Positions 1-64,000 of a stretch of 64,000 nucleotides of DNA are shown here, one piece after another. Below the pieces are notes generated by a model that was given only the letters and a program-made list of their open reading frames with translations, was not told the origin of the DNA and did not search any database. The DNA is taken from NCBI GenBank assembly GCA_016649715.1, contig JAENXC010000017.1:1-64000 (forward strand), read 5' to 3'. Origin of the DNA: Flavobacteriaceae bacterium. GTDB taxonomy: Bacteria; Bacteroidota; Bacteroidia; Flavobacteriales; Flavobacteriaceae. Made by a program: the position numbers and the translations under genes. The first letter of the stretch is position 1. Each line of letters begins with the position of its first letter.

Positions 1-47
1 ATTACAATTGCTAAAATTACTTTTAAAACTTTTTTTATCTTTTTCAT
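1..47 (-). CDS. 5' end of an off-window minus-strand gene, probably exported protein
   Basis: An ATG (complement of 45-47) opens a frame reading M-K-K-I-K-K-V-L-K-V-I-L-A-I-V before the window edge. A lysine-rich start followed by a hydrophobic run looks like a signal peptide or first membrane segment. Only 15 codons are visible, so the product cannot be named. The 330 bp in front of it contain a palindrome and the same CTTAAG boxes found upstream of other minus-strand genes here, which supports a real promoter region. Confidence 0.35.
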   Translation of the reverse strand, partial: MKKIKKVLKVILAIV

Positions 48-117
48 CTTTTTTATTTTTAAGGGGTTAGACATTTATAAATATGCTTATTCGTTCAGAA
101 ACCTAAAATAGACTTAA

Positions 118-141
118 GACCTGCCTGCCGGCAGGCAGGTC
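118..141. repeat. Perfect 24-bp palindrome (GACCTGCCTGCC and its inverse)
   Basis: Positions 118-141 read GACCTGCCTGCC followed directly by its exact inverse complement. Imperfect copies occur at 955-973, 27310-27330, 40878-40900, 50791-50807, 52895-52908 and 55011-55033, several of them inside coding sequences. No transposase is linked to any copy. It behaves like a short interspersed palindromic element. Confidence 0.85.
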
Positions 142-229
142 CTATGTCATATTTAGACAGTTAGGTGTTTTTACTGACAATCATATAAATAAAACATTCA
201 ATACTAAAATGTCCCACAAAAGTTATGAT

Positions 230-280
230 TTTTAATTAAGTTAAGATTTGGTATTTCTTAAGATTGGCTTAAAATTTATC
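230..280 (-). promoter_or_regulatory. CTTAAG-type tandem boxes upstream of the off-window gene (copy C)
   Basis: Two CTTAA boxes start at 257 and 268, exactly 11 bp apart, with further TTAAG boxes at about 236-245. The whole stretch (about 220-280) is nearly identical to sequence at 2450-2515 and 10435-10495, upstream of two decayed VIT1/CCC1 genes. An 11-bp tandem spacing is typical of OmpR/PhoB-family response regulators. That the regulator encoded at 13581-14255 binds here is inference. Confidence 0.5.
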
Positions 281-383
281 AAATACTATCAGGCCGTATA
301 TTTGTCTTAGGGTTGCTTGTATTTTATGGTTCATTTATAATTATACGTTTAGAATCGACCAATCTGCAATGTCTTGAAATCAA

Positions 384-791
384 TCAAACATTGTTAATAG
401 TGTTTATAGTGCCTGAAATGGAACAAGATAGTTTTACTGTATTATAGATGGTTCCAAACTTTTCAATGTTCTTTTTAAGCAAGTCTGTATTAAGCTTTTT
501 ATCGTTGCTGTAAATTGTCAAATTGTAAATTATACTGTCCATCCTCGGTGGATTTTCAAGACGTGTGGCATTCACTTCAACAGTGGCTTTAGTATAGGAA
601 AATTTCATCATCCCCGAAAAGCGTTCAACATTTTTCAGCATACAGGCCGCAAAAGCACCCAAATATAATTCGGCGGGATTTGGCAGCGTTTCAGCAGTTT
701 TTGAAGTCGTTCCAAAATCTATATCAGACTGTTTTATATGAATAACAGCATCCTGATTTGAAGTTGATGACGCTCTGATCTGGTATTTCAT
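384..791 (-). CDS. OsmC/Ohr family protein
   Basis: A 135-residue protein of the OsmC/Ohr superfamily, small dimeric cytoplasmic thiol peroxidases that reduce organic hydroperoxides or related substrates. The two family cysteines are visible: Cys50 in GAFAACMLKN, in the buried helix, and Cys123 in KLSCSISG near the C-terminus. Length matches the family. The Met start is the only sensible one and gives the usual beta-strand beginning. It stands alone, with repeats on both sides. The redox role follows from the family; the exact substrate cannot be read from sequence. Confidence 0.85.
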   Translation of the reverse strand: MKYQIRASSTSNQDAVIHIKQSDIDFGTTSKTAETLPNPAELYLGAFAACMLKNVERFSGMMKFSYTKATVEVNATRLENPPRMDSIIYNLTIYSNDKKLNTDLLKKNIEKFGTIYNTVKLSCSISGTINTINNV

Positions 792-840
792 GGTATGTGT
801 TTCAATTAGTTTAAAAGTGACAATACTTCACAATATGACA

Positions 841-1050
841 TTAGGACTAGAAGACGTAGGACGTAGGACTAAAAGACCCTCCTTCGGCGGGCGGGCGTAT
901 GACTGTATCAATTTTCACAACAAGAAAGATATTATTTTTGTCATAAGTCATACGCCCGCCTGCCAGCAGGCAGGTACGTACATGTCTTATTTCTAACGTC
1001 TCATTTCTCCTGTCTCCTGTCTAACGTCTCATTTCTTATGTCTTATATTT
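841..1050. repeat. Repeat-rich intergenic DNA with long inverted repeat and short tandem repeats
   Basis: The 297 bp between OsmC and the cytochrome gene contain no gene. Arms at 886-904 and 946-964 are inverted repeats (core GCGGGCGTATGACT) with one mismatch in 19 and a 41-bp loop. The right arm runs into a degenerate copy of the CCTGCC palindrome (955-973). To the right, CTAACGTCTCATTTCT occurs twice (993-1008 and 1021-1036) with CCTGTCT repeats between. At 851-870, GACGTAGGACGTAGGAC is a related tandem. Confidence 0.7.
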
Positions 1051-1088
1051 TTTAAGATTTCTTCTCCTTGCCGTGCTTCCGCGCTTAT

Positions 1089-1667
1089 TTAATCTTCCTT
1101 TTTAGTGCCTCTTACTATCCTTGAAATAATTCCTTTATGGGCTGTAAATTCTGCTATAATTACACCAGCCACATGGATTACGATAAATCCAACCAAGTAA
1201 TAAATGCCGAGTACGTGTATTTCCTCCATTGGCTTTTTTAACTCTTTTGAACCAAATTCTATTATGAGTCCAGTAGTTAATGAAGTAACGACACAGAGGT
1301 AAAAAACGATATATGTCCATTTTTGAAATTTCTCCTTTATGGATAGATTTTTAGCAAAAGGATTTTGAAACTTCATATTTCCAAAAAGGGGAAGTATAAA
1401 ACGCAGACTAAATAATCCGGTCAAGACATAGCCTAGGTATATATGCCAATCCCACATGGGTTGTCTTATCTTTTTTGCTAAGGCGATGAGTTGATCCTGT
1501 GTTAAAACCTGGTCGGTACCACTCAAATAATCTTGTATGATTGCTGCCATATTAAACTTATTCATCCAAGTTAATCGCAAAAAAATGGTGATTAACAGTA
1601 GCAGAAATGAAACAGCTATCGCCCAATGAATTATCCGATATACCTTAGAATACTTTGTGTTTTCCAT
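1089..1667 (-). CDS. Cytochrome b561-like membrane protein
   Basis: A four-helix membrane protein of the bacterial cytochrome b561 / Ni-Fe hydrogenase b-subunit type, expected to bind heme b and move electrons in the inner membrane. Candidate heme-ligand histidines lie in RIIHWAIAVSF (helix 1), DWHIYLGYVL (helix 2), EEIHVLGIYY and VIHVAG (helix 4). I chose the Met at 1667 because the family starts with a short M-x-x-T-K-Y-S-K leader. In-frame Met codons at 1691 and 1724 only add a lysine-rich, unconserved tail. The gene is followed at once by a VIT1/CCC1 remnant and is not in an obvious operon. Its partner oxidase or quinone reaction is unknown. Confidence 0.8.
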   Translation of the reverse strand: MENTKYSKVYRIIHWAIAVSFLLLLITIFLRLTWMNKFNMAAIIQDYLSGTDQVLTQDQLIALAKKIRQPMWDWHIYLGYVLTGLFSLRFILPLFGNMKFQNPFAKNLSIKEKFQKWTYIVFYLCVVTSLTTGLIIEFGSKELKKPMEEIHVLGIYYLVGFIVIHVAGVIIAEFTAHKGIISRIVRGTKKED

Positions 1668-1766
1668 AATGTTTGTTTTTAAAATGTTCATTTTCTTTTT
1701 TTTTGATAATATTTCATTGGGCAACTATTAAACACTACTTTTTAAAATAATTGAATCACTCATTTT

Positions 1767-2007
1767 CTAGGTTAAACTAACTACGAATAGATACCCTGCC
1801 AAGGCTGTCAATCCATTGCGACAGTTCCCCAAAAAGTGATTCTAATTACCGCCTTTTTAATTCTGGGACCTCCTGTTTTAGCAGGAACACCTATGGCAAA
1901 ACCAGCTATTGATAGAACCCGTCATTTGCTCCAAGGACGGTTGCTCTTAACCAATTGCTACGGTGTATATAATGATTGTCTAAATAATCATCTTCAAATT
2001 CTGGCAT
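1767..2007 (-). pseudogene. Collapsed VIT1/CCC1 family Fe/Mn transporter (copy A)
   Basis: Reading leftward from the ATG at 2005-2007, the first 30 codons give a VIT1/CCC1 N-terminus including HYIHRSNWLRATVLGANDG. The sequence then jumps directly to the family C-terminus, including AKTGGPRIKKAVIRITFWG, and after a one-base loss to GLTALAGYLFVV before a stop at 1767-1769. Nearly all membrane helices are deleted, so this is a relic of a vacuolar-iron-transporter-type exporter. A second relic lies at 10070-10287. Confidence 0.8.
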
Positions 2008-2063
2008 CTTGTGCAATTTCAAATCTATTATCGTAAAAATACGATAGGTATTTGGGCTAAAAT

Positions 2064-2077
2064 GTGACAAAAGTCAC
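2064..2077 (-). promoter_or_regulatory. CRP/FNR-like palindrome upstream of VIT1/CCC1 relic A
   Basis: GTGAC-N4-GTCAC, embedded in TGTGACAAAAGTCACC, lies about 57 bp upstream of the relic start. The equivalent site at copy B (10341-10356) reads TGTGATAAAAGTCAAC, whose complement resembles the FNR half-sites TTGAC-N4-ATCAC. This is consistent with a Crp/Fnr-family regulator. Which regulator is inference; none is encoded in the window. Confidence 0.45.
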
Positions 2078-2700
2078 CTTTAGAAAATTTATGGGTAATA
2101 CTATTTTATTAACCAAAAAGAAAACCGAATCCATACAATCACAGATGAAACTTTGACTAAAGAACTATAAAATGTTTTAGGAAAATTAAGAACAGTACAG
2201 AGCAGATTAAAATGAAAATAAGGATTAGAATAATAATCCAAATTATTTTATTTTTCGTGCTAATACTGCATTTTACAGCTTTTACTTCGCTATTTCCTTT
2301 GACACGCTTTTTCCGCCTATTTTCCGACATAAAATATCTTTTTATTTAAAATTTTAGCTTCATCTATAAGCATCAAAACATCGTATTCTCCATTTTTAAA
2401 CCTAGGTTGACTATAAACCAATTACTTGATAGCACCGATTTACTGAGCTAGTAAAAGTTGCAATTTTCAATTAAGTTAAGGTTTGGTTTTTCTTAAGATT
2501 GCCTTAAAATTTAAAAGAATTGAGACCAACTTGACATTATAATTCTGCTAAACAGTAAACAGATAACAGACAACCAACAGATCAAAATAGATCATTTCAG
2601 TTTCATGTTTATTTTCAGAATCCTTTCATTTATAAATCTATTTGGAATATTCACCTTGATTATATTATATTGCGTAGTAGTAATTTTAACAAATGTTTAG

Positions 2701-2774
2701 AGCCCCTAATGGTTTTTAGTGGAACAAGGAGGAATAAATAAAAAAACCGTATTTACTTCTAAGGGGCTTTTTTG
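2701..2774. terminator. Possible terminator after the TPR/YaiO operon
   Basis: AGCCCCT (2701-2707) and AGGGGCT (2762-2768) are inverted repeats, with T6 after the right arm and a T7 run on the minus strand (complement of A's at 2740-2747). The loop is long, so its efficiency is uncertain. The position directly downstream of the minus-strand gene ending at 2796 fits transcription termination. Confidence 0.35.
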
Positions 2775-2795
2775 GAAACCCAAAGACAATCTGCC

Positions 2796-3419
2796 CTATT
2801 TCATCAATTCCAGTCCTTCGGTTGCCGAAGCATCGGCGGGATTGTATAGTTTTACCTTGTTGAACAGCACTTTTGCTTCATTGTAATTGCCCTGGAAATA
2901 GGAAGTCCAGCCCAGCATCAGCAGTCCGTCGTAGCCAAAAGGGTACAAATCCACCAACTTTTTAAACAAACTATGTGCTTTGTTGTACTCCTTTCGTCCG
3001 TAATAGATCAGCCCGAGGCGGTACAAGGCCACCGTGTTATTCGGGTTTATTTCTAAGATTTTATTGTACAGGACAATCACTTCGTTCCACTTTCCCAAAG
3101 CCGAAAGTGGCATGATCAACCCAAAGCGGGCCTCTTCGGAGTAAGGTTTTAGTTTTTGCGCAATAGTGTAAAAAACCACCGCCTCGTCAAACAGGCCTGC
3201 GTTATAATTCAGCCAGCCCAATCGCAGGTTTATTTCGTACGAACCGTCAACATAAACTCCTTTCAGTTCGTCCATTGCCGCCGAAAAATCACCCGTTTTT
3301 TCCAACTCATAACTTTTTGAGAAGGCGGTTTCCAAAACCTGCTGATTGACTTGTGCTTCCGCAGTATATATTACGGATGCTAATAGGATAATTGCTATTC
3401 TTAATTTTAAAAACTCCAT
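2796..3419 (-). CDS. Exported tetratricopeptide-repeat protein
   Basis: 207 residues. Residues 1-22 form a signal peptide ending near AEAQ; the rest are TPR helices with typical pairs such as ARFGLIMPLSALGKWNEVI, VALYRLGLIYYGRKEYNKA and GLLMLGWTSYFQGNYNEAK, about four to five repeats. It probably acts in the periplasm as a protein-protein scaffold. Its start overlaps the end of the YaiO-like barrel gene by 13 bp, so the two are translationally coupled. It is the last gene of the PqqD/ATP-grasp/decarboxylase cluster. The partner is unknown, but the barrel encoded just upstream is the obvious candidate. Confidence 0.8.
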   Translation of the reverse strand: MEFLKLRIAIILLASVIYTAEAQVNQQVLETAFSKSYELEKTGDFSAAMDELKGVYVDGSYEINLRLGWLNYNAGLFDEAVVFYTIAQKLKPYSEEARFGLIMPLSALGKWNEVIVLYNKILEINPNNTVALYRLGLIYYGRKEYNKAHSLFKKLVDLYPFGYDGLLMLGWTSYFQGNYNEAKVLFNKVKLYNPADASATEGLELMK

Positions 3420-4738
3420 GATATTCCCGCTGTTATAGTGTGTTTTGTAAAGTTATAATTTATTGAATTACTTTCAACCCCCAAAGCATAAATTCGATAC
3501 TTTTCCTCCACATCCTGATTGATGTAACGAAAAATCAATTGCCCTTTTTTGGTAATCGGAATATAAACGCTGCCCGTGAATTTATGGTCCGATTTGCCGG
3601 GGATATTGGAAACGACATACCCCGCCGCTTCAATAAAATTCTCTAAGTCGCCAATCAGATATTGCCCGTTTAAATGAACTTTCCCCAGTTGTGCTCCGCC
3701 CGAAATCCCGAAGGTGTTGTAACTTAAGCTGTTTTTGGAATCCGATTTAAAATAAGCTCTCGGCGTTATGTAATAATCGGCATTCGAAAAAGGGTAAAAC
3801 GTGATCCAAGCCGAAAGTTGCGTAAAGGTTTCGTCATAGATATTGGCGAAGTTCACTTCCGCCCCGGGCGATAAATTTCCAAAATGCGACCAGGCAGACG
3901 CGGAAAAAATAAAATCGGAGAAATCGTTATCCACTTCCGTGAAAATTTGATTCGAATTATTATCTAACGAGCCTGCAAAATACGAAGTATTGCCCCAAAG
4001 AACACTCAATGCCGGCGACAAATGGATTTTTTGCCCCAGCACAAAATGCGGGTTGATAAAATACTGGAACTGATTGGTTTTGACAGGGAACCTTGTTTTC
4101 GTTCCCCAATCCACCGTTTGTTCGAGGGTGCTTTGCAAATATGTTAAATTGTGGTTTAGCGAAAAACCCGGTAGAATTTGGTGGCTCAAATCAAACGACT
4201 CAAAATGGTAATATTCCAGAAAAAATGCTTCCCCATAATCTTCGTTTTCATCGATTTTTTTATCCAAATCGAGTGCGGACAACTGCTCGAAATCGGGATT
4301 GAAGCTATAGCCGACTTCCAGTGCCGCCTGTAATATTTTGCTTCTTTTGAATCCAATTTTATTTTTCATGGCGCTCGAAAAATCATTGGCCAGTTTCATC
4401 GCTTCGTCTTTTCTTCCCGAATAAACCAAACTGTAATAAACATACTCCTGTAACCACTCAAATTGTTGATCATTTTTGTAAGCTTTCAGAAACCACTCGG
4501 TTGCAGTACGGTATTTTCCGAGCTTGAAAAATGCAATTCCGGTACGTGCCTGCAAGTAAAAAAAGTCGATGCCCTGTTTTCGGGATCGGACTGAATAATC
4601 AATCAATTCCACCCATTTTTGTTGTTGAAAGAGCTGGTATGATGTTGAATCAACTTCAACAAAATTCATTTTTTTTTGCGCTGAAACGTTCATCACAAAA
4701 AGAAACAACACCACAATTATCACAATTCGCTTATACAT
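3407..4738 (-). CDS. YaiO-like outer-membrane beta-barrel protein with TPR head
   Basis: 443 residues: signal peptide (1-20, ending SAQ), a TPR-like helical head (about 25-125, with RTGIAFFKLGKYRTATEWF), then alternating hydrophobic/polar strands to a terminal GISWSF. A C-terminal aromatic residue is the usual outer-membrane barrel signature. This layout matches the YaiO family. It overlaps the urea-transporter/peptidase gene by 19 bp and the TPR gene by 13 bp, so the three genes form one unit. It may be the export or anchoring component for whatever the cluster makes, which is inference. Confidence 0.75.
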   Translation of the reverse strand: MYKRIVIIVVLFLFVMNVSAQKKMNFVEVDSTSYQLFQQQKWVELIDYSVRSRKQGIDFFYLQARTGIAFFKLGKYRTATEWFLKAYKNDQQFEWLQEYVYYSLVYSGRKDEAMKLANDFSSAMKNKIGFKRSKILQAALEVGYSFNPDFEQLSALDLDKKIDENEDYGEAFFLEYYHFESFDLSHQILPGFSLNHNLTYLQSTLEQTVDWGTKTRFPVKTNQFQYFINPHFVLGQKIHLSPALSVLWGNTSYFAGSLDNNSNQIFTEVDNDFSDFIFSASAWSHFGNLSPGAEVNFANIYDETFTQLSAWITFYPFSNADYYITPRAYFKSDSKNSLSYNTFGISGGAQLGKVHLNGQYLIGDLENFIEAAGYVVSNIPGKSDHKFTGSVYIPITKKGQLIFRYINQDVEEKYRIYALGVESNSINYNFTKHTITAGISWSF

Positions 4739-6942
4739 TGTATTCTAATTTTTGCTTTGTTGGTAACAATCGATATCTCAAAGGTTTTTTGGTCATTTAC
4801 CGTCACTTTGCAGTGATATTCCTTTATTTTTCGGCCCCCGATTCGTTGGGTAATCTGCACGCTCATCGCCACATCGCCCGATGATAAAATATCGCCTGCT
4901 TCCTTTATGGTCAATTCATAATCCACTTTCAGAAAAAGAAAAATGGGAGCAATAAAATCCTGAAAAAATTTCAGGACGCCGCCAAACATCAGGTTTAGCG
5001 GGATGGAATCGGAGATTTTACTGTTGGGCAAGAATCCCAGCGGGACTTTGTAAAGCGAGGCAAAAAACCAAAACAACGCAGTGTTTTTCTTTCCGTTGTA
5101 ATTGGTGAAATAGTGCAAATCGCCATTGTTGTACAAATATGCTTTCCCGTCGTCGGTTTTGCTCCGGATGTAGGTGGTGTTGAAAACGTCGGTTTCCACT
5201 GCCCACGAAAACGTACCGGCCAGTTTTTGCCATTTTTTATTTTCCGATGCTACTTCCACAATCCCTTTCATTTGCTGTCCGGGAATAAAATGCAGTGCTT
5301 TTTGAAGGATTTGGTTTTTTGTGGGTCTGGCTATCAGCGCGTCTTTCAACGGGTTTTCAAAAGTTTTTAGTTGATATCTGTTTTCCTCTTTCAGTAGGAA
5401 ATTGCCAAATGGATAATCAATGGTTGGCGAGCCGATATATGGTGTTACCTGAAATTGGAAATGCAAATGCGGGTACGGCGAGCGACCAGAATTCCCACAT
5501 CGCCCAACCACTTGTCCCTGTTTAATTTGGTCGCCCCATGTTACTTTTACCGAATTCTGTTTTAAGTGGCTGAGTGTAGCGTACAAAAAATCGTTGTACT
5601 TGATAATTACAGTGTTCCCCCAGTTCTCACGGGTGTTTATGTCGCTAATTTTATTATCGGGAATGTGGTTAATGGTTTCAATTACCGTTCCATCAAATGG
5701 TGCGAGTACCGCTTTATCAAAACAGAAATAGTCTTCAACAAAATCGCCGCTGTTTTTAAATTGTACATCATTTGCGTCAACAACAATAAAATCCCACGCA
5801 TTTCTCCAAGCTCCTTTATGTGTATGCTCGCCGTTGTGTGCCTGGCTCACTTTCCACTCGCCGTAGAACGGCAACGATGCAGAAATTGGGAAAGCAGCAG
5901 GAAAACGTTTGATATTGCCGGACTGTAAATACAAATTATGTTCGGGCTTGCCCAATTGAACAGGCGTTTCAAGGAGGTGTTTGGGGCGCCTTTCACGCAA
6001 CTTTAATGCGTACAGAAACATCAAAACAACCATATTGAAGGGCAAGGAATAGGGCGGAATTTTGAACAGCAAAAATAATTGTTGCGTGCCGATGGTAATT
6101 AAAACCACCGCAGGCAACAGCAAAATTATCCAACCGTAACTCACGCGGTTGGGCACCAAATAGTAGCCGCCCAGCGCAATAGCGGTTAAAATATAATTGA
6201 AACCGATGAAGGTGTAGCTGAGCGAATTGAACTCGATTCCCACAAATTTGTAAAATAGGAACGCCACGGAATATCCCAAAATTGACAGCCCAAAAGTGAT
6301 GCGCGAATATACAAGCAAGCCCACAGCGATAATAATTCCCGCCAATAAATGATGCTGAAAAAAAATGGCCGCCAACGAATGAAAATAGATATTGATAAAC
6401 GGGGAGCTGATGGAATTTTCCAGTAGGTTGTAAAAATCAACAATCTTTAGACCACCCAACGCATACAATTCATTGTAAATAAAGATGCTGCGCTCACTGA
6501 TGTTCAATGCGGTTAAACTGTTGCCCGAAAGCGCTATAATCCAAATTGTCAATAAAAAAGGCACGCTTAAAAAAGGCAATCCGTATTTTCCTAAAATGCC
6601 CTGAAAAACTATGGTCAGGAAAAAGCAAATTATTGCCGCAATGGCAATCAACAAATACAATTCGATAGATGGTTGATAAAGAAGCCCAATACCCAAACCC
6701 ACTAAAAGAGCATTAAAACCGTACAGTCCCGACTGTAAAAAATATTTGTTGTAACCCAACGTCCACGCCAGTACGTTCGCAAATGCAACGGCAATTATTC
6801 CGCCCAATCCCGCGCCATAATCAAAAAAACTGATAACCACCAAAAAGGCAGCCAGAAGTTTTGATTTGGAGAAAAACACCTGTGAATAGCTGTTTAGGAC
6901 AACATTCAGTATATTTTTCGCTTTTAGGATATTTTCGGCCAT
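4720..6942 (-). CDS. Urea-transporter-like membrane domain fused to M23 metallopeptidase domain
   Basis: About 740 residues. The first roughly 300 form ten or so hydrophobic segments resembling the urea transporter (UT) fold, with small-residue-rich stretches such as GLYGFNALLVGLGIGLLY. After a linker (RERRPKHLLETPVQ) comes a LytM/M23 domain with HTHKGAWRNAWDF, the WGNTVIIKY core and the zinc motif PHLHFQFQV, so the Zn ligands look intact. About 220 further residues form a C-terminal soluble domain. I start at Met 6942 (MAENILKAKN); the 45 residues before it translate palindromic repeat DNA. The gene overlaps the barrel gene by 19 bp. Confidence 0.75.
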   Translation of the reverse strand: MAENILKAKNILNVVLNSYSQVFFSKSKLLAAFLVVISFFDYGAGLGGIIAVAFANVLAWTLGYNKYFLQSGLYGFNALLVGLGIGLLYQPSIELYLLIAIAAIICFFLTIVFQGILGKYGLPFLSVPFLLTIWIIALSGNSLTALNISERSIFIYNELYALGGLKIVDFYNLLENSISSPFINIYFHSLAAIFFQHHLLAGIIIAVGLLVYSRITFGLSILGYSVAFLFYKFVGIEFNSLSYTFIGFNYILTAIALGGYYLVPNRVSYGWIILLLPAVVLITIGTQQLFLLFKIPPYSLPFNMVVLMFLYALKLRERRPKHLLETPVQLGKPEHNLYLQSGNIKRFPAAFPISASLPFYGEWKVSQAHNGEHTHKGAWRNAWDFIVVDANDVQFKNSGDFVEDYFCFDKAVLAPFDGTVIETINHIPDNKISDINTRENWGNTVIIKYNDFLYATLSHLKQNSVKVTWGDQIKQGQVVGRCGNSGRSPYPHLHFQFQVTPYIGSPTIDYPFGNFLLKEENRYQLKTFENPLKDALIARPTKNQILQKALHFIPGQQMKGIVEVASENKKWQKLAGTFSWAVETDVFNTTYIRSKTDDGKAYLYNNGDLHYFTNYNGKKNTALFWFFASLYKVPLGFLPNSKISDSIPLNLMFGGVLKFFQDFIAPIFLFLKVDYELTIKEAGDILSSGDVAMSVQITQRIGGRKIKEYHCKVTVNDQKTFEISIVTNKAKIRIQCISEL

Positions 6943-6962
6943 TGATTTTGTTTTTATATTCC

Positions 6963-7137
6963 ATTGCCGTTGACTGAAGTCAACGGCAATTTGTGCAGAG
7001 GCTGCTGGCTTTTGCCACATTTCTTTCATGCTCCAACAGATATGCTGGAAATGTGGCTGAAGCCAGATTCCATGCAATTCTTATATCCCGCAATAAAGAG
7101 CTCTATAATATCCATCGGTTAAAACCAACGGCTATGG
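6963..7137. repeat. Cluster of three palindromes (REP-like) inside the operon
   Basis: Three hairpins are packed in 175 bp between the decarboxylase and transporter genes. The first is a perfect 12-bp stem with TGAA loop (ATTGCCGTTGAC, 6963-6974 and 6979-6990). The second has 18-bp arms CTGGCTTTTGCCACATTT (7005-7022) and its near-inverse (7049-7066). The third is an imperfect one around 7112-7137 (CCATCGGTT...AACCAACGG). This is the structure expected of REP/BIME-type elements mobilised by RAYT transposases; no such gene is in the window. Confidence 0.7.
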
Positions 7138-7221
7138 AGTTTCCTAATATTTTCTTCTTTTCATTTAAAATTCGGTTTTTACATCACTAAAAAAAGTGAT
7201 ATAAAAATGAAAATCTCGTCA

Positions 7222-8562
7222 TTATTTTTTCGGGTTGAACTCGTTTTTTTTAATTGTTTCTAAATTTTCTTTCTTTCTTATGATGTGCGTTTTTCCTTCC
7301 AAATCAATTAAAACCACATTTGGACGGTAGGTAATAAACTGCATCCACTGCGTGACATTGTAGGCACCTACACGCTCAATCACCAATTGGTCGCCCGTTT
7401 TAATCTGCGGAAAATTTATGGCTTCGCGCACTACGTCGATGTTCATGCAAAGCGGGCCGTAAATGGTGGTGTCTTCCATAAAGTCAGTAACTTCACGGCT
7501 GGGGAAAACTCCGAGATTATACCAAAAAGAGGTGAACAATAAATTCACCCCGGCATCAATTACAAGGGTTTTTCGGCCGGTTGTGGAGCGTTTGTTGGCC
7601 AGCACCGATGTAATTAAATAACCAGCGTCGTCAATAAGTGCACGACCGGTTTCCAAAAATAAAACGGGCAAATTTTCGTGCGGTATTTCCGACGAAATAA
7701 TGGCATTTGAAATGGCTTCGGCATAATCATCGAAGCTTGGGCAGGTTTCCGAGCCGGGCATGTAAGCACCTTTCAAAGTGTTTTTTGATGCAAAGCCACC
7801 GCCCAAATCGATGTATTTGAGCCAATAGTCGAATTTGCGATGCGTAGCAATCATTAAATTCGAGAGTTTTGAGGCTGCAATCCCGTATGCCGATGCCGTC
7901 ATAATATAAGTACCGATATGCGTATGTAGCCCGATTAGCTCCAGGTTTTCGGCCAGCATGATACGGTTGATCGCGTTCCATGCTTCGCCATTTTCATAGT
8001 TGAAACCAAAGCGGTCCCACATCGGATAAATGCCAGCATCAAGGTTAATGCGAATGGCGACCCGTGCCTTTTTGTTCATTTTCCGCGTGGTCTCTATCAG
8101 CAAATACAGCTCGTCAAAATGGTCGATGTGGATACTGGCGTTGTGGTCGATGGCGAGCATTAAATCCTGTTTCGATTTTTCGGGGCCGTTATAGAGGATG
8201 TTTGCTCCATTTACGCCCAATGATAGCGCTTTCTCGAATTCAAAACCCGAAACCACTTCGGCCCAGGCACCTTCGTCGTGAAAAATGCTGCATACGGCAT
8301 CCAGATAATTGGTTTTGTACGACCAGGCAAACTGTACTTTTGGATAGCGCGTTTCAAAGGCCCGTTTTGCATCGTTGTACGTTTCACGTATTTTTTTTTC
8401 TGAAAACACAAAAACCGGCGAGCCAAACTCTTCTACAAACTTCGCCACGGGAATGGAATCGATTTCAGCAATAATTTTCTGTTTGGTTGACAACCCAAAT
8501 TTACCGGGAACACCGGTTGTAATTTTGCTGATTATTGGTTTTTCGTAGGTCGACTTTTTCAT
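7222..8562 (-). CDS. PLP-dependent decarboxylase, alanine-racemase/DAP-decarboxylase fold
   Basis: 446 residues of the fold-type III decarboxylase group (diaminopimelate, ornithine/arginine and carboxynorspermidine decarboxylases). Visible landmarks are AWSYKTNYL with the PLP-binding lysine, GLHTHIG, the phosphate-binding YIDLGGGFASKN and the FLETGRALID loop. Length is close to LysA. The substrate is unlikely to be plain diaminopimelate, because the gene starts only 5 bp after an ATP-grasp ligase and sits in a PqqD-like cluster. I infer decarboxylation of an amino acid or a ligated amino-acid product. An alternative is a polyamine-type enzyme. Confidence 0.8.
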   Translation of the reverse strand: MKKSTYEKPIISKITTGVPGKFGLSTKQKIIAEIDSIPVAKFVEEFGSPVFVFSEKKIRETYNDAKRAFETRYPKVQFAWSYKTNYLDAVCSIFHDEGAWAEVVSGFEFEKALSLGVNGANILYNGPEKSKQDLMLAIDHNASIHIDHFDELYLLIETTRKMNKKARVAIRINLDAGIYPMWDRFGFNYENGEAWNAINRIMLAENLELIGLHTHIGTYIMTASAYGIAASKLSNLMIATHRKFDYWLKYIDLGGGFASKNTLKGAYMPGSETCPSFDDYAEAISNAIISSEIPHENLPVLFLETGRALIDDAGYLITSVLANKRSTTGRKTLVIDAGVNLLFTSFWYNLGVFPSREVTDFMEDTTIYGPLCMNIDVVREAINFPQIKTGDQLVIERVGAYNVTQWMQFITYRPNVVLIDLEGKTHIIRKKENLETIKKNEFNPKK

Positions 8563-8567
8563 ATCTT

Positions 8568-9614
8568 TTAAATTTCCTTATTAATTGAAATTGTTGCAAA
8601 TCGCTCCAAATCGACAATCATGTCGTAGGAGTAACGCACAAACATTTTCCCTATTTTGTAGTCTGTCATGGGTTTCACTTCCATTCCCAATGCAAGTTTT
8701 ATCAAGGCTTCCGGAATGTTTTGTCCCGCACCAACGGCTAAATACACCCAAGCCGGAATACGCGGGTTTATTTCCACCAGGTAATAATCGCCAGCGTTGG
8801 TTTTTATCAGTTCCAATTCCATTCCGCCTTTCCATTTTGTTTTTTGGATGAGCGAACGGGTAAGCTCGAGCATTTTTTCGTCGGCTATTGTAATGCCGCC
8901 CCAGGCTTTTCCTTTGTCTGTGATGTATTGTTTGCGCATGGGCACTGCCGCCACGGTGTTTCCGTTTCCGTCGCCCAACGCCACTACATTCACTTCGGTA
9001 CCGCTCACAAACTCCTGCACAATAACGGGCAAACCCCATTTCGAAGCTATTTTATGAAATGCCTGTGTTGCCTGCTCAATATTGAAGCTTTTGTAGGCAT
9101 CATAAAATTGACCCTTTACCATTATCGGATAATCGAATCTTTTTTCTATTTCATTCAATTGGCTGAGGTTGCCTAAATTGAGACCGTTGGGAACTTTCAC
9201 GCCGTATTTTTTTCCATACTCTGGCAACTTGTCTTTTTCTCGTTCCTGAAACTGTTTCAAAGTGGGTAAAAATGTTCGAATTCCCTTTTCTGCCAATCGT
9301 TTCTCGTATTTCATAAACGAAAAAAGTTCGGAATCGAAATTGGGTATCAACACATCTATCTTTTCTTGTTGGTGAATGTGTTCAATGCGTTCAATCAACT
9401 CCTCAGATCCCGCTGAAGGATAGGGGACTTGAAAGATACGGTCGCACAAACCTTCCATGTAAATACCAGGCTCCAGGTTTTCGTAAACCAAGCCAACCAC
9501 CCGCACGTCAAATTCCTCCGAATCTTTTACACCGCGGATAACTGGAACTCCCGGCCCCGGGTTATCTGTGTTGTTAAGGCCTGTAACTGCCAATGTTATT
9601 TTCTGTTTTGCCAT
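8568..9614 (-). CDS. ATP-grasp carboxylate-amine ligase
   Basis: 348 residues of the ATP-grasp superfamily, enzymes that activate a carboxylate as acyl phosphate and couple it to an amine or thiol. An N-terminal Rossmann-like pre-ATP domain (ITLAVTGLNN..., DVLIPNFDSE) is followed by ATP-grasp elements: the lysine strand YPIMVKGQFY, the VIVQEFVSG hinge and the metal-binding ELELIKTNAGDYYLVEINPRI with its E...N pair. It resembles carbamoyl-phosphate synthetase large-subunit and biotin-carboxylase-like ligases. The next gene begins 5 bp after its end, so product transfer from ligase to decarboxylase is plausible. Substrates are unknown. Confidence 0.85.
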   Translation of the reverse strand: MAKQKITLAVTGLNNTDNPGPGVPVIRGVKDSEEFDVRVVGLVYENLEPGIYMEGLCDRIFQVPYPSAGSEELIERIEHIHQQEKIDVLIPNFDSELFSFMKYEKRLAEKGIRTFLPTLKQFQEREKDKLPEYGKKYGVKVPNGLNLGNLSQLNEIEKRFDYPIMVKGQFYDAYKSFNIEQATQAFHKIASKWGLPVIVQEFVSGTEVNVVALGDGNGNTVAAVPMRKQYITDKGKAWGGITIADEKMLELTRSLIQKTKWKGGMELELIKTNAGDYYLVEINPRIPAWVYLAVGAGQNIPEALIKLALGMEVKPMTDYKIGKMFVRYSYDMIVDLERFATISINKEI

Positions 9615-9680
9615 AATCGGTCTACTTTATGTAAATAAGAAAACTTCTATTCTTTTTAGTTTTTTCTCACTTAGGCTACC

Positions 9681-9944
9681 TTAAACAAAATCCAATGGAT
9701 TGCCTTGCTGCGTTAACTGGTGGTGTTTCAGCATCGCAAGGAATTCATAAAAATCTTTCTCGAAAGCGAGCTCGTCAACATCGTATTTTTCAAGGATTGA
9801 TTCCCTGATTTCATCAAAACCATTGTCGATCGCAATCATTTTGATCATTTCCAAACCCATTGGGTTCAGGCTAAATGACTCGCCGGTGCGCGAATTGAAA
9901 ACAAATCCGTTATCGCTGATTTTTATCTCTTCTGAAATTTGCAT
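9681..9944 (-). CDS. Small PqqD-like protein
   Basis: 87 residues with the PqqD/RiPP-recognition-element outline: three short N-terminal strands (EEIKISDNGFVFNSRTGESFSL), then NPMGLEMIKMI and helices containing DFYEFLAMLKHHQLT. PqqD-type proteins bind peptide precursors or act as partner subunits for modifying enzymes. The gene leads the cluster, 66 bp upstream of the ATP-grasp ligase, and is in the right place to be its chaperone or carrier. The assignment rests on fold-level similarity, so a stand-alone regulatory role is possible. Confidence 0.65.
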   Translation of the reverse strand: MQISEEIKISDNGFVFNSRTGESFSLNPMGLEMIKMIAIDNGFDEIRESILEKYDVDELAFEKDFYEFLAMLKHHQLTQQGNPLDFV

Positions 9945-10069
9945 GAATTTGAATTTTTATGGGATTTAGAATTTTATATTTTTATTTGACACCAAAACAG
10001 CCCAGCTCTTGCGCCGTAGAATACTATTTCGACTAAAAAAAAGGTGCAAAGTTCAATTGCAACTTAAAA

Positions 10070-10287
10070 TTATTTGTGATTGTACTAACAGTTATAGATA
10101 AAGCTCCTGCCACCAGACCCGCTAACATCGCAAGTACTATAAAATCTCTCGTATCACTTCTACCAGCTACCCCAATTGCAATATTGGCGGTGGATGAATA
10201 GGGTATTAGCTCCTATAAGATCAGCCTTTAACCAATTACTACGTGCAAATAATGAATGTCTAAAAAATCATTTTGAAATTCTGACAT
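10070..10287 (-). pseudogene. Truncated VIT1/CCC1 family transporter (copy B)
   Basis: From the ATG at 10285-10287 the frame begins like copy A (MSEFQNDFLDIHYLH), shifts by one base before SNWLKADLIGAN, and after another shift continues as STANIAIGV and LAMLAGLVAGALSITVST, the typical first two helices of VIT1/CCC1. Homology ends near 10070. Unlike copy A it keeps the N-terminal helices and lacks the C-terminus. Both relics face the same way, 8 kb apart, on either side of the PqqD/ATP-grasp cluster. Confidence 0.75.
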
Positions 10288-10530
10288 TTTGAAATTACAT
10301 TTCTGTATTCGTAAAAATACGATAGGTATTTGGGCTAAAATGTGATAAAAGTCAACTTTAGAAAATTTTTGGCAACACTATTTTGACCATAAACCAATTA
10401 CTTGATAGCACCGATTTACTGACCCAGTAAAAGTTGCACTTTTTAATTAAGCTAAGATTTGGTTTTTCTTAAGATTGGCTTAAAATATAAAAGAATTGAG
10501 ACCAACTTGCTATTACAATTCTGCTAAACA
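10288..10530 (-). promoter_or_regulatory. Upstream region of VIT1/CCC1 relic B: FNR-like site and CTTAAG boxes
   Basis: This stretch is homologous to 2008-2102 plus 2410-2552. It carries TGTGATAAAAGTCAAC at 10341-10356 (Crp/Fnr-like) and CTTAA boxes at 10468 and 10479, 11 bp apart. Preservation of both sites in two decayed copies suggests that the ancestral transporter was controlled both by oxygen/redox state and by the response-regulator system. The latter is inference from the shared box spacing. Confidence 0.5.
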
Positions 10531-10592
10531 GTTTGTTAAATCGAAATTTTACTTCCATTTATAAACAGACAGGAATTTCATAGACAGAAATT

Positions 10593-10790
10593 CTATTTGA
10601 ATACATAGCACCTATGGATAAAAGAAGTTGTAAGGAAAGTGGTGGAAGTATGACCGGAAGGAAAGGCATTGTCCCCGTTATTATAAGGACGGCGTTTATT
10701 TAAAGCGATTTTAAAAAATATAGGCCTGAACTTTCGGTATGGTTTTGTGAAAATCGTTATATGGCAGTTCGTTGTTTCTAAAGGCCGCAA
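10593..10790 (-). pseudogene. Fragment of a PAP2 phosphatase
   Basis: The frame contains NKRRPYNNGDNAFPSGHTS followed by TTFLTTSFIHRCYVFK and a stop. This matches the KxxRPxxxxxxPSGHT core of the intact PAP2 gene just to its right (NKPRPDGATDGHAFPSGHT). The third catalytic block (SRxGxxxHxxxD) and the signal peptide are missing, and sequence upstream of the core is not PAP2-like. I call it a decayed paralogue. The 170 bp from 10791 to 10964 hold only short CCTCCAGCATCC repeats. Confidence 0.75.
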
Positions 10791-10964
10791 GCAAGAAAAT
10801 TGACGACCATTTTTGACAGAGAATTAATGAACTAAAAACTATCAACGCCAATCAGGGAAGCGCACAAACTGAACTTCCAACCTCCAGCATCCAGCATCCA
10901 ACCTCCAGCATCCGCCAAGCAATATGCTTTTACTTTTTCAACTATTGGATCCATTTAGAAAAAA

Positions 10965-11525
10965 TTAAAAATTGTACTTAATGCCCAACAGATAATCCCC
11001 GCCCCCACTTTTAAACGAAAGTTCGTAATGATCCTGTTCATAAGGCGTTGTAAAAATATATGTGCTTCCAATGCCCACTACCGCTCCCGCAAGAACGTCC
11101 CAGGTATCATGACGCTCAGCCCCTATTCGTGAGTATCCTACAAAACCAGCAACCAAATATGCGGGAACTCCATATTTCCACCCATATCTTCTTTGAACAA
11201 AGGAAGCTCCAGAAAAGGCATTAGCGGTATGCCCTGAAGGAAAGGCATGACCATCTGTGGCTCCGTCTGGCCTAGGTTTATTGATTGTATACTTCAAAAT
11301 ATAGGTGGCGCCCAATGTGGTGCCCAAAGATTCCGCAAATTGCCAAACACCTTTTTTATCCTTGTTGACTATTATTAAAGTTAAAGCTGTGGCGTCAGGA
11401 ATAAATTGCGCGAAATTACCTATGTTCTGAATGGTTTTTTCGAACCTTAGTTCTTTTGGCGAATCTTCTTGGGACCATAGTAGCCCGGTCATCATAATAA
11501 ATAATAATACAAATACTTTTTTCAT
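10965..11525 (-). CDS. PAP2-family lipid/acid phosphatase, exported
   Basis: 186 residues with a signal peptide (1-18, ending LLWSQ). All three PAP2 blocks are present: KYTINKPRPD, HAFPSGHTANAF and YSRIGAERHDTWDVLAG, containing the catalytic His pair and Asp. Family members dephosphorylate lipid phosphates such as undecaprenyl diphosphate, phosphatidate or lipid A in the periplasm. The C-terminal SGGGDYLLGIKYNF is amphipathic. The promoter region carries two CTTAA boxes, and the gene neighbours a PepSY-like gene and a two-component system, suggesting an envelope-stress regulon. A broken paralogue lies immediately downstream. Confidence 0.85.
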   Translation of the reverse strand: MKKVFVLLFIMMTGLLWSQEDSPKELRFEKTIQNIGNFAQFIPDATALTLIIVNKDKKGVWQFAESLGTTLGATYILKYTINKPRPDGATDGHAFPSGHTANAFSGASFVQRRYGWKYGVPAYLVAGFVGYSRIGAERHDTWDVLAGAVVGIGSTYIFTTPYEQDHYELSFKSGGGDYLLGIKYNF

Positions 11526-11620
11526 AGACTTTGATTTAATCTGGATTTTAAAAAAGAAAAAGTTGTGGTGTATTTTTAAGTTTATGCGGTGTGTTATTAT
11601 GATTCTTACGTAAAACTATT

Positions 11621-11648
11621 ACTAAAATCTTAAGAAAACTTAAAGTGG
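11621..11648 (-). promoter_or_regulatory. Tandem CTTAA boxes upstream of the PAP2 gene
   Basis: CTTAAG at 11629 and CTTAAA at 11639 repeat every 10 bp about 100 bp upstream of the PAP2 start. They are related to the 11-bp spaced boxes at 12286, 15091 and 20626. Assignment to the response regulator at 13581 is inference from the shared pattern. Confidence 0.45.
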
Positions 11649-11718
11649 GATAATCCTAGTAATCAATTCAATTAGAACTCATCTTTAGATTCTAATGAAG
11701 CATATAACTAAAAAAAAC

Positions 11719-11741
11719 GCCGTGAAATGGCACTTCACGGC
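11719..11741 (-). terminator. Rho-independent terminator of the PepSY-like gene
   Basis: GCCGTGAA (11719-11726) and TTCACGGC (11734-11741) form an 8-bp stem with a 7-base loop. On the minus strand the stem is followed by a run of T (complement of A's at 11711-11717). It lies 40 bp after the stop of the gene ending at 11782. Confidence 0.8.
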
Positions 11742-11781
11742 ACTTTAATAATCAACTAATCAATTAACCTAAAAACTCAAT

Positions 11782-12249
11782 CTAATCTTTGTCTTCTTTA
11801 TCGTTTTCTTCTTTTTTCATTTCTTGTTTAGTCACTTTTCCTGAAGGGTCAATGGCAACTTCCATTTCAGTATCTCCTTTCTCTATTGCAAATTCATAGA
11901 CCGTTCCCGAAGCTGTTTCAGACATTTCCATCTCTTCTGTTTTAAATCCTGGAAAGCCATCAGACAATGCTTTTTTAACTACGGCGGGCAAATCTTTTTC
12001 AGCAATTCCGTGTTCGGTTTCTTTCCAGGTACCATCTTCCGAAAAATTTGCTGAGTAATCCGTTTTATTCATTTTAAACTCCGCCTCCCATTCATTGGCA
12101 GATTCTTTATCCCATTTTACGGATTTTGCTGTTGGGAACTTTTTAGTGAACGCATCCTTTACTCTTTGGGGCACCTTTTCCCCTGCGGAACAAAAGCTAA
12201 ACATAACCGAAGTTAGTAAGACTGTTAATACTATTTTTATTGTTTTCAT
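11782..12249 (-). CDS. Exported PepSY-like domain protein
   Basis: 155 residues: signal peptide (1-22, with CSAGEK at the cleavage region, possibly a lipobox cysteine), then two PepSY-like/BLIP-like repeats. Each has the alternation of a helix (VPQRVKDAFTKKFPTAK; LPAVVKKALSDGFPGF) and strands with the W/Y-E-A/F-x-F pattern (NEWEAEFKMNKTDYSANFS; TVYEFAIEKGDTEMEVAID). The tail is acidic and lysine-rich. Such proteins are periplasmic, are often induced by two-component systems and have no proven activity. Its promoter has the clearest tandem operator in the window, and the kinase gene ends 85 bp upstream. Confidence 0.8.
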   Translation of the reverse strand: MKTIKIVLTVLLTSVMFSFCSAGEKVPQRVKDAFTKKFPTAKSVKWDKESANEWEAEFKMNKTDYSANFSEDGTWKETEHGIAEKDLPAVVKKALSDGFPGFKTEEMEMSETASGTVYEFAIEKGDTEMEVAIDPSGKVTKQEMKKEENDKEDKD

Positions 12250-12285
12250 AACTATTGTTTTTAAATTATAAAGTAAATGTAACTA

Positions 12286-12320
12286 CCAAATCTAAAGTTG
12301 GTTTTAAGAGAATCTAAAGA
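12286..12320 (-). promoter_or_regulatory. Three tandem 11-bp operator repeats upstream of the PepSY-like gene
   Basis: In the direction of transcription the boxes read TTTAGATTCTC, TTAAAACCAAC and TTTAGATTTGG, three consecutive 11-mers. CTAAAG cores start at 12292 and 12314 on the plus strand, exactly 22 bp apart, with a weaker TTTAAG centred between. One-helical-turn tandem repeats are characteristic of OmpR/PhoB-family binding. Confidence 0.65.
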
Positions 12321-12333
12321 ATGAAGATTATTA

Positions 12334-13578
12334 TTAAAATGTGATTGAGAAGGAATGCTGTTGGTCTGCAAAATGATAAGTGAGATCAAACTTATAGAGA
12401 TCGCATATTTTTTTTACAATGGCCAGTCCGAGCCCAGTAGATTGCACGGAATTTACCTCCCTATAAAATCTAAGAAATAGCTTTTCAGGATTCATTAAGG
12501 CATTTTGCCCGTAATTTGATATTACCAAGGTTTTATTTTCTGCAATTATGGAAATCTTTTTTTCTTCACCACTATGCTTAATGGCGTTGGAAATTAAGTT
12601 GTTGATCAAAATATCTGCAAGATAAATATCCATTGAAACTACAAGGTCAGTTTTTGAATGGAGCATGATATAATCAATCTCCATCTCCTTAAAATTTTCT
12701 ATTTTTTCCTCCAATAGTTTTGTGACATTAACATCTTCGACCCTTATAAACTGATTGTTGTCAATTTTAGTAAGTATTGTAATTCGTTGGTTGAGATGCT
12801 TCAAGCGCTGAATATCTTTTTGGATGGAAGAAATTTGCTCAAACTGTTTGTCGTTAATGCTGTGTTCGTTGATAATATTGTCAATCTTGGCTTGAATGAT
12901 TGCCAAGGATGTCTGCATTTCGTGCGATACATCTTCGGTGAACTGTTTTAAGCTTTCGTAGTCATTCCGGACTTTGGAGGTCAATAATAGTATTTCGTCT
13001 TTTAGTTCAGAAAATTCCAAAACATCGCTGTCCACAAGTTGCATTTCTTCATTGGATGAAAGTGAGAATCTTTTCATCTCTTCCAGATTTTTAAAAAAAG
13101 GGCTCCAAAGTTTAATATTCTTTGTGGTGTTGAAAAAGAACAGAAATAGAAACGCCAAAACAAATATGGTTATATTCGAAAACACGATAGCTATCAGAAT
13201 ATCTTTAGATTCCACCACCAAATTCCGTACTGTAATTTGATAGATCTGTCCGTTTATTTCCTCATAAGTGGAGAGTTCACGAAATTCTTCCATCTCGTCT
13301 TGGGATGGGTCGTAAATAATAGTGTCCTTTATAGTTTTAGGCCTTGCGTTCTTTGCAATTTTTATCTCCGTTACCGGAGGCAATGAAAAAATGACTTTGT
13401 CATTTTTCAGTGCATTTACAACTCTAGCCTCTGTGGAATATAGACTTTCTTCAACCTGCCCTTGCAGTAAGTCCTTTGTATAAGAATACAAAACAATAGA
13501 ACTCAAAACCACCAAGACAAGCCCAGTCAAAATGAAGGTCCTTGATGTTTTTTTTATAAGTTTTGTTTTTTTACCCAC
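12334..13578 (-). CDS. Membrane sensor histidine kinase
   Basis: 414 residues: two transmembrane helices (about 13-34 and 127-150) enclosing a periplasmic sensor of about 95 residues, then a dimerisation domain with the H-box FTEDVSHEMQTSLAII and a catalytic domain with N-box NNLISNAIKHSG and G-box STGLGLAIVKKI. The H-box has Gln-Thr-Ser instead of the usual Arg-Thr-Pro after HE. The kinase starts 2 bp after the response regulator, forming a COG4705-regulator-kinase operon. The stimulus is unknown; neighbouring efflux and envelope genes suggest metals or antimicrobial compounds. Confidence 0.9.
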   Translation of the reverse strand: MGKKTKLIKKTSRTFILTGLVLVVLSSIVLYSYTKDLLQGQVEESLYSTEARVVNALKNDKVIFSLPPVTEIKIAKNARPKTIKDTIIYDPSQDEMEEFRELSTYEEINGQIYQITVRNLVVESKDILIAIVFSNITIFVLAFLFLFFFNTTKNIKLWSPFFKNLEEMKRFSLSSNEEMQLVDSDVLEFSELKDEILLLTSKVRNDYESLKQFTEDVSHEMQTSLAIIQAKIDNIINEHSINDKQFEQISSIQKDIQRLKHLNQRITILTKIDNNQFIRVEDVNVTKLLEEKIENFKEMEIDYIMLHSKTDLVVSMDIYLADILINNLISNAIKHSGEEKKISIIAENKTLVISNYGQNALMNPEKLFLRFYREVNSVQSTGLGLAIVKKICDLYKFDLTYHFADQQHSFSITF

Positions 13579-13580
13579 TT

Positions 13581-14255
13581 CTAGTCTTCTATAAATTTGT
13601 ACCCACTTCCGTAGGCTGTCTTTATATATTTCGCTCCCTCAGCAGTCAATTTTTTCCGCAAGTTATTGATGTGGACATAAATAAAATCAAAGTTGTCCAA
13701 CAAATCACTATTGTCGCCCCAAAGGTGCTCCGCTATAATTTCTTTGGAAAGAACCCTTCCCTTATTCGACACAAAAAACACGAGCAGGTCGTATTCCTTT
13801 TTGGTCAGTGCTATTGCACTTCCGTCAATGTATGCAGTTCTGGAACGAGTGTCAATTTTTATTTCATTGAATTCAATAAGTTCATCCCCTCCGTATTTTC
13901 CGCGTCGCAAAACTGCATTTATTCGAGCGTTCAATTCTGCTAAGTGAAACGGTTTTGTTATGTAATCATCAGCCCCTAAATCTAGACCTTCCAGCTTATC
14001 TGTCAGCGAATTGTTCGCCGAGATAATAATTACACCTACATCCTTTTTTTCTTTTTTTAACGATTTAAGGATGTCAAGGCCGCTGCCTGAAATTAAATTT
14101 ACATCCAAAATAATTACATCGTAATCGTAAATGGCGACCTTTTCTGAAGCTTCATTAAAATTTGAAGCTACTTCACACAAATTTCCATCGCGTTCCAGAT
14201 ACGTAACTATGGACTGTTGTAAATCTATCTCGTCTTCGGCTATTAAATATTTCAT
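13581..14255 (-). CDS. OmpR/PhoB-family response regulator
   Basis: 224 residues: receiver domain (acidic pocket AEDEID, phospho-acceptor Asp51 in VIILDVNLISG, lysine in DDYITKPF), then a winged-helix DNA-binding domain (ALTKKEYDLLVFF...DFIYVHINNLRKKL, ending YGSGYKF). It is the cognate partner of the kinase, whose gene starts 2 bp after its stop. It lies 36 bp downstream of the COG4705 gene, so its expression probably depends on the promoter at 15091. That promoter carries two 11-bp boxes and implies autoregulation. Confidence 0.9.
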   Translation of the reverse strand: MKYLIAEDEIDLQQSIVTYLERDGNLCEVASNFNEASEKVAIYDYDVIILDVNLISGSGLDILKSLKKEKKDVGVIIISANNSLTDKLEGLDLGADDYITKPFHLAELNARINAVLRRGKYGGDELIEFNEIKIDTRSRTAYIDGSAIALTKKEYDLLVFFVSNKGRVLSKEIIAEHLWGDNSDLLDNFDFIYVHINNLRKKLTAEGAKYIKTAYGSGYKFIED

Positions 14256-14291
14256 GTATATAAACTTAAAGTAATAAAAATTGATATTTGA

Positions 14292-15050
14292 TTATGCTAC
14301 TATTTTTTCTTCTTTAGCTGGTTTAAATGTCAAATACAATACAGAAGCTATAATTACAACAAAAAAGACACTATTTATCGTTGTTATTGAAACCCCCAAT
14401 CCACCATCTTTTGGAGTTTGAATAAACAAATCTCCCAGCGAAGCTCCAATGGGTCTTGTAACTATAAATGCTATCCAGAAAGCCAAAACGGCATTTATTA
14501 TTTTAGTGTAGTATAAAATGCCCGCTAAAACGAAAATGGACCCAAAAATTATCAATGAGTACAAATAGCCAACTTTTAAATATTCCGAAACGGTGTCGCC
14601 AACGCCAGTGCCTAAAGCAAATGTTGTTAAAACAATTATCCAATAAAATTTCTCTCTTGCATCATTGTTGATGGAATGGATAGAAAGTGATTTTTCTTTT
14701 TTATACCAAAGGAAAAACACAACTGCCATTGCAATGGTGAAAATTACGTCCAAAGTCAGTAACGAGACACTGAGGTTTTCAACCAAAAAATCAGTAATTA
14801 AAGTACCTTCAATGCTCATCATTACAATTAGAAGCCAATAGGAAGGAGGATAGTATTTCTTCTGTCTAAAATTCCAAATGACAACTACAATAGTGATTAG
14901 CCCCATTAAAATGGTTGTTTTTGACAAACCAAGCTTTAAGTTAACCGAAATATAATCGGCGGCGGTTTCACCTACTGTGGTTGAAAATATTTTAATGACC
15001 CAAAATAAAATTCCCAACTCAGCTACTCTATTTATTAATTCCTTTTTCAT
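14292..15050 (-). CDS. COG4705-type multi-pass membrane protein
   Basis: 252 residues with about eight hydrophobic segments. The N-terminal and later halves repeat a motif: FSTTVGETAADYISVNL, TFALGTGVGDTVSEYLKVG and VTRPIGASLGDLF, each with a conserved G-x-x-x-x-D. This places it in the uncharacterised COG4705 membrane family, whose substrate is not established. It is the first gene of the operon with the response regulator and kinase, so it is probably a target and perhaps a sensory partner of that system. Confidence 0.75.
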   Translation of the reverse strand: MKKELINRVAELGILFWVIKIFSTTVGETAADYISVNLKLGLSKTTILMGLITIVVVIWNFRQKKYYPPSYWLLIVMMSIEGTLITDFLVENLSVSLLTLDVIFTIAMAVVFFLWYKKEKSLSIHSINNDAREKFYWIIVLTTFALGTGVGDTVSEYLKVGYLYSLIIFGSIFVLAGILYYTKIINAVLAFWIAFIVTRPIGASLGDLFIQTPKDGGLGVSITTINSVFFVVIIASVLYLTFKPAKEEKIVA

Positions 15051-15090
15051 GACTTCATTTGTTTTTTTGGGTTAAGCTATAAAAGTAGTT

Positions 15091-15120
15091 TCGAATTCTA
15101 AATGTATTCTAAAGTAGAAT
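15091..15120 (-). promoter_or_regulatory. Two perfect 11-bp operator repeats upstream of the two-component operon
   Basis: In the sense direction TTTAGAAT occurs twice, 11 bp apart (TTTAGAATACA then TTTAGAATTCG). On the plus strand the cores ATTCTAAA start at 15095 and 15106. It lies about 45 bp upstream of the COG4705 start, where an activator of this family would bind. Confidence 0.65.
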
Positions 15121-15174
15121 CTGATTGATTTTTAAAGAAGCTTATATTTTATATTGCAGTAAATAAGGCTTTAC

Positions 15175-18174
15175 TTATTCTTTAATTATCTTTAAGATAG
15201 TCGGTAAAACAACCAATAAAAGCGGCAATGCAAACACCAATCCTCCAATCACGGCAATAGCCAATGGCTGATGAAGCTGCGCTCCTGCACCAATGCCCAA
15301 AGCGAGCGGCGCAAGTGCCGCTATTGCAGCAAAAACAGTCATTAAATTGGGGCGTAACCGATTGGCAATTGAATGTTCTATTTTCTCCACATGGGTCAAT
15401 GATGAATCGGAATCTTCGTATTGTCGATACGTGAATATGGCATTTTCGCCAATAATTCCCACAATCATAACAATACCTGTATAACTGCCAACATTAAGCG
15501 GGGTTCCCGTAATAAAAAGACTCAATAAACATCCCGCAACGCCCAAAATAGCAATGGCAATAATAGCAAATGCGATCTTGATTTTTCGGAACAGGAAAAG
15601 GATAACAATAAATACGAGCAGAATTGCTGACACTAAAATCATAAGTAATTCCTTAAAAGCCTGTTGCTGCTCTTTGTAGGCTCCTCCATATTCAATAGTA
15701 TATCCGGGAGGGAGACTCAGGTTTTTGCTTAAAGTACTTTGTATCTCACTCAGCGTAGATCCTAAATCCCTATTATCCAATCTAGCAGTGATAACGCCCA
15801 TTGATTTCTGGTTTTCACGGTTTATTTCTGCAACTCCTTTTTCGGTATTGATGGTGGCAACCGTATTTATTGGCACTGAACTTCCGTTTGGCAAAAGAAT
15901 AGACGCGTTTTTTATGCCATCGATTGATGTTTGATAGGCATCGGGATAAATTAGTCTAATGTCAATAATCTGCTCCTTATCAATAACAGTACTCAAAACC
16001 GTTCCTTCTATCTGCGTTTCCATTTGAAGTTGAAAATCAGCAACCGTCAATCCCAATTGGGCTAGTTTAGGTACATTGGGTTTAATATTCAAAACTGGAC
16101 CTGCCAAGATGATTCCATTATTGACGTCTGCCGTGCCCTTCACCTTCTCAATTTGTGCGGCTATTTCTTTGGAAAGCGATTCGAGTTTATTTACATCATC
16201 CCCAAAAACCTTGACCTCGATAGGTTGTACCGAACTCATGAGATCTCCTAACATATCGCCTATTACCTGTCCAAAATCTATAGTCAATTGGGGAAGTTTT
16301 GCTTCTACTTTACTGCGGATTTCATCGCTAACCTCTGTTGTGGTTTTACTGCGTTTGTCCTTTAACTTAATAAGATAATCGCCACTGTTGGGTTCTGTGA
16401 TAAAAAAGCCCAGTTGCGTTCCCAAACGTGCGGAATACGCTTCCACCTCTGGCTGACCGTCCAACACCTTATTTACAATCTGAAGCATTCTGTCAGTCTC
16501 CTCTAACGTTGTGCCAGCCGGACTTTTATAATCCAATATAATGCTGCCCTCATCCATTTCGGGTAAAAATCCGGACGGCAGTTTTGATGGAATCAATACA
16601 ATAATAACAACACAGCCAACAACAAACAAAATTCCTATTATTGGTTTTGCAAGAATACCGTGGATCCATTTTGTTTTAGGCTTATGAACCTTAGCTTTTG
16701 ATTTTTTTCGTGTAAACAAAATGGAGAGTACTGGCACTACAAGCCAAGTGACTAGAAAGGAAGCCCCTAAGGCTATTATCATTGTATAGGCCATTACCTG
16801 AAAGTACGCTCCAGCAACACCCGTCATCAATACAAAAGGAATGAAAATAACGACCGTACTCAAAGAGGACCCCACCATTGCAGGAAATAAATGCTGTATT
16901 GTTTCGTGGGCAATCCAGCTGATATTTTTGTCAGGGTTTTCTTCCTTTATTTTATGAATCTTTTCTATAATGACCACCACATCGTCTATCATCAAACCAA
17001 TAGCGGCAGCCACGGCACCAAGGGTCATAATATTGAAGGTATAGTTAAACGCATCCAGAATAATAAGCGTGAGCGAAAGCGATACCGGAATGGTAAATAG
17101 CACGACCATACTGGCGGAAAAGGATCTTAAGAAAACAATCACCACGAGCAGTGCCAAAATCAGTCCTATCCAAAGCACGTCCTTGATGCTCGATATACTG
17201 GTGTTTACAAAATCAGCCTGTTTGTAATATGGCTTTAAAACAACGCCTTTGGGCAATATGCTTGCAAGTTCCTTTACCTTTTGCTCTATACTGGCATTTA
17301 TATCCACCAAATTGGCGGTTGGCTGTTTAATGACCGCAATGGTGGGCACATTTTTGCCATTGGCGAGAATCTTTACGTATTCCTTTACTTCTGAAACCTC
17401 GATTTTCGCTATATCTTTTAATCTGATTAAACGGCCGGGACTGTTTACAATGACCAAATCCTCTAATTCTGATATATTATGAACCGCATTGTCGGTGAGG
17501 GTTAGATACATCCGGTCGTAATCCGTTATAAACCCATTGGATTGTAAAAGATTTGAATTTGTAACGGCATTTTGAATTGTAGTCAGGGAAATTCCCAAGG
17601 ATTTAATGGTGGCTGGATTCAGGACTATGCGATATTCCTTATCCTTCCCCCCAATTACCACAATGTCTGAAACCCCTTGCGTTGCAGCCAAATAGGGCTT
17701 AACGGTATATTTTGCGATTTTCTTTAGCTCAACTTGGGAAAGTCCTTCGCCTTCCAAGGAATAACCCATAACTGGTAAGATTGACGGGTTCATTTTTTCA
17801 ACAGAAAACACAGTATTTGGCAGTATGTTCCCTTGCGATTGGTTGATGAACGACTCGATTTGCGCCTTTGCGGTATTGATGTCCATATTCCAATCTAGAA
17901 ATACTGATATCTCACAACTGCCCCGTGATGTTGTGCTTCGTATATATTGCAACCCTTCCGTGCGGCGGATGATGTTTTCCAAGGGTATAGTAACCGTGGT
18001 CATCATTTTATCCACGGGCTGCTGACCAGCGTCTGCAATAACTTTTATTTTTGGGAACGTAATATCTGGGAAGAGTCCCGTTTTTAAATTTTGATAGGAG
18101 AAAACACCGCCAACCAGCAATAAAAAGGCAATAGCCAAGATGGGATACTTATAATTGGAATGCAGGTTTTTCAT
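15175..18174 (-). CDS. RND efflux pump inner-membrane subunit
   Basis: 999 residues, the usual AcrB/CzcA-superfamily layout: TM1 near the start, a first periplasmic loop, TM2-6, TM7, a second loop and TM8-12. The proton-relay aspartates are visible in AAIGLMIDDVVVIIE (TM4). The pattern FPDITFPKIKVIADAG and PVDKMMTTVTIPLE at the start is closer to the drug/broad-substrate or Bacteroidota CzcA-like types than to CusA, because the periplasmic loops lack clustered Met. The start is 2 bp after the adaptor stop. It pumps substrate with the adaptor and TolC partner in the same operon; substrate unknown. Confidence 0.9.
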   Translation of the reverse strand: MKNLHSNYKYPILAIAFLLLVGGVFSYQNLKTGLFPDITFPKIKVIADAGQQPVDKMMTTVTIPLENIIRRTEGLQYIRSTTSRGSCEISVFLDWNMDINTAKAQIESFINQSQGNILPNTVFSVEKMNPSILPVMGYSLEGEGLSQVELKKIAKYTVKPYLAATQGVSDIVVIGGKDKEYRIVLNPATIKSLGISLTTIQNAVTNSNLLQSNGFITDYDRMYLTLTDNAVHNISELEDLVIVNSPGRLIRLKDIAKIEVSEVKEYVKILANGKNVPTIAVIKQPTANLVDINASIEQKVKELASILPKGVVLKPYYKQADFVNTSISSIKDVLWIGLILALLVVIVFLRSFSASMVVLFTIPVSLSLTLIILDAFNYTFNIMTLGAVAAAIGLMIDDVVVIIEKIHKIKEENPDKNISWIAHETIQHLFPAMVGSSLSTVVIFIPFVLMTGVAGAYFQVMAYTMIIALGASFLVTWLVVPVLSILFTRKKSKAKVHKPKTKWIHGILAKPIIGILFVVGCVVIIVLIPSKLPSGFLPEMDEGSIILDYKSPAGTTLEETDRMLQIVNKVLDGQPEVEAYSARLGTQLGFFITEPNSGDYLIKLKDKRSKTTTEVSDEIRSKVEAKLPQLTIDFGQVIGDMLGDLMSSVQPIEVKVFGDDVNKLESLSKEIAAQIEKVKGTADVNNGIILAGPVLNIKPNVPKLAQLGLTVADFQLQMETQIEGTVLSTVIDKEQIIDIRLIYPDAYQTSIDGIKNASILLPNGSSVPINTVATINTEKGVAEINRENQKSMGVITARLDNRDLGSTLSEIQSTLSKNLSLPPGYTIEYGGAYKEQQQAFKELLMILVSAILLVFIVILFLFRKIKIAFAIIAIAILGVAGCLLSLFITGTPLNVGSYTGIVMIVGIIGENAIFTYRQYEDSDSSLTHVEKIEHSIANRLRPNLMTVFAAIAALAPLALGIGAGAQLHQPLAIAVIGGLVFALPLLLVVLPTILKIIKE

Positions 18175-18176
18175 GG

Positions 18177-19100
18177 TTATTTATATTTTACGAGGGTAGA
18201 ATCCTGCATTTGGTAAGCTCCTTCTAAAATTATCAAGTCGTTTAAATGGACTTTATCAGATTGAATCTGAACAAGGGAATCGTTTTTTAATTTTGGAGTC
18301 ACCATAGCTTTGATAGCGATTGAATCGTTAACAATTTTCATAACCCAATAAGCTGTCAAAAGCTCATTCGTCTGTAAGGCCTTTTTCGGAACGGTCAACG
18401 CGTTTGGACTTTCATTTTGAATAAATTTAACCTGCACGTTCAGGTTTTCCGGCAATGCCGACTTGGGCAAATCAATTAAAAACGTTTGGGATTGTGATAG
18501 TGCATCAATGGTTGGCATCACATCGTTTATGGTCGCTGGAATAATTTCTCCATCTGGAAGCAGTAGCTCACATTTTGAACCAATCTGCACATTTTCTCGA
18601 TATTCATAGGGTACATTTACCTGCACAACTAAACTTTTGGGCTGCACAATGGTTGCCAAAACATCGCCTTCGGCTACATAGTCATTCTTGGTTACATTTA
18701 GGACGGTAATAACACCTGTAGCATTACTGGAAATTAAGATGGGGCCAATAAATTTCGCCAATGAACTATCAATCTTTACGGCTTCTTTCAGTGCGTCCTG
18801 CTCTTTGGTCCGCAATGAGGCAAAGGTCTGGCCAGAGCTTATGCGATCTCCTATTTTAAAAGGCATATAGGAAATATAGCCAGTGACATTTGAGCGAATA
18901 TTTTCCTTTTTTTGATATTGTGTAACTCCATTAAAAGTTAGATATTCCTTGATGTCGTTTTGCTGAACCTTAACAACGCTTACCGTTATGGGAGCATTCT
19001 TCGTTGCTTTCGTCTCCGTTGTTTTCTTGCAGCCAGCTGTGCTCAGTAGTACGAGAAAGATTGTGATATTTTTGATGTATTGTAAAACCATAGTTACCAA
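18177..19100 (-). CDS. RND efflux periplasmic adaptor lipoprotein
   Basis: 307 residues. The N-terminus (LVLLSTAGCKK) has a lipobox with Cys24, so it is lipid-anchored in the inner membrane. A barrel-sandwich hybrid follows, with a very short hairpin (YISYMPFKIGDRISSGQTF, then SSNATGVITVLNVTKNDYVAEGD), a beta-barrel and a membrane-proximal domain (VPKKALQTNELL). It is a membrane-fusion protein that joins the RND pump to TolC. It overlaps the upstream outer-membrane factor gene by 7 bp. The hairpin is much shorter than in AcrA/CusB, as in other Bacteroidota adaptors. Confidence 0.85.
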   Translation of the reverse strand: MVTMVLQYIKNITIFLVLLSTAGCKKTTETKATKNAPITVSVVKVQQNDIKEYLTFNGVTQYQKKENIRSNVTGYISYMPFKIGDRISSGQTFASLRTKEQDALKEAVKIDSSLAKFIGPILISSNATGVITVLNVTKNDYVAEGDVLATIVQPKSLVVQVNVPYEYRENVQIGSKCELLLPDGEIIPATINDVMPTIDALSQSQTFLIDLPKSALPENLNVQVKFIQNESPNALTVPKKALQTNELLTAYWVMKIVNDSIAIKAMVTPKLKNDSLVQIQSDKVHLNDLIILEGAYQMQDSTLVKYK

Positions 19101-20377
19101 TTAATAAAATTATACTGGCTCTGTAACAACCAGTGATTGGTCTGCATTTGCAATTTGGCGTAAACATTCTGTTTGTGATTTTGAATTACGTTTAGATAGT
19201 CCACAATAGACACTTGCCCCTGTACCAACTTTCCCTTATATATTTCGAGTATATTCTGCTGTTTTTGTAATTGATCGTCCAGCAATTGCATATTCTCGTC
19301 AAGATCCACAACTTGTTGTTTGATGCTTTCAATCCTATTTTTCAGTTGTATTTTGGAATTTTCACGATAGTATTCAAGACTCTCCTTTTTATAATTGTTC
19401 TGCAATTCATTATACTTTCGCTGCCTGCCGTCGTAAATTGGAATGGTCAAACGCAGGCCGGCACTTGCTCCTATTCTGTGTTCAATATTCTGCAATTCCA
19501 CTGCATTTAACCCTGTATTTGCATAAACAGATACTTGGGGCTTGTACTGATTGTTAAACACTTGTTGGTCTGCCGCAACCTGCAAACTGTCATTTTCAAA
19601 TTTTTTGTTGTAAAATAAGTCGGTTGGTTTTACAATGGCAGAAATATTCGGTTTGGGTATTGAGTCCACATTTTCCAACGGAATACCACTCAAAATATAC
19701 AATTGGTCTATGGAAGTTTTAAAATTATTCTGAATTTGCTTCAGTTCCAGTTTTTTGCTTTCAATGTCAAGTTGAAGCAGCAAATAATCACTTTCCATTA
19801 AAACCGCGCGTTTCACCAATAGTTCAACCACCTGCAGCCTGGTTTCCAGATCAATTAAAATCTCCTTTGTGAATTCCTCCTGCAGTTGAAGCTGATAGGT
19901 TGTGATATACAGGTCGGTAATATTTTTTATTAGATTGTGGGTAATCTCTTCGGAAGAAATCAAAATTGCTTCATTTTTTATTTTATTCTGAAACAGTAAA
20001 TTATCAATGACCGATCGGTTAAAGAGGTTTTTGGTAACATTTAATTGTGCGGAATACAGGCCTCCATTGGTAACGCCAACGTCATAGCCAAAAGCATTGG
20101 GCGAAGGAGTGGTGGTTATGTCTATTGGCTTGCCGTTATTGTCAAAATAGGGAGCGACCAAAATTTCTGAAGTAGCATTGATTTGAAAAGCCCTGTTTTG
20201 GGCAATTATCAAATTATTTTGAAGTTTCCCTATTTGCTCAAGATTTCTATTTTCGAACAAGGCAGGAGTATTGTTTTTTGCTTGATCCAAATAAAAATCA
20301 AGCCCTCTAATTTCTTGGGCTGAAACTTTCAGGAATGCCAAAAACAAAAAGATAAGAGTAAGCTGAGTATTTTTCAT
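19094..20377 (-). CDS. TolC-family outer-membrane efflux protein
   Basis: About 427 residues with a signal peptide (MKNTQLTLIFLFLAF...VSAQ) and two long coiled-coil halves typical of the outer-membrane factor family (for example GLRLTIPIYDGRQRKYNELQ and IKQQVVDLDENMQLLDDQLQ). I start at 20377 because the hydrophobic core follows directly; the Mets at 20392 and 20431 would put a charged stretch before the signal. It is the first gene of the OMF-adaptor-pump operon, whose promoter region carries two 11-bp operator boxes. Confidence 0.85.
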   Translation of the reverse strand: MKNTQLTLIFLFLAFLKVSAQEIRGLDFYLDQAKNNTPALFENRNLEQIGKLQNNLIIAQNRAFQINATSEILVAPYFDNNGKPIDITTTPSPNAFGYDVGVTNGGLYSAQLNVTKNLFNRSVIDNLLFQNKIKNEAILISSEEITHNLIKNITDLYITTYQLQLQEEFTKEILIDLETRLQVVELLVKRAVLMESDYLLLQLDIESKKLELKQIQNNFKTSIDQLYILSGIPLENVDSIPKPNISAIVKPTDLFYNKKFENDSLQVAADQQVFNNQYKPQVSVYANTGLNAVELQNIEHRIGASAGLRLTIPIYDGRQRKYNELQNNYKKESLEYYRENSKIQLKNRIESIKQQVVDLDENMQLLDDQLQKQQNILEIYKGKLVQGQVSIVDYLNVIQNHKQNVYAKLQMQTNHWLLQSQYNFINW

Positions 20378-21119
20378 TATTAGTTCGCTCATTTTCTTCT
20401 TTAAATCTACGATAAAAAAAATGGAAGTCATTTGAAGACAATAGTGCCTGACCAGGGAAGAAGTAGCTCTAAACCATATAAATCCAACTTCCCAATCAGG
20501 GCTTACACTTAGGCACGATACCCTTAAATGTGGCTAATTCAAATAAACGATGTCTGTAACCTAAAACGTAATTTTGCCTATATGCCCTGAATATTTATTT
20601 TTTAATATGAGGTAAATGTATAAGGGAAATCTAAAGAGAAATTAAAGAAGGGTGTTAAAAAAATGTTGTTGTTTTTTATTGGAAAAATAATATCAAATCA
20701 TGAGATGAGTAAAATGTATTTCTTTTCTGATCCAAACAGTTCCGTTTTTTGTTCATCCCATTTTGATAATCGCCAATTTTTTCAAGGGAGTGTTGCCCGA
20801 AGGATACGGCAGGTATAACAAATTCCATAACAAAAGCAAAACTCACCCATTGCTATTTACAATTCACGTCACACGATCCACAACCAACAACAGCAAAAAG
20901 GCAACCTTGATCAGGTAAGTTCAACGGAATTGAAACATTAAGTATGACCCCTTCCGTCCGCCGATTAAAAATTGGAACAATTAAGGAAAATAATCCTGGC
21001 GGCCACTTCTACGCTGAAAAGCTTCGAAGGGCAAGGCACCTTCACCTTCATCACCATTGGTGATATAAAAAATATTCCTTGCTGAGGGGAAGGAGCGCGT
21101 GTTGTGATTGAAGTTGAAG
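20378..21119. other. Gene-free stretch with operator boxes and an inverted repeat
   Basis: Apart from the operator boxes, I see no gene in this 740-bp stretch. An imperfect inverted repeat (GCCTGACCAGGGAAG at 20446-20460 against CTTCCCAATCAGGGC at 20488-20502) overlaps the leader of the efflux operon and could form a hairpin in its 5' untranslated region. On the minus strand, 20985-21110 has a short open stretch (ITNGDEGEGALPFEAFQRRS) that looks like decayed coding sequence, but I cannot assign it to a family. Confidence 0.4.
20626..20648 (-). promoter_or_regulatory. Tandem operator boxes upstream of the RND operon
   Basis: In the sense direction the boxes read TTTAATTTCTC and TTTAGATTTCC, adjacent 11-mers. 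Their TAAAG cores on the plus strand start at 20632 and 20643. They share the architecture of the boxes at 12286 and 15091, which suggests that the two-component system between those genes controls this pump. Confidence 0.6.
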
Positions 21120-21575
21120 TTATAGGCTTTGAGAATAAGACGCTACCAAATTTTTCGCAAACTGCTTTATGTCTTCTTTGTCCTTTTGCTCGGGTGTGAG
21201 ATTGATTTTTAGTGTTTCTGTCCCTCGTGTGGCCTGTGTTTTTTCAAATTGTTTATCAAAGTCATCCACTGCAGGACAGAATTTGTCGTAAATGAGATCT
21301 CCCGACCCCAAGACGCCAAAAATTTTTCCGGTTAGATTTACTTCTTCCAGATCGTAAAAGAAATCTTCGGCTTCCTCTGGCAAAGCGCCGTCGGAACCAT
21401 AGGTATAGGTGGCCATTACACAGATGTTATAATCCAAAAACTCCGTGGGATACACTTCTGTACATTCTTCCAGGAGCACCTCAACCTTAAGTGCCCGTAG
21501 CTGTTCCGCTAAAAGTTCGGCTATACCTTTAGTGGTCCCCGTCATACTCGCATAAACAATCAACGCCTTTGTCAT
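21120..21575 (-). CDS. Flavodoxin
   Basis: 151 residues of the short-chain flavodoxin fold. The FMN phosphate loop is visible as YASMTGTTKGIA near the N-terminus, with isoalloxazine-contacting loops ATYTYGSDGALP and LGSGDLIYDKFC. It is a soluble one-electron carrier that can replace ferredoxin under iron limitation or oxidative stress. It is monocistronic between the efflux operon and the BLUF genes. The start is the only Met before the loop. Confidence 0.9.
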   Translation of the reverse strand: MTKALIVYASMTGTTKGIAELLAEQLRALKVEVLLEECTEVYPTEFLDYNICVMATYTYGSDGALPEEAEDFFYDLEEVNLTGKIFGVLGSGDLIYDKFCPAVDDFDKQFEKTQATRGTETLKINLTPEQKDKEDIKQFAKNLVASYSQSL

Positions 21576-21773
21576 TTTTTAGATTTGAAAATTTTTCATT
21601 AAGCAGGCAGGAAACAAAATTAGCAAAACAGAAAGGCTTTTGCCCTTTAAAAAAATGGGTTATTGAGTTACTGTGTTATTAAGTTTTTTAGTGTTTCTGG
21701 TTTTAAAGATATTTTAGATAACCATTCAAAATCAATAAAGTTTTATTGTGAATAATTATGAGTTCCTTTTATT

Positions 21774-22199
21774 TTAAACCCCATATCCACTATAAATAAT
21801 CTCGTGGCTTGTAAAAGAATTTAAGAGGGTTCTTAAACTTTTGGCATATTGGGATGCTTTGGGCAATTGTTTTTTAAATTTTAGTATTTCATTTTTCACT
21901 TTATTATCAGAAGATAATATTCCCGTTTGAAAGCTCTCGAAGAGTCTATTGCTTATTTCTTGATCCATCATAACAGTTATCTGATTATGGCGAGGATCTC
22001 GCGATATTTTTGAAATGAGAACAAGAACATCATCATACTCCCCTTCCATCACCTCTAGAAAGGTCCCTTCGTTATAGAGTAGTATGCCTGTAATATTCCG
22101 AACAAGATTGTGCACTTTGGAAATTGCTAAGAAAGCTTCCAATTCATCATCTTGCAATAGGCGAACCGAGTTGCTAATAAAACATAAAGAGTAAAGCAT
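21774..22199 (-). CDS. BLUF-domain protein lacking the photoactive Tyr and Gln
   Basis: 141 residues, a BLUF (blue light using FAD) fold with a short helical tail. Family landmarks include NITGILLYNEGTF, MEGEYDDV, SRDPRHNQITV and the flavin-contacting Asn31. The photocycle tyrosine is Phe7 here (LYSLCFISN), and the essential glutamine is Glu49 (GTFLEVMEG). It may still bind FAD but should not form the normal red-shifted signalling state. It starts 148 bp after the end of a canonical paralogue, so it may be a light-insensitive partner or a decaying copy. Confidence 0.85.
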   Translation of the reverse strand: MLYSLCFISNSVRLLQDDELEAFLAISKVHNLVRNITGILLYNEGTFLEVMEGEYDDVLVLISKISRDPRHNQITVMMDQEISNRLFESFQTGILSSDNKVKNEILKFKKQLPKASQYAKSLRTLLNSFTSHEIIYSGYGV

Positions 22200-22347
22200 T
22201 TTTTGAATTGTTAGAATATTTTATAAGGTAGTGTTTGATTATCTAGGTTTTTCTTAAAAAGCAGTTAATGTTTTAAACACGATAGTTATGAGTGAAATGC
22301 CAACTTTAAAGCACCGTACCGAGCTTAGTTTACCTTGAACTATACTT

Positions 22348-22767
22348 TTAAGCCCCGGCTAAACTTTGATGTTGGTATGTAAACGATTGCAAAATGGCTT
22401 TTAGGCTTTGTGAATATTTGGATATATCGGGCAATTGTAATTTAGATTTAAGTCTTTTCAGGTACTTCTCTTCACGATATAATACCAAGCCCGTTTGATA
22501 ACTTTCAAAAAATCTATGGTTTATTTCTCTATGCATAATTACCGTTATCTGATTATGCCGTTCATCCTTTTCTATTTTTGAAAGAAGTGTATTAATATCA
22601 TCGATCTCCCCTTCCAACACTTGCAAAAAGGTGCCTTCATTATAAAGCAATAAGCCAGTAATATTCCGAAAAATATTCTTTGTTTTGACATATGAAAAAA
22701 ATTCTTCCAATTTTGGAGATTGCCATAAATCAACCGAATTACTAATATAACACAGTGTATGAAGCAT
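22348..22767 (-). CDS. BLUF-domain photoreceptor, short form
   Basis: 139 residues. Tyr7 (LHTLCYISN), Asn31 and Gln49 (GTFLQVLEG), the residues of the BLUF hydrogen-bond switch, are all present, with the KDERHNQITVIM and RFFESYQTG segments. It is therefore likely to be a working blue-light sensor. No output domain is attached; short BLUF proteins signal through partner proteins, which I cannot identify here. The C-terminal helices (SKYSQSLKAILQSF) are the usual cap. A palindrome GGTTTAAACC lies at 22817-22826 upstream. Confidence 0.88.
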   Translation of the reverse strand: MLHTLCYISNSVDLWQSPKLEEFFSYVKTKNIFRNITGLLLYNEGTFLQVLEGEIDDINTLLSKIEKDERHNQITVIMHREINHRFFESYQTGLVLYREEKYLKRLKSKLQLPDISKYSQSLKAILQSFTYQHQSLAGA

Positions 22768-23182
22768 TATTTGAATTTTGTTTTATTTCATTTTAAAAGT
22801 ACCATTTGTGTATTGAGGTTTAAACCAAAGTCTTGTTAAATCTTTTTATTTCAGGCAGTTATGAAATAAAGTAATCCTTCCTGTAATGCGCTGCTCTATA
22901 AATGCCCCACTGTGCAGCCGAACCCTTGGCTGCACTCAAGACTGTGGAACTACATTCGATATGAAGTTAGGTAAATATATGCCGTCCAAGAATTTTTAGA
23001 TAAACAGAAGAGCCAAAATTTTAACAAGACCCTCTCTCACAACACCTGTTCCGCATCCGCGCGTCGCCAAAAAACCTTTACGAGGCGCAAGTTTTTTCAA
23101 AGAAGGAGGAGGCAACAGACAACAGACAACAGATAACAGATAACGAACAACAGATAACAGATAACAGATAACAGATACCCCC
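22768..23182. other. Gene-free stretch with hairpin and short tandem repeats
   Basis: No gene is visible. A perfect 8-bp hairpin (GTGCAGCC / GGCTGCAC, 22912-22919 and 22928-22935, loop of 8) lacks a T run, so I do not call it a terminator. From 23112 to 23177 the sequence is a slippage-type array of AACAGAC/AACAGAT units directly after the stop of the CusB remnant. A similar short array occurs at 2563-2580. Confidence 0.5.
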
Positions 23183-23821
23183 TTACATTATTTCCTCAAT
23201 AACACTTCCGCAATCCAGCATTTCCTTTCCAAAATAAGGGTTTTTAATTTCCTTATCCTCGCTCAACCAATAGGCGCCCACATTGTTATTGGCCATGGGG
23301 CAAAAGTCCACATATACTTTTTGATTGATGCCAAAGGTTCTTACGGCATTTATTAAATGAGCTGAAAGATGCACAAAGTGTTCCCTTTGTTCTTTAATAT
23401 CTGACGTTTTGGATATTGAGGCTGCTGCTTCTTTTAGCTCTTTATCCAATTGCATCCAATGATTATGGGCATCTTGATCTTTCAAGAGTTTCATATCAAC
23501 CTCTGAAATAATTTTAAGCAAGTCCGCTGCTCCATTCTTAGCAGATTCAGCATTGTCCTTTACCAAGGCATTTTCTAAGGCGATGTAAGCGTCAAAAACA
23601 CCTTTGAGTTGTGATTGGAATTTTGAAGAGACTTCCAATCTTTGATTATGTGCAACGTTGTTTGAAGTTTGGTTATTGGTTTTATTTCCCGTTCCCGCAT
23701 GCCCTTCATGGCCAGTGGTTGTTTTGCCTCCTTGGGTGTTCATCATACTCTTTTTACCCTGTAACTGGGCAGCGGCATCAACCGTAAAGGTGCCGTTGGT
23801 CACTACTTCTTCCCAACCACA
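23183..23821 (-). pseudogene. 3' remnant of a CusB-type adaptor (DUF3347 end)
   Basis: The reading frame begins with EEVVTNGTFTVDAAAQLQG, equivalent to the late part of the CusB-like adaptor at 56562 (GEEIVSNGTFTIDAAVQLAG). It continues through a His/Asn-rich linker into a full DUF3347 domain (YVDFCPMANNNVGAYWLS). A stop lies only a few codons upstream, so the adaptor part is lost. The GTG at 23803 could in principle start a free DUF3347 protein, but there is no signal peptide. I treat it as a truncated gene. From 23822 to 24060 I see nothing recognisable. Confidence 0.75.
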
Positions 23822-24060
23822 TAATTACTGCCGTACAAGTTATTCTAAACAGGTTATATAAAACTTTGTAAGGCTGAAGTAAACATGGTCCATCCCATAC
23901 GTATTCAAGAACTTGTGATGTACTTGCCTATAAAGAATGCCGTGACCATTAAAATGAACTCTGTACAATTGTCTTTGCAAACGTATTGAGTTCAATATTC
24001 CATAATTCTTCTTTTTATTCCTTTTTTTAATCACCTATTTCTCTTTTACCATAGTATCTT

Positions 24061-25269
24061 CTAGTTTATAAAAAAATAAAACAATCCTACAGACACCAAA
24101 GCAACTATTCCCGCTAAAATAAAAGGAAAGTAAAAACTACCCGCTAACAACCCAGTTCCTAAAACAGGACCTAAAATCTGACCAATACTATTGGTTGAAC
24201 TTTGTATGGATATATTTCTACCTGTATTGTTCTTTGATATTAATGAAACTGCTGATAATAAATTAGGTGTTACCATAGCAATACCAGCGGCAAACACAAC
24301 GATTAATCCATATACCAAGAATTCATTACTTAAAAATGGGAAAACAATCAAAGATAATCCAGATATGAACAACCCTAGAGCAATTTGTTTTTTTGTGGAT
24401 AAAACTTTCTCTCCGTAAGTAGCGAAAACAGGCTGTAGAACAGCCATTATTGCGCCACATAGCACGAAACCAATACCTACTTGATTACTGTTAAATACCA
24501 ATTCATCTTTACCATAGATTGAAAAGACAGTTTCAAACAAGGTTACTACAAATTGAATGACAAAGGATAATACCAGTAATACGATAAAGTATTTAGTAAA
24601 TGTGAATCGCAAGCTCACTTTTTGTGTTGTATACTTATGAACACGAGCGGTGTTTTTAAGCCATTTCATCACAACAAATAGGACAATCAGTCCTAGTAGG
24701 GAGGCGAATAAAAAGGGCACTGAAAAACGGTCTAAATGCAGCAGACCTATAGTATATTTTATATGAATGTCGGTCTGGGACAGAAAGCTTCCAATAACAG
24801 GGCCAAAAATAACCCCAGAGCTAATGGCGACTCCGGACCAAGCCATTACTTTTGTTCTTCGTTTTTGAGAAGTAATGTCACTTAAATATGCGTTGCTAAC
24901 TGGAATAACTGCAGATGTAAAAATACCTCCAAAAATTCGGGCGATATAGAGCATTGCCAAGGATGTGGCTAGACCCGTAAGTAATTGCATAATTACGAAC
25001 CCCATCAGGCCACAAATAATAATAGGTTTACGTCCGTATTTGTCTGATAGCTTCCCCCAAACCACGACGAACAGTAACTGGAAAAATGGATAGATGCTCG
25101 TGAGCAATCCAATATGAAAGTTGATAAGATCGCTGTCGAGATTATCATTTAATGCTAATCTTTCGGTATAGTAGGGAAGGGTTGGTAACAATATACCATA
25201 CCCCAACATCACTACAAATAAGCTCAACAGGATTAAAAATATCCTGTTGAGCTTTTCACTTCTATTCAT
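24061..25269 (-). CDS. MFS drug-efflux-type transporter
   Basis: 402 residues and 12 predicted helices. The signature between TM2 and TM3 is GKLSDKYGRKPII, and motif C in TM5 is GVIFGPVIGSFL, as in 12-TM drug/H+ antiporters. The fold is related to tetracycline-type exporters, but substrate cannot be read. The start codon at 25269 lies next to the stop of the displaced C-terminal frame of the copper ATPase (TAA complement at 25270-25272), so the two were translationally coupled before the ATPase frameshift. Confidence 0.85.
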   Translation of the reverse strand: MNRSEKLNRIFLILLSLFVVMLGYGILLPTLPYYTERLALNDNLDSDLINFHIGLLTSIYPFFQLLFVVVWGKLSDKYGRKPIIICGLMGFVIMQLLTGLATSLAMLYIARIFGGIFTSAVIPVSNAYLSDITSQKRRTKVMAWSGVAISSGVIFGPVIGSFLSQTDIHIKYTIGLLHLDRFSVPFLFASLLGLIVLFVVMKWLKNTARVHKYTTQKVSLRFTFTKYFIVLLVLSFVIQFVVTLFETVFSIYGKDELVFNSNQVGIGFVLCGAIMAVLQPVFATYGEKVLSTKKQIALGLFISGLSLIVFPFLSNEFLVYGLIVVFAAGIAMVTPNLLSAVSLISKNNTGRNISIQSSTNSIGQILGPVLGTGLLAGSFYFPFILAGIVALVSVGLFYFFIN

Positions 25270-25383
25270 TTATTTTTTACCAATTTTTCGCTTTAATAAT
25301 TGCGCATTAATGGCCACTATAATTGTACTTAAACTCATTAGTACAGCTCCCACTGCTGGTCCTAAAACAAAGCCTAAGAGTAT
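25270..25383 (-). pseudogene. Out-of-frame C-terminus of the copper ATPase
   Basis: In the frame one base away from the ATPase, codons read LGFVLGPAVGAVLMSLS then TIIVAINAQLLKRKIGKK and stop. This is the normal last transmembrane helix and tail of CopB-type ATPases. The main frame stops instead after AAGVLYS (stop complement at 25374-25376). A single-base indel near 25378-25384 explains both observations. Sequencing error cannot be excluded. Confidence 0.75.
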
Positions 25384-27392
25384 AGTACACCGGCGGCTAG
25401 TGGAATTGCTATTACGTTATATCCCGTTGCCCAGATTAGATTCTGGATCATTTTATTATAGGTAGCCTTTCCAAATAAAATTAAGTTGGCAATATCTTGT
25501 GGGTTGCTATTCACTAATATGATATCGGCTGTTTCAGCGGCCACATCTGTACCGGAACCAACGGCAATACCAACGTTAGCTTTGGCAAGTGCAGGTGCAT
25601 CGTTTACACCGTCGCCCGTCATAGCCACAAATTCTCCTTCATTCTGTAACTTTTCTACCAGTTCAACCTTTTGATGAGGCAGAACTTCAGCATAGTATCC
25701 ATCCAGACCAAGGCTATCGCTTACAGCTTTGGCGGTTATTTCATTGTCGCCAGTTGCCATTAATACTTTAATGTTATTATTTTTAAATATTCTTATAGCT
25801 TCTGCAGATTCTGGTCTTATTTCATCAGCAAGAGCGATATATCCCGCCAGTTGTCCAGCGATTAATACAAATACAACAGTTTCGGCAGCGTCACTATAAG
25901 CATCTTTGGGAATGGTAATTTTTTCATCCCTTAAATAACCAGGACTAACCACTTTAACCTTCTTGCCTTCTACACTTGCCTCTACGCCTTTACCTGTAAT
26001 AGCATTAAAGTTTTCAGGATTGGGAATGGTGATATTATCTTCTTTTACTTTTTTAATAATACCTACGGCAATAGGATGTTCCGAACTTAATTCCAGAGCA
26101 CTCGCAAGTCGCAATATTTCCTCTTTTGAAAATTTTTCATTTACAGATTCAATGCGGGTCACTCCAAAATCCCCTTTGGTAAGTGTTCCCGTCTTATCAA
26201 AAATTAGAACGGATATTTTACGTGATTCTTCAAAAGCAGTCCTGTTACGAATCAACAATCCGTTTTGTGCAGATACTGATGTAGAGATTGCAACTACCAA
26301 AGGTATGGCTAGTCCTAAGGCGTGTGGACAAGCAATGACCATAACGGTAACCATTCTTTCCAATGCATATACAAATGGAAACCCAAGAATCAACCAAACC
26401 GCCAATGTTCCAAAACCAATAGCCAGTGCAATATAGGTCAACCATTTTGCAGCCCTATCGGAAAGGTTTTGCATTTTAGATTTAGTCTTCTGGGCTTCCA
26501 CTACCATTGTGATAACCTTGTTTAGGTAGCTGTCTTTGCCCGTATGCTCTACTTTTACCTTAATGCTTCCATTGCCGTTTACCGAACCTCCAATTACTTT
26601 ATCCTTTTCGTCTTTTTTTACAGGTTTTGACTCTCCCGTAAGCATAGATTCGTTTAGATAACTTGAACCTTCTATAATAATCCCATCAGCAGGAACTTTC
26701 TCTCCAGGCTTAACCAGAATGATGTCGTCTATCAATAAGTCTTCGAGTGGAATGTCTTCAATGGTATCGCCTTTTACGCGATGTGCTTCGGCCGGCATCA
26801 TGCTTACCAGCAGTTGCAGTGCTTTGGACGCGCCCAGTACACTCTTCATCTCTATCCAGTGGCCTACAAGCATAATAGCGATAAGTGTGGCGAGTTCCCA
26901 AAAGAAGTCCACACCATCAAGTCCAAACACCGTCGCTGAACTATAAACATAAGCTACGGTGATGGCCATAGCAATAAGCGTCATCATCCCTGGGGCACCT
27001 TCTTTTACTTCAGACCAGATTCCTTTTAAAAATGGCCAGCCACCATAGAAATAGACCACCGAGGAAAGTGCAAATAAGATATATTGGTTTCCGGGAAGCA
27101 GGAAGTCATACCCGAGAAAACCCTGAATCATCGGCGAGAAGATCAGTATTGGGATAGTGAGTACAAGCGTTATCCAAAACCGCTTTCTAAAGTCGGCAAT
27201 CATCATTTCATGATGGTCATGACCCATTTCCCCGTGTCCTGGATTATGACCAGAATGATCTCCACCATTGTGGCCCATTTTGGAATGATCTTCTTTTTTG
27301 TGTTTCATCCCTGCCTTGCCGGCAGGCAGGTTTGAATGGTCCATCTTCGAATGGTCCATTTTGTCATGATTGTGATTTTCGTGATTTTCCAA
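25374..27392 (-). CDS. copB: CopB-type heavy-metal P-type ATPase, C-terminally frameshifted
   Basis: 672 residues. The N-terminus is His/Met-rich (repeated DHSKM, MGHDHHEMM) and contains the palindrome-derived insert NLPAGKAG at about 22-29. The core has MLTGESKPVKK, the metal-site CPH (MVIACPHALGLA), phospho-Asp DKTGTLTKG, SSEHPIA and TGDGVNDAPALA. CPH with a His-rich head defines the Cu/Ag-exporting CopB (P1B-3) type. The last helix is out of frame, so the encoded protein lacks about 36 residues, and its function is doubtful unless the frameshift is an artefact. It lies upstream of the MFS gene. Confidence 0.85.
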   Translation of the reverse strand: MENHENHNHDKMDHSKMDHSNLPAGKAGMKHKKEDHSKMGHNGGDHSGHNPGHGEMGHDHHEMMIADFRKRFWITLVLTIPILIFSPMIQGFLGYDFLLPGNQYILFALSSVVYFYGGWPFLKGIWSEVKEGAPGMMTLIAMAITVAYVYSSATVFGLDGVDFFWELATLIAIMLVGHWIEMKSVLGASKALQLLVSMMPAEAHRVKGDTIEDIPLEDLLIDDIILVKPGEKVPADGIIIEGSSYLNESMLTGESKPVKKDEKDKVIGGSVNGNGSIKVKVEHTGKDSYLNKVITMVVEAQKTKSKMQNLSDRAAKWLTYIALAIGFGTLAVWLILGFPFVYALERMVTVMVIACPHALGLAIPLVVAISTSVSAQNGLLIRNRTAFEESRKISVLIFDKTGTLTKGDFGVTRIESVNEKFSKEEILRLASALELSSEHPIAVGIIKKVKEDNITIPNPENFNAITGKGVEASVEGKKVKVVSPGYLRDEKITIPKDAYSDAAETVVFVLIAGQLAGYIALADEIRPESAEAIRIFKNNNIKVLMATGDNEITAKAVSDSLGLDGYYAEVLPHQKVELVEKLQNEGEFVAMTGDGVNDAPALAKANVGIAVGSGTDVAAETADIILVNSNPQDIANLILFGKATYNKMIQNLIWATGYNVIAIPLAAGVLYS

Positions 27393-27410
27393 TATAGTAT
27401 TGTTTAAGTG

Positions 27411-27704
27411 TTATCGTAATTTTTTTCTCATTGCTTCTGAAATGTTTTCAGCATAGACGCCATAGGCATCTACCAAAAGACCCTTAATTCCATCTTTAGA
27501 AGATATTGCGTATAGAATGCTATTGTCATCGGTACTGCTCATTCCTTCAAAACGATAGGTCTTATCTACTTTAAAATCTTCTGGCCGGATCTCTATTTTT
27601 AGTGAAGCACATTCCAAACATTCCGGCTTTAAGTTGAAGTCGTAAGGATAATCGTTTGCTTGTAAGTCATTTATAGCTTCTGATAGTGTATCGTAATTTT
27701 TCAT
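27411..27704 (-). CDS. Small conserved protein next to PRPP synthetase
   Basis: 97 residues with no recognised domain. Visible are LKPECLECASLKIEI, with a CxxC that could bind metal, and an acidic/aromatic middle. Close relatives in Flavobacteria are often named after the neighbouring PRPP synthetase, but the sequence has none of its motifs, so that name should not be transferred. It ends the run of genes that begins with the universal stress protein and is separated from the next gene by 6 bp, so co-transcription is likely. Confidence 0.6.
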   Translation of the reverse strand: MKNYDTLSEAINDLQANDYPYDFNLKPECLECASLKIEIRPEDFKVDKTYRFEGMSSTDDNSILYAISSKDGIKGLLVDAYGVYAENISEAMRKKLR

Positions 27705-27710
27705 TTGTAT

Positions 27711-28355
27711 TTATTTATAGTTCATTATAAAATAACTCCCATCGGCTTCGGTAAATTTCTGAAAGGTCAATAAACCTTTTCCATTTAATTTCTCGTTAAC
27801 GGTATAGTTGAGTTGCTTAATGCGAATTCCCCACGCATAGGCCTTAATATTAATTTTTGAATAAATATTCTTTTTATTATTTTCTAATTTTCGGTCGTAG
27901 AACTTTATTATGCTTTTTGAACCAAAAAAATTTAACAGACCCGAGTCAAAACTCATCTCTAGTTCAATATCTTTCAAGTTTTGTAAATCGTAGAGCACTT
28001 TAAAATTTTTGGAAGTAGCGCTGATTTCGGTTTCCTTTGATTTTGGATTGGAAAACGGAAATGCCATAACCATTATACTAGCGTCATCGGGTCTACAGCG
28101 ATAGGTCGTGGTGTACTTGTCGGTAGATTTTTTGTCCTTGTCAAACAGCTCGGTGATTACCTCAATTTCATAAAATTCATTTTTATCGATAACTTTTCCG
28201 GATTCAAAAGTTTGTTTATTGAGAAATGCACCTCCTTTATCAAAATTTTCCCGAACGACAAATCTGCCTGCAATCTGCCCGATGAGCATTTCAGTTTGTC
28301 CACTCATCGAGATGCTCAATAAGGTAAAAATCAGTATGACCCCTTTAATTCTCAT
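27711..28355 (-). CDS. Exported protein of unknown function
   Basis: 214 residues with a clear signal peptide (MRIKGVILIFTLLSISMSGQ) and a mostly beta-strand mature part (for example DKYTTTYRCRPDDAS and EMSFDSGLLNFFGSKS). I recognise no family. It overlaps the PRPP synthetase gene by 4 bp (ATGA type), so it belongs to the operon. Its periplasmic destination sets it apart from the cytosolic nucleotide enzymes encoded upstream. Confidence 0.6.
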   Translation of the reverse strand: MRIKGVILIFTLLSISMSGQTEMLIGQIAGRFVVRENFDKGGAFLNKQTFESGKVIDKNEFYEIEVITELFDKDKKSTDKYTTTYRCRPDDASIMVMAFPFSNPKSKETEISATSKNFKVLYDLQNLKDIELEMSFDSGLLNFFGSKSIIKFYDRKLENNKKNIYSKINIKAYAWGIRIKQLNYTVNEKLNGKGLLTFQKFTEADGSYFIMNYK

Positions 28356-29245
28356 ATATGGTGCATTAATTTCTTTACTTCTTTCGCCATAATTTCGCTC
28401 AAATCAATTCCATTTGAAGGATGTGGAATAGTATTACAAGTTACAATTTTTTCCACTCCAGAATCCAGCAATTCCTGATAGGCATTACCCGAAAAAACTG
28501 CGTGAATACCAACACATATCGGTGGTTTCATTCCTGCTTTTTTCAAATGTGCTACAGTTTCAATCATTGTACGCGCGGTGGAAATAATGTCATCCACTAA
28601 AATAGGTGTGGCATTTTTGTATTTATCCACATCTGGAACAGAAACTTCTACATCACGATCGCCGTGACGCACTTTTTGCAATACTGTAAACGGCGCTTTT
28701 GCATTTTTAGCAACCTCTGAAACCCATTGCTCGCTTTCTGAATCGGGACCTATAAGTACCGGGTTTTCAACGTTTACCTTTATCCATTCTGAAATAGCAT
28801 CGGCTGCGTGAATCACTTTATTGGGGATGTTATAGACTTCGCCCAAAGAACTAATCCTGTGCAAGTGAGGGTCAACGGTAGTAATGCTGTCGGCAAAACC
28901 TGAAATCAATTTTCCGAAAAAACCAGAAGTAACGCCTTCGCCTTCATTAAAAACTTTGTCCTGGCGCATATACGCCAAATAGGGTGCAACCAAACAGGTA
29001 CAAATTGCTCCTAATGATTTGGCTGTATGGCTTAAAAAATAAAGCGGTAACAGTTTTTCGTCAGGTTCGTGCAAGGTACAAACGAGTACCACACATTTAT
29101 CTTTCACGTCTGATAAAATACGTGTATATGATTCCCCGTCCGGAAACTTCCGCACGGTTGCTTTCCCAATTTCTGCATCCATTCTTTTCGCCAATTGTTC
29201 CATGAGTTCTTCGTTTCCGGGTAAGCTGAACAATATCGTTTTCAT
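28352..29245 (-). CDS. Ribose-phosphate pyrophosphokinase (PRPP synthetase)
   Basis: 297 residues. It makes PRPP from ribose 5-phosphate and ATP. Landmarks are RKFPDGESYTRI near the start, YLAYMRQDKVF, VDPHLHR (the catalytic-loop and ribose-phosphate region) and the PRPP-binding PILVDDIISTARTM. It is shorter and more diverged than the housekeeping Prs, and therefore probably an accessory copy. Neighbours encode an AMP-phosphorylase-like enzyme and a beta-CASP nuclease, pointing to salvage of nucleotides from RNA during stress. Confidence 0.85.
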   Translation of the reverse strand: MKTILFSLPGNEELMEQLAKRMDAEIGKATVRKFPDGESYTRILSDVKDKCVVLVCTLHEPDEKLLPLYFLSHTAKSLGAICTCLVAPYLAYMRQDKVFNEGEGVTSGFFGKLISGFADSITTVDPHLHRISSLGEVYNIPNKVIHAADAISEWIKVNVENPVLIGPDSESEQWVSEVAKNAKAPFTVLQKVRHGDRDVEVSVPDVDKYKNATPILVDDIISTARTMIETVAHLKKAGMKPPICVGIHAVFSGNAYQELLDSGVEKIVTCNTIPHPSNGIDLSEIMAKEVKKLMHHI

Positions 29246-29255
29246 AGTATATTTT

Positions 29256-30758
29256 TTAAATTATTGTTATGATGTCGCCGTGGTTGTTTCTATATTCCAA
29301 GGCATAGTTCAGTTCGCCTTTGGATTCTGCGTATAGAGTGTATAGCAACTGGTTTTCTGTAATTTCTTCACCCAAATGGGCATTCAAAAGAATCCCCGCG
29401 GATTTTGATTTTGGGGCGCCCGAAAGTTTGGCGAGTTTTGCAATCTTCCTGTTGTCGATTCGTTCTAAAACACCAGACTTCTCTGCTTTAATTTCAACTT
29501 TGTAGGGTGCCAAAACTGGTAGTGTAAACCGTCCTTGTGCCTTGCATATGGCAATAAATTTATTGTATGCTTTGCCCGATTCCAATAGTTGTTTTGCTAT
29601 TTCATTTCCGCTTCCAAGTTCAACTTTTCCAGAAAGTTCCAATAGTTCGCCGGCCAAAAGCAATGCCCTATCCCTTAAGTCGTTTGGTGCATCAGCTTCA
29701 TTTTTTAAAACTTTTAATATATCGATGGCTTCCAAAGTTGGACCGATACCTCTTCCAACGGGCTGCGTACCATCTGTAATAACAACTTTCACATTTAGCC
29801 CCACAGCGTTACCAACAGTTTCCATATGGTTCTTTAGTTTTTCAGCAATTTCCTTACTTCGTACCTTGGCGGTTTCACCCACCGGAATATCAATGACCAC
29901 GTGTGTTGAACCTGCCGCAGCTTTCTTTGATAGTACCGAAGCGATTAGCTGTCCTTCGCTGTCAATATCCAAAGCTTTTTCAATTTTAATCAGCACATCA
30001 TCCGCAGGACTTAATTGAGCCGTTCCGCCCCACACAATGCAACCACCTTCTTTTTCTACTACGGTCTTTATTTCATCTAAAGAAAGCGTCACATTGGTCA
30101 ATACTTCCATAGTGTCTGCTGTGCCTGCTGGCGAAGTGATGGCTCGCGACGATGTTTTGGGCATCGTAAGCCCATAAGCAGCCGCAATGGCAACAATCAA
30201 TGGTGTGGTTCTATTGCCGGGTAATCCGCCAATACAATGCTTATCTACCACGATTTCTTTGTCCCAATTCATTTGCTTACCCGAAGCTATCATTGCTTTG
30301 GTAAGGTCAGATATTTCGTCAATATCCAATCGGTCACCAGCACAGGCTGTAATAAATGCCGAAAGGTGGATATTGGAATAGTCGCCTTCAACTATATCGG
30401 TAATGATTTCATTAAAGGCTGAATAATCCAATTTTTGATTGTAGATTTTGGCCCTGACGTGGCTTAACGATTCAATAGGCTCCAAATGTGAAACATACAA
30501 GGTTTCATTTTCGGAAACATTCAACTTTTTTGCTGCTGCATCTGAAAGTCCAATTTCGTCGGGAAGTAGAATAGCTGAATTTATTACGTTGAGGCTTGCC
30601 ACGATAGAATGGGTTGCTTTTGATATCCTTATTCTTGTGAGGGCTTCAAACCCTTCGGAAATACAGACGTGGCAATCTTCACGCATATACACAACGTTTT
30701 CGTTCTGTGTATAAATACCCAGACGTTTGTATTTTAGAATGTTTGGGTGTTGTTCCAT
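29256..30758 (-). CDS. Thymidine-phosphorylase family enzyme, AMP-phosphorylase type
   Basis: 500 residues, longer than bacterial DeoA/Pdp (about 440) and matching archaeal-type AMP phosphorylase, with an extra N-terminal domain of about 90 residues. The phosphate- and base-binding segment KHCIGGLPGNRTTPLIVA, then KTSSRAITSPAGTADTMEV, and a C-terminal alpha/beta domain are visible. The family cleaves NMPs or nucleosides with phosphate; AMP would give ribose 1,5-bisphosphate and adenine. The neighbouring PRPP synthetase suggests a route from RNA fragments to PRPP. No RuBisCO or ribose-1,5-bisphosphate isomerase gene is in view. Confidence 0.8.
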   Translation of the reverse strand: MEQHPNILKYKRLGIYTQNENVVYMREDCHVCISEGFEALTRIRISKATHSIVASLNVINSAILLPDEIGLSDAAAKKLNVSENETLYVSHLEPIESLSHVRAKIYNQKLDYSAFNEIITDIVEGDYSNIHLSAFITACAGDRLDIDEISDLTKAMIASGKQMNWDKEIVVDKHCIGGLPGNRTTPLIVAIAAAYGLTMPKTSSRAITSPAGTADTMEVLTNVTLSLDEIKTVVEKEGGCIVWGGTAQLSPADDVLIKIEKALDIDSEGQLIASVLSKKAAAGSTHVVIDIPVGETAKVRSKEIAEKLKNHMETVGNAVGLNVKVVITDGTQPVGRGIGPTLEAIDILKVLKNEADAPNDLRDRALLLAGELLELSGKVELGSGNEIAKQLLESGKAYNKFIAICKAQGRFTLPVLAPYKVEIKAEKSGVLERIDNRKIAKLAKLSGAPKSKSAGILLNAHLGEEITENQLLYTLYAESKGELNYALEYRNNHGDIITII

Positions 30759-30787
30759 ACTATTTCAATTTTCAAAATTTTAAAAAC

Positions 30788-32164
30788 CTATTCTATTTCT
30801 TCAATATCATATAGTTTTGGGATTTCAGCATCCCATCCGTATGTTTCCTTTATTCCTTTTTGAAGTGCTTCCGCACCTTCTTTTTCGCCGTGAATAATAA
30901 AAATCCGCGCTAGTTTATTTTTTATTTTGCGCATCCAATCAATAAGTTCTGCGTGGTCTGCGTGGGCAGAAAGGCCTTCGATATTTGCAACCTCCATATG
31001 AAATGGCACCCATTTGCCATATACTTTTAATTCCTTATCGCCTTCCAATAACTTTCTTCCACGAGTTCCTTCGGCTTGGTAACCCACAAAAAGTAAAGTG
31101 TTATTCGGGTTTTGCGCTTGGGTTTCAAGGTAGTTAAGCATTCTGCCACCAGTAAGCATCCCACTTCCTGCAATCACGATCTTTGGTTTATTATCGGTTC
31201 GTAGTTCCATAGTTTCCCGATAACTGCTCACGACAGTAAAGTGCGAACACATTTCGTCACATTCATTGTCTTCCAACCTGTGCCAATCCCGCGTACGGTG
31301 AAAGAGTTCCAATACATTGGCACCCATTGGGCTGTCCATTATCATCTGGACTTTTGGGATTTTCTTTTCTTTTAGTAATTTCCAAAAGATAAGCATCATC
31401 AGTTGGGCGCGTTCTACCGAAAAACTTGGGATAAACAGGCTGCCACCTCTATTGATGGTGTCATTTACCAATTTTTCAATTTTCGGGATAGCTTCTACTT
31501 CATCCGGATGAAACCTTCCCCCATAAGTAGATTCAATGAAAAGCACATCGGCTTTTTTTGGTTTCAGGGGTGGATAGAGCAATAAATCATTGGTTCTTCC
31601 AATATCGCCTGAAAAGACAAAGCGTTTTCCATGTACGTCCAACTCGATGAACGTAGCACCAAGAATATGTCCGTTGTATTGAAAACGTACCCTGATACCA
31701 TCAAATAAAGGAATCCATTGGGATTGTGGAACGTTTTTAAAATGTGGAACGGTTTTTTCCACATCCTTCAAATCGTATAGTGGTTCTGCAGGACTGTGTT
31801 TGGAATAGCCCTCTTTGTTGGCACGTTCAGCTTCCTGTTCCTGTATTTTTGCACTATCGTTCAAAATGATTTTTGTAATGTCCAACGTGGGATTGGTACC
31901 GTAGATAGGCCCATTGAAACCTTGCTTTACCAATCTTGGTAGATAACCTGTGTGGTCCAAATGGCCGTGGGTAAGCAATACCATATCAATTTCTGAAACT
32001 TTTACAGGTGGATACTCCCAGTTTTTAAGGCGCAATTCCTTCAATCCTTGAAAAAGTCCGCAGTCTATCAGTATCTTTCTGTCTCCAGTATCCACTAAAT
32101 ATTTTGAGCCAGTTACCGTACCTGCCGCTCCCAAAAAGTGAATGTTTATTTTATTGTTTTTCAT
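30788..32164 (-). CDS. MBL-fold beta-CASP RNA-processing hydrolase
   Basis: 458 residues of the CPSF73/RNase-J-like group: metallo-beta-lactamase zinc motif LTHGHLDHTGYLP, the FSGDIGRT and ESTYGGR strands, a beta-CASP cap (MDSPMGANVLELFHR, AGSGMLTGGR) and the RMMBL end with GLSAHADHAEL and IIHGEKEGA. It acts as a Zn-dependent RNA endo/exonuclease. I start at 32164 (MKNNKINIHFLG). The longer frame to 32215 reads through a CTTCGACTGCGCTCAGCAC-type repeat and is not conserved coding sequence. Confidence 0.9.
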   Translation of the reverse strand: MKNNKINIHFLGAAGTVTGSKYLVDTGDRKILIDCGLFQGLKELRLKNWEYPPVKVSEIDMVLLTHGHLDHTGYLPRLVKQGFNGPIYGTNPTLDITKIILNDSAKIQEQEAERANKEGYSKHSPAEPLYDLKDVEKTVPHFKNVPQSQWIPLFDGIRVRFQYNGHILGATFIELDVHGKRFVFSGDIGRTNDLLLYPPLKPKKADVLFIESTYGGRFHPDEVEAIPKIEKLVNDTINRGGSLFIPSFSVERAQLMMLIFWKLLKEKKIPKVQMIMDSPMGANVLELFHRTRDWHRLEDNECDEMCSHFTVVSSYRETMELRTDNKPKIVIAGSGMLTGGRMLNYLETQAQNPNNTLLFVGYQAEGTRGRKLLEGDKELKVYGKWVPFHMEVANIEGLSAHADHAELIDWMRKIKNKLARIFIIHGEKEGAEALQKGIKETYGWDAEIPKLYDIEEIE

Positions 32165-32191
32165 CTGTCTATAATATTTGTTTTTTAAAGG

Positions 32192-32216
32192 ACATACTTC
32201 GACTGCGCTCAGCACA
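32192..32216. repeat. TTCGACTGCGCTCAGCAC short dispersed repeat
   Basis: ACATACTTCGACTGCGCTC followed by AGCACAGG sits between two operon genes. Sequences of this kind are familiar as interspersed repeats of Flavobacteriia, but I see only this copy in the window, so the call rests on general knowledge. Confidence 0.4.
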
Positions 32217-32294
32217 GGTATGGAACATCCAATTAGTCATTTAGCTATGTTTTTAAAAAATTAACTGTGGATGTTTCATCTTTATATTATTTAT

Positions 32295-32549
32295 TTAGTG
32301 TCCACCACAGCAGGAAGGTGTGTTTCCCTTATCTTCGTTTGATTTGCACAATTCCGCAATTTCATTGTATAAATTGCGGGAATCCTCTTTGATAATAAGC
32401 GCCAGTTTCTTTACGGATTCAGGTTCAAAGTTTACCATCCCCAATACTATTTCAAGGGCTTCTTCAAGTAGTTTTGGGTCATCTTCCAATGCTTGATAAA
32501 ATGGCTCTAAATCGATATTGTTCTGTTTTTGGTTTTCATCTGTTTCCAT
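32295..32549 (-). CDS. Small acidic protein with CCGGH tail
   Basis: 84 residues, mostly helical and acidic (LEPFYQALEDDPKLLEEALE), ending in SCCGGH. The adjacent cysteines and terminal histidine suggest metal binding, but no family is recognised. It is 130 bp upstream of the beta-CASP nuclease gene and 42 bp downstream of the ATP-cone gene, so it is most likely part of the operon. Confidence 0.6.
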   Translation of the reverse strand: METDENQKQNNIDLEPFYQALEDDPKLLEEALEIVLGMVNFEPESVKKLALIIKEDSRNLYNEIAELCKSNEDKGNTPSCCGGH

Positions 32550-32591
32550 AAGTTTTGTTTTAATATTGTTGAACTTTTATATTATTAATCC

Positions 32592-33434
32592 TTAAGTGCT
32601 TTTACATAGCTCTTTTGAATCCTCTAAAATCTTTTTGTGTCTTTTCTTGTCAATTCCTATCTGCTCCAAGAACGCAGGTTTTTCGTGAAGCTCTTTGCAG
32701 AGCACAATGCCTTTATCCAACAACTTAGTTTTTTCGGCTTTGGTCAGCGTAGTCAATGCTGTTAAAGGATGTAGCCCCGACTTATCTATTCTGTCTTTTA
32801 AACCGTTTTCCCGTGGGTAATCCCAACTTGTCATCAGTAATCCAACACATTTCCCATACTGTATAGCGTCACTTGTAAATCGCGTATTAGTGTACAGACC
32901 TCCTTTATGAAGTTTCGCTTCGTGGCCTTTTTGCTGTTCCCATTGTTTTTCCACATCTAAAAATCTTGAGTGGATATATAATGGAATCTTCACATTGCAA
33001 AACCGTCCTTGGTCGCTATGGTATTTACATTCAATCATATAATGATTGTTATCTTTTTGCGCTATCACATCTACTTCGTGCTGCACACAATTGCCTTGAA
33101 CTATGACACCAACCTCTGTAGAAAACCCTTCGTGTGCCAATAGTTTGCCTACTAATTTTTCAAAAGGAAAACCGGAAGGGCCCAGTTCCATAAGGGCTTT
33201 TTTTAGCTTGTATTTTGAAGCACTTACACGGGATTTACCTTTAAGTATTTTAAATGCCATTTGATAGATTTTTTTAGTGGTAATGCCATCATATAATTGG
33301 TTTTCAACTTGCGCTACTATTTGCTGAATCAATTCTTCACTAGCTTGTGAACGTCTCAATGAATTGATGAGTTTGTTCACATCAAAAGCAACCACGTCGC
33401 CAGAATACTTCACTATGTTGATTGGATTTTTCAT
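32592..33434 (-). CDS. ATP-cone domain fused to PD-(D/E)XK (Mrr-like) endonuclease
   Basis: 280 residues. Residues 1-90 resemble the ATP-cone nucleotide-binding domain of NrdR and class I/III reductases (IVKYSGDVVAFDVNKLINS...GITTKKIYQMAFKIL). Residues 90-190 match the restriction-endonuclease-like/Mrr fold: FEKLVGKLLAHEGF, HEVDVIA (catalytic Asp) and YMIECKYHSD (E-x-K). The C-terminal third is helical and Lys-rich. It may be a nuclease gated by ATP/dATP. The start overlaps the universal-stress gene by 4 bp. The combination is family-level; the substrate is unknown. Confidence 0.75.
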   Translation of the reverse strand: MKNPINIVKYSGDVVAFDVNKLINSLRRSQASEELIQQIVAQVENQLYDGITTKKIYQMAFKILKGKSRVSASKYKLKKALMELGPSGFPFEKLVGKLLAHEGFSTEVGVIVQGNCVQHEVDVIAQKDNNHYMIECKYHSDQGRFCNVKIPLYIHSRFLDVEKQWEQQKGHEAKLHKGGLYTNTRFTSDAIQYGKCVGLLMTSWDYPRENGLKDRIDKSGLHPLTALTTLTKAEKTKLLDKGIVLCKELHEKPAFLEQIGIDKKRHKKILEDSKELCKST

Positions 33435-34267
33435 TTTTTAATATGTATGGTCATTACAGGAAGTTCAGAGTGATTGGTTACACCCACGGCAATACTTTTT
33501 GAAAATAAGCTCAAAAATCCTGTCTTTCCGTGGGTGCTCATCGCAATCAAATCTGCCGATTGATGATTTAAAAATGTATTGATGCCTGCTTCCACCGTAG
33601 GTTCGTTGTAAACACTCATTGAATATTTGTTGAAATCAGGGAGCTTTTCAAGGAATTCTTTAACAGGGTTCAACCCAAGTTCAATACTGTTAAAGTCCGT
33701 TTCCGTATTGATACGTAACAAATGAATTTTTGCATCACACTTTTCGGCAATGGAAAGCACTTCGCTGAAGGGAATGCTTACGTCTTCCTTAAAATCTGAA
33801 AGGAACACAATGTCCTTGAACGGAAAAGTTACCTCCTCTTCCTTGACCACGATAATTGGGGCATTGGCTTTTCGTACAATCTTTTCAACGTTACTACCCG
33901 TTATCTCCCTCACACGACCTTTAGTGCCACTACTTCCCGTGATAATGAAATCGTGGTGGAAATGACCTGAATGTTCCAAAATATCTTTTTGTCCCGAATC
34001 GAACTGAAGAAAGGTCCGGCACTTCAGTCCTTCGTGTTCTGCCATTCTTTCCAGTTCACGCAATTTGGCTTTAGCAATACCAATTTGCTTTACAGTTTCG
34101 GGATAGCGCTCTTCTTTGAGTTTACTCAATTTCACCCAATCAACGGGTGTGATCATCAAGTGCAAAAAATGTATTTCGGCATTGTAAATTTTGGATATCT
34201 TTATTGCTAGATGTGCTGCTTCGGTACAGTTTTCAGAGAAATCGGTGGGTACTAATATGTTTTTCAT
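33431..34267 (-). CDS. Tandem universal stress protein (two Usp domains)
   Basis: 278 residues made of two UspA-type halves. Each begins with a hydrophobic strand plus T/SDFS (ILVPTDFSENC; IVFLSDFKED) and ends with the ATP-binding loop: GSSGTKGRVREITGSNVEK (first half) and STHGKTGFLSLFSKSIA (second), both G-x2-G-x8-10-S/T-like. Such proteins bind ATP and respond to starvation or hypoxia. It is the first gene of the nucleotide-stress operon, with 4-bp overlap to the ATP-cone gene. Confidence 0.9.
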   Translation of the reverse strand: MKNILVPTDFSENCTEAAHLAIKISKIYNAEIHFLHLMITPVDWVKLSKLKEERYPETVKQIGIAKAKLRELERMAEHEGLKCRTFLQFDSGQKDILEHSGHFHHDFIITGSSGTKGRVREITGSNVEKIVRKANAPIIVVKEEEVTFPFKDIVFLSDFKEDVSIPFSEVLSIAEKCDAKIHLLRINTETDFNSIELGLNPVKEFLEKLPDFNKYSMSVYNEPTVEAGINTFLNHQSADLIAMSTHGKTGFLSLFSKSIAVGVTNHSELPVMTIHIKK

Positions 34268-34409
34268 TTATGTTTTAACTATTTAAATTAATTAGTAGAT
34301 ACTTCGTAGACTTATGATATCTGCCTGCTCGCAGAGGGTTTTACTATCTGTATATTCCAATATATTTAATTCGATCGGTAATCATCGAATGTTGTTTTTT
34401 GTAATTTTT

Positions 34410-35297
34410 TTAAGTAATACTATAATTCTGGATGGTTTGCCACACAAAATCCGCTTCTTTAAGAAAGAATTGGTGATCTCCTTTGGAAGAGGTAACAATT
34501 CTTGCATTTGTGAATACTTCTGATAACTTTATCATATTCTTAATGGGCGCGATCGTGTCTTCTTTTCCATGAATAAATAAAACCTCTTTGTCTTTAATCT
34601 GTTTTGCTATAGTGTATAAATCTGTATTAAGAATTACTTCGTTCAGGGAATAATAATAGCTTTGCCAATGATGCTTTTTTGCATCTTCAAAAACATTTTC
34701 CGTCAAATTATCCGGTTTAAATGCTCGTGTCATAAAAATAGGGTGGATCATACAGATGTATTTCGACAACCAGCTTGTTGAAATTTTATTGACAAACGAA
34801 TGAGTTGACATAATTTTATTGAATTCTTTAGCGTCTTGATAAACCGGTATGCTAATAAAAACACCTTTGTTAAACCATTTGGGTTGTTTCTCTAACAATG
34901 CTAATGAAATTATTGCTCCCATAGAATGTCCCCCAATAATAGTTTTCCCATCATTAAAACCTTCTTCGTTAAGGATTATCTCAAGGGCGTATAATTGAAC
35001 AGAAAGAGCATAGTCCCCTTTTGGTTTTGGTGATTCTCCAAAACCAAGAAGATCTACTATTAGTATCCTATGCGTAAGTGAGATATTTTCAATATCTCGT
35101 TTCCAATAATTTAAAGATCCCGTTAGGCCGTGTAACAAAACTATTTTTCGTTCTCCAAAACCAAATACTTCATAGTTTAACAGCATGGTGTCGGGATGAT
35201 AAATGGGCTGATTATTGATCTTATAATTCTGATAACCAGCAATCGCGACCACTGGAAAAATTAATAATATGGAAATTAGTAATAAGGTCAATATCAT
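34410..35297 (-). CDS. Alpha/beta hydrolase with N-terminal membrane anchor
   Basis: 295 residues: one hydrophobic anchor (residues 3-22), then an alpha/beta hydrolase core with oxyanion HGLTGS, nucleophile GGHSMGA, acid HGKEDTIAP and the final His in SKGDHQFF. Esterase, lipase or haloperoxidase-like roles are all possible. The start overlaps the end of the aldolase/symporter chimera by 4 bp, which shows the chimera was once a real upstream gene in an operon with this one. Confidence 0.8.
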
Positions 35298-36046
35298 TGG
35301 TTTATATTAATTATATTTTTATTATCACTATTTTGATTTAACACAGTGTCTCTTCCATAAAATTTATTGAAAACTATACATGCAGTCAAATCTCCTGTCA
35401 CATTAACTGCCGTCCTAAACATTCCCAATAATCTTTCCACACCAATGATAGTAGTCATTCCCAGATTATGGGCTTCTTCAAAAGCTTCAGCTATTTCTTT
35501 AAGCTGTCTATTACTTTCCTGTGAACCAAAATAAATGGTAGCTCCAACAGCAATTGCTCCCATATCCCAAGCCGATTTTCACCTTACCAAAGAGCGTTTG
35601 GTCATACTTATTGGGATTGGTGAGAAGCTCATTGTGGTTGATTTTTACAATGAACGGTATTTTATGGGCGTACTTTCTTGCGTTCAGTCCAAAACGCCAA
35701 AGGTGGAAGCTACACCATTGCAACCAGCCTCAATGGCAAGTTTTATAATATTCTCTGGGTCGAAGTAATCTGGGTTTTTACAGAATGAAAAGGCCACATT
35801 ATGTTCGATGCCCTGATCCACCGGGAGGAAACTTAAATATCCTGTACCTGCAAGGTTTCCGTGGTTGTACAATTGGGAAAGGCTTCGCAACACCTCTGGA
35901 TTCCTGTTACTATTGACAAATACCTTGTCAATAGTATTTTTACTCGGGGTTTGCAATTCATCTTTTGTGATTTTCTCACAAACATAGTCCAGATAAAAGG
36001 AAGCTTTGTCACCAAAATGTTCTGCTATTTTTTCGTAGGTATTCAT
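35294..36046 (-). pseudogene. Broken class I fructose-bisphosphate aldolase joined to end of a dicarboxylate symporter
   Basis: From 36046 leftward, the first 120 codons are class I (DhnA/FbaB-type) aldolase ([27 protein letters not shown]). The frame then shifts; the piece in the next frame (35723 to about 35600) reads [19 protein letters not shown]. It shifts again into [17 protein letters not shown], to about 35440. There the sequence changes to [18 protein letters not shown], the C-terminus of a Na+/H+-dicarboxylate (DAACS) symporter. At least two frameshifts and one deletion fusion make this a pseudogene. Confidence 0.8.
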
Positions 36047-36083
36047 GATTATTTTTTCAATTGATTGCTATATTTTTCGATTT

Positions 36084-37439
36084 TTAATTAATCATTTTTT
36101 TGTTTGTGGTTTGCATTCCCATCGGCATATCGCCGTCGTCATCTGTATGTGAAATCATAAAAAGACGTTCCGCGACGAATATTAAAACAATCCCGATTGC
36201 TGCTACAATTAGCACCAATGGATCGTTAAGGTATTTTATATAAAGAAATGCAGAAAGAACCGCAACATCCATTACAATGGCTATTAATGGAATGATTGGT
36301 AGAAAATCCACTTCTTTTTTTAGGTGGCGAAAAAGTCCCCAATGGATAGCAATATCCATAATGAGGTAAAAAATAGCCCCAATAGAAGCAATCCTTGTTA
36401 AATCAAACAGAACAGTGAGTAAAATAGCCAGTGAAACCGTGAATATGAGGGCGGGATTTTTAAAATTCCCCATTCTTTTTAGGGACGGCACTTGCTTCAT
36501 ATTGCTCAACATCGCCAACAAGCGTGATGCCGAAAACACACTTGCGATAACACCAGAAAAGGTTGCTATAATAGCTATTGATATGGTAATCCAAGAACCC
36601 CATTCCCCAAAAATGGGTTGTGCCGCAGCGGCCAAGGCGTAATCCTTTGCTTCAATTATTTCTGGGATACTTAAACCTCCTGCAACAGCCAGTGCCAGGG
36701 CTACATAAATAAATGTGCAAATAAGAATTGAGAACACAATGGACCGCCCAAGATTTTTATGGGGGTTTTTAATATCCCCACCCTGATTTGTAATAGTAGT
36801 GAATCCTTTATAAGCGAGGATTGCCAAGGCCAATGCGGCTACAAAGCCTAATCCCTGTGGTAATGCTTCTGTATTATTAGGGATATAATTTCCGGTAATA
36901 TCTGCAAACCCGGAAGCAATAAGACCCGCAATGGCGAGCAATGCAATTCCCACTACTTTGATAATTGCTGTAAAGGTGGCTGTTGCGCCAATAACTTTGT
37001 TTCCTAAAATATTGATGATATAAGCTGTTACCAAAAGAAGAATACCAAGAATGGATGCGTAACCAGCCAAACTTTCTGGGAACAACCGAAGCGTATATGC
37101 TCCAAAAGTGCCTGCTACCAAACTTTCTGAAACCACCATTGAGACATACATCAACAAAGAAAAGACACCTGTCGTGGTTCCAAGGCCATAGGATTTGTTC
37201 AAGAATTTAACAACACCTCCAGAAGATGGAAAAGCATTTGAAAACTTCACATAAGAGTATGAACTAAAACCTACCACGATAGCACCTGCAATAAAAGCAA
37301 CCGGAAATAAATCGCCCACCAACTCGGCGATTTGCCCCATAAGGACGAATATCCCCGCACCGATCATTACGCCAGTGCCAAGGGATATGGAACCTATTAG
37401 GGAAAGCTTATTATTTTTGCCTGTGGTGTTTTTTATCAT
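36084..37439 (-). CDS. APC-family amino-acid permease
   Basis: 451 residues and about 12 helices. The start of TM1 shows the substrate-backbone motif SLGTGVMIGAGIFVL, and KGFTTITNQGGDIKNPHKNLG is the conserved loop after TM6. It is an amino acid/polyamine/cation transporter; specificity is unreadable. The C-terminus (HTDDDGDMPMGMQ) is acidic and Met-bearing. It overlaps the NhaA stop by one base, suggesting one transcript. Confidence 0.85.
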   Translation of the reverse strand: MIKNTTGKNNKLSLIGSISLGTGVMIGAGIFVLMGQIAELVGDLFPVAFIAGAIVVGFSSYSYVKFSNAFPSSGGVVKFLNKSYGLGTTTGVFSLLMYVSMVVSESLVAGTFGAYTLRLFPESLAGYASILGILLLVTAYIINILGNKVIGATATFTAIIKVVGIALLAIAGLIASGFADITGNYIPNNTEALPQGLGFVAALALAILAYKGFTTITNQGGDIKNPHKNLGRSIVFSILICTFIYVALALAVAGGLSIPEIIEAKDYALAAAAQPIFGEWGSWITISIAIIATFSGVIASVFSASRLLAMLSNMKQVPSLKRMGNFKNPALIFTVSLAILLTVLFDLTRIASIGAIFYLIMDIAIHWGLFRHLKKEVDFLPIIPLIAIVMDVAVLSAFLYIKYLNDPLVLIVAAIGIVLIFVAERLFMISHTDDDGDMPMGMQTTNKKMIN

Positions 37440-38773
37440 TATGCTTTTTTACTTGTTTGTATATTTTTAGAACTTTTCATTAAAATGATGGAACCTATTA
37501 TTCCTGCAATAAGAGAGGAAAACAGAATGCTTACTTTGGCTGAGAATATGAAAGATTCATCTGTGAAGGCCAGTTCATTTATAAACAGGGATATGGTAAA
37601 ACCGATGCCCCCGAGAAAGGCCGTCCCATAAATCATGTTCCAAGTCACACCTTTAGGGAGCTTGGCAAGTTTAAGCGCGACCAATATTCTGGAAAAGGTT
37701 GCAATGCCTATGAATTTTCCGAAAATCAGCCCTAAACCGACTCCTATACCAACAGGGCTGGTTATTACCTTCAGCAAATCTCCATGGAGGTGTATCCCCG
37801 CATTTGCCAGCGCAAAAAGGGGCAGTACTATAAAGTCGACAATTGGGCTCAATGCTTTTTCCAACTTTTGAAGCGGTGTTTCAGCTTCTGAGCTTGTAGA
37901 TTTTATTTTCTCCAAAATATCGAGTTGTTCGCTAGAAATTAGCGTTCCTTTTACAGGTTTTATTTTTATAAAACGAGAATGAAGTGTGCTTAAACGTTTT
38001 AGAAAAGTATCTTTCTCAATTTTTACGCGTCCCGGAATTGCAATAGCTGTTAGTATTCCAGCAATAGTAGGATGAACTCCGGAGAAAAAGAAGGCAAGCC
38101 ATACACCACCTATTCCTATAATTGCATAAAACCACATTTTTCTGATACCTACATAGTTACCAATAATCAATATGCCGAAGAAAAGTAGGGCATGGAACAA
38201 ATTCATCATAGAAATGCCCGATGTATAAAAAATAGCTATTACCAAGACCCCTCCCAGGTCATCGACGATTGCAAGCGTTACTAAAAAAATCCGTAATGCT
38301 GCTGGCAAACGCTTTCCGAAAAGAGCTAATACACCCAATGAAAATGCAATATCTGTTGCCATAGGAATCCCCCAACCCTGCGAGGCTTCGCCAGTAGTAT
38401 TGAACAGAAAATAAATAAGGGCAGGAAAAGCCATACCGCCTATGGCTGCTCCGATAGGAAGTATGGTATTTTGAGGAGTCGATAGTTTCCCACCTATTAT
38501 TTCACGTTTCAATTCCAAACCAACTTGAAGGAAGAACAAGGCCATTAAGCCGTCGTTGATCCAACGTATCACAGGTTCTGTGATTTCAAAATCACCTATG
38601 GCAAAGGAGATGTCCGTTCTTATTAAACTGCGGTACATTTCCTGCCAAGGAGAATTTGCCCAAACCATAGCGACTATAACGGTTATCAATAAGAGAATAC
38701 CTGTATTGTTCAGGCCTTTGAAAGTAGTACTAAATAATGTACGGATGGTACTGTATGTTTTTTCCTTTATCAT
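37439..38773 (-). CDS. nhaA: NhaA-type Na+/H+ antiporter
   Basis: 444 residues with the NhaA core: GLMALFFLQVGLELKRE, MATDIAFSLGVLALFG and the ion-binding Asp pair in TLAIVDDLGGVLVIA. It expels Na+ in exchange for protons across the inner membrane. A soluble loop (about 245-300) is slightly longer than in E. coli. It is coupled to the downstream APC permease by a one-base overlap. Confidence 0.92.
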   Translation of the reverse strand: MIKEKTYSTIRTLFSTTFKGLNNTGILLLITVIVAMVWANSPWQEMYRSLIRTDISFAIGDFEITEPVIRWINDGLMALFFLQVGLELKREIIGGKLSTPQNTILPIGAAIGGMAFPALIYFLFNTTGEASQGWGIPMATDIAFSLGVLALFGKRLPAALRIFLVTLAIVDDLGGVLVIAIFYTSGISMMNLFHALLFFGILIIGNYVGIRKMWFYAIIGIGGVWLAFFFSGVHPTIAGILTAIAIPGRVKIEKDTFLKRLSTLHSRFIKIKPVKGTLISSEQLDILEKIKSTSSEAETPLQKLEKALSPIVDFIVLPLFALANAGIHLHGDLLKVITSPVGIGVGLGLIFGKFIGIATFSRILVALKLAKLPKGVTWNMIYGTAFLGGIGFTISLFINELAFTDESFIFSAKVSILFSSLIAGIIGSIILMKSSKNIQTSKKA

Positions 38774-38921
38774 TATTGAACTGTGTTCTTTCTGAAAATT
38801 TTGGTGTCTGATTTTTGTATTCTTAAGAACTTGCGGAGTTTTTTATAAAATTTCTAAAAATCAGGCGGTTTCTTTTTCATAGGTGGATTAGCTAACCGTC
38901 TAATTAAAACCAACCATCAAT

Positions 38922-39197
38922 CTATTTGGTTTTTATTTGAGCATTATAAAAAGCACCAATACAAGCACCAATCAACCATCCTAAAATGAATGTTTGTATA
39001 ATTCCAAAGAAAGCTTCCAATAATGGTACATCCATCCTGATAATATTGGTAGTGTCCAAGCCGTGCAACAGGCTATTGAAAAAAGTGATTGTACCTTCTT
39101 GTCCTGCCGTTGCCATTACGATCATGCAGCCCAGATAAATTAGGGTACCTGTGAGACCGAAGGCAAAACCGAGTTTTTTTACGTTTAATCGATTCAT
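38922..39197 (-). CDS. Small two- to three-helix membrane protein (DUF5676-like)
   Basis: 91 residues with helices at about 10-30 and 60-85 (FGIIQTFILGWLIGACIGAFY). It resembles the DUF5676 family often found among metal-resistance genes; no function is known. It lies 17 bp upstream of nothing coding but 37 bp from the SHOCT gene stop, and forms the left end of the metal island. Confidence 0.65.
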   Translation of the reverse strand: MNRLNVKKLGFAFGLTGTLIYLGCMIVMATAGQEGTITFFNSLLHGLDTTNIIRMDVPLLEAFFGIIQTFILGWLIGACIGAFYNAQIKTK

Positions 39198-39214
39198 AGT
39201 TTTATGGTTTTGAG

Positions 39215-39433
39215 TTAGTTTTCTGAGTTTAAAATCTTTTTTGATTCCTCAAATTCTTCCTTGGAAATTTCGCCTTTTGCAAAACGCTTTTTCAAAATTT
39301 CCAGTGGGCTTTCTTTTATTGATTTTTGATATGGGATATCTGCTGGAATAAAGAATATCCAAGCAAGAAATATGACCCAAATAATCCACCATATAAGGTG
39401 CATTCCTCCAAAACTTCCATCGTAATAGTGCAT
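39215..39433 (-). CDS. SHOCT-domain small membrane protein (copy 1)
   Basis: 72 residues: one membrane helix (LIWWIIWVIFLAWIFFIP) and a C-terminal SHOCT segment (PLEILKKRFAKGEISKEEF). It is a near-copy of the protein at 40049-40273. SHOCT segments are thought to mediate oligomerisation; function is unknown. The first 20 codons are almost identical at the DNA level in both copies. Confidence 0.75.
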   Translation of the reverse strand: MHYYDGSFGGMHLIWWIIWVIFLAWIFFIPADIPYQKSIKESPLEILKKRFAKGEISKEEFEESKKILNSEN

Positions 39434-39454
39434 AATTTTTAATTTTAGATGTTA

Positions 39455-39610
39455 TTAATTTATTGCTGTTATTGCATAGCCGTATAGTTCTTTGAGTTGA
39501 TTTTTCAACTCATTTAAAGTAAGGTCTTCCTTCATTGTGATTATGGTAGCTCCTTTTGGTGACATGAATATTTCCGCTTTTTCAATAATGGCTTCAGGAC
39601 AATTTAGTCC
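39455..39610 (-). pseudogene. Truncated heavy-metal-associated (HMA) domain gene
   Basis: On the minus strand the codons read IIEKAEIFMSPKGATIITM then KEDLTLNELKNQLKELYGY and stop at 39455-39457. This matches the C-terminal two thirds of the HMA protein at 40293-40511. The CxxC metal-binding loop is missing, and an unrelated short sequence precedes it. It follows the SHOCT copy 1 leader exactly as the intact HMA gene follows SHOCT copy 2. Confidence 0.7.
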
Positions 39611-39691
39611 AACTGGTATTGAGGGTTACATCCTCTCATTTCAGGACTTTCGTGTATCTTCTCCATCCTGTTTGGTTACGAAATATTAAAT

Positions 39692-40027
39692 TTAAATAAT
39701 ATCATCAGGTTTCAATGTTTTCACTTTGACAGCCTCTAATATTTCACTAACGTATATAACCCCATCACCAGGATATCCTGTTATCCCATTTTCATGAATG
39801 ATTTGCATCGCTTTGGTAACCTTTTCATCAGAAATGATCATTTCTATCTTAGCTATTTTTGAGTGAGAAAAAGGATGGCTAAGCGATGACCATTCTTTTC
39901 TGTTATCTGAATAACGTCCTGTTCCTTCCCCTTCAAATACGGTCAAACCTAAAAAGCCTTCTTCCCTAAGTTTGTTGACAATGTCCGTGAGTCTTTTTGG
40001 TCTTACAAAGGCTTTTATTTCTTTCAT
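39692..40027 (-). CDS. PII-family (GlnB/GlnK-like) signal protein
   Basis: 111 residues with the PII fold: start KEIKAFVRPKRLTDIVNKL, a diverged T-loop (EGTGRYSDNRKEWSSLSH) and the C-terminal GDGVIYVSEILEAVKV that forms the nucleotide pocket. The T-loop lacks the uridylylated-tyrosine context of GlnB/GlnK (no GHTELYRGAEY). It sits between two SHOCT/HMA copies, so a metal- or membrane-transport-related role is more likely than nitrogen control. That is inference. Confidence 0.75.
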   Translation of the reverse strand: MKEIKAFVRPKRLTDIVNKLREEGFLGLTVFEGEGTGRYSDNRKEWSSLSHPFSHSKIAKIEMIISDEKVTKAMQIIHENGITGYPGDGVIYVSEILEAVKVKTLKPDDII

Positions 40028-40048
40028 TTTTCATGTGGTTTTAAAAAG

Positions 40049-40273
40049 TTATTTATTATCAATAATACCTAATGTTTCCCTTTTTTCTTCAAATTCTTCC
40101 TTGGATATTTCGCCTTTTGCAAAACGCTTTTTCAAAATTTCCAGTGGGCTCTCTTTCTTTGTTTTTTGATATGGGATATCCATAGGAATAAAGAATATCC
40201 AAACAAGAAAGACAATCCATATAATCCACCATATTAGGTGCATACCTCCAAAACTTCCATCGTAATAGTGCAT
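40049..40273 (-). CDS. SHOCT-domain small membrane protein (copy 2)
   Basis: 74 residues: a membrane helix (IVFLVWIFFIPMDI) and a SHOCT tail (PLEILKKRFAKGEISKEEF) identical to copy 1 over the tail, diverging only at the end (EKRETLGIIDNK). It is 19 bp downstream of an HMA gene. It is part of a duplicated SHOCT-HMA unit that brackets the PII-like gene. Confidence 0.75.
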   Translation of the reverse strand: MHYYDGSFGGMHLIWWIIWIVFLVWIFFIPMDIPYQKTKKESPLEILKKRFAKGEISKEEFEEKRETLGIIDNK

Positions 40274-40292
40274 AATTTTTAGATTTAAATTG

Positions 40293-40511
40293 TTATTGAT
40301 TTATTTCAGTTATTGTATATCCGCCAAGGGCATTGAGCTGCTTTTGTAGCTCATCTACCGAAAGAGCTTCCTTCATAGTGATAATTGTAGCTCCTTTTGG
40401 TGCGAGAAAAATCTCTGCTTTTTCGATGTTGGGATGTTCTTCCAAGGTCTTCTTGACCCTTGCCACACAACCACTGCAACTGATTCCGTTTATTTGATAT
40501 TTGTGTTTCAT
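40293..40511 (-). CDS. HMA-domain metallochaperone (CopZ/MerP-like)
   Basis: 72 residues, a single ferredoxin-like HMA domain: MKHKYQINGISCSGCVARV with the Cu/Hg/Zn-binding CSGC, and the usual beta-alpha-beta-beta-alpha-beta pattern ending EIN. It carries Cu(I) or Ag(I) to the exporters of the island. I start at 40511; the 17 residues before it overlap the upstream gene. Confidence 0.85.
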   Translation of the reverse strand: MKHKYQINGISCSGCVARVKKTLEEHPNIEKAEIFLAPKGATIITMKEALSVDELQKQLNALGGYTITEINQ

Positions 40512-40521
40512 TACGTTCAAT

Positions 40522-40791
40522 TTAATGGTGATGATGGCCTTTGTGCTCATCTTTTGGTTCAACCAAAGGCTTTTCTATACTATTTTGGGATTCACTTTGT
40601 TTATGCTGTGAATGGTTATGACCACTGTGTCCATGTAACCCGTGAGGCATTAATAGGTGACAGGCAAACATAAAAATGATGAAAATAAAGAGGGATAAAC
40701 CGCCTCCAATCCCAAATGTTGGTGCCAAAAAGATGAACAGTAGTGGTAGCCCACAGCCGATGACCATCCATAGCCAGTGGTATTTTTCCAT
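40522..40791 (-). CDS. Small His-rich membrane protein
   Basis: 89 residues: two membrane helices (WMVIGCGLPLLFIFLAP, SLFIFIIFMFACHLLM), then a hydrophilic tail with HGHSGHNHSQHKQ and a terminal HHHH. Histidine clusters suggest soft-metal buffering near the inner membrane. The first helix resembles DUF2933-type proteins of copper loci. It ends 11 bp before the HMA start, so the two are probably co-transcribed. Confidence 0.7.
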   Translation of the reverse strand: MEKYHWLWMVIGCGLPLLFIFLAPTFGIGGGLSLFIFIIFMFACHLLMPHGLHGHSGHNHSQHKQSESQNSIEKPLVEPKDEHKGHHHH

Positions 40792-40816
40792 TGTTTTTAC
40801 TTTTAGATGTTAAAAT

Positions 40817-41338
40817 TTAATGATGCTCGGTATGGTTCTCTTTGATTGGGCTACCCATCTTATTCATATTCTGCATACCTGACTTGCCGGCAGGCAGGTC
40901 CATTCCCTTTTCGCCCATCATTTTTTTACAGGATTCCATACAGTCTTCGCTCATCATCCCGTTTTGGTGCATCATTTGCATCATTGAGTTCATTGTTTCC
41001 GGGCTTTTCATCATTCCGTTCATCATTTCGTGCATCATAGTTTTGTTGCCCATCATGTTTTTCATCATCATACTGTCTTTCATCATCATTTGCATTCCTC
41101 CGCCCTGCATCATAGAGCCCATCATTTTCCTGTTGCCCTGCATCATTTGCATTGCTTGTGGGTTGTTGTGCATACTTTCCATAAACCCGGCCATATAATC
41201 GTCATTTTCGGTTATGGCATTGAAAACCTCTGTGCGGGTTTCGGGGTTTTCCAGTACTGCTTGAGGGTCTTTTTGTTGTTTACAACTGTTTAGGCTTACA
41301 AGCCCAATCATCGATAAAATAATTGCAAGTGTTTTCAT
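40817..41338 (-). CDS. Methionine-rich lipoprotein, probable copper/silver sponge
   Basis: 173 residues. The lipobox LVSLNSC gives Cys19 as the lipid site. Residues 60-140 are packed with MM pairs (KMMGSMMQGGGMQMMMK, MMKNMMGNKTMMHEMMNGMM) that resemble the thioether sites of Cu(I)/Ag(I) binders such as PcoE or CusF-type sponges. A DCMESC pair adds two cysteines. Residues GMDLPAGKSGM come from the palindrome at 40878-40900. It is located at the outer or inner membrane, facing the periplasm. Confidence 0.75.
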   Translation of the reverse strand: MKTLAIILSMIGLVSLNSCKQQKDPQAVLENPETRTEVFNAITENDDYMAGFMESMHNNPQAMQMMQGNRKMMGSMMQGGGMQMMMKDSMMMKNMMGNKTMMHEMMNGMMKSPETMNSMMQMMHQNGMMSEDCMESCKKMMGEKGMDLPAGKSGMQNMNKMGSPIKENHTEHH

Positions 41339-41413
41339 AGGTGTTTGTTTTAAATTAATTGTTTAGAATTATTGGTTTTGCAGTATTTTGTTCTGCATAA
41401 CTTTCGTTGTTAT

Positions 41414-41517
41414 CTATATAATTTCATCGTTAAAATTTCGTTTTCCATTCTTCTGTGTTTCTATAATCTGTTATACTGATTCCAATTACATCTTTAAATC
41501 GTCTTACAAGTGATTTA
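41414..41517 (-). pseudogene. C-terminal fragment of an AraC-type regulator
   Basis: On the minus strand codons read CKSLVRRFKDVIGISITDY then RNTEEWKTKF, matching HLSRQFKEIVGMSMTDYKN and the end of the intact AraC gene at 47402. A one-base insertion spoils the last residues. From 41392 to 41430 (stop and downstream DNA) it is identical over 38 bp to 47380-47418. The matching N-terminal fragment lies 7.3 kb away at 48770. Confidence 0.75.
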
Positions 41518-43200
41518 CACCACATATTTATCCCAAAGACCATATTTTTCTTTGATTCTCCCTTTTGAAAAGGAAAGGGCTATTATGAAAAGTCCCGCTA
41601 GGCTACTGCTTATCGTGAGCGACATATTACTATCCTCCATCAACCACGGCATCACTGCCAGTGCCAGCCCTAACAATACATTGAAATAGCGAAAACTTCT
41701 GAGTACTTCAGCCATAGCCACTACCGCAAAAACTATCACCAGTGCTCCTCCCAAGTGATTCAGATTGGCAGCGGATGTTTCTATTCCCATCTGGAAAACG
41801 GCCGGGGAAAGCATTAGCCAAAGCCCCAAGATTACAGAAATGGTTAATTGCCAGGGGGCACTCATTCCCCATATTGATGATTTGAAAACCTTCCACGGGT
41901 TGTCAACAAATGTTGCCATTTCAGGGGAACGTTGGTCGTTTTCAGTAGAAATTGCGTCGCCACCTTTCCAAAATACTTTCCATAACGAATCCCCTTTTTG
42001 TTTTCGTTGAACCATATGTTGCCACATGGCAATAACTTCATCTATTTGAAGTGGAATCATAGGAAGCATGATAGCTGCTGTAACAAGGCAAAGTGCACAC
42101 CATGCTCCAACTGTGAGCGGTTGTGAAATCACTAAAAAGATGCTGACAAATCCAAGTGGTATGACAAGAATTCCGAAAAAGGCTACCATCCACGGCATAG
42201 TACGCCAACGTGAAGTACCTCCCATAAAACCCATCAGAAATTCAAGAGTGTAGGCAAGTGTGCCCAGGGCCGCATCTGAAATGGGCCAGCTATGCGACAT
42301 ATTGGAGTTCAAAACGTTTAAGGTACCTTCCCCAAAAAATGGATCCCAGGCAATATCTACATAGCCTAATTGAAATGCACCCAAATAGCGGGAGATCAGC
42401 CACCCGATAAATGCTAGGCCAATCATAATAGAGCGCTGTGGCCAACTGGAGGGGTTGTAACTCCAGCCGGTGGGTACATTACCGCCCATTTTCATAAACA
42501 TGATCATATTGGGCATGCCGGGAATAAGGATGGATAAGGCAATAATTAAGGCCCCAACCATGGTGCTGTTATAATATGCTACAGCGGTTGGCGCCCAAAA
42601 AATGAATGGGGCCATGCTGATCCATATTCCAATAAAACAAGTGATCCAAACACTATAAGGACGATTAGGCTTAAGGGATCGCCAACCTAAAATAACCAAT
42701 AACAATCCACTGATGATATCGCTCCAATACATAGCAGCAATGCGATTGCTAAGTGACAACCAGACAGGTCTTCCTCCGGCAGGTTCTACCACATTCTTTC
42801 CATAATCAAAAGTAAGTGGTGAGGCAATCATCCAAAAACCCAACAGAACAATGACCCAGTAAACCCAGAGCGTTTGCTTGTGATGATCCTTCAACATTTT
42901 CATGCGGTCATCTGCGCTCATTTTCATATCCATGTGTTTATGGCCATGCATGGTTTCGTGTGTTTCCATGTCCATCATCGGACGGGTAACACCTCTTGAG
43001 CCCATACCTTCCATTTTGTGATCAGACATTTCGTTTTTTGCATCTTCTTTTTTCACTAGTGTCATTCCGCATTTAGGGCATTTTCCTGGTCGATCACTTA
43101 CAATCTCAGGATGCATGGAGCAAGTGTATTGTGTCTTTTTTGAAGATTCATCCTCATCACCTTTATGGGACGTTGAGGCAGATTGATTTTTTTTCATCAC
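41515..43200 (-). CDS. Membrane protein: metal-binding head, SPW repeats and VKOR-like CxxC helix
   Basis: 561 residues. The head carries a heavy-metal-binding box (TCSMHPEIVSDRPGKCPKCGM) and a His/Met linker. Twelve or so helices follow, with SPW-type repeats (GFWMIASPLTF, GIWISMAPFIFW, GLWLMLSPAVF). A helix with GAWCALCLVTAA matches the CxxC active site of vitamin K epoxide reductase. It probably moves electrons or disulfides in the membrane in response to metals. The stop codon falls inside the AraC fragment at the junction, so the native C-terminus may have been longer. Confidence 0.75.
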   Translation of the reverse strand: MMKKNQSASTSHKGDEDESSKKTQYTCSMHPEIVSDRPGKCPKCGMTLVKKEDAKNEMSDHKMEGMGSRGVTRPMMDMETHETMHGHKHMDMKMSADDRMKMLKDHHKQTLWVYWVIVLLGFWMIASPLTFDYGKNVVEPAGGRPVWLSLSNRIAAMYWSDIISGLLLVILGWRSLKPNRPYSVWITCFIGIWISMAPFIFWAPTAVAYYNSTMVGALIIALSILIPGMPNMIMFMKMGGNVPTGWSYNPSSWPQRSIMIGLAFIGWLISRYLGAFQLGYVDIAWDPFFGEGTLNVLNSNMSHSWPISDAALGTLAYTLEFLMGFMGGTSRWRTMPWMVAFFGILVIPLGFVSIFLVISQPLTVGAWCALCLVTAAIMLPMIPLQIDEVIAMWQHMVQRKQKGDSLWKVFWKGGDAISTENDQRSPEMATFVDNPWKVFKSSIWGMSAPWQLTISVILGLWLMLSPAVFQMGIETSAANLNHLGGALVIVFAVVAMAEVLRSFRYFNVLLGLALAVMPWLMEDSNMSLTISSSLAGLFIIALSFSKGRIKEKYGLWDKYVV

Positions 43201-43231
43201 ACGATTGGTTTAAAGGATTGCTTATTCATAA

Positions 43232-44272
43232 TTATTTATTCAAATGGTTCACCTTATAAAATTTTTTAGGATTGTCTTTTAGATTTTTAATCATCTTCGG
43301 TAGTGTATCTCGCAACCCATGTTGCGGATGCCAGTCTAACAATTTTTTAGCCTTGGAACTGTCCATTTCAAAATGGTCATCGGCCAGATCAATCATCCAG
43401 GGTTTTATAAAGGCTTTACCAAATAGGTTTTGCATAAAGGCTCCAGCTTTGGCAAACCACTTTGGAATGGCGATGACGGGCGTTTTTTTACCATGAATTT
43501 CGGTGCTGATAATGTCTTGTAGTTCCTGATAGGTCAGGGTTTCGTCATCGCCAATATTTAATACGACTTCCTTTGGAAGGTCATTTCTTTTTTCAACGGC
43601 AAGGACAATGGCATTGATGACATCATCTCGATGCACATAAGTGCTACCATGGGCCGTATTGGCTGGATATAGCCGCGCTGTGAGTTGTTTTTCATAGATA
43701 CGCTGAACCTGATTGGTAATGGGGATTGAATTGCCATCTTCACTATACACTCCTGCTATGCGCATCATAACTATTGGAATTTTACCCCGTTTTTCGTGCA
43801 TTACTTTTTCGGTAGTGACTTTAGATTTCGGATAATCCCATTTGGGTTCCAAAGGTGATTCCTCCGTGATGATAACGCCTGGGGAGGAAGGTTTGTACAC
43901 CAGCATACTGCTTGAAAAAATGAATTGCTCCACTTCGAAATCCTGTAAGTATTTCAGCAACCGCTCAGTACCTTTCACGGTCACTTTATCATACAGATCG
44001 GAGGGTTCGCCCAGAAAATCATAATAAGCGGCCAAGTGTATTACCGAGGCTATTTTGTTGCCATAGGCGTAGCGGACTCTTTTGAATGCGAAGGCCATTC
44101 GGTCATCGCTGGTAAGGTCCACACATACACATTCTGCTTCTACGGGCGGAAAAGGATAGCCATCTTGGTCAAATCCAACCACATGGTATTTTTTAGCAAG
44201 TTTATGGATTAATGCTGATCCTATCATTCCACTGCTTCCAGTTACAATTACTACTTCGGTTTTATCTTTCAT
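43232..44272 (-). CDS. NAD(P)-dependent epimerase/dehydratase
   Basis: 346 residues of the extended short-chain dehydrogenase fold: nucleotide-binding VTGSSGMIGSALIHKL, catalytic Tyr/Lys in DYPKSKVTTEKV, and a C-terminal substrate domain. NDP-sugar epimerases, dehydratases or reductases are all possible. It lies 32 bp downstream of nothing but the VKOR gene start and 52 bp from the LEA gene, inside the block bracketed by AraC fragments. Confidence 0.85.
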   Translation of the reverse strand: MKDKTEVVIVTGSSGMIGSALIHKLAKKYHVVGFDQDGYPFPPVEAECVCVDLTSDDRMAFAFKRVRYAYGNKIASVIHLAAYYDFLGEPSDLYDKVTVKGTERLLKYLQDFEVEQFIFSSSMLVYKPSSPGVIITEESPLEPKWDYPKSKVTTEKVMHEKRGKIPIVMMRIAGVYSEDGNSIPITNQVQRIYEKQLTARLYPANTAHGSTYVHRDDVINAIVLAVEKRNDLPKEVVLNIGDDETLTYQELQDIISTEIHGKKTPVIAIPKWFAKAGAFMQNLFGKAFIKPWMIDLADDHFEMDSSKAKKLLDWHPQHGLRDTLPKMIKNLKDNPKKFYKVNHLNK

Positions 44273-44324
44273 TTTGTTTGATTTTTTATAATTTATTTTT
44301 CAGAATTCATTCACAGGAGTTTAG

Positions 44325-45224
44325 CTATTCGTTTACCGCCTTCATTAACGATTTTACCGATCCTGAACTTTCAAGAATTACTTTGCTATTCTTCATCATG
44401 TGCTCTTCCGATTCAATCCTAAAAGTCAGTTGGAGTTTGTATTTTACATTTTTGCCTTTTTTTAACAAGTCAAAGAGTGTTTTGCCCACCTCTTTAAACG
44501 ATATAGTTACAGGAATTTGAAGTTCAGAAACGCTTTGTACCTTAATGTCGGTAAGACCGGGAATTATTCCCTCTATCCATTCATGGTCTTCAATGGCAAA
44601 CCTATAGGCGATATTTTTTGCCTGGAGCGGAAATGAGTTTTGATTTTTTATGGAAACATTAAGCTGAAGGGCGGCTCTTGAAAAGTTAAGCGAATCAACT
44701 TGTATCTCTTTTGAAGTTACTTCCGGAATATAAATCAGCGGAAGAAGTCGTTCGACTTCCACGTCAAATTTCTTTCTAAAAACAATGTTGGTGTAGAAGG
44801 TTGTGTGCAATCTATATACAACCGAATCAATATCCTTTCGCTCACTGGCTTTTAGGATTGACTTGAGGTGTTGATTTTGGATTATTAGCGGAAGTGAAAT
44901 CGAACTGGTGTCATTGCTCTTCAGCGTAATTGTCTTTTTGTGATGATTCTTGATTACTTCCACGTCATTGATGAAAATACTGTATTGCAAACTATCTGCC
45001 GTGAATGAAACGGGAAGTTGATTCTTTAAAAGCACTTTTACCGTCATCTCTGTTTTCTCTGCGGTAAGTGACGTTATTTCTACAATGGAAAGCGCAACAC
45101 GGGGAAGCAAAAACGTTTTGTGAGGACTCTTATCTTGTTGATAACCCACATAACGCCAGATAAAAAACGCTGCAATACCCGCGATGATTAAAAATAGAAC
45201 CGTTAACAGTATTTTCTTTATCAT
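44325..45224 (-). CDS. LEA type 2 / WHy-domain anchored protein
   Basis: 299 residues with one N-terminal helix (ILLTVLFLIIAGIAAFFIW) and two late-embryogenesis-abundant type 2 (WHy) modules: strands such as VKVLLKNQLPVSFTADSLQ and LNVSIKNQNSFPLQAKNIA. In bacteria such proteins are periplasmic desiccation/stress domains. No enzyme activity is expected. Confidence 0.75.
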   Translation of the reverse strand: MIKKILLTVLFLIIAGIAAFFIWRYVGYQQDKSPHKTFLLPRVALSIVEITSLTAEKTEMTVKVLLKNQLPVSFTADSLQYSIFINDVEVIKNHHKKTITLKSNDTSSISLPLIIQNQHLKSILKASERKDIDSVVYRLHTTFYTNIVFRKKFDVEVERLLPLIYIPEVTSKEIQVDSLNFSRAALQLNVSIKNQNSFPLQAKNIAYRFAIEDHEWIEGIIPGLTDIKVQSVSELQIPVTISFKEVGKTLFDLLKKGKNVKYKLQLTFRIESEEHMMKNSKVILESSGSVKSLMKAVNE

Positions 45225-45305
45225 GATTACTTCCCTTTTTTCTTCTCCAGTATCTTAATCCCTGTTTTCTACTTTTTTATCTCCTATGATACTAAAGTAT
45301 TTATC

Positions 45306-46688
45306 TTAAAATGGATCTGAGAGTTTGCTTACACGAATGAGTTTCTTATTGACAAATTCCTGAATTCCCAACTCTGATAGTTCACGACCGAAGCCGGAAT
45401 GCTTTGTTCCACCAAAAGGAAGATCGGCCTGTGTCCATGTAGGATGATTGATAAAGACCATTCCGGTATCAATCTGATCCGCTACTTTTTTACCGTGCTC
45501 GATGTCTTGTGTAAATACGGATGCGCCCAAACCAAAATCAGAATCATTTGCAAGGTCTATGGCAGCCTGTTCGTCTTTTACCACATAGAAGGATGCAACT
45601 GGGCCAAATAATTCTTCATGATAGGCGGCAATGCCTGGCTTCAAGTCGGTGAGGATGGTAGGTTCCATAAAGGCACCTTCACGATTTGCACGTTTACCGC
45701 CCAATAGAACTTTTGCACCTTCCTCAACGGAACGTTTTACCTGATCGGCTAAATGAACTGCTGCTGCTTCGCTACTTAAAGGGCCTAACTCGGTAGCGGG
45801 ATCCATCGGATCACCCACTTTCATTTTTGATAATTTCTCCTTGAACTTTTGAATAAACTCATCGGCAATTGCTTCCACAGCGATAAACCGCTTGGAGGCT
45901 ACACAGCATTGACCGTTGTTATTCATTCTGCCAACAACTGCCCACTCGACCGTTTTTTCCATATCCGCATCTTCCAGTATAATGAACACATCGTTACCAC
46001 CAAGTTCGAGCACTACTTTTTTCAAATGTTTCCCGGCTTCGGTGGCAATGCTTGCACCGGCTTCTTCACTTCCCGTTAAGGAAACACCTTTTATCCTTTT
46101 ATCTGAAACCAATTCTGATGCATGTTTGCCGGTGATGAATAAATTGGTATACAATCCTTCAGGAGCTTCAGCTTCTTTGAATAGCTCTTCTATAGCAGCA
46201 GCACATTGTGGAACAATGGAGGCATGCTTAAGCAAAATAGTATTGCCAACCATAATGTTAGGTGCTGCAAAGCGAGCCACTTGATAGTATGGAAAGTTCC
46301 ATGGCATCACGCCAAGTAATACGCCAATGGGACTATTGCGAATTATTGCGCTTCCATATTCCGGATCAAGTACTTTATCGGCAAGAAACGCTTCTCCATG
46401 ATCGGCGTAATAATCAATAATATCGGCACTCAAATCAATTTCTCCTTCCGCTTGGGCAAGTAGTTTGCCCATTTCTAAAGTGATGGTTTTTGCGAGTGCT
46501 GATTTTTTGATTCGCATGAGGGTAGCTACTTTATGCAGCAGATCAGCCCGTTGTTGGTAACTGGTTCCTTTCCAATCGGTAAAGGTTGCTTGCGCTTTCG
46601 CTACCTTGGATTCCACGGTCTTCTCTGTCATTTCTTTGAATGACTTTACCGTCTTATTGGTGTTTGGATTAACTGTTTGAATGGACAT
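45306..46688 (-). CDS. Aldehyde dehydrogenase, succinate-semialdehyde type
   Basis: 460 residues with complete active-site landmarks: oxyanion-hole segment VMPWNFPYYQVARF, catalytic Glu in VLELGGNDVFI and catalytic Cys in NNNGQCCVASKRF. Members oxidise succinate semialdehyde and related aldehydes with NAD(P)+. It starts with the conserved MSIQTVNPNT. In this stress block it may detoxify lipid-peroxidation aldehydes; that part is inference. Confidence 0.9.
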   Translation of the reverse strand: MSIQTVNPNTNKTVKSFKEMTEKTVESKVAKAQATFTDWKGTSYQQRADLLHKVATLMRIKKSALAKTITLEMGKLLAQAEGEIDLSADIIDYYADHGEAFLADKVLDPEYGSAIIRNSPIGVLLGVMPWNFPYYQVARFAAPNIMVGNTILLKHASIVPQCAAAIEELFKEAEAPEGLYTNLFITGKHASELVSDKRIKGVSLTGSEEAGASIATEAGKHLKKVVLELGGNDVFIILEDADMEKTVEWAVVGRMNNNGQCCVASKRFIAVEAIADEFIQKFKEKLSKMKVGDPMDPATELGPLSSEAAAVHLADQVKRSVEEGAKVLLGGKRANREGAFMEPTILTDLKPGIAAYHEELFGPVASFYVVKDEQAAIDLANDSDFGLGASVFTQDIEHGKKVADQIDTGMVFINHPTWTQADLPFGGTKHSGFGRELSELGIQEFVNKKLIRVSKLSDPF

Positions 46689-46811
46689 TTTATAATAATT
46701 TTAAATGCATATTGGTAAAGGACGTTCCTTTACTATTTTGGAGGCTTTGCCGAAAACATACTACAATTTTCATAGCCACAATTGATTAAGCCAGAATTTA
46801 ATGAGTGACTT

Positions 46812-47330
46812 TCAGGTCACTTGGATCAAGATAGGGACATTGTCAATTAATCGTATTACATAAGTATAGGTAATAGTAATATAAGTCTCATAATAAAAAA
46901 TGTGGGGTGGGTAAAAACCTAATAAAGCGGTGGATTCGCATCCAGAAATTCCTGTGGAAGCATCGATAAAGTTTTCATCACTGACCAATATGGGTTTACC
47001 AGTGGTATCCAATAAGCTTTCTATGGTCAATAATTCTACCCGAGAAACTTCAGGGGAAGCCACATAATAGGTTACACCATCCTTTTCTTGTTGGAATAGG
47101 CATTTATCATTATAGAATAAAGGATAGTTTTCGCCATCTTTTTTTGACGACACTAGACCACTTCTAAAATCGATAACTGTTTTGCCCTCTTTATTTATAA
47201 AGGCCCATTCGTTTCCTTTTTTTACTGCTGCAAGGTCATTATGAAAAGATGATATAAAATCTATGTTTTCTATAGTTTGTGTCATTCCCAAAAAAGGAAG
47301 CATTAGTAACACGATACATAATGTTTTCAT
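46812..47330 (-). CDS. Exported WG-repeat protein, probably degenerate
   Basis: 172 residues with a signal peptide (MKTLCIVLLMLPFLGMTQ) and one recognisable WG repeat (KKGNEWAFINKEGKTVIDF). A second repeat is only partly visible (LDTTGKPILVSD), and the end (TYTYVIRLIDNVPILIQVT) is not repeat-like. Family members usually have several regular repeats, so this copy may be shortened or frameshifted. Function unknown. Confidence 0.55.
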   Translation of the reverse strand: MKTLCIVLLMLPFLGMTQTIENIDFISSFHNDLAAVKKGNEWAFINKEGKTVIDFRSGLVSSKKDGENYPLFYNDKCLFQQEKDGVTYYVASPEVSRVELLTIESLLDTTGKPILVSDENFIDASTGISGCESTALLGFYPPHIFYYETYITITYTYVIRLIDNVPILIQVT

Positions 47331-47401
47331 CTTGAAATATTTTTAATTTGTTAAAAGTAGTAACTGCTATGGGCATTTATCTGCATAACTTTCGTTGTTA
47401 T

Positions 47402-47983
47402 CTATATAATTTCATCGTAAAAATTTCGTTTCCAGTTTTCTGTATTTTTATAGTCTGTCATACTCATACCCACTATTTCCTTAAATTGTCTTGATAAATG
47501 GTTGACACTACTATAATCTAATATATAGCCTATATCAGAAAAGGAATACTGTTTAAGTTGAATGAGTTCTTTTACTTTCTCAATCTTTAGTTTTATGAAA
47601 TATTTCTCAATGGTGGTTTTCTCCGTTGCAGAAAACATTTTGCTAATGGCTTTGTAATCCCGATGTAGTGTTGATGCTAAAAGTTCAGAGGTTTTCCCCT
47701 TTATTTGTAGGGGCAATTCAATAAGTTGTTCAATCAAAAGGATTTTAATTCTTTCAATGAGCATTTCCTCTTCGCTTTGAACTATTTCAAAACCATTGGC
47801 GTGAAGAACACTTTTTACATTTTCCAATATCATACTATCCAGTTTGTTTGGCGCTTCCACCACAAGCCTTCCCAGTTCCAGCGACAGAACGGTTACGCCC
47901 AGTTCCTGTAGTTCTTGCCTGATTACTTTAAGGCAGCGACTGCATACCGTATTTTTGATCCAAAATTCCTTTGGTACGCCCAT
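47402..47983 (-). CDS. AraC-type regulator with CxxC metal-sensor head
   Basis: 193 residues. Residues 1-75 resemble a heavy-metal-associated (HMA) fold (NTVCSRCLKVIRQELQELG) with a CSRC pair. A short linker and a C-terminal AraC double helix-turn-helix follow (TTIEKYFIKLKIEKVKELI, FSDIGYILDYSSVNHLSRQF). It is probably a copper- or silver-responsive activator of the island genes. Two fragments of related genes lie at 41414 and 48770. Its target sequence is unknown. Confidence 0.8.
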   Translation of the reverse strand: MGVPKEFWIKNTVCSRCLKVIRQELQELGVTVLSLELGRLVVEAPNKLDSMILENVKSVLHANGFEIVQSEEEMLIERIKILLIEQLIELPLQIKGKTSELLASTLHRDYKAISKMFSATEKTTIEKYFIKLKIEKVKELIQLKQYSFSDIGYILDYSSVNHLSRQFKEIVGMSMTDYKNTENWKRNFYDEII

Positions 47984-48152
47984 AGTGTTTGATTTACTGC
48001 TATTGAGTTTTAAACCAGTAGTTTGTAAGGCGTAGCCTTTACAAGATGGTTTTGTAAATAGTGTCGTTGAAAAATGGTAACCGTTGTTTTGGCCGGACTT
48101 AAATCTTTGGCCATAGAGAAATGCAGGTTAGAGTAAACCTGCCATCCAAAAA

Positions 48153-48605
48153 TCAAATTAAGAAAGTCTCTTGGAGAACCTGTATGTCCTTGCATAACAA
48201 GGGCGGTCTATACTGCTCAAAAGAAACTATGTTTTTTGCTAAACTTTCAAGAAGGTTTTTGGAAGTGTAAAAAAAGGAGTTAAGGTAAACTTTGGTTTCA
48301 GCTTGAAACTCGTCGTTAACCTTTTTTATAGTATCATCTCCAGTTTTCACGAAAGAATGATCGCTGCAACAATCCTTTTCCTGAAATGAAGAACATTGTT
48401 TGGTAGGAAGGTTTGACTTGCTTATTTTATCTTTACAAACTTTAGCGTTACCAAAAATGGCTATATCCACCAATTTATTACAACAAAAGTGACTATTCAC
48501 CGAAAAGGAAGAGGTGGCAAACAGTATGGAAACTGATAGAAAGAAGGATAATATTTTGGTAAAAAAAGATTTCACATTATAAATATAAGGGATTTTGTTT
48601 GACAA
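48153..48605 (-). CDS. HYC_CC_PP family exported protein
   Basis: 150 residues. Signal-anchor helix (about 15-35), then SVNSHFCCNKLVD, EKDCCSDHSF and the end YRPPLLCKDIQVLQETFLI: the HFC, CC and PP hallmarks of the HYC_CC_PP family. These Bacteroidota proteins occur in metal loci and have no assigned activity; the Cys/His residues suggest soft-metal binding. A second member is cut by the right edge of the window (63689). Confidence 0.75.
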   Translation of the reverse strand: MSNKIPYIYNVKSFFTKILSFFLSVSILFATSSFSVNSHFCCNKLVDIAIFGNAKVCKDKISKSNLPTKQCSSFQEKDCCSDHSFVKTGDDTIKKVNDEFQAETKVYLNSFFYTSKNLLESLAKNIVSFEQYRPPLLCKDIQVLQETFLI

Positions 48606-48769
48606 TTTAAATTTTATCGACTCAATTAAACTTTAAGTAGCGCATTGAGCATTAAACGTTTGCATATTGTAAGATTATGACAATAACTTTAAAAGTAATT
48701 TTAAACATTAAAAATAAAAATGATATTTATCATAAAAACACTATTTATTATTGTGGTTTATTTATCATA

Positions 48770-48961
48770 TCAACGGCACTGTAATTGCTGATTGGGTTTT
48801 GTCCCTATGAAGGGGTTAATGTTGGCTCCAATGATTGCAGATTTTCCCAATTCGAAAGACAATATCGTTACCTTAAGTTCTTCAAGTTCTGACTTGATGA
48901 ATTTTAGGTAGCGACTGCAAACCCTATTTTTTATCCAAAATTCCTTTTTTGAATCCATCAT
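48770..48961 (-). pseudogene. N-terminal fragment of an AraC-type regulator
   Basis: 63 codons. Residues KKEFWIKNRVCSRYLKFIK match the head of the intact regulator (PKEFWIKNTVCSRCLKVIR), but the second cysteine of the sensor pair is Tyr (CSRY), and homology ends after about 40 residues. The helix-turn-helix part is missing. It pairs with the C-terminal fragment at 41414, with 7.3 kb between. Confidence 0.75.
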
Positions 48962-49146
48962 TTTTAAAACTTCATCACACTCTATTATTAAATTATTCGA
49001 GTTAACATTATAATGGCCATCACAATCATAATGGCATTCTCAATAAGTGTGGGCTCATAACCCAAAAAATCTATATTCTTATAGTGCCTGAAAAGGAAGG
49101 AACATAGAACTACCCATTAACTACATTGCCTTCCCGCCTCAGGGCT

Positions 49147-49605
49147 TTACTTTAAACTATCCCTTATTCGCTTCATATAGTCTAAAACCACTTCTTTTTC
49201 AGAATTTGAAAAAATGGCTTCTCTATGAATCAAAGTATAGGAAGCAGGTGGCATTTCAGCATCCTTTATTTGATTTATAATTGACTTTAGCTTGCTGTTC
49301 TTCCTTCGGTCTGAATAATTGCTCCATTCATTAAAATTCAACTCCGACTTACCTTCTTTTATATGATGCTCCAAAAACCAAGTGATCGGTTGCACCTTAT
49401 TGTACCAAGGATAATCCGTATTGTTGCTGTGGCAATCATAACAGGATTCTCGTAATAACGCACTGACGTTCTTTGGTGGATTGTTGACCAACAAAAAATC
49501 GGTTTTTGGCTCTATATCACTTTGGTTGCGCTCTGTGGGCACAAACTGTATGCCCACAAGCGCAATCAATAAAATAATCGATATGATTCTTAGAATCTTC
49601 TTCAT
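49147..49605 (-). CDS. Exported heme-binding-domain protein (c-type)
   Basis: 152 residues: N-terminal anchor (ILRIISIILLIALVGIQF), then RESCYDCHSNNTDYPWY with a covalent-heme CYDCH motif, and EMPPASYTLIHREA. This matches the small Bacteroidota heme-binding family (PF14376-type) located in the periplasm. It may be a cytochrome carrier or a heme sensor. It begins 54 bp downstream of the DUF3347 gene end. Confidence 0.8.
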   Translation of the reverse strand: MKKILRIISIILLIALVGIQFVPTERNQSDIEPKTDFLLVNNPPKNVSALLRESCYDCHSNNTDYPWYNKVQPITWFLEHHIKEGKSELNFNEWSNYSDRRKNSKLKSIINQIKDAEMPPASYTLIHREAIFSNSEKEVVLDYMKRIRDSLK

Positions 49606-49659
49606 AAGATTGACTTAATACTTCAGATATTTCAACATCCAGCCTCCAGCATACAGCAT

Positions 49660-50283
49660 TTAATTTATTTCCTTTTGCACTCTTCCACAATTCAGCATTT
49701 TACTGCCGTAATACGGGTTTTTCACCTCTTTGTTCATACTCAACCACTCACTACCGCCATCGTACATTGGGCAGAATTGTTGGTATAGAGTAGTTTCCGT
49801 TCCGGTAATTGCAACCATATCGGTTATATCCTTACTCAACAATTTGAAATGTTCGCGTTGGTGCGCAATGGGACTTTCTGAAATGTGCTCCGCATGTTCC
49901 TTGGCATCGTCAACAATGTCTTTCAGTTCCTTTTGTTGTTGTGCTGAATATTTACTGACATCAAAACTTTCCAAATGGTTCAACAAGGTTTTGCCCGCAC
50001 TTTGTGCTTTTTGGTTATCATCGGCTACCAAGGCATCTTTAAGCGTCATATAATCTGCCACTACTTGTTTTGCATCGGAACTCTGGGTGTGGGAATCCAT
50101 CATCTCAGTGGATGTACCCATATTGTCGTGGTTCATTGCGGAATCATGGTGATGGCCTTCATCCATCATTTCAGAATTCATTCCATCGTGTGAATCTTCC
50201 TTTTTGTTGTCTCTACAGGACATAGTTGTTAGGGTTACCAATACAATTGCAAGTATCCCTAGTGTTGCTTTAAATTTTTTCAT
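49660..50283 (-). CDS. DUF3347 lipoprotein
   Basis: 207 residues. Lipobox TTMSC (Cys23), a His/Met-rich segment (DEGHHHDSAMNHDNM), then a DUF3347 helical domain with QQFCPMYDGGSEWLSMNKEV. The same domain forms the C-terminus of the CusB adaptor at 56562 and of the relic at 23183. FCPM and MLNCG residues probably bind Cu(I). It is a likely periplasmic copper donor or acceptor for the Cus system. Confidence 0.8.
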   Translation of the reverse strand: MKKFKATLGILAIVLVTLTTMSCRDNKKEDSHDGMNSEMMDEGHHHDSAMNHDNMGTSTEMMDSHTQSSDAKQVVADYMTLKDALVADDNQKAQSAGKTLLNHLESFDVSKYSAQQQKELKDIVDDAKEHAEHISESPIAHQREHFKLLSKDITDMVAITGTETTLYQQFCPMYDGGSEWLSMNKEVKNPYYGSKMLNCGRVQKEIN

Positions 50284-50337
50284 TTTGTTTTAATTTAGAT
50301 TAATATTGATTTAATTTTCTATGCTTTTATAAATATC

Positions 50338-50724
50338 TTATAATTTCTCAATTACTTTTTCCAGCTTGGATGTTATTTCTTTGGCCACCTCGTGCAATTT
50401 TTCATTTTTCACGGCCTGCATGGATGCCATTGGGTTTACCGCGGCTACCTCTATGATGCCTTCTTCAATTTCCTGTACTATGACATTGCAGGGCAGCATG
50501 GTTCCAATTTTATCTTCTGCTTGCAAAGCTTTGAGTGCATAGGGTGGATTACAAGCTCCCAGTATCCTATACTTTTTAAAGTCCATATCCAGTCTTTTCT
50601 TTAAGGTTGCTGTTACATCAATTTCCGTGAGTATGCCAAAACCTTCCTCTTTCAATCCTTGAGTAGCCTTATCGATAACCTCTTCAAAAGTGCCTTTGAT
50701 TGTTTTATTAAAATAATAGTTCAT
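50338..50724 (-). CDS. DUF302 protein (copy 1)
   Basis: 128 residues of the DUF302 fold (MNYYFNKTIKGTFEEVIDK, then YRILGACNPPYALKALQAED and MLPCNVIVQE). Cys in GACNPP and MLPC are conserved. The family has no proven activity and occurs in metal/redox loci. I start at 50724; the longer frame reads through repeat DNA. It is a near-identical duplicate of the gene at 51924. Confidence 0.8.
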   Translation of the reverse strand: MNYYFNKTIKGTFEEVIDKATQGLKEEGFGILTEIDVTATLKKRLDMDFKKYRILGACNPPYALKALQAEDKIGTMLPCNVIVQEIEEGIIEVAAVNPMASMQAVKNEKLHEVAKEITSKLEKVIEKL

Positions 50725-50728
50725 CGTT

Positions 50729-50767
50729 TTTAATTTATGAATGGTTCTTATGTCCAATAATTTGATT
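50729..50767. repeat. 38-bp direct repeat, copy 1
   Basis: TTTAATTTATGAATGGTTC and the next 20 bp recur at 53176-53214, in the same orientation and 2.4 kb apart. Each lies upstream of an island gene (DUF302 copy 1 and the Met-rich protein). Identical repeats like these offer sites for recombination, consistent with the DUF302 duplication in between. Confidence 0.7.
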
Positions 50768-50924
50768 GGTCTCAAAAACAGTTCAAACCCCGCCTGCAGT
50801 AGGCAGGTATGCTCCGGATAATTATCAGGATTAGTGTATTTCGCTTTCCCCGAATCACTCGGGGCTAAAAATTTTTGCCACAAACTACCTCAAATTTCTT
50901 TTGCGTTCTTCAAATTCCTGCTTT

Positions 50925-51605
50925 TTAGATTCTTTGAACTGGAAGTCCCAGTGTTATCCAGTCATGCATTCCTCCCCTGTAGTATAGAATTCTATTAGCT
51001 GTATAACCTGCATCCAAGAGGCTTTTTATTGCTGTTGATGATTGTGGGCATTGTGGGCCATTACAAAAAAATATACTGGGGTTGTTTTTGTCCAATTCAT
51101 CCATTCTTTCTACCAATTCGTCATAAGGAATATTTTTAGAGCCTGGAATAGTTACTGAACCGGAGGTGTCAGGTTTTCTCGCATCTATAATGGCCAAACC
51201 CTTATTGTGGTGGTTATATACTTCTAGCTCCCCCACGGTATGTACTTGTTGTGCGGCTTTTATCGATTGAATACTGCCCCATGTTGTGTCAACTTCGACT
51301 AAACCAGGTTCTGTTCCTATATTTTTGGGAATCATATAGTTCTCATCTCTTTTAGTGATTCTAATCTGGGATATATCCTTAATTCTTGTCTTTAGTTCAT
51401 TTATTTTATCTATTTCAGGCATACCTACAGATTCAACTTTTTCATCTACAAGCAACAATGGTGAGTGCTTCAATTGATGTTTTTCAAAGAATTCAGGATT
51501 GTCCTCAAAATAAATTACCTTATATGGCAGCCAAGCAGCTTGAAGTACTTTTTCAAGTGAAGGCCTATGTTGACAGGTTTTGGTTGCTACTATTAATATC
51601 TCCAT
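50925..51605 (-). CDS. Thioredoxin-like/rhodanese two-domain protein
   Basis: 226 residues. Residues 1-80 form a glutaredoxin-like half (MEILIVATKTCQHRPSLEK, cis-Pro region HSPLLLVD). Residues 115-226 are a rhodanese domain with the active-site loop FFCNGPQCPQSS. It probably transfers sulfur or scavenges thiols in the cytosol. It starts 63 bp after the end of the small lipoprotein gene. Confidence 0.8.
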   Translation of the reverse strand: MEILIVATKTCQHRPSLEKVLQAAWLPYKVIYFEDNPEFFEKHQLKHSPLLLVDEKVESVGMPEIDKINELKTRIKDISQIRITKRDENYMIPKNIGTEPGLVEVDTTWGSIQSIKAAQQVHTVGELEVYNHHNKGLAIIDARKPDTSGSVTIPGSKNIPYDELVERMDELDKNNPSIFFCNGPQCPQSSTAIKSLLDAGYTANRILYYRGGMHDWITLGLPVQRI

Positions 51606-51667
51606 AATAATTTTCTTTTATTTGTTAAAAATGTTTCAAATCTTATATTTAGGTCAAAGGCTCTTGG

Positions 51668-51913
51668 TTATTTTCTTCTTGTGGAATTGAAAAATAACAC
51701 CATCAATATTATTACAATCAGAACTATCAAAAACCACCAACCCATGTGCATTCCCCAGTAATAATAATCTCCATTATTATGCATCATTCCTGAATTTTCG
51801 TGCATGGTATTTGTACCAGTATTTTGGTTGCAACTGCTTAACGTTACTAATCCGATAATTAGAATTGTTAGTGTTCTTATAATATTTAATTTATTTGTTG
51901 CTAATATTTTCAT
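51668..51913 (-). CDS. Small lipoprotein with C-terminal membrane helix
   Basis: 81 residues. Lipobox LVTLSSCNQ gives a lipidated Cys; a short Met/His/Asn segment (TMHENSGMMHNNGDYYY) and a C-terminal helix (WWFLIVLIVIILMVLFF) follow. Two membrane attachments on one short chain are unusual. Function unknown; the Met/His pattern suggests metal contact. Confidence 0.6.
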   Translation of the reverse strand: MKILATNKLNIIRTLTILIIGLVTLSSCNQNTGTNTMHENSGMMHNNGDYYYWGMHMGWWFLIVLIVIILMVLFFNSTRRK

Positions 51914-51923
51914 CTGTCTATAT

Positions 51924-52310
51924 TTAAAGTTTGTTGATGATTTCCTCTAACTTGACTGTAATTTCTTCGGCCACTTTATTCAAGTTTTCATTCTCCACGG
52001 CCTGCATGGATGCCATTGGGTTTACCGCGGCTACCTCAATGATGCCTTCTTCAATTTCCTGTACAATGACATTGCAGGGCAGCATGGTTCCAATTTTATC
52101 TTCTGCTTGCAGAGCTTTGTGTGCATAGGGTGGATTACAAGCTCCAAGTATCCTATACTTTTTAAAGTCTATATCCAGTTTTTTCTTTAAGGTTGCTGTT
52201 ACATCAATTTCTGTGAGTATGCCAAAACCTTCCTCTTTCAATCCTTGGGCAACCTTATCAATAACCTCTTCAAAAGTGCCTTTGATTGTTTTATTAAAAT
52301 AATAGTTCAT
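51924..52310 (-). CDS. DUF302 protein (copy 2)
   Basis: 128 residues, differing from copy 1 at only about a dozen positions (for example HKALQ for LKALQ, VENENLNK for VKNEKLHE). All DUF302 landmarks are retained. The duplication is recent because the DNA is nearly identical across the coding region and the first bases upstream. Confidence 0.8.
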   Translation of the reverse strand: MNYYFNKTIKGTFEEVIDKVAQGLKEEGFGILTEIDVTATLKKKLDIDFKKYRILGACNPPYAHKALQAEDKIGTMLPCNVIVQEIEEGIIEVAAVNPMASMQAVENENLNKVAEEITVKLEEIINKL

Positions 52311-52315
52311 CGTTT

Positions 52316-52507
52316 TTAATTTTTAGAGTTTAACATTCGTTTTTGTTCTTCATATTCTTCTTTGGATATTTCGCCCTTGGCGAAACGGTTGTCCAGAATA
52401 TCCATGGGATTTTCCTTCTTCACGGTATTTTTTCTATTTCGTCCTTTGTACTGAAATACGAGCAATACGAGCACGACCGGTATTAGTATCCACCACCACA
52501 TCATCAT
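52316..52507 (-). CDS. SHOCT-domain small membrane protein (copy 3)
   Basis: 63 residues: helix (MMWWWILIPVVLVLLVFQY) and the SHOCT tail NPMDILDNRFAKGEISKEEY. It is a third, more diverged relative of those at 39215 and 40049. It is 5 bp downstream of nothing coding but follows DUF302 copy 2 with the spacing of an operon. Confidence 0.7.
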   Translation of the reverse strand: MMMWWWILIPVVLVLLVFQYKGRNRKNTVKKENPMDILDNRFAKGEISKEEYEEQKRMLNSKN

Positions 52508-52575
52508 ACTTTTATAGTTTTAATAGTTAACTAATTGTTTTCATTTGTAGTTACCCCAATCTTTAGGGCAGGAAT

Positions 52576-53136
52576 TTAGTATCCTTCATTTTTCATTTTC
52601 CCTTTTATCTTCTTCATCATTTCAGGATTTTTTTCCATCATTTTCTGCATCATTTCTTCCATCATTTCAGGGTTTTCATTCATCATTTCCACCATCTTTG
52701 CTTTCATCTCCTCTTTCATCGTTTTGTTGTTATGGATTTCATCCATCAACATTTTACGACCATTTTCGCTCTCCATCATTTTGCCGAGCATTTTGGATTG
52801 CATCTTTTGCATCATTTCGGGATTTTTTTCCATCAACATCTGTAGATGGGATTGCATTTTTTCTTTCATTTCAGGGTTTTTCTCCATCATCATTCCTGCC
52901 TTGCCGGATTCCATCATTTGCATCTGGTGTTGCATCATTATCTTTTGTGCTCCTTCATTCTGTTGTGCTAGCTCGATAAATTCGCTGAATTGGCTTGGGT
53001 TTGAAATTATTTCCTGATACACAGCATTTCGATTGCCCTGGATTTCCATTGTTTCAGAGGCATTAAATGCTGATTTACAGCTACCCAAGATTCCTACTGC
53101 TCCGATAATCAATAAGGTTTTTACAATTGTTTTCAT
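52576..53136 (-). CDS. Methionine-repeat lipoprotein
   Basis: 186 residues: lipobox GILGSCKSA, then a long helix with repeated EKNPEM/NENPEM units about every 15-25 residues (EKNPEMKEKMQSHLQMLM, EKNPEMMQKMQSKM, NENPEMMEEMMQKMM, EKNPEMMKK). Met clusters face one side of the helix, as expected for Cu(I)/Ag(I) binding. Residues ESGKAGM derive from a half copy of the palindrome (52895-52908). I start at 53136; the longer frame reads the 38-bp repeat. Confidence 0.7.
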   Translation of the reverse strand: MKTIVKTLLIIGAVGILGSCKSAFNASETMEIQGNRNAVYQEIISNPSQFSEFIELAQQNEGAQKIMMQHQMQMMESGKAGMMMEKNPEMKEKMQSHLQMLMEKNPEMMQKMQSKMLGKMMESENGRKMLMDEIHNNKTMKEEMKAKMVEMMNENPEMMEEMMQKMMEKNPEMMKKIKGKMKNEGY

Positions 53137-53175
53137 CTTACTTTGTTTTAGGATTAATAAATTATAGTTAATCAG

Positions 53176-53214
53176 TTTTAATTTATGAATGGTTCTTATG
53201 TCCAATAATTTGAT
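53176..53214. repeat. 38-bp direct repeat, copy 2
   Basis: Identical to 50729-50767 over 38 bp (starting TTTTAATTTATGAATGG). It lies upstream of the Met-repeat lipoprotein gene. With copy 1 it flanks the DUF302/rhodanese/SHOCT segment. Confidence 0.7.
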
Positions 53215-53235
53215 TTCATTTTTGCTCCCATTTTT

Positions 53236-53781
53236 TTAAAATTTTGGGCTGCTGATTGACTTTCTATATATGATTTCACCAACAATAAAAATTGCAATTG
53301 GCAGCACTGTGAATTGCAGGAAAGGGGTTAGGCCCACATCTACTATCGGCAGGATTGGCATCGCTTTGGCATACTCCCAGTAGCCTATTGCAATGTGCAA
53401 ACGCTCTAAAAGAATTGTCCCGGTCCCGCCAGAGACCACAATCAAAATAATTTTGCCAACACTCAATTTTTGGATCCAAAAAATATTTTTATAAAATAAG
53501 CCGAGCCCAAACAGCATAACCAATAGTGTTAGCATATCTGTGACCGATGCCAATAAACACATCCTGATATGGTTCCAATCATATTGATAGCCCTCATATA
53601 AAGGACCCTGCAATAATTCCCACCCAATGTTGAACAAGAATGCGGTTAGGGCAAAGGTACTAATGAAGTATTTATATGTAAATTCATTTTTTACCTTATT
53701 CCTAAAATATAAATACATCAATACCACCCCTATTAGTGAAATAACCGGTAGAATTAGGATTGCCCATTTAAACTGCTCCAT
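53236..53781 (-). CDS. Unknown membrane protein
   Basis: 181 residues with about five to six hydrophobic helices (LILPVISLIGVVLMYLYF, FLQFTVLPIAIFIVGEI and others). Charged residues between helices 2 and 3 (WELLQGPLYEGYQYDWNHI) stand out. No family is recognised. It is placed 31 bp after the Met-repeat gene's upstream repeat and 209 bp before the oxidase, so it may belong to neither operon. Confidence 0.55.
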   Translation of the reverse strand: MEQFKWAILILPVISLIGVVLMYLYFRNKVKNEFTYKYFISTFALTAFLFNIGWELLQGPLYEGYQYDWNHIRMCLLASVTDMLTLLVMLFGLGLFYKNIFWIQKLSVGKIILIVVSGGTGTILLERLHIAIGYWEYAKAMPILPIVDVGLTPFLQFTVLPIAIFIVGEIIYRKSISSPKF

Positions 53782-53989
53782 ATCAAAATATTTCTACTTC
53801 ACTGCTGAAATTCAAACTTCCGCATCGTGAAGGTATATTCACTTTCTTTTATAAGAGACCCCTTATAGGAATATGTACCCGTACTGTTCTGAGAAAATTT
53901 ATTCGTTTCTAACATTGTCCAACTTGGGGTTTCAATGAAATTTCTTCAAGTACATTTATTATATTCATTTATCGTACAATATTTTTGAA

Positions 53990-56374
53990 TTAAAATCTCA
54001 TCGAAAGGCCACCACCCGCTCCAAAACGATTGTCATAGCTCGCCATCAATGAAAAGTTTCGCGATAAAAAATATTCTACTCCTGCGTTCCAGGTAACTTC
54101 GTGTGTGAAATTATCTCCCATAGGGAGGTCGTCCACCCATCCAAAATTGGCTTGATATTCATACTTTCCGAAAATGGCCGTTCTTGGGAAAATTAGGATT
54201 TTACGGCTCAAACTTATCTGGGGCCGCAATTTGCTGTCAATTCGCACATCGAGATTGAATAAGTAGGGTGTTAAAAATCGAACTCCCGCAATGGCGGTTG
54301 TAGTTATTTCATCCAAACTGTCTTCTATTTCGTTTTCAATATTCACACCTCCAAAAACCCTCAAATAATCATGCAGATAACGTTCGTAGGTTACTTCGGC
54401 TTCAATATTTTCATTCCAGCCGTATTCTGCGGTTACATTGAACTGATTGCGAATGTTGGAAGCAACAAAATTGAATTCCGCCATATGAGAAGCCACATCT
54501 ACCGTAGCCCAAGAATAAAATTGGTCTGCTTCTTTAATTAATTTTGAAACTGGATATTTTGCCATTCTCGGATCAGGTGGTGTATCATAGCTTACTACAC
54601 GGTCCATGCCACTCATCATATGGTACAATATATGACAGTGAAAAAACCAATCACCGTACTCGTCGCCATTGTTACCGCTGAATTCTATGGTTATCTGTTG
54701 CATTGGAGACACATTTACCGTGTGCTTTAAAGGCGAATACGCTCCATTTTTATTGATGACCCTAAAAAAGTGACCGTGGAGGTGCATCGGATGATTCATC
54801 ATTGTCAGGTTGTTGAAAGTAATCCGGGTAACTTCATTCCCACTTATTCTAATATTATCGGCCTCGCTTAAAGGAACACCGTTCAAACTCCAGATATAAC
54901 GATTCATATTACCGGTGAGGTTCAATAATATTTCCTTCACTGGCAGTTCTTTATTATAGGATGTTTTTTCGGGAGATTTCAGATAATCGTAATTGTATTC
55001 AGAAAACATACCTGCCTCGTCGGAAGGCAGGTCCATTCCTTCCATCTCCATATTGTCCATTTTTTTTCCTTCCATTTTGGAATGGTCCATTTCCATCTCC
55101 TCCATAGTTTTAGTTGAATCTTTCTTCATTTCCGTATAGGAATGGCTCATTTTTGAGTGGTCCATTTTCTCGTCCATCGCAGAATCTTTTGGCGTTTCCA
55201 TATTCATTTTTTCCCCATTCATTTTCATTCCGTCCATTTGCATTCCGTATTCTTCCTTCATCTCATATCGCTCATCCTTCTTAGGCCTGAATTTTAGAGC
55301 GTGTGCGCCCATTTTCATATCCATTTTTGCCATTTGTTGCATCATCTTGATTTTATCGGGTTTTGGAACAACCTCAGCAGGAAGTATTTCGCCCTTTCCA
55401 ATATAAGCTGTGGTAGTTCCAGAACCATCCTGTGCCATTGCCCTGAATTCAATCTTTCCTGTTTGGGGGATGGTCACGATAAAATCATAGGTCTCGGCAG
55501 TGGCTATAAAGGTTTTACTATGGGCAATGGGAACAACGTCCATACCATCGGCAGACACCAACAGAGGAGCTTCCCCACCAAAGGTCATCCAAAATTGTGA
55601 GGAGGCGGAGCCGTTTATGATGCGTAACCGTACTTTTTCACCTGGTTTGTATTCTGGATATTCTATAGACTCTTCGCCATTAATCAGAAATGCGGGATAG
55701 TATATGTCGGCAATATCAGCACCTTCCATACGCTGTTTCCAAAAATTGAGTTGTGCACCAAACGCACCACGCGCAATTACCTTATTTAAAGGTGTTGTTG
55801 TGCCTTTTTTCATTTGGTACCACTCATTGCCTCTTTTTAAATTTCGAAGTACATTCAAAGGTTTTTCATTCGTCCAATCGGACAGCATCAAAACCAAATC
55901 TTTATCGTAATCCAGCGTTTTTTCTTTCGGATTTATGAGTATTGAGCCAAAAACCCCGCTCTGTTCCTGTAGCATTGTGTGTGAATGATACCAGTAGGTT
56001 CCATTTTGTTTTATGGAGAATTCATATTTAAAGGTGGTACCAGGTTTTATTGGTGGGGTTGACAAATACGGAACACCATCATAAAAATTGGGCAATAAAA
56101 TTCCGTGCCAATGGACGGAGGTTTCTACACTCATTTCGTTTTTCACATAAATGACGGCATATTCGCCTTCTGTAAATTCGAGCGTTGGACCAGGAATGCT
56201 CCCGTTAACGGTCATTCCCCTGACTTCCTTTCCTGCCTTGTTTACCATTTCTTCACGAAGGATTATGGTGTATTCCTTTACAGGTAAGTTGTCAACATTC
56301 CCTTCTACCGATTGACCAAAAATATTAATAGAAGTTAACAGTAATAATATTAATAGATATTTTAAGCTGTTCAT
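53990..56374 (-). CDS. CopA-type multicopper oxidase fused to an outer-membrane barrel
   Basis: 794 residues: signal peptide (SINIFGQ), three cupredoxin domains with copper motifs HWHGI, WYHSHT, HPMHLHGHFFRV and HCHILYHMMSGM, and a Met/His loop (MDHSKMSHSY, KMDNMEMEGM) that includes a palindrome-derived DLPSDEAG. The last 200 residues (from about 590) are beta-strand alternation ending in GLSMRF, as in CopB-like barrels. It oxidises Cu(I) in the periplasm; the barrel would anchor it to the outer membrane. It may be the terminal oxidase of the Cus route. Confidence 0.88.
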   Translation of the reverse strand: MNSLKYLLILLLLTSINIFGQSVEGNVDNLPVKEYTIILREEMVNKAGKEVRGMTVNGSIPGPTLEFTEGEYAVIYVKNEMSVETSVHWHGILLPNFYDGVPYLSTPPIKPGTTFKYEFSIKQNGTYWYHSHTMLQEQSGVFGSILINPKEKTLDYDKDLVLMLSDWTNEKPLNVLRNLKRGNEWYQMKKGTTTPLNKVIARGAFGAQLNFWKQRMEGADIADIYYPAFLINGEESIEYPEYKPGEKVRLRIINGSASSQFWMTFGGEAPLLVSADGMDVVPIAHSKTFIATAETYDFIVTIPQTGKIEFRAMAQDGSGTTTAYIGKGEILPAEVVPKPDKIKMMQQMAKMDMKMGAHALKFRPKKDERYEMKEEYGMQMDGMKMNGEKMNMETPKDSAMDEKMDHSKMSHSYTEMKKDSTKTMEEMEMDHSKMEGKKMDNMEMEGMDLPSDEAGMFSEYNYDYLKSPEKTSYNKELPVKEILLNLTGNMNRYIWSLNGVPLSEADNIRISGNEVTRITFNNLTMMNHPMHLHGHFFRVINKNGAYSPLKHTVNVSPMQQITIEFSGNNGDEYGDWFFHCHILYHMMSGMDRVVSYDTPPDPRMAKYPVSKLIKEADQFYSWATVDVASHMAEFNFVASNIRNQFNVTAEYGWNENIEAEVTYERYLHDYLRVFGGVNIENEIEDSLDEITTTAIAGVRFLTPYLFNLDVRIDSKLRPQISLSRKILIFPRTAIFGKYEYQANFGWVDDLPMGDNFTHEVTWNAGVEYFLSRNFSLMASYDNRFGAGGGLSMRF

Positions 56375-56561
56375 ATTCCTTTATTTTTTATTTAATAATC
56401 TGTAAAAGTAGGGGATAATAAAAAAATTATTTATCTATATTCGTTTCAATATTAGCTGGTTAAATAGGGTATTATGGTAAATATTTTATAACTACCCTTC
56501 AATCTATTTTTTGAACTTTTAGAAAACAAAGTCAAAATTTAATTGTGAGAATTGACAGCAA

Positions 56562-58394
56562 TTATTTTATTTCTTTGGTAACTTCTCCACATGTAAGCAT
56601 CGCTTCACCGAAATAAGGATTTTTAATTTCCTTTGAACGGCTCAACCAATATGCCCCTTTATTTCCATCGGCCATCGGACAAAATAGTACATATACTTGT
56701 TGATCAACCCCAAATAATTTCACGGCTTTTATCAAATGTGCAGACAAATGTTTGAAATGATTTCTCTGAACTGCAATATCTGAAGTTTTAGAAATGGAAG
56801 TTGCGGAGGCATTAATCTCTTTGCTGATCAACATCCAATGGTTATGTGCTTCTTGGTCGGTTAACAGTTTCATTTCAACCTTTGTCATTACATTAACCAG
56901 TTCTTGAGCTGTTTTTTGAGCTGAATTATTATCATCTTTAGTAAAGGCATTTTTTAAAAGAATGTATTGGTCAAACACTTTTTTTAATTGATTTTGAAAG
57001 TCTTTAGAAACGACAATTCTTTTTTCCATTTTGGAATGGTCGGTAACATTTTCTGTTTTAGGCACATCCATGTTTTTCATTTCTTCAGCGCTCATTTCCG
57101 TCTTAGAACTTTTTTCGTTTTTATCCCCACCCATATCCATTCCGGCATGGCCAGTTACTACAGCTCCTCCCTCGGGATTCATCATACTGGGTTTGCCCGC
57201 TAATTGCACTGCGGCATCAATGGTAAAGGTTCCGTTGGAAACAATTTCTTCTCCTATTTCCAATCCGTCTTTTACAATATAACCATCTCCAAGAGCAGGG
57301 CCTAAATTAATTTCGCGCATTTTGAAACCTGAACCTTCTTTAATATAAACCACCGATCGTTTTCCTGTCCACAATACCGCTGATCTCGGAATAACGATTT
57401 CCTTGGAATCCACTTTTCCTATTTTATTTTTTACGATCCCAGATGCGAACATTTCGGGTTTTAACCGACCATCTTTATTGTTTACCTCAACGCGGGCGGA
57501 AGCTACCCGGGTTTGGGGATTGATCAGGGGATCTATAAAACTGATTTTTCCAGTAAAGGTTTCTCCCGGCAACGAATTGACGGTATATTCAATTTCACTG
57601 CCTTCTTTGACCCAGGCGAGTTCACTTTCATATAAATCGAAGAGCACCCAAACTTTGGAAAGATCTGAAATCTCATAAATGGGCATCCCGCGTTCAACAT
57701 AATCACCTAAATCCACCATTTTTTTGGTCACTATGCCATTTACGTCGGCACGTATTGAAAATCGCTGAATAGGCTTTTTATTGGCGATTATTTGATCAAT
57801 TTGCGCCTGGCCTATTTTCCAGTTGCGCAATTTTTCTTTGGCGGCTTCAAACAATTCGGGCTGACTTTCCTTGATGCTCGCAGCCTGTAAGAGTTCTTCC
57901 TGTGCGGTGACAAGTTCGGGTGAATAAACTGTTGCCAGGATTTGTCCTCTTCCTACTTTTTCTCCTGTAAAATTGACAGTTATTTGTTCAATCCTTCCAG
58001 GAATGTGGGTAGATTGTGAGTAGGCATTACGTTCATCTATCTGCACTTTTCCGTTCAGTCTTATTTCTTTGGTGGCATTGCTTGCTCCAACAATCATAGT
58101 TGTGATATTGGCCAATTTCAGGGCATCTTCACTCATTTGGTAACTGTTGGGATCAGATCCCTCACTTGCAGTTTCCAGCGGAATTAAATCCATTCCACAT
58201 ATAGGGCAGTTACCTGGTTCATTTCTTCTTATTTGCGGATGCATGGAACATGTCCATATTTGCTCCGCTACGTCATCACTATGGTCGTGTTTTTCAGCTT
58301 GTTTTACTCCACCGCCAAATAGCAACCATCCCAATAAGATTCCAATAACCAGAATTCCGGCAGTTTTTAGTAAATTTTTATTTTTTGTTTTCAT
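56562..58394 (-). CDS. cusB: CusB-type RND adaptor with metal head and DUF3347 tail
   Basis: 610 residues: anchor helix (AGILVIGILLGWLLFGG), heavy-metal-binding box (WTCSMHPQIRRNEPGNCPICGM), a CusB-like hairpin and beta domains (RADVNGIVTKKMVDLGDYV, VPRSAVLWTGKRSVVYI region), and a C-terminal DUF3347 domain with FCPMADGNKGAYWLS. The extra domain at the end is typical of Bacteroidota. It links CusA to the TolC partner and may hand over Cu(I). It overlaps the TolC stop by one base. Confidence 0.88.
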   Translation of the reverse strand: MKTKNKNLLKTAGILVIGILLGWLLFGGGVKQAEKHDHSDDVAEQIWTCSMHPQIRRNEPGNCPICGMDLIPLETASEGSDPNSYQMSEDALKLANITTMIVGASNATKEIRLNGKVQIDERNAYSQSTHIPGRIEQITVNFTGEKVGRGQILATVYSPELVTAQEELLQAASIKESQPELFEAAKEKLRNWKIGQAQIDQIIANKKPIQRFSIRADVNGIVTKKMVDLGDYVERGMPIYEISDLSKVWVLFDLYESELAWVKEGSEIEYTVNSLPGETFTGKISFIDPLINPQTRVASARVEVNNKDGRLKPEMFASGIVKNKIGKVDSKEIVIPRSAVLWTGKRSVVYIKEGSGFKMREINLGPALGDGYIVKDGLEIGEEIVSNGTFTIDAAVQLAGKPSMMNPEGGAVVTGHAGMDMGGDKNEKSSKTEMSAEEMKNMDVPKTENVTDHSKMEKRIVVSKDFQNQLKKVFDQYILLKNAFTKDDNNSAQKTAQELVNVMTKVEMKLLTDQEAHNHWMLISKEINASATSISKTSDIAVQRNHFKHLSAHLIKAVKLFGVDQQVYVLFCPMADGNKGAYWLSRSKEIKNPYFGEAMLTCGEVTKEIK

Positions 58395-59683
58395 TATTCT
58401 TCTGTTTTTGAAATTAAATATTCCAATTTGGCTTCCGCAGTAAATCCGTTTTTTATTGCCTCCACTTTTTGGGTTTGTAACATTAAGATATCTTGATTCA
58501 TTTGCAAAACCTCTTCAAAATCTATGATGGAATTACTGAATCCGGAAATAAGCAATTTGCTTGCCTGCCCCGAACTAACCAGTTGTTTTTGATATAAAGC
58601 GATGAGTTGTTCAGCTTTTTTAAGATCGTAAAGCGTCATTTCATAAGTGCTTTGCAATTCGTTTTTTTGGGCTTCCTGTTGGTGTTCCATGCTGCTTGCC
58701 ATAAACTCTGCTTCCTTTTTTGCAGCCCTATATTTTTTTCTGAAAATTGGTAGAGTAACCGTGAACATCGGCATAAAGGCATCTTGTCCGTTCATTTCCG
58801 GATTGGCATCAGTGCGTTTTGAAATGATGGAATAATCAATTCCCAATCCAAGCATCGGCAATCCTTCTTTTTGAGCCACAATTTGCTGCATTAAATAAGA
58901 TTCCTTTTGCTTTTCCAAACTCGTAATACTGGGATGGTTTTCAAATAGATCTTTAGGATCCACTAAAATTTCGTCATTCTTAAATATTAATGTATCCTGA
59001 ATTTGAACGGCTATTTCCGATCCCCTGTTCAGCAATAAATTAAACCTGATTTCCAGAGGTTTTCTAATTTTCTCAAGCAATTCAATTTCTGTAATTGCCG
59101 CTTCTCGCTTGATATCAACCTTGATGACGTTTACCATCGGTGCATTTCCACTTTTGAATCGGCTCAAGGACAATTCACGGTAAGAATCAAGAATGGTCAG
59201 GTTTTCCTTTTTAAGCTGAATTGTTTCTTCAATCGCGTACAATTCGGCATAAACCGATTTTATTTCGAAGAATAATTGGTTCCGCAGATCTAAATAATTC
59301 TGAAATTTAGCTTTCGCCATTAAAACCGAAGCATCTTCCTTAGCCTTAAGGGTTCCAAACCAGGGAAACATTTGTGTGAGCGAAAAACTGGCTTCCTGGC
59401 CCCCTAACCTTGTTTCTACCATTTGTCCAAAAGCGCTCATAGTTAAAGTGGGATCTGGCAAACCCGATACCTGGGGTGCCTGTTGCATCGCTGCTTCAAA
59501 CTGCGCATAAGAGGATTTCAGCTTCGGATTATTTTCTGCAGCTGTCTGCAAATACGCATCTAAATTTTGTGCAGAAACTTGATAGCTGCTTATTCCAAAG
59601 CAGAAAAGCACAAAGAAAACGTCCCCTAACCCCCGATGGGGGGATTTGAGTTGACTTTTAAATAATTTTATATTGTTAAACAT
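58394..59683 (-). CDS. cusC: TolC-family outer-membrane factor of the Cus system
   Basis: 429 residues with two coiled-coil repeats (SQLKS... then KEDASVLMAKAKFQNYLDL and KKEAEFMASSMEHQQEAQK). The signal core FFVLFCFGISSYQVSAQ begins after about 22 residues that are encoded by a short repeat (SPHRGLGDVF, DNA 59621-59655). The real start is therefore uncertain: the annotated Met lies before the repeat. It is the outer-membrane duct of the Cu/Ag pump. Confidence 0.82.
   Translation of the reverse strand: MFNNIKLFKSQLKSPHRGLGDVFFVLFCFGISSYQVSAQNLDAYLQTAAENNPKLKSSYAQFEAAMQQAPQVSGLPDPTLTMSAFGQMVETRLGGQEASFSLTQMFPWFGTLKAKEDASVLMAKAKFQNYLDLRNQLFFEIKSVYAELYAIEETIQLKKENLTILDSYRELSLSRFKSGNAPMVNVIKVDIKREAAITEIELLEKIRKPLEIRFNLLLNRGSEIAVQIQDTLIFKNDEILVDPKDLFENHPSITSLEKQKESYLMQQIVAQKEGLPMLGLGIDYSIISKRTDANPEMNGQDAFMPMFTVTLPIFRKKYRAAKKEAEFMASSMEHQQEAQKNELQSTYEMTLYDLKKAEQLIALYQKQLVSSGQASKLLISGFSNSIIDFEEVLQMNQDILMLQTQKVEAIKNGFTAEAKLEYLISKTEE
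59621..59655. repeat. CCCCC/GGGGG inverted repeat inside the cusC start region
   Basis: GTCCCCTAACCCCCGATGG and the following GGGGATTTGAGTTGAC form a hairpin-capable repeat that is translated as KSPHRGLGDVF. It shares GGATTTGAGTTG with the last codons of cusA (59721-59764), where it encodes SNPSLPEGEEPHE. Repeats of this type are common between genes in Flavobacteriia; here both copies lie within coding sequence. Confidence 0.65.
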
Positions 59684-59712
59684 ATATATTTAATTTTTAT
59701 ATAATACCTATT

Positions 59713-62700
59713 TTATTGAACTTCATGGGGTTCTTCCCCTTCTGGAAGGGATGGATTTGAGTTGTTTTTCACCGCATTTTCCCTCCAGATGGCCTGCAAC
59801 ACAGGCACAACAAAAATGGTCATGATTTGAATGATCATTCCTCCAAAAATGGGAATAGCCATAGGCACCATAATATCAGCTCCTTTTCCTGTGGAAGACA
59901 ATACCGGCAAAAGTGCGATAATAGCCACAGCAGCAGTCATCATAGCCGGTCGTACTCTTTTTGTTCCGGCTTCCTTCACCGCATCCCGCACATCGGGAAC
60001 GGTTTGTGGATTTCTTCTTTCAAAAACCTGGTGAATGTAGGTTCCCATTAAAACCCCATCATCGGTCGCAATTCCAAAAAGGGCAATAAAACCGACCCAA
60101 ACCGCCACACTCAAATTGATGGTGTGTATTTGAAACAGATCCCGCATATTCTCTCCGGAAATCGCAAAATCCATAAACCAGGGTTGCCCGTATAACCAAA
60201 TCATTATAAATCCACCAGAAAAAGCCACAAATACTCCTGAAAAGTGGATGGTGGAAGCGATGATGGTTTTAAACTGGAAGTACAACAACAGGAATATTAA
60301 AACCAAACTGATTGGGATCACAATAGCAAGTCGTTTTACCGCCCGTACTTGATTTTCATAATTTCCAGAAAATTTATAACTCACCCCTGCAGGGACTATT
60401 AATTCTCCAGAATCAATTTTATCCTGAATGTGTTTTTGTGCATCGTTTACCACATTCACCTCTGCATAACCATCTCGTTTGTCAAAAAGTACATACCCCA
60501 CCAAAAAAGTTTCTTCACTTTTTATCATTTGAGGCCCACGTACGTAATTTAATGCTGCCAATTCTCCCAGCGGAATTTGAGCCCCGCTTTTGGTAGGTAC
60601 GAGTATTTTTTTAATGCTTTCGGGATCATCGCGCAACTCTTGTGGATAGCGCACCCGCACGGGGAAACGTTCCCTGCCTTCAACCGTGGTGGTGATTTCC
60701 ATCCCGCCAATGGCAGTTTCCATGGTTTGTTGCACATCTTCTATGCTTAAACCATATCGCGCAATGGCACTTCTGTCGATCTTTATTTCCAGATATGGTT
60801 TTCCCACGGTACGATCGGCAAAAACAGCTTCGGCTTTCACGGAAGGTACTTCTTTTAAAATGCCTTCCAGCTGCAATCCGAATTCCTGAATAATGAGCAA
60901 ATTTGGGCCATACACTTTTATTCCCATAGGCGCCCGCATCCCGGTTTGCAACATTACCAAACGGGTTTCAATAGGCTGTAATTTTGGTGCTGAGGTAACT
61001 CCCGGAATACTGGTGGCTTTTACAATTTCATTCCAAATATCGTCGGGGTTTTTGATGTGTTCCCGCCAGTTTCTATAATAATCCCCGTCTTCGTCTTCAA
61101 TCAGGTTCTCCTGGGAAACTTTTTGATTTATGGCGTCTTCATTGCTTAATGTATCCCCAGATTTGAGGATAAACCTTTCCTTTTTATCCACTTTAAATGC
61201 CAGTGGTTTTCCATCATGGGAAAGGATGTATTTGGGCTTGTAATTAATGATATTTTCATACATAGAAATAGGAGCGGGATCCAGAGCACTTTCAACCCTA
61301 CCCAATTTTCCTACCGCCACGTCAACTTCCGGAATATTTGTAATAGCAATATCCAGTTTTTGCAAAGTTTCTTTCGATGCTTCAATTCCCGCATGGGGCA
61401 TAGAAGTAGGCATCAGCAAAAAGCTTCCTTCATTTAAAGACGGCATAAACTCTTTCCCAACACCGGGGAAAGTATCGGCCATTCCTGTCCATACCGAAGT
61501 AGTTCTTACGTTCCACCCAACTTTATCAAATCCGTCTGCGGCAAACCCAAATATTTTTGGAAAGCCCAGCCAGATCAATATTCCAAAGAAAATGGTTATT
61601 ATTGGGATCATCAGGAATTTCTTTTTATTGACTAGGCACCAACCTAAAATGGGTTGGTAGAATTTGACCATGCCCATTAAAATTGCCAAAATACCAGCCA
61701 ATAATACGATCACGAAAATATAATTTGAAAACACCGAATTTTGATGTCCCAGTGGCAGCCATTCTTCTGTAAGGAAAAATAAGGTTACCGCGACAATAAT
61801 AAACAACGTGATTTGATTGGAATACTTTCCTAAAAACTGTGGATTCCTGTCTTCCACCAATTTTATAATTCCTATAACAACAAGTGCAAGAGGCAGCCAA
61901 AAGCTGAAGTAGAATGCAAAAAACAAGCCTGCAACTATCAGGATTATATTCCATATCCGCACCATTCTGGCTTTTTGGATCCTGATATTAAATGCAAAAT
62001 AAGAAAGCATAGGCAGGATTAGAATTCCGATTAAGAACGAAGCTATAAGCGCAAAGGTTTTGGTAAAAGCCAACGGCCTGAACAATTTCCCTTCGGCATT
62101 TTCCATAAAAAATACGGGTAAAAAACTCACGACGGTCGTTAAAAGCGCAGTAGTCACCGCAGGAAAAACCTCCATGGTTGCCTCGTGGATAATGGCTAAA
62201 AGCCGTTCTCCTTTGGAATCCTTATTTTGAGGCATTTCCAGATGCCTAATGGTATTTTCAACAAAAATAATCCCTACATCTACCATCACCCCAATAGCAA
62301 TAGCGATTCCAGAAAGTGCTACAACGTTGGCATCTACCCCAAAATACCGCATCGCGATAAAAGTCATTAGCACCCCAACGGGCAACAAGCTGGAAATTAA
62401 AAGGGAAGCTCTTAAATTGAGTACCAATACCAGAATTACAATAATACTTATTAGAATTTCGTGCGAAAGCGCGTTTTCGAGCGTAGCAATGGTTTCATGA
62501 ATTAATTGTGTCCTGTCATAAAATGGAACGATAGTGACCTTGCTCACAGTTCCATCTGCGAGGGTTTTTTGAGGTAAACCGGGGGAAATTTCCGCAATCC
62601 TTTCCTTGGTATTTTCAATGGCTTGCAACGGATTGGACCCGTAACGGGCCACAACAACCCCACCTACAACATCGGCTCCGCCTTTGTCTAAAATCCCGCG

Positions 62701-63567
62701 CCTTTCGGCGGGGCCTAAATGCACTACACCCAAATCCTTGATCAGTATTGGCTTGTTGTCCTTTACAGTAACTACTGAATTCTCAATATCCCCGACAGAT
62801 TCTATATAGCCCAGCCCGCGAACCAGATATTCCACTTTGTTTATTTCCAGAGTCTTTGCACCAATGTCACGGTTGGAATTTTTCACTGCCATCATCACCT
62901 GGTCAATTCCAACGTTAAAGGCTTTCAGCGCATCGGGGTTTACATCTATTTGGTATTCCTGGATAAATCCACCTACAGAGGCAACTTCAGAAACTCCCGT
63001 AGTACCGCTCAAACCGAGTTTTACATAAAAATCCTGTATGGTACGCAATTCATGCAAATCCCAGCCGCCGGTAACATTCCCTTGCGAATCGCGCCCTTCC
63101 AGCGTATACCAAAACACCTGTCCTAATCCGGTAGCATCTGGCCCCATAGAGGGCGACACGCCCTGAGGTAATATATTGGCGGGAAGCGAATTCAGTTTTT
63201 CCAAAACCCGGGTTCGAGACCAATAGAACTCTACATCCTCATCAAAAATGATGTAGATAATGGAAAACCCAAACATGGAGGTACTTCTTATGGATTTTAC
63301 CCCTGGAATTCCCAATAAAGAAGTGGTTAAAGGATAGGTAATTTGGTCTTCGATATCCTGTGGAGATCGACCGGACCAATCGGTAAAAACAATTTGTTGA
63401 TTTTCGCCAATATCAGGTATGGCATCTACGGGCACAGAATCTTTTGGGAGGAAACCAATATCCCAATTAAAAGGTGCCGTAACCAAACCCCAGCCAATAA
63501 ATGAGGCAAGCAGAAGAACAGTAACCAATCTGTTGTAAAGAAAATATTTTATAAGTTTATCGAACAT
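59713..63567 (-). CDS. cusA: CusA/CzcA-type heavy-metal RND pump
   Basis: 1284 residues, about 240 longer than E. coli CusA. Family landmarks: IVFTDWSGRSPQDIEDQ near the start, TM4 IAIGVMVDVGIIFVEN with its proton-relay Asp, and FGIATDDGVLMGTYI plus KRVRPAMMTAAVAIIALLP in the second half. Two insertions account for the length: extra helices after TM6 (about 545-650) and a Lys/Asp-rich loop around 780-850. It exports Cu(I)/Ag(I) or divalent cations with CusB and CusC encoded just downstream. The last residues (SNPSLPEGEEPHE) come from repeat DNA. Confidence 0.9.
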   Translation of the reverse strand: MFDKLIKYFLYNRLVTVLLLASFIGWGLVTAPFNWDIGFLPKDSVPVDAIPDIGENQQIVFTDWSGRSPQDIEDQITYPLTTSLLGIPGVKSIRSTSMFGFSIIYIIFDEDVEFYWSRTRVLEKLNSLPANILPQGVSPSMGPDATGLGQVFWYTLEGRDSQGNVTGGWDLHELRTIQDFYVKLGLSGTTGVSEVASVGGFIQEYQIDVNPDALKAFNVGIDQVMMAVKNSNRDIGAKTLEINKVEYLVRGLGYIESVGDIENSVVTVKDNKPILIKDLGVVHLGPAERRGILDKGGADVVGGVVVARYGSNPLQAIENTKERIAEISPGLPQKTLADGTVSKVTIVPFYDRTQLIHETIATLENALSHEILISIIVILVLVLNLRASLLISSLLPVGVLMTFIAMRYFGVDANVVALSGIAIAIGVMVDVGIIFVENTIRHLEMPQNKDSKGERLLAIIHEATMEVFPAVTTALLTTVVSFLPVFFMENAEGKLFRPLAFTKTFALIASFLIGILILPMLSYFAFNIRIQKARMVRIWNIILIVAGLFFAFYFSFWLPLALVVIGIIKLVEDRNPQFLGKYSNQITLFIIVAVTLFFLTEEWLPLGHQNSVFSNYIFVIVLLAGILAILMGMVKFYQPILGWCLVNKKKFLMIPIITIFFGILIWLGFPKIFGFAADGFDKVGWNVRTTSVWTGMADTFPGVGKEFMPSLNEGSFLLMPTSMPHAGIEASKETLQKLDIAITNIPEVDVAVGKLGRVESALDPAPISMYENIINYKPKYILSHDGKPLAFKVDKKERFILKSGDTLSNEDAINQKVSQENLIEDEDGDYYRNWREHIKNPDDIWNEIVKATSIPGVTSAPKLQPIETRLVMLQTGMRAPMGIKVYGPNLLIIQEFGLQLEGILKEVPSVKAEAVFADRTVGKPYLEIKIDRSAIARYGLSIEDVQQTMETAIGGMEITTTVEGRERFPVRVRYPQELRDDPESIKKILVPTKSGAQIPLGELAALNYVRGPQMIKSEETFLVGYVLFDKRDGYAEVNVVNDAQKHIQDKIDSGELIVPAGVSYKFSGNYENQVRAVKRLAIVIPISLVLIFLLLYFQFKTIIASTIHFSGVFVAFSGGFIMIWLYGQPWFMDFAISGENMRDLFQIHTINLSVAVWVGFIALFGIATDDGVLMGTYIHQVFERRNPQTVPDVRDAVKEAGTKRVRPAMMTAAVAIIALLPVLSSTGKGADIMVPMAIPIFGGMIIQIMTIFVVPVLQAIWRENAVKNNSNPSLPEGEEPHEVQ

Positions 63568-63688
63568 TTTTTTGATTATTTAATGAGTTGATTTTGATAG
63601 AACATTATGAAATAATTTAATAATAAATCATAACAATGCTTCAACGCCGAAAGTTAAATACTTCGGCGACCAAAAAAATCATTAAAAA

Positions 63689-64000
63689 TCAAATTAAGAA
63701 AGTCTGGTGCAGCACTTGCACATCCCTTTCAATGAAAGGAGGTGGGTAGGCAACAAAAGGAACAACTGTAGATTCTGTTCCTTCAAAAAGACTGATATAG
63801 GAATAAGCAACAGAAACAACAAAAATTTGTTGCTGAAATGATAACTGTTCAAATGAGATTTTTAGGTCATCTTGGCCTTGCTTAATCAACTGTTGATCTT
63901 TACAGCAGGGTTTTTCAGTTACAGCAGAGTTTTCACAATTTGCAGCAGTAGGGGTTTTCTCCATTCCACAGGAATCAGCCTGCTGAACAAATGAAAAATC
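63689..64000 (-). CDS. HYC_CC_PP family protein, 5' end beyond the window
   Basis: The frame is open to the window edge (reading DFSFVQQADSCGMEKTP from 64000) and ends YPPPFIERDVQVLHQTFLI. CENSAVTEKPCCKDQQ supplies the CC motif, and the PPP and FLI end match the protein at 48153. The Met at 63964 is internal, because homologous Cys-containing sequence precedes it. It lies upstream of cusA and is probably co-transcribed. Confidence 0.75.
   Translation of the reverse strand, partial: DFSFVQQADSCGMEKTPTAANCENSAVTEKPCCKDQQLIKQGQDDLKISFEQLSFQQQIFVVSVAYSYISLFEGTESTVVPFVAYPPPFIERDVQVLHQTFLI

Follow-up and report, generated by a model that had tools for sequence, protein, structure and literature searches.

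A conserved six-gene cluster of Bacteroidota in which a ligase and a decarboxylase accompany a urea-channel-fold protein fused to an M23 domain

Introduction

What might be the joint task of six genes that combine a PqqD-like protein, an ATP-grasp ligase, a PLP decarboxylase, a urea transporter (UT) domain fused to an M23 domain, a barrel protein, and a TPR protein? The question is raised by a locus in a 64,000-nucleotide stretch of a Flavobacteriaceae genome (GCA_016649715.1, contig JAENXC010000017.1, positions 1 to 64,000), here called the window. An initial annotation of its sequence proposed a system that ligates and decarboxylates an amino acid or peptide and exports it, or uses it at the envelope. 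We describe the distribution of the cluster, re-examine the assignment of each protein, and weigh the mechanisms that the combined evidence would allow.

Results

Organization of the locus

Six open reading frames were confirmed in window 2796-9944, all on the minus strand, where the 5' to 3' order is PqqD-like, ATP-grasp, PLP decarboxylase, UT-M23, barrel, and TPR. The features are:

9681..9944, minus strand: PqqD-like protein, 87 aa (PF05402, 32.3 bits, cut-off 23.4)
8568..9614, minus strand: ATP-grasp ligase, 348 aa (ATPgrasp_Ter PF15632, 45 bits, cut-off 29.1)
7222..8562, minus strand: PLP decarboxylase of alanine-racemase fold, 446 aa (Orn_Arg_deC_N PF02784, 104 bits, cut-off 23.4)
6943..7221, minus strand: 279-bp gap between decarboxylase and UT-M23 genes, with inverted repeats (arms 6963-6975/6978-6990 and 7005-7023/7048-7066)
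5908..6942, minus strand: UT-type ten-helix pore domain, UT-M23 residues 1-345 (AlphaFold mean pLDDT 88.7)
5356..5907, minus strand: M23 zinc hydrolase domain, residues 346-529 (PF01551, 52.8 bits, cut-off 28.7)
4720..5355, minus strand: C-terminal beta-barrel or calyx domain, residues 530-740 (separate AlphaFold model, mean pLDDT 91.8)
3407..4738, minus strand: candidate secreted outer-membrane barrel, 443 aa, with a short N-terminal TPR-like part (signal peptide by eye)
2796..3419, minus strand: secreted TPR protein, 207 aa (TPR_2, 68.4 bits, cut-off 27; signal peptide by eye)

The layout given in the initial annotation, with six genes in a single direction, partly overlapping, and 5 bp between ligase and decarboxylase, was confirmed; the overlaps are those of UT-M23 with the barrel gene and of the barrel gene with the TPR gene. 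The UT-M23 start at 6942 is our choice, and the list of open reading frames also holds a longer form with a TTG start at 7077. In several relatives the decarboxylase and UT-M23 genes overlap or lie at most 60 bases apart. No RNA element reached the Rfam gathering cut-offs in window 1-14000, and a scan for promoters and terminators stayed at chance level (16 against 17.5 and 10 against 9.1). PADLOC returned no family for any of the six proteins (E<=0.01), and an anti-phage defence reading was rejected on that ground.

Distribution and conservation of the cluster

The ligase is present in 34 of 395 Bacteroidota genomes, the window's own genome included. All 34 also carry the cluster UT gene, and ten further genomes have stand-alone UTs only. 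In a collection of one genome per species, ligase relatives were found in at least 567 stretches (tblastn, E<=1e-3); from these confirmed stretches, at least 567 in number, the best 80 supplied the named loci, which were checked for the cluster and are thus biased towards near relatives. Locus presence was counted as tblastn matches at E<=1e-3. The genes for PqqD, ligase, decarboxylase, UT-M23, and TPR occur together in 73 of the 77 relatives' loci of sufficient length, and all 73 five-gene loci (29/29 and 44/44) keep the same order and strand, a conservation far beyond chance. Individual counts were 35/35 and 79/79 for the PqqD-like gene (loci that extend 400 or more bases upstream), 29/31 and 45/47 for the TPR gene (loci of sufficient length), and 59/61 for UT-M23, which includes locus L147, where just a UT remnant remains; the presence count for the barrel pools three families. 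The genome with the remnant yielded no TPR gene. Loci L083 and L109 consist of PqqD, ligase, and decarboxylase only, and both genomes encode UT-M23 and TPR elsewhere. The initial annotation had staked its proposal on the co-occurrence of these families in Bacteroidota, and the proposal survives this comparison.

The six-gene order was also found in records titled Prolixibacteraceae, Marinifilaceae, Cyclobacteriaceae, Chlorobiota, Ignavibacteria, and Kapaibacterium, and its retention across these groups points to a useful function. Cultured relatives with the locus include Draconibacterium mangrovi (L074), Algoriphagus sp. AK58 (L135), and Aquiflexum gelatinilyticum (L133). Among 28 genomes of its genus, the window's genome is the sole carrier of the ligase, which suggests that the cluster was acquired as one unit. 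We consider it near certain that the six genes form one module. Barrels and proteins with a type IX secretion (T9SS) tail recur among the neighbours; every other gene family there is confined to at most 7 of 36 loci. The T9SS-tailed proteins are of two kinds, which match each other with an hhalign E-value of 7.6e-8; the match leans on the common sorting tail, and homology of the two is not claimed. An ATP-grasp match on a Natribaculum plasmid (24.5% identity, in a record without annotation), whose neighbours appeared by eye to be sugar-polymer genes, was judged to lie outside the system. Near-copies or broken loci (L046, L055, L056, and L065) were omitted from alignment A1, and alignment A2 additionally leaves out the separate UT piece and M23 piece from L034.

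The PqqD-like protein and the ATP-grasp ligase

Whether the 87-residue protein has a PqqD fold had been named as a point on which the proposal could fail, and its PF05402 score lies above the cut-off. Models of PqqD from lasso, HPr-rel-A, and further peptide systems match as well, though none reaches its own cut-off. We selected 104 PqqD sequences with a motif filter, and their invariance is not used as evidence. The protein is a probable specificity or docking subunit of the ligase. In the ligase, K167, E268, E281, N283, and R285, which we take to be the metal/ATP residues, are invariant across 32 sequences; the PDB profile match was to 2pn1 (2.8e-16).

A 758-aa protein on a Streptomyces zaomyceticus plasmid is a natural fusion of ligase and decarboxylase, the one case seen. 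Its ATP-grasp part is assigned by tblastn (29.7%, 2e-28) because the Pfam match of 24.2 bits falls below the cut-off of 29.1, and its place in the decarboxylase tree is unsupported (80/45). The fusion favours the ligation-plus-decarboxylation pathway of the initial annotation.

We searched for a precursor peptide among same-strand ORFs of 18-110 aa that lie between -2.5 and +9 kb relative to the ligase, at the window locus and 115 others, with stretches truncated where a contig stopped. The 25 most widely shared ORF groups, each from at least 6 loci, were inspected and comprised the PqqD gene and ORFs inside the big genes. Of the small genes at the locus, the PqqD-like one alone was seen to be conserved, and no carrier gene was seen there.

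The decarboxylase

The best PDB match of the decarboxylase is the N-citrylornithine decarboxylase 7kh2 (1e-55). Residues K83, H215, E304, C372, D376, and Y401 are invariant in 14 sequences. At the position of the CE(S/T) motif of LysA the cluster enzyme reads CMNID: the residue after the catalytic Cys is Met in 14/14 cluster enzymes and Glu in 12 of 13 LysA sequences, the remaining one having a gap. S81, T84, W182, R184, T218, M373, N402 (12/14), and F409 are as in FslC, and LysA mostly differs. Across 14 genomes the cluster enzymes score 206.6-236.6 bits with the LysA model TIGR01048, short of its cut-off of 297.9, and 13 of these genomes encode a separate LysA above the cut-off; the exception, G130, has none besides the cluster enzyme. 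Identity as diaminopimelate decarboxylase was rejected on the sub-cut-off score and the missing Glu, and by these sequence marks the cluster enzyme is not LysA. The FslC model NF041039 was not reached either (224.5 bits, cut-off 500). In the tree, cluster decarboxylases group with FslC apart from LysA (97/96), a grouping with a long-branch warning and a single FslC row.

Judged by its residues, the active site resembles that of N-citrylornithine decarboxylase, an enzyme that acts on a conjugated amino acid. Clade relatives described in PMC7857480 act on N-citrylornithine, N-citryl-diaminopropionate, O-citrylserine, a glutamylated carrier protein, and a modified microcin. A siderophore product, as the likeness to FslC could imply, was considered improbable, the six genes including no NIS synthetase.

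The UT-M23 protein

The pore domain matches PF03253 (186.6 bits, cut-off 25) and shares the fold of known UTs (VIA Z 37.3-38.6). We compared 31 cluster sequences with stand-alone UTs at E187 and T294 (dvUT numbering), presumably the urea-binding residues. Nine of the ten stand-alone UTs served as controls, the tenth being without locus. The E187 position holds A15 L9 F2 S2 I1 M1 Y1, thus Glu or Gln in 0/31 against 9/9 controls; the T294 position holds V15 S8 A5 T3, with Thr in 3/31 against 9/9. The filter is partly kept, T130 being Ser in 29/31 and Q24 retained in 21/28. The pore thus appears to have lost a urea-binding residue and to possess an altered filter, and the initial reading as a urea transporter is not supported.

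UT and M23 share one ORF at 99 of the 101 loci with both parts, the exceptions being L034 and L065. The zinc ligands and catalytic His of the M23 domain (H375, D384, H459, H492, and H494) are conserved in 31/31. The domain superposes on the LytM domain of DipM (VIA Z 14.6, rmsd 2.9, 127 aligned), and most of the M23/LytM structures nearest to it come from cell-wall enzymes or from proteins that regulate these. In the UT loops, with borders that we set after a first look, Lys and Arg total 255 inside and 51 outside, with the inside count higher in 31/31 sequences. Because of this positive-inside pattern and the UT fold, the M23 domain is predicted to sit on the cytoplasmic side, away from peptidoglycan. 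Against this placement counts the usual location of M23 and LolA-like folds, which is the periplasm. The split UT and M23 genes of L034 were not accepted as proof of a cytoplasmic M23 domain, since the M23 frame extends upstream into the UT gene in a frameshift-like manner. For the C-terminal calyx, fold matches were weak (KdgM, Z 9.8, rmsd 4.5, 143 aligned; LolA, Z 8.3, rmsd 3.7, 128 aligned), and assignment to LolA, KdgM, or FABP was dropped.

The barrel

Homologues of the barrel sit between UT-M23 and TPR, and different barrel-like families occupy this place in other clades. The protein had been labelled YaiO-like. It matches no NCBIfam family at E<=0.1, in a library which we take to include a YaiO model, and Pfam gives only TPR matches far under the cut-off, so the label finds no support here.

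Discussion

Proposed mechanism

We tentatively propose that a small amino-acid derivative is the product that the module makes and handles, through ligation, decarboxylation of the conjugate, release by the hydrolase, and passage through pore and barrel; we would put the chances of this reading somewhat short of even. In the cytoplasm, the ATP-grasp enzyme would couple an amino acid to a partner. The PqqD-like protein would serve it as an obligatory docking or specificity subunit. The decarboxylase, to judge from its active site and relatives, would strip the carboxyl of the amino acid after joining, in the manner of FslC/FigC, SbnH, BtrK, and MccE. UT-M23 would form an inner-membrane pore of urea-channel fold with a filter unsuited to urea, its cytoplasmic side bearing the M23-type zinc hydrolase and a ligand-binding-like barrel, and the product would be freed by hydrolysis and let through. 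The path across the envelope would be finished by the TPR protein in the periplasm and the barrel in the outer membrane. According to PMC10541013, the constriction of known UT pores measures 2-3 A, so only a very small product could pass. Our confidence in the chemistry of the module is moderate. We regard as doubtful the bolder version, a previously undescribed envelope machine in which docked-conjugate chemistry is coupled in one protein to a re-tuned pore, a zinc hydrolase, and a ligand-binding barrel, with product release and passage merged into one step and export completed by the outer-membrane barrel.

Alternative explanations

The same proteins could serve a RiPP-like pathway, in which the PqqD-like protein binds a leader peptide, the ATP-grasp enzyme and the decarboxylase modify the peptide, and M23 trims it ahead of its exit across the envelope. 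The sub-cut-off matches to PqqD models of peptide systems and the peptidase fold of M23 agree with it, as does MccE, a decarboxylase relative that acts on a microcin intermediate according to PMC7857480. However, the inspected ORF groups from 116 loci contained no precursor, and a UT-type pore would be too narrow for a peptide; we consider such a pathway unlikely. Poorer still are the prospects of a cell-wall role along the lines of the initial annotation, where peptidoglycan or fragments of it are the target of M23 and the enzymes supply a ligated or decarboxylated building block. The closest M23/LytM structures and the signal peptides seen by eye on barrel and TPR protein speak for it, but the charge pattern together with the UT fold would place M23 in the cytoplasm, where it could hardly cut peptidoglycan, and the decarboxylase is apparently not a diaminopimelate decarboxylase.

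The direction of transport could also be reversed, with barrel and altered pore importing a small solute for hydrolysis, ligation, and decarboxylation in the cell. As passive pores, UT proteins have no set direction, and a hydrolase at the cytoplasmic mouth would fit the trapping of an imported substrate. Yet ATP-driven ligation and a decarboxylase from a clade of specialised metabolism (PMC7857480) would suit synthesis better. The recurring neighbours likewise offer little beyond barrels and T9SS-tailed proteins, and the rarer families, which are unannotated, may include a receptor. We give uptake a slim chance, and continue with synthesis and release of a small product as the preferred reading.

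Relation to known systems

The six-gene combination is apparently undescribed, no description having been found in the open-licence literature searched. The butirosin genes BtrI-BtrJ-BtrK are among the closest likenesses, with a small protein, a ligase, and a PLP decarboxylase of the same clade that works on a bound amino acid; BtrJ is an ATP-grasp ligase. We know of no pore-hydrolase, barrel, or TPR protein in the butirosin system. There, unlike here, the small protein is a carrier protein and not PqqD-like, and BtrK matches the cluster decarboxylase with 91 bits against 192 for FslC. The BtrK decarboxylase and the 87-aa BtrI are covered in PMC7857480. The same paper presents rhizoferrin synthesis by FigA/FigC (FslA/FslC), where ligation likewise comes first and the decarboxylase acts on the amide conjugate, but the ligase is an NIS synthetase instead of an ATP-grasp enzyme. 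Graspetides and other ATP-grasp RiPPs likewise combine an ATP-grasp ligase and a small protein as its partner; in contrast to them, the locus has no precursor within the ORF groups inspected. In the available portion of a graspetide survey (PMC8939145), PqqD is mentioned by way of analogy and in the title of one reference but nowhere else, and neither a decarboxylase nor M23 appears.

The family-model labels decarboxylase and urea transporter would both mislead at this locus, which may represent a case of a urea-channel fold that carries something else and of an M23 hydrolase that works inside the cell. The pore domain has the fold of dvUT and the UT family, but differs from them in the loss of the E187 and T294 positions, in the fused M23 and calyx domains, and in its score with TIGR03441 (120.1 bits, cut-off 274.6).

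The gene cluster in the window

Six genes occupy the window from 9944 to 2796, all on the minus strand. Pfam bears out the PqqD, ATP-grasp, PLP decarboxylase, urea transporter (UT) plus M23 and TPR labels of the initial annotation, with the following matches:

minus strand, PqqD-like protein: PF05402, 32.3 bits (cut-off 23.4)
minus strand, ATP-grasp ligase: PF15632, 45 bits (cut-off 29.1)
minus strand, PLP decarboxylase: PF02784, 104 bits (cut-off 23.4)
minus strand, UT-M23, both domains in a single protein: PF03253, 186.6 bits (cut-off 25), and PF01551, 52.8 bits (cut-off 28.7)
minus strand, TPR protein: TPR match

The remaining gene, an outer-membrane barrel candidate, had been labelled YaiO-like; this label is unconfirmed, since the protein matched nothing except, weakly, TPR. 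Ligase and decarboxylase genes are indeed separated by 5 bp, as had been stated, and a gap of 279 bp containing inverted repeats lies between the decarboxylase and UT-M23 genes in the window genome. These repeats, at 6963-7066, are of the REP type. On the opposite flank of the cluster a 21-nt tandem repeat is present in two copies (10876-10917), and a small ORF (10593-10790) that contains the motif-like stretch AFPSGHT and adjoins an intact PAP2 gene (10965-11525) looks like a decayed PAP2 copy beside the cluster. No description of the six-gene combination was found in the open-licence literature.

Conservation and linkage

Counting the window's own genome, 34 of 395 Bacteroidota genomes (E≤1e-25) and, within the family of the window, 2 of 100 genomes (E≤1e-20) carry the ligase. 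Gene presence was assessed by tblastn, restricted to loci with sufficient sequence length, in 35 stretches out of 34 genomes other than the window's and in the best 80 of at least 567 confirmed relatives from a one-genome-per-species collection. In these two sets, respectively, the PqqD gene was found in 35/35 and 79/79 loci, the decarboxylase in 35/35 and 75/75, UT-M23 in 34/34 and 59/61 (the 59 including a mere remnant at locus L147), TPR in 29/31 and 45/47, and a barrel of any of three families in 27/31 and 44/46. Co-occurrence of the families in Bacteroidota had been named as a check of the initial interpretation, and the families do co-occur: PqqD, ligase, decarboxylase, UT-M23 and TPR were found jointly in 29/31 and 44/46 loci, with identical order and strand in all 73 loci carrying the five genes. 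Of the 395 Bacteroidota genomes, 44 have UT genes: the 34 ligase genomes, in every one of which a UT gene adjoins the ligase, plus another 10 whose UTs stand alone, in open frames of 280-332 aa. The six-gene module is real, and it is near certain that its genes act together.

The exceptions to the full cluster mostly favour linkage as well. Loci L083 and L109 carry the first three genes alone, and UT-M23 and TPR lie elsewhere in both genomes, with one stop in the C-terminal part in the L109 genome. In genome G104 the TPR gene is found ∼7.5 kb further on. L147 is a decaying cluster: PqqD, ligase and decarboxylase are still there, the UT remnant is left in a 158-aa frame, no barrel match was seen at the locus, and TPR was not found in the genome at E≤1e-15. 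At L067 there was no TPR match at the locus. In one genome a DUF4405 membrane protein gene (L110:7090-7923) lies between the PqqD and ligase genes. A cluster start was seen at either end of a single contig (L065 and L066, contig 1 of G223), perhaps reflecting an uncut circular overlap; in the copy at one end UT-M23 is split into two frames.

Within the window's genus the ligase was found in 1 of 28 genomes, the window's own (E≤1e-30), and a congener, G491, has the right flank (window 11710-14300) at 86% DNA identity. In a ligase tree of 112 rows the window lies beside a row titled Dysgonamonadaceae, in a clade of 15 rows of which those with family names are mostly Prolixibacteraceae. The cluster was probably gained horizontally as one unit, the genus search having covered the ligase alone, and arrival as a unit fits a self-contained function.

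Ligase and decarboxylase

In 14 genomes tested, the cluster decarboxylase scored 206.6-236.6 bits against the LysA model (cut-off 297.9), and 13 of them, G130 being the exception, encode a separate LysA above cut-off. The best PDB match was the N-citrylornithine decarboxylase FslC (7kh2), at 192 bits versus 139 for LysA and 91 for BtrK. K83, H215, E304, C372, D376 and Y401 are invariant among the 14 sequences, all of which share with FslC a Met directly behind the catalytic Cys; in LysA this position holds Glu in 12 of 13, with one gap. Agreement with FslC extends to S81, T84, W182, R184, T218, N402 (12/14) and F409, positions at which LysA mostly has other residues. The 14 cluster decarboxylases group with FslC (97/96), apart from the 13 LysA, in a tree that carries a long-branch warning. 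According to a paper on FigC (PMC7857480), members of the decarboxylase clade use amino acids bound to citrate, a carrier protein or a microcin intermediate, and members other than DAPDC or D-ODC are more likely to belong to specialised metabolism.

In a 758-aa protein encoded on a Streptomyces zaomyceticus plasmid (L208:9998-12274), an ATP-grasp part precedes a PLP decarboxylase. The former shows 29.7% identity to window ligase residues 5-305 (E 2e-28), with 24.2 bits against the ATP-grasp Pfam model, under the cut-off of 29.1; the latter matches PF02784 (31.8 bits) and PF00278 (28 bits), both above cut-off, and its position in the decarboxylase tree is unsupported. Only 1 of 72,556 plasmid records has one place covering at least 80% of the protein. 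This fusion makes it likely that ligase and decarboxylase act in a joint reaction. From the active site and relatives of the decarboxylase, we infer that this enzyme works on the product of the ligase, and ligate-then-decarboxylate chemistry is likely. The fusion gene is followed by a gene for a 195-aa protein that matches no Pfam family and by one for a fatty acid desaturase.

The UT-M23 protein

The full UT-M23 model has a mean pLDDT of 88.7, and residues 1-351 match urea channels (VIA Z 37.3-38.6). In the bacterial urea channel dvUT, we take Q24, T130, E187 and T294 to line the urea path. Most cluster UTs retain Q24 (21 of 28 non-gap), and 29/31 have Ser at the T130 position; E187 is replaced by A, L, F, S, I, M or Y in 31/31, and T294 by V, S or A in 28/31. 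Each of Q24, T130, E/Q187 and T294 is retained in 9/9 stand-alone UTs from this phylum. As judged from these residues, the replacements at E187 and T294 indicate that the UT-M23 pore is not an ordinary urea pore.

The M23 part matches M23/LytM domains (VIA Z up to 14.6), and 31/31 sequences have the zinc ligands and the catalytic His. Predicted inner loops of UT-M23 hold 255 K+R and outer loops 51, with loop borders chosen after a first look at the data; inner exceeds outer in 31/31 sequences, and in 29/31 without both termini. Since the termini of UT-B lie inside, this charge pattern and the UT fold together predict a cytoplasmic M23 domain. The main argument against this location is that LolA-like and M23 domains are as a rule periplasmic. 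At the C-terminus, 211 residues are confidently modelled as a barrel (mean pLDDT 91.8), for which the fold matches, to KdgM (Z 9.8) and LolA (Z 8.3), are weak and Foldseek gave no match with E<0.001. In the most economical reading, the M23 domain would free the product by hydrolysis, and the product would then pass the altered UT pore.

Small peptides and possible secreted partners

Small ORFs of 18-110 aa on the same strand were surveyed around the ligase in 116 loci. The 25 widest-spread groups, each in at least 6 of the 116 loci, consist of the PqqD gene and ORFs positioned within large genes, and therefore no dedicated precursor peptide or carrier protein was seen at the locus among them. 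Five loci (L099, L124, L126, L142 and L145) have a T9SS-tailed protein, alike by eye, between ligase and decarboxylase. Another family, cluster 7, lies near the gene cluster in 13 loci among L039-L061; 12 of these have it upstream of the PqqD gene, 10 of them directly so. With one member scanned per family, the T9SS sorting tail scored above cut-off in the L126 and L050 proteins. These secreted proteins may be a surface partner of the cluster.
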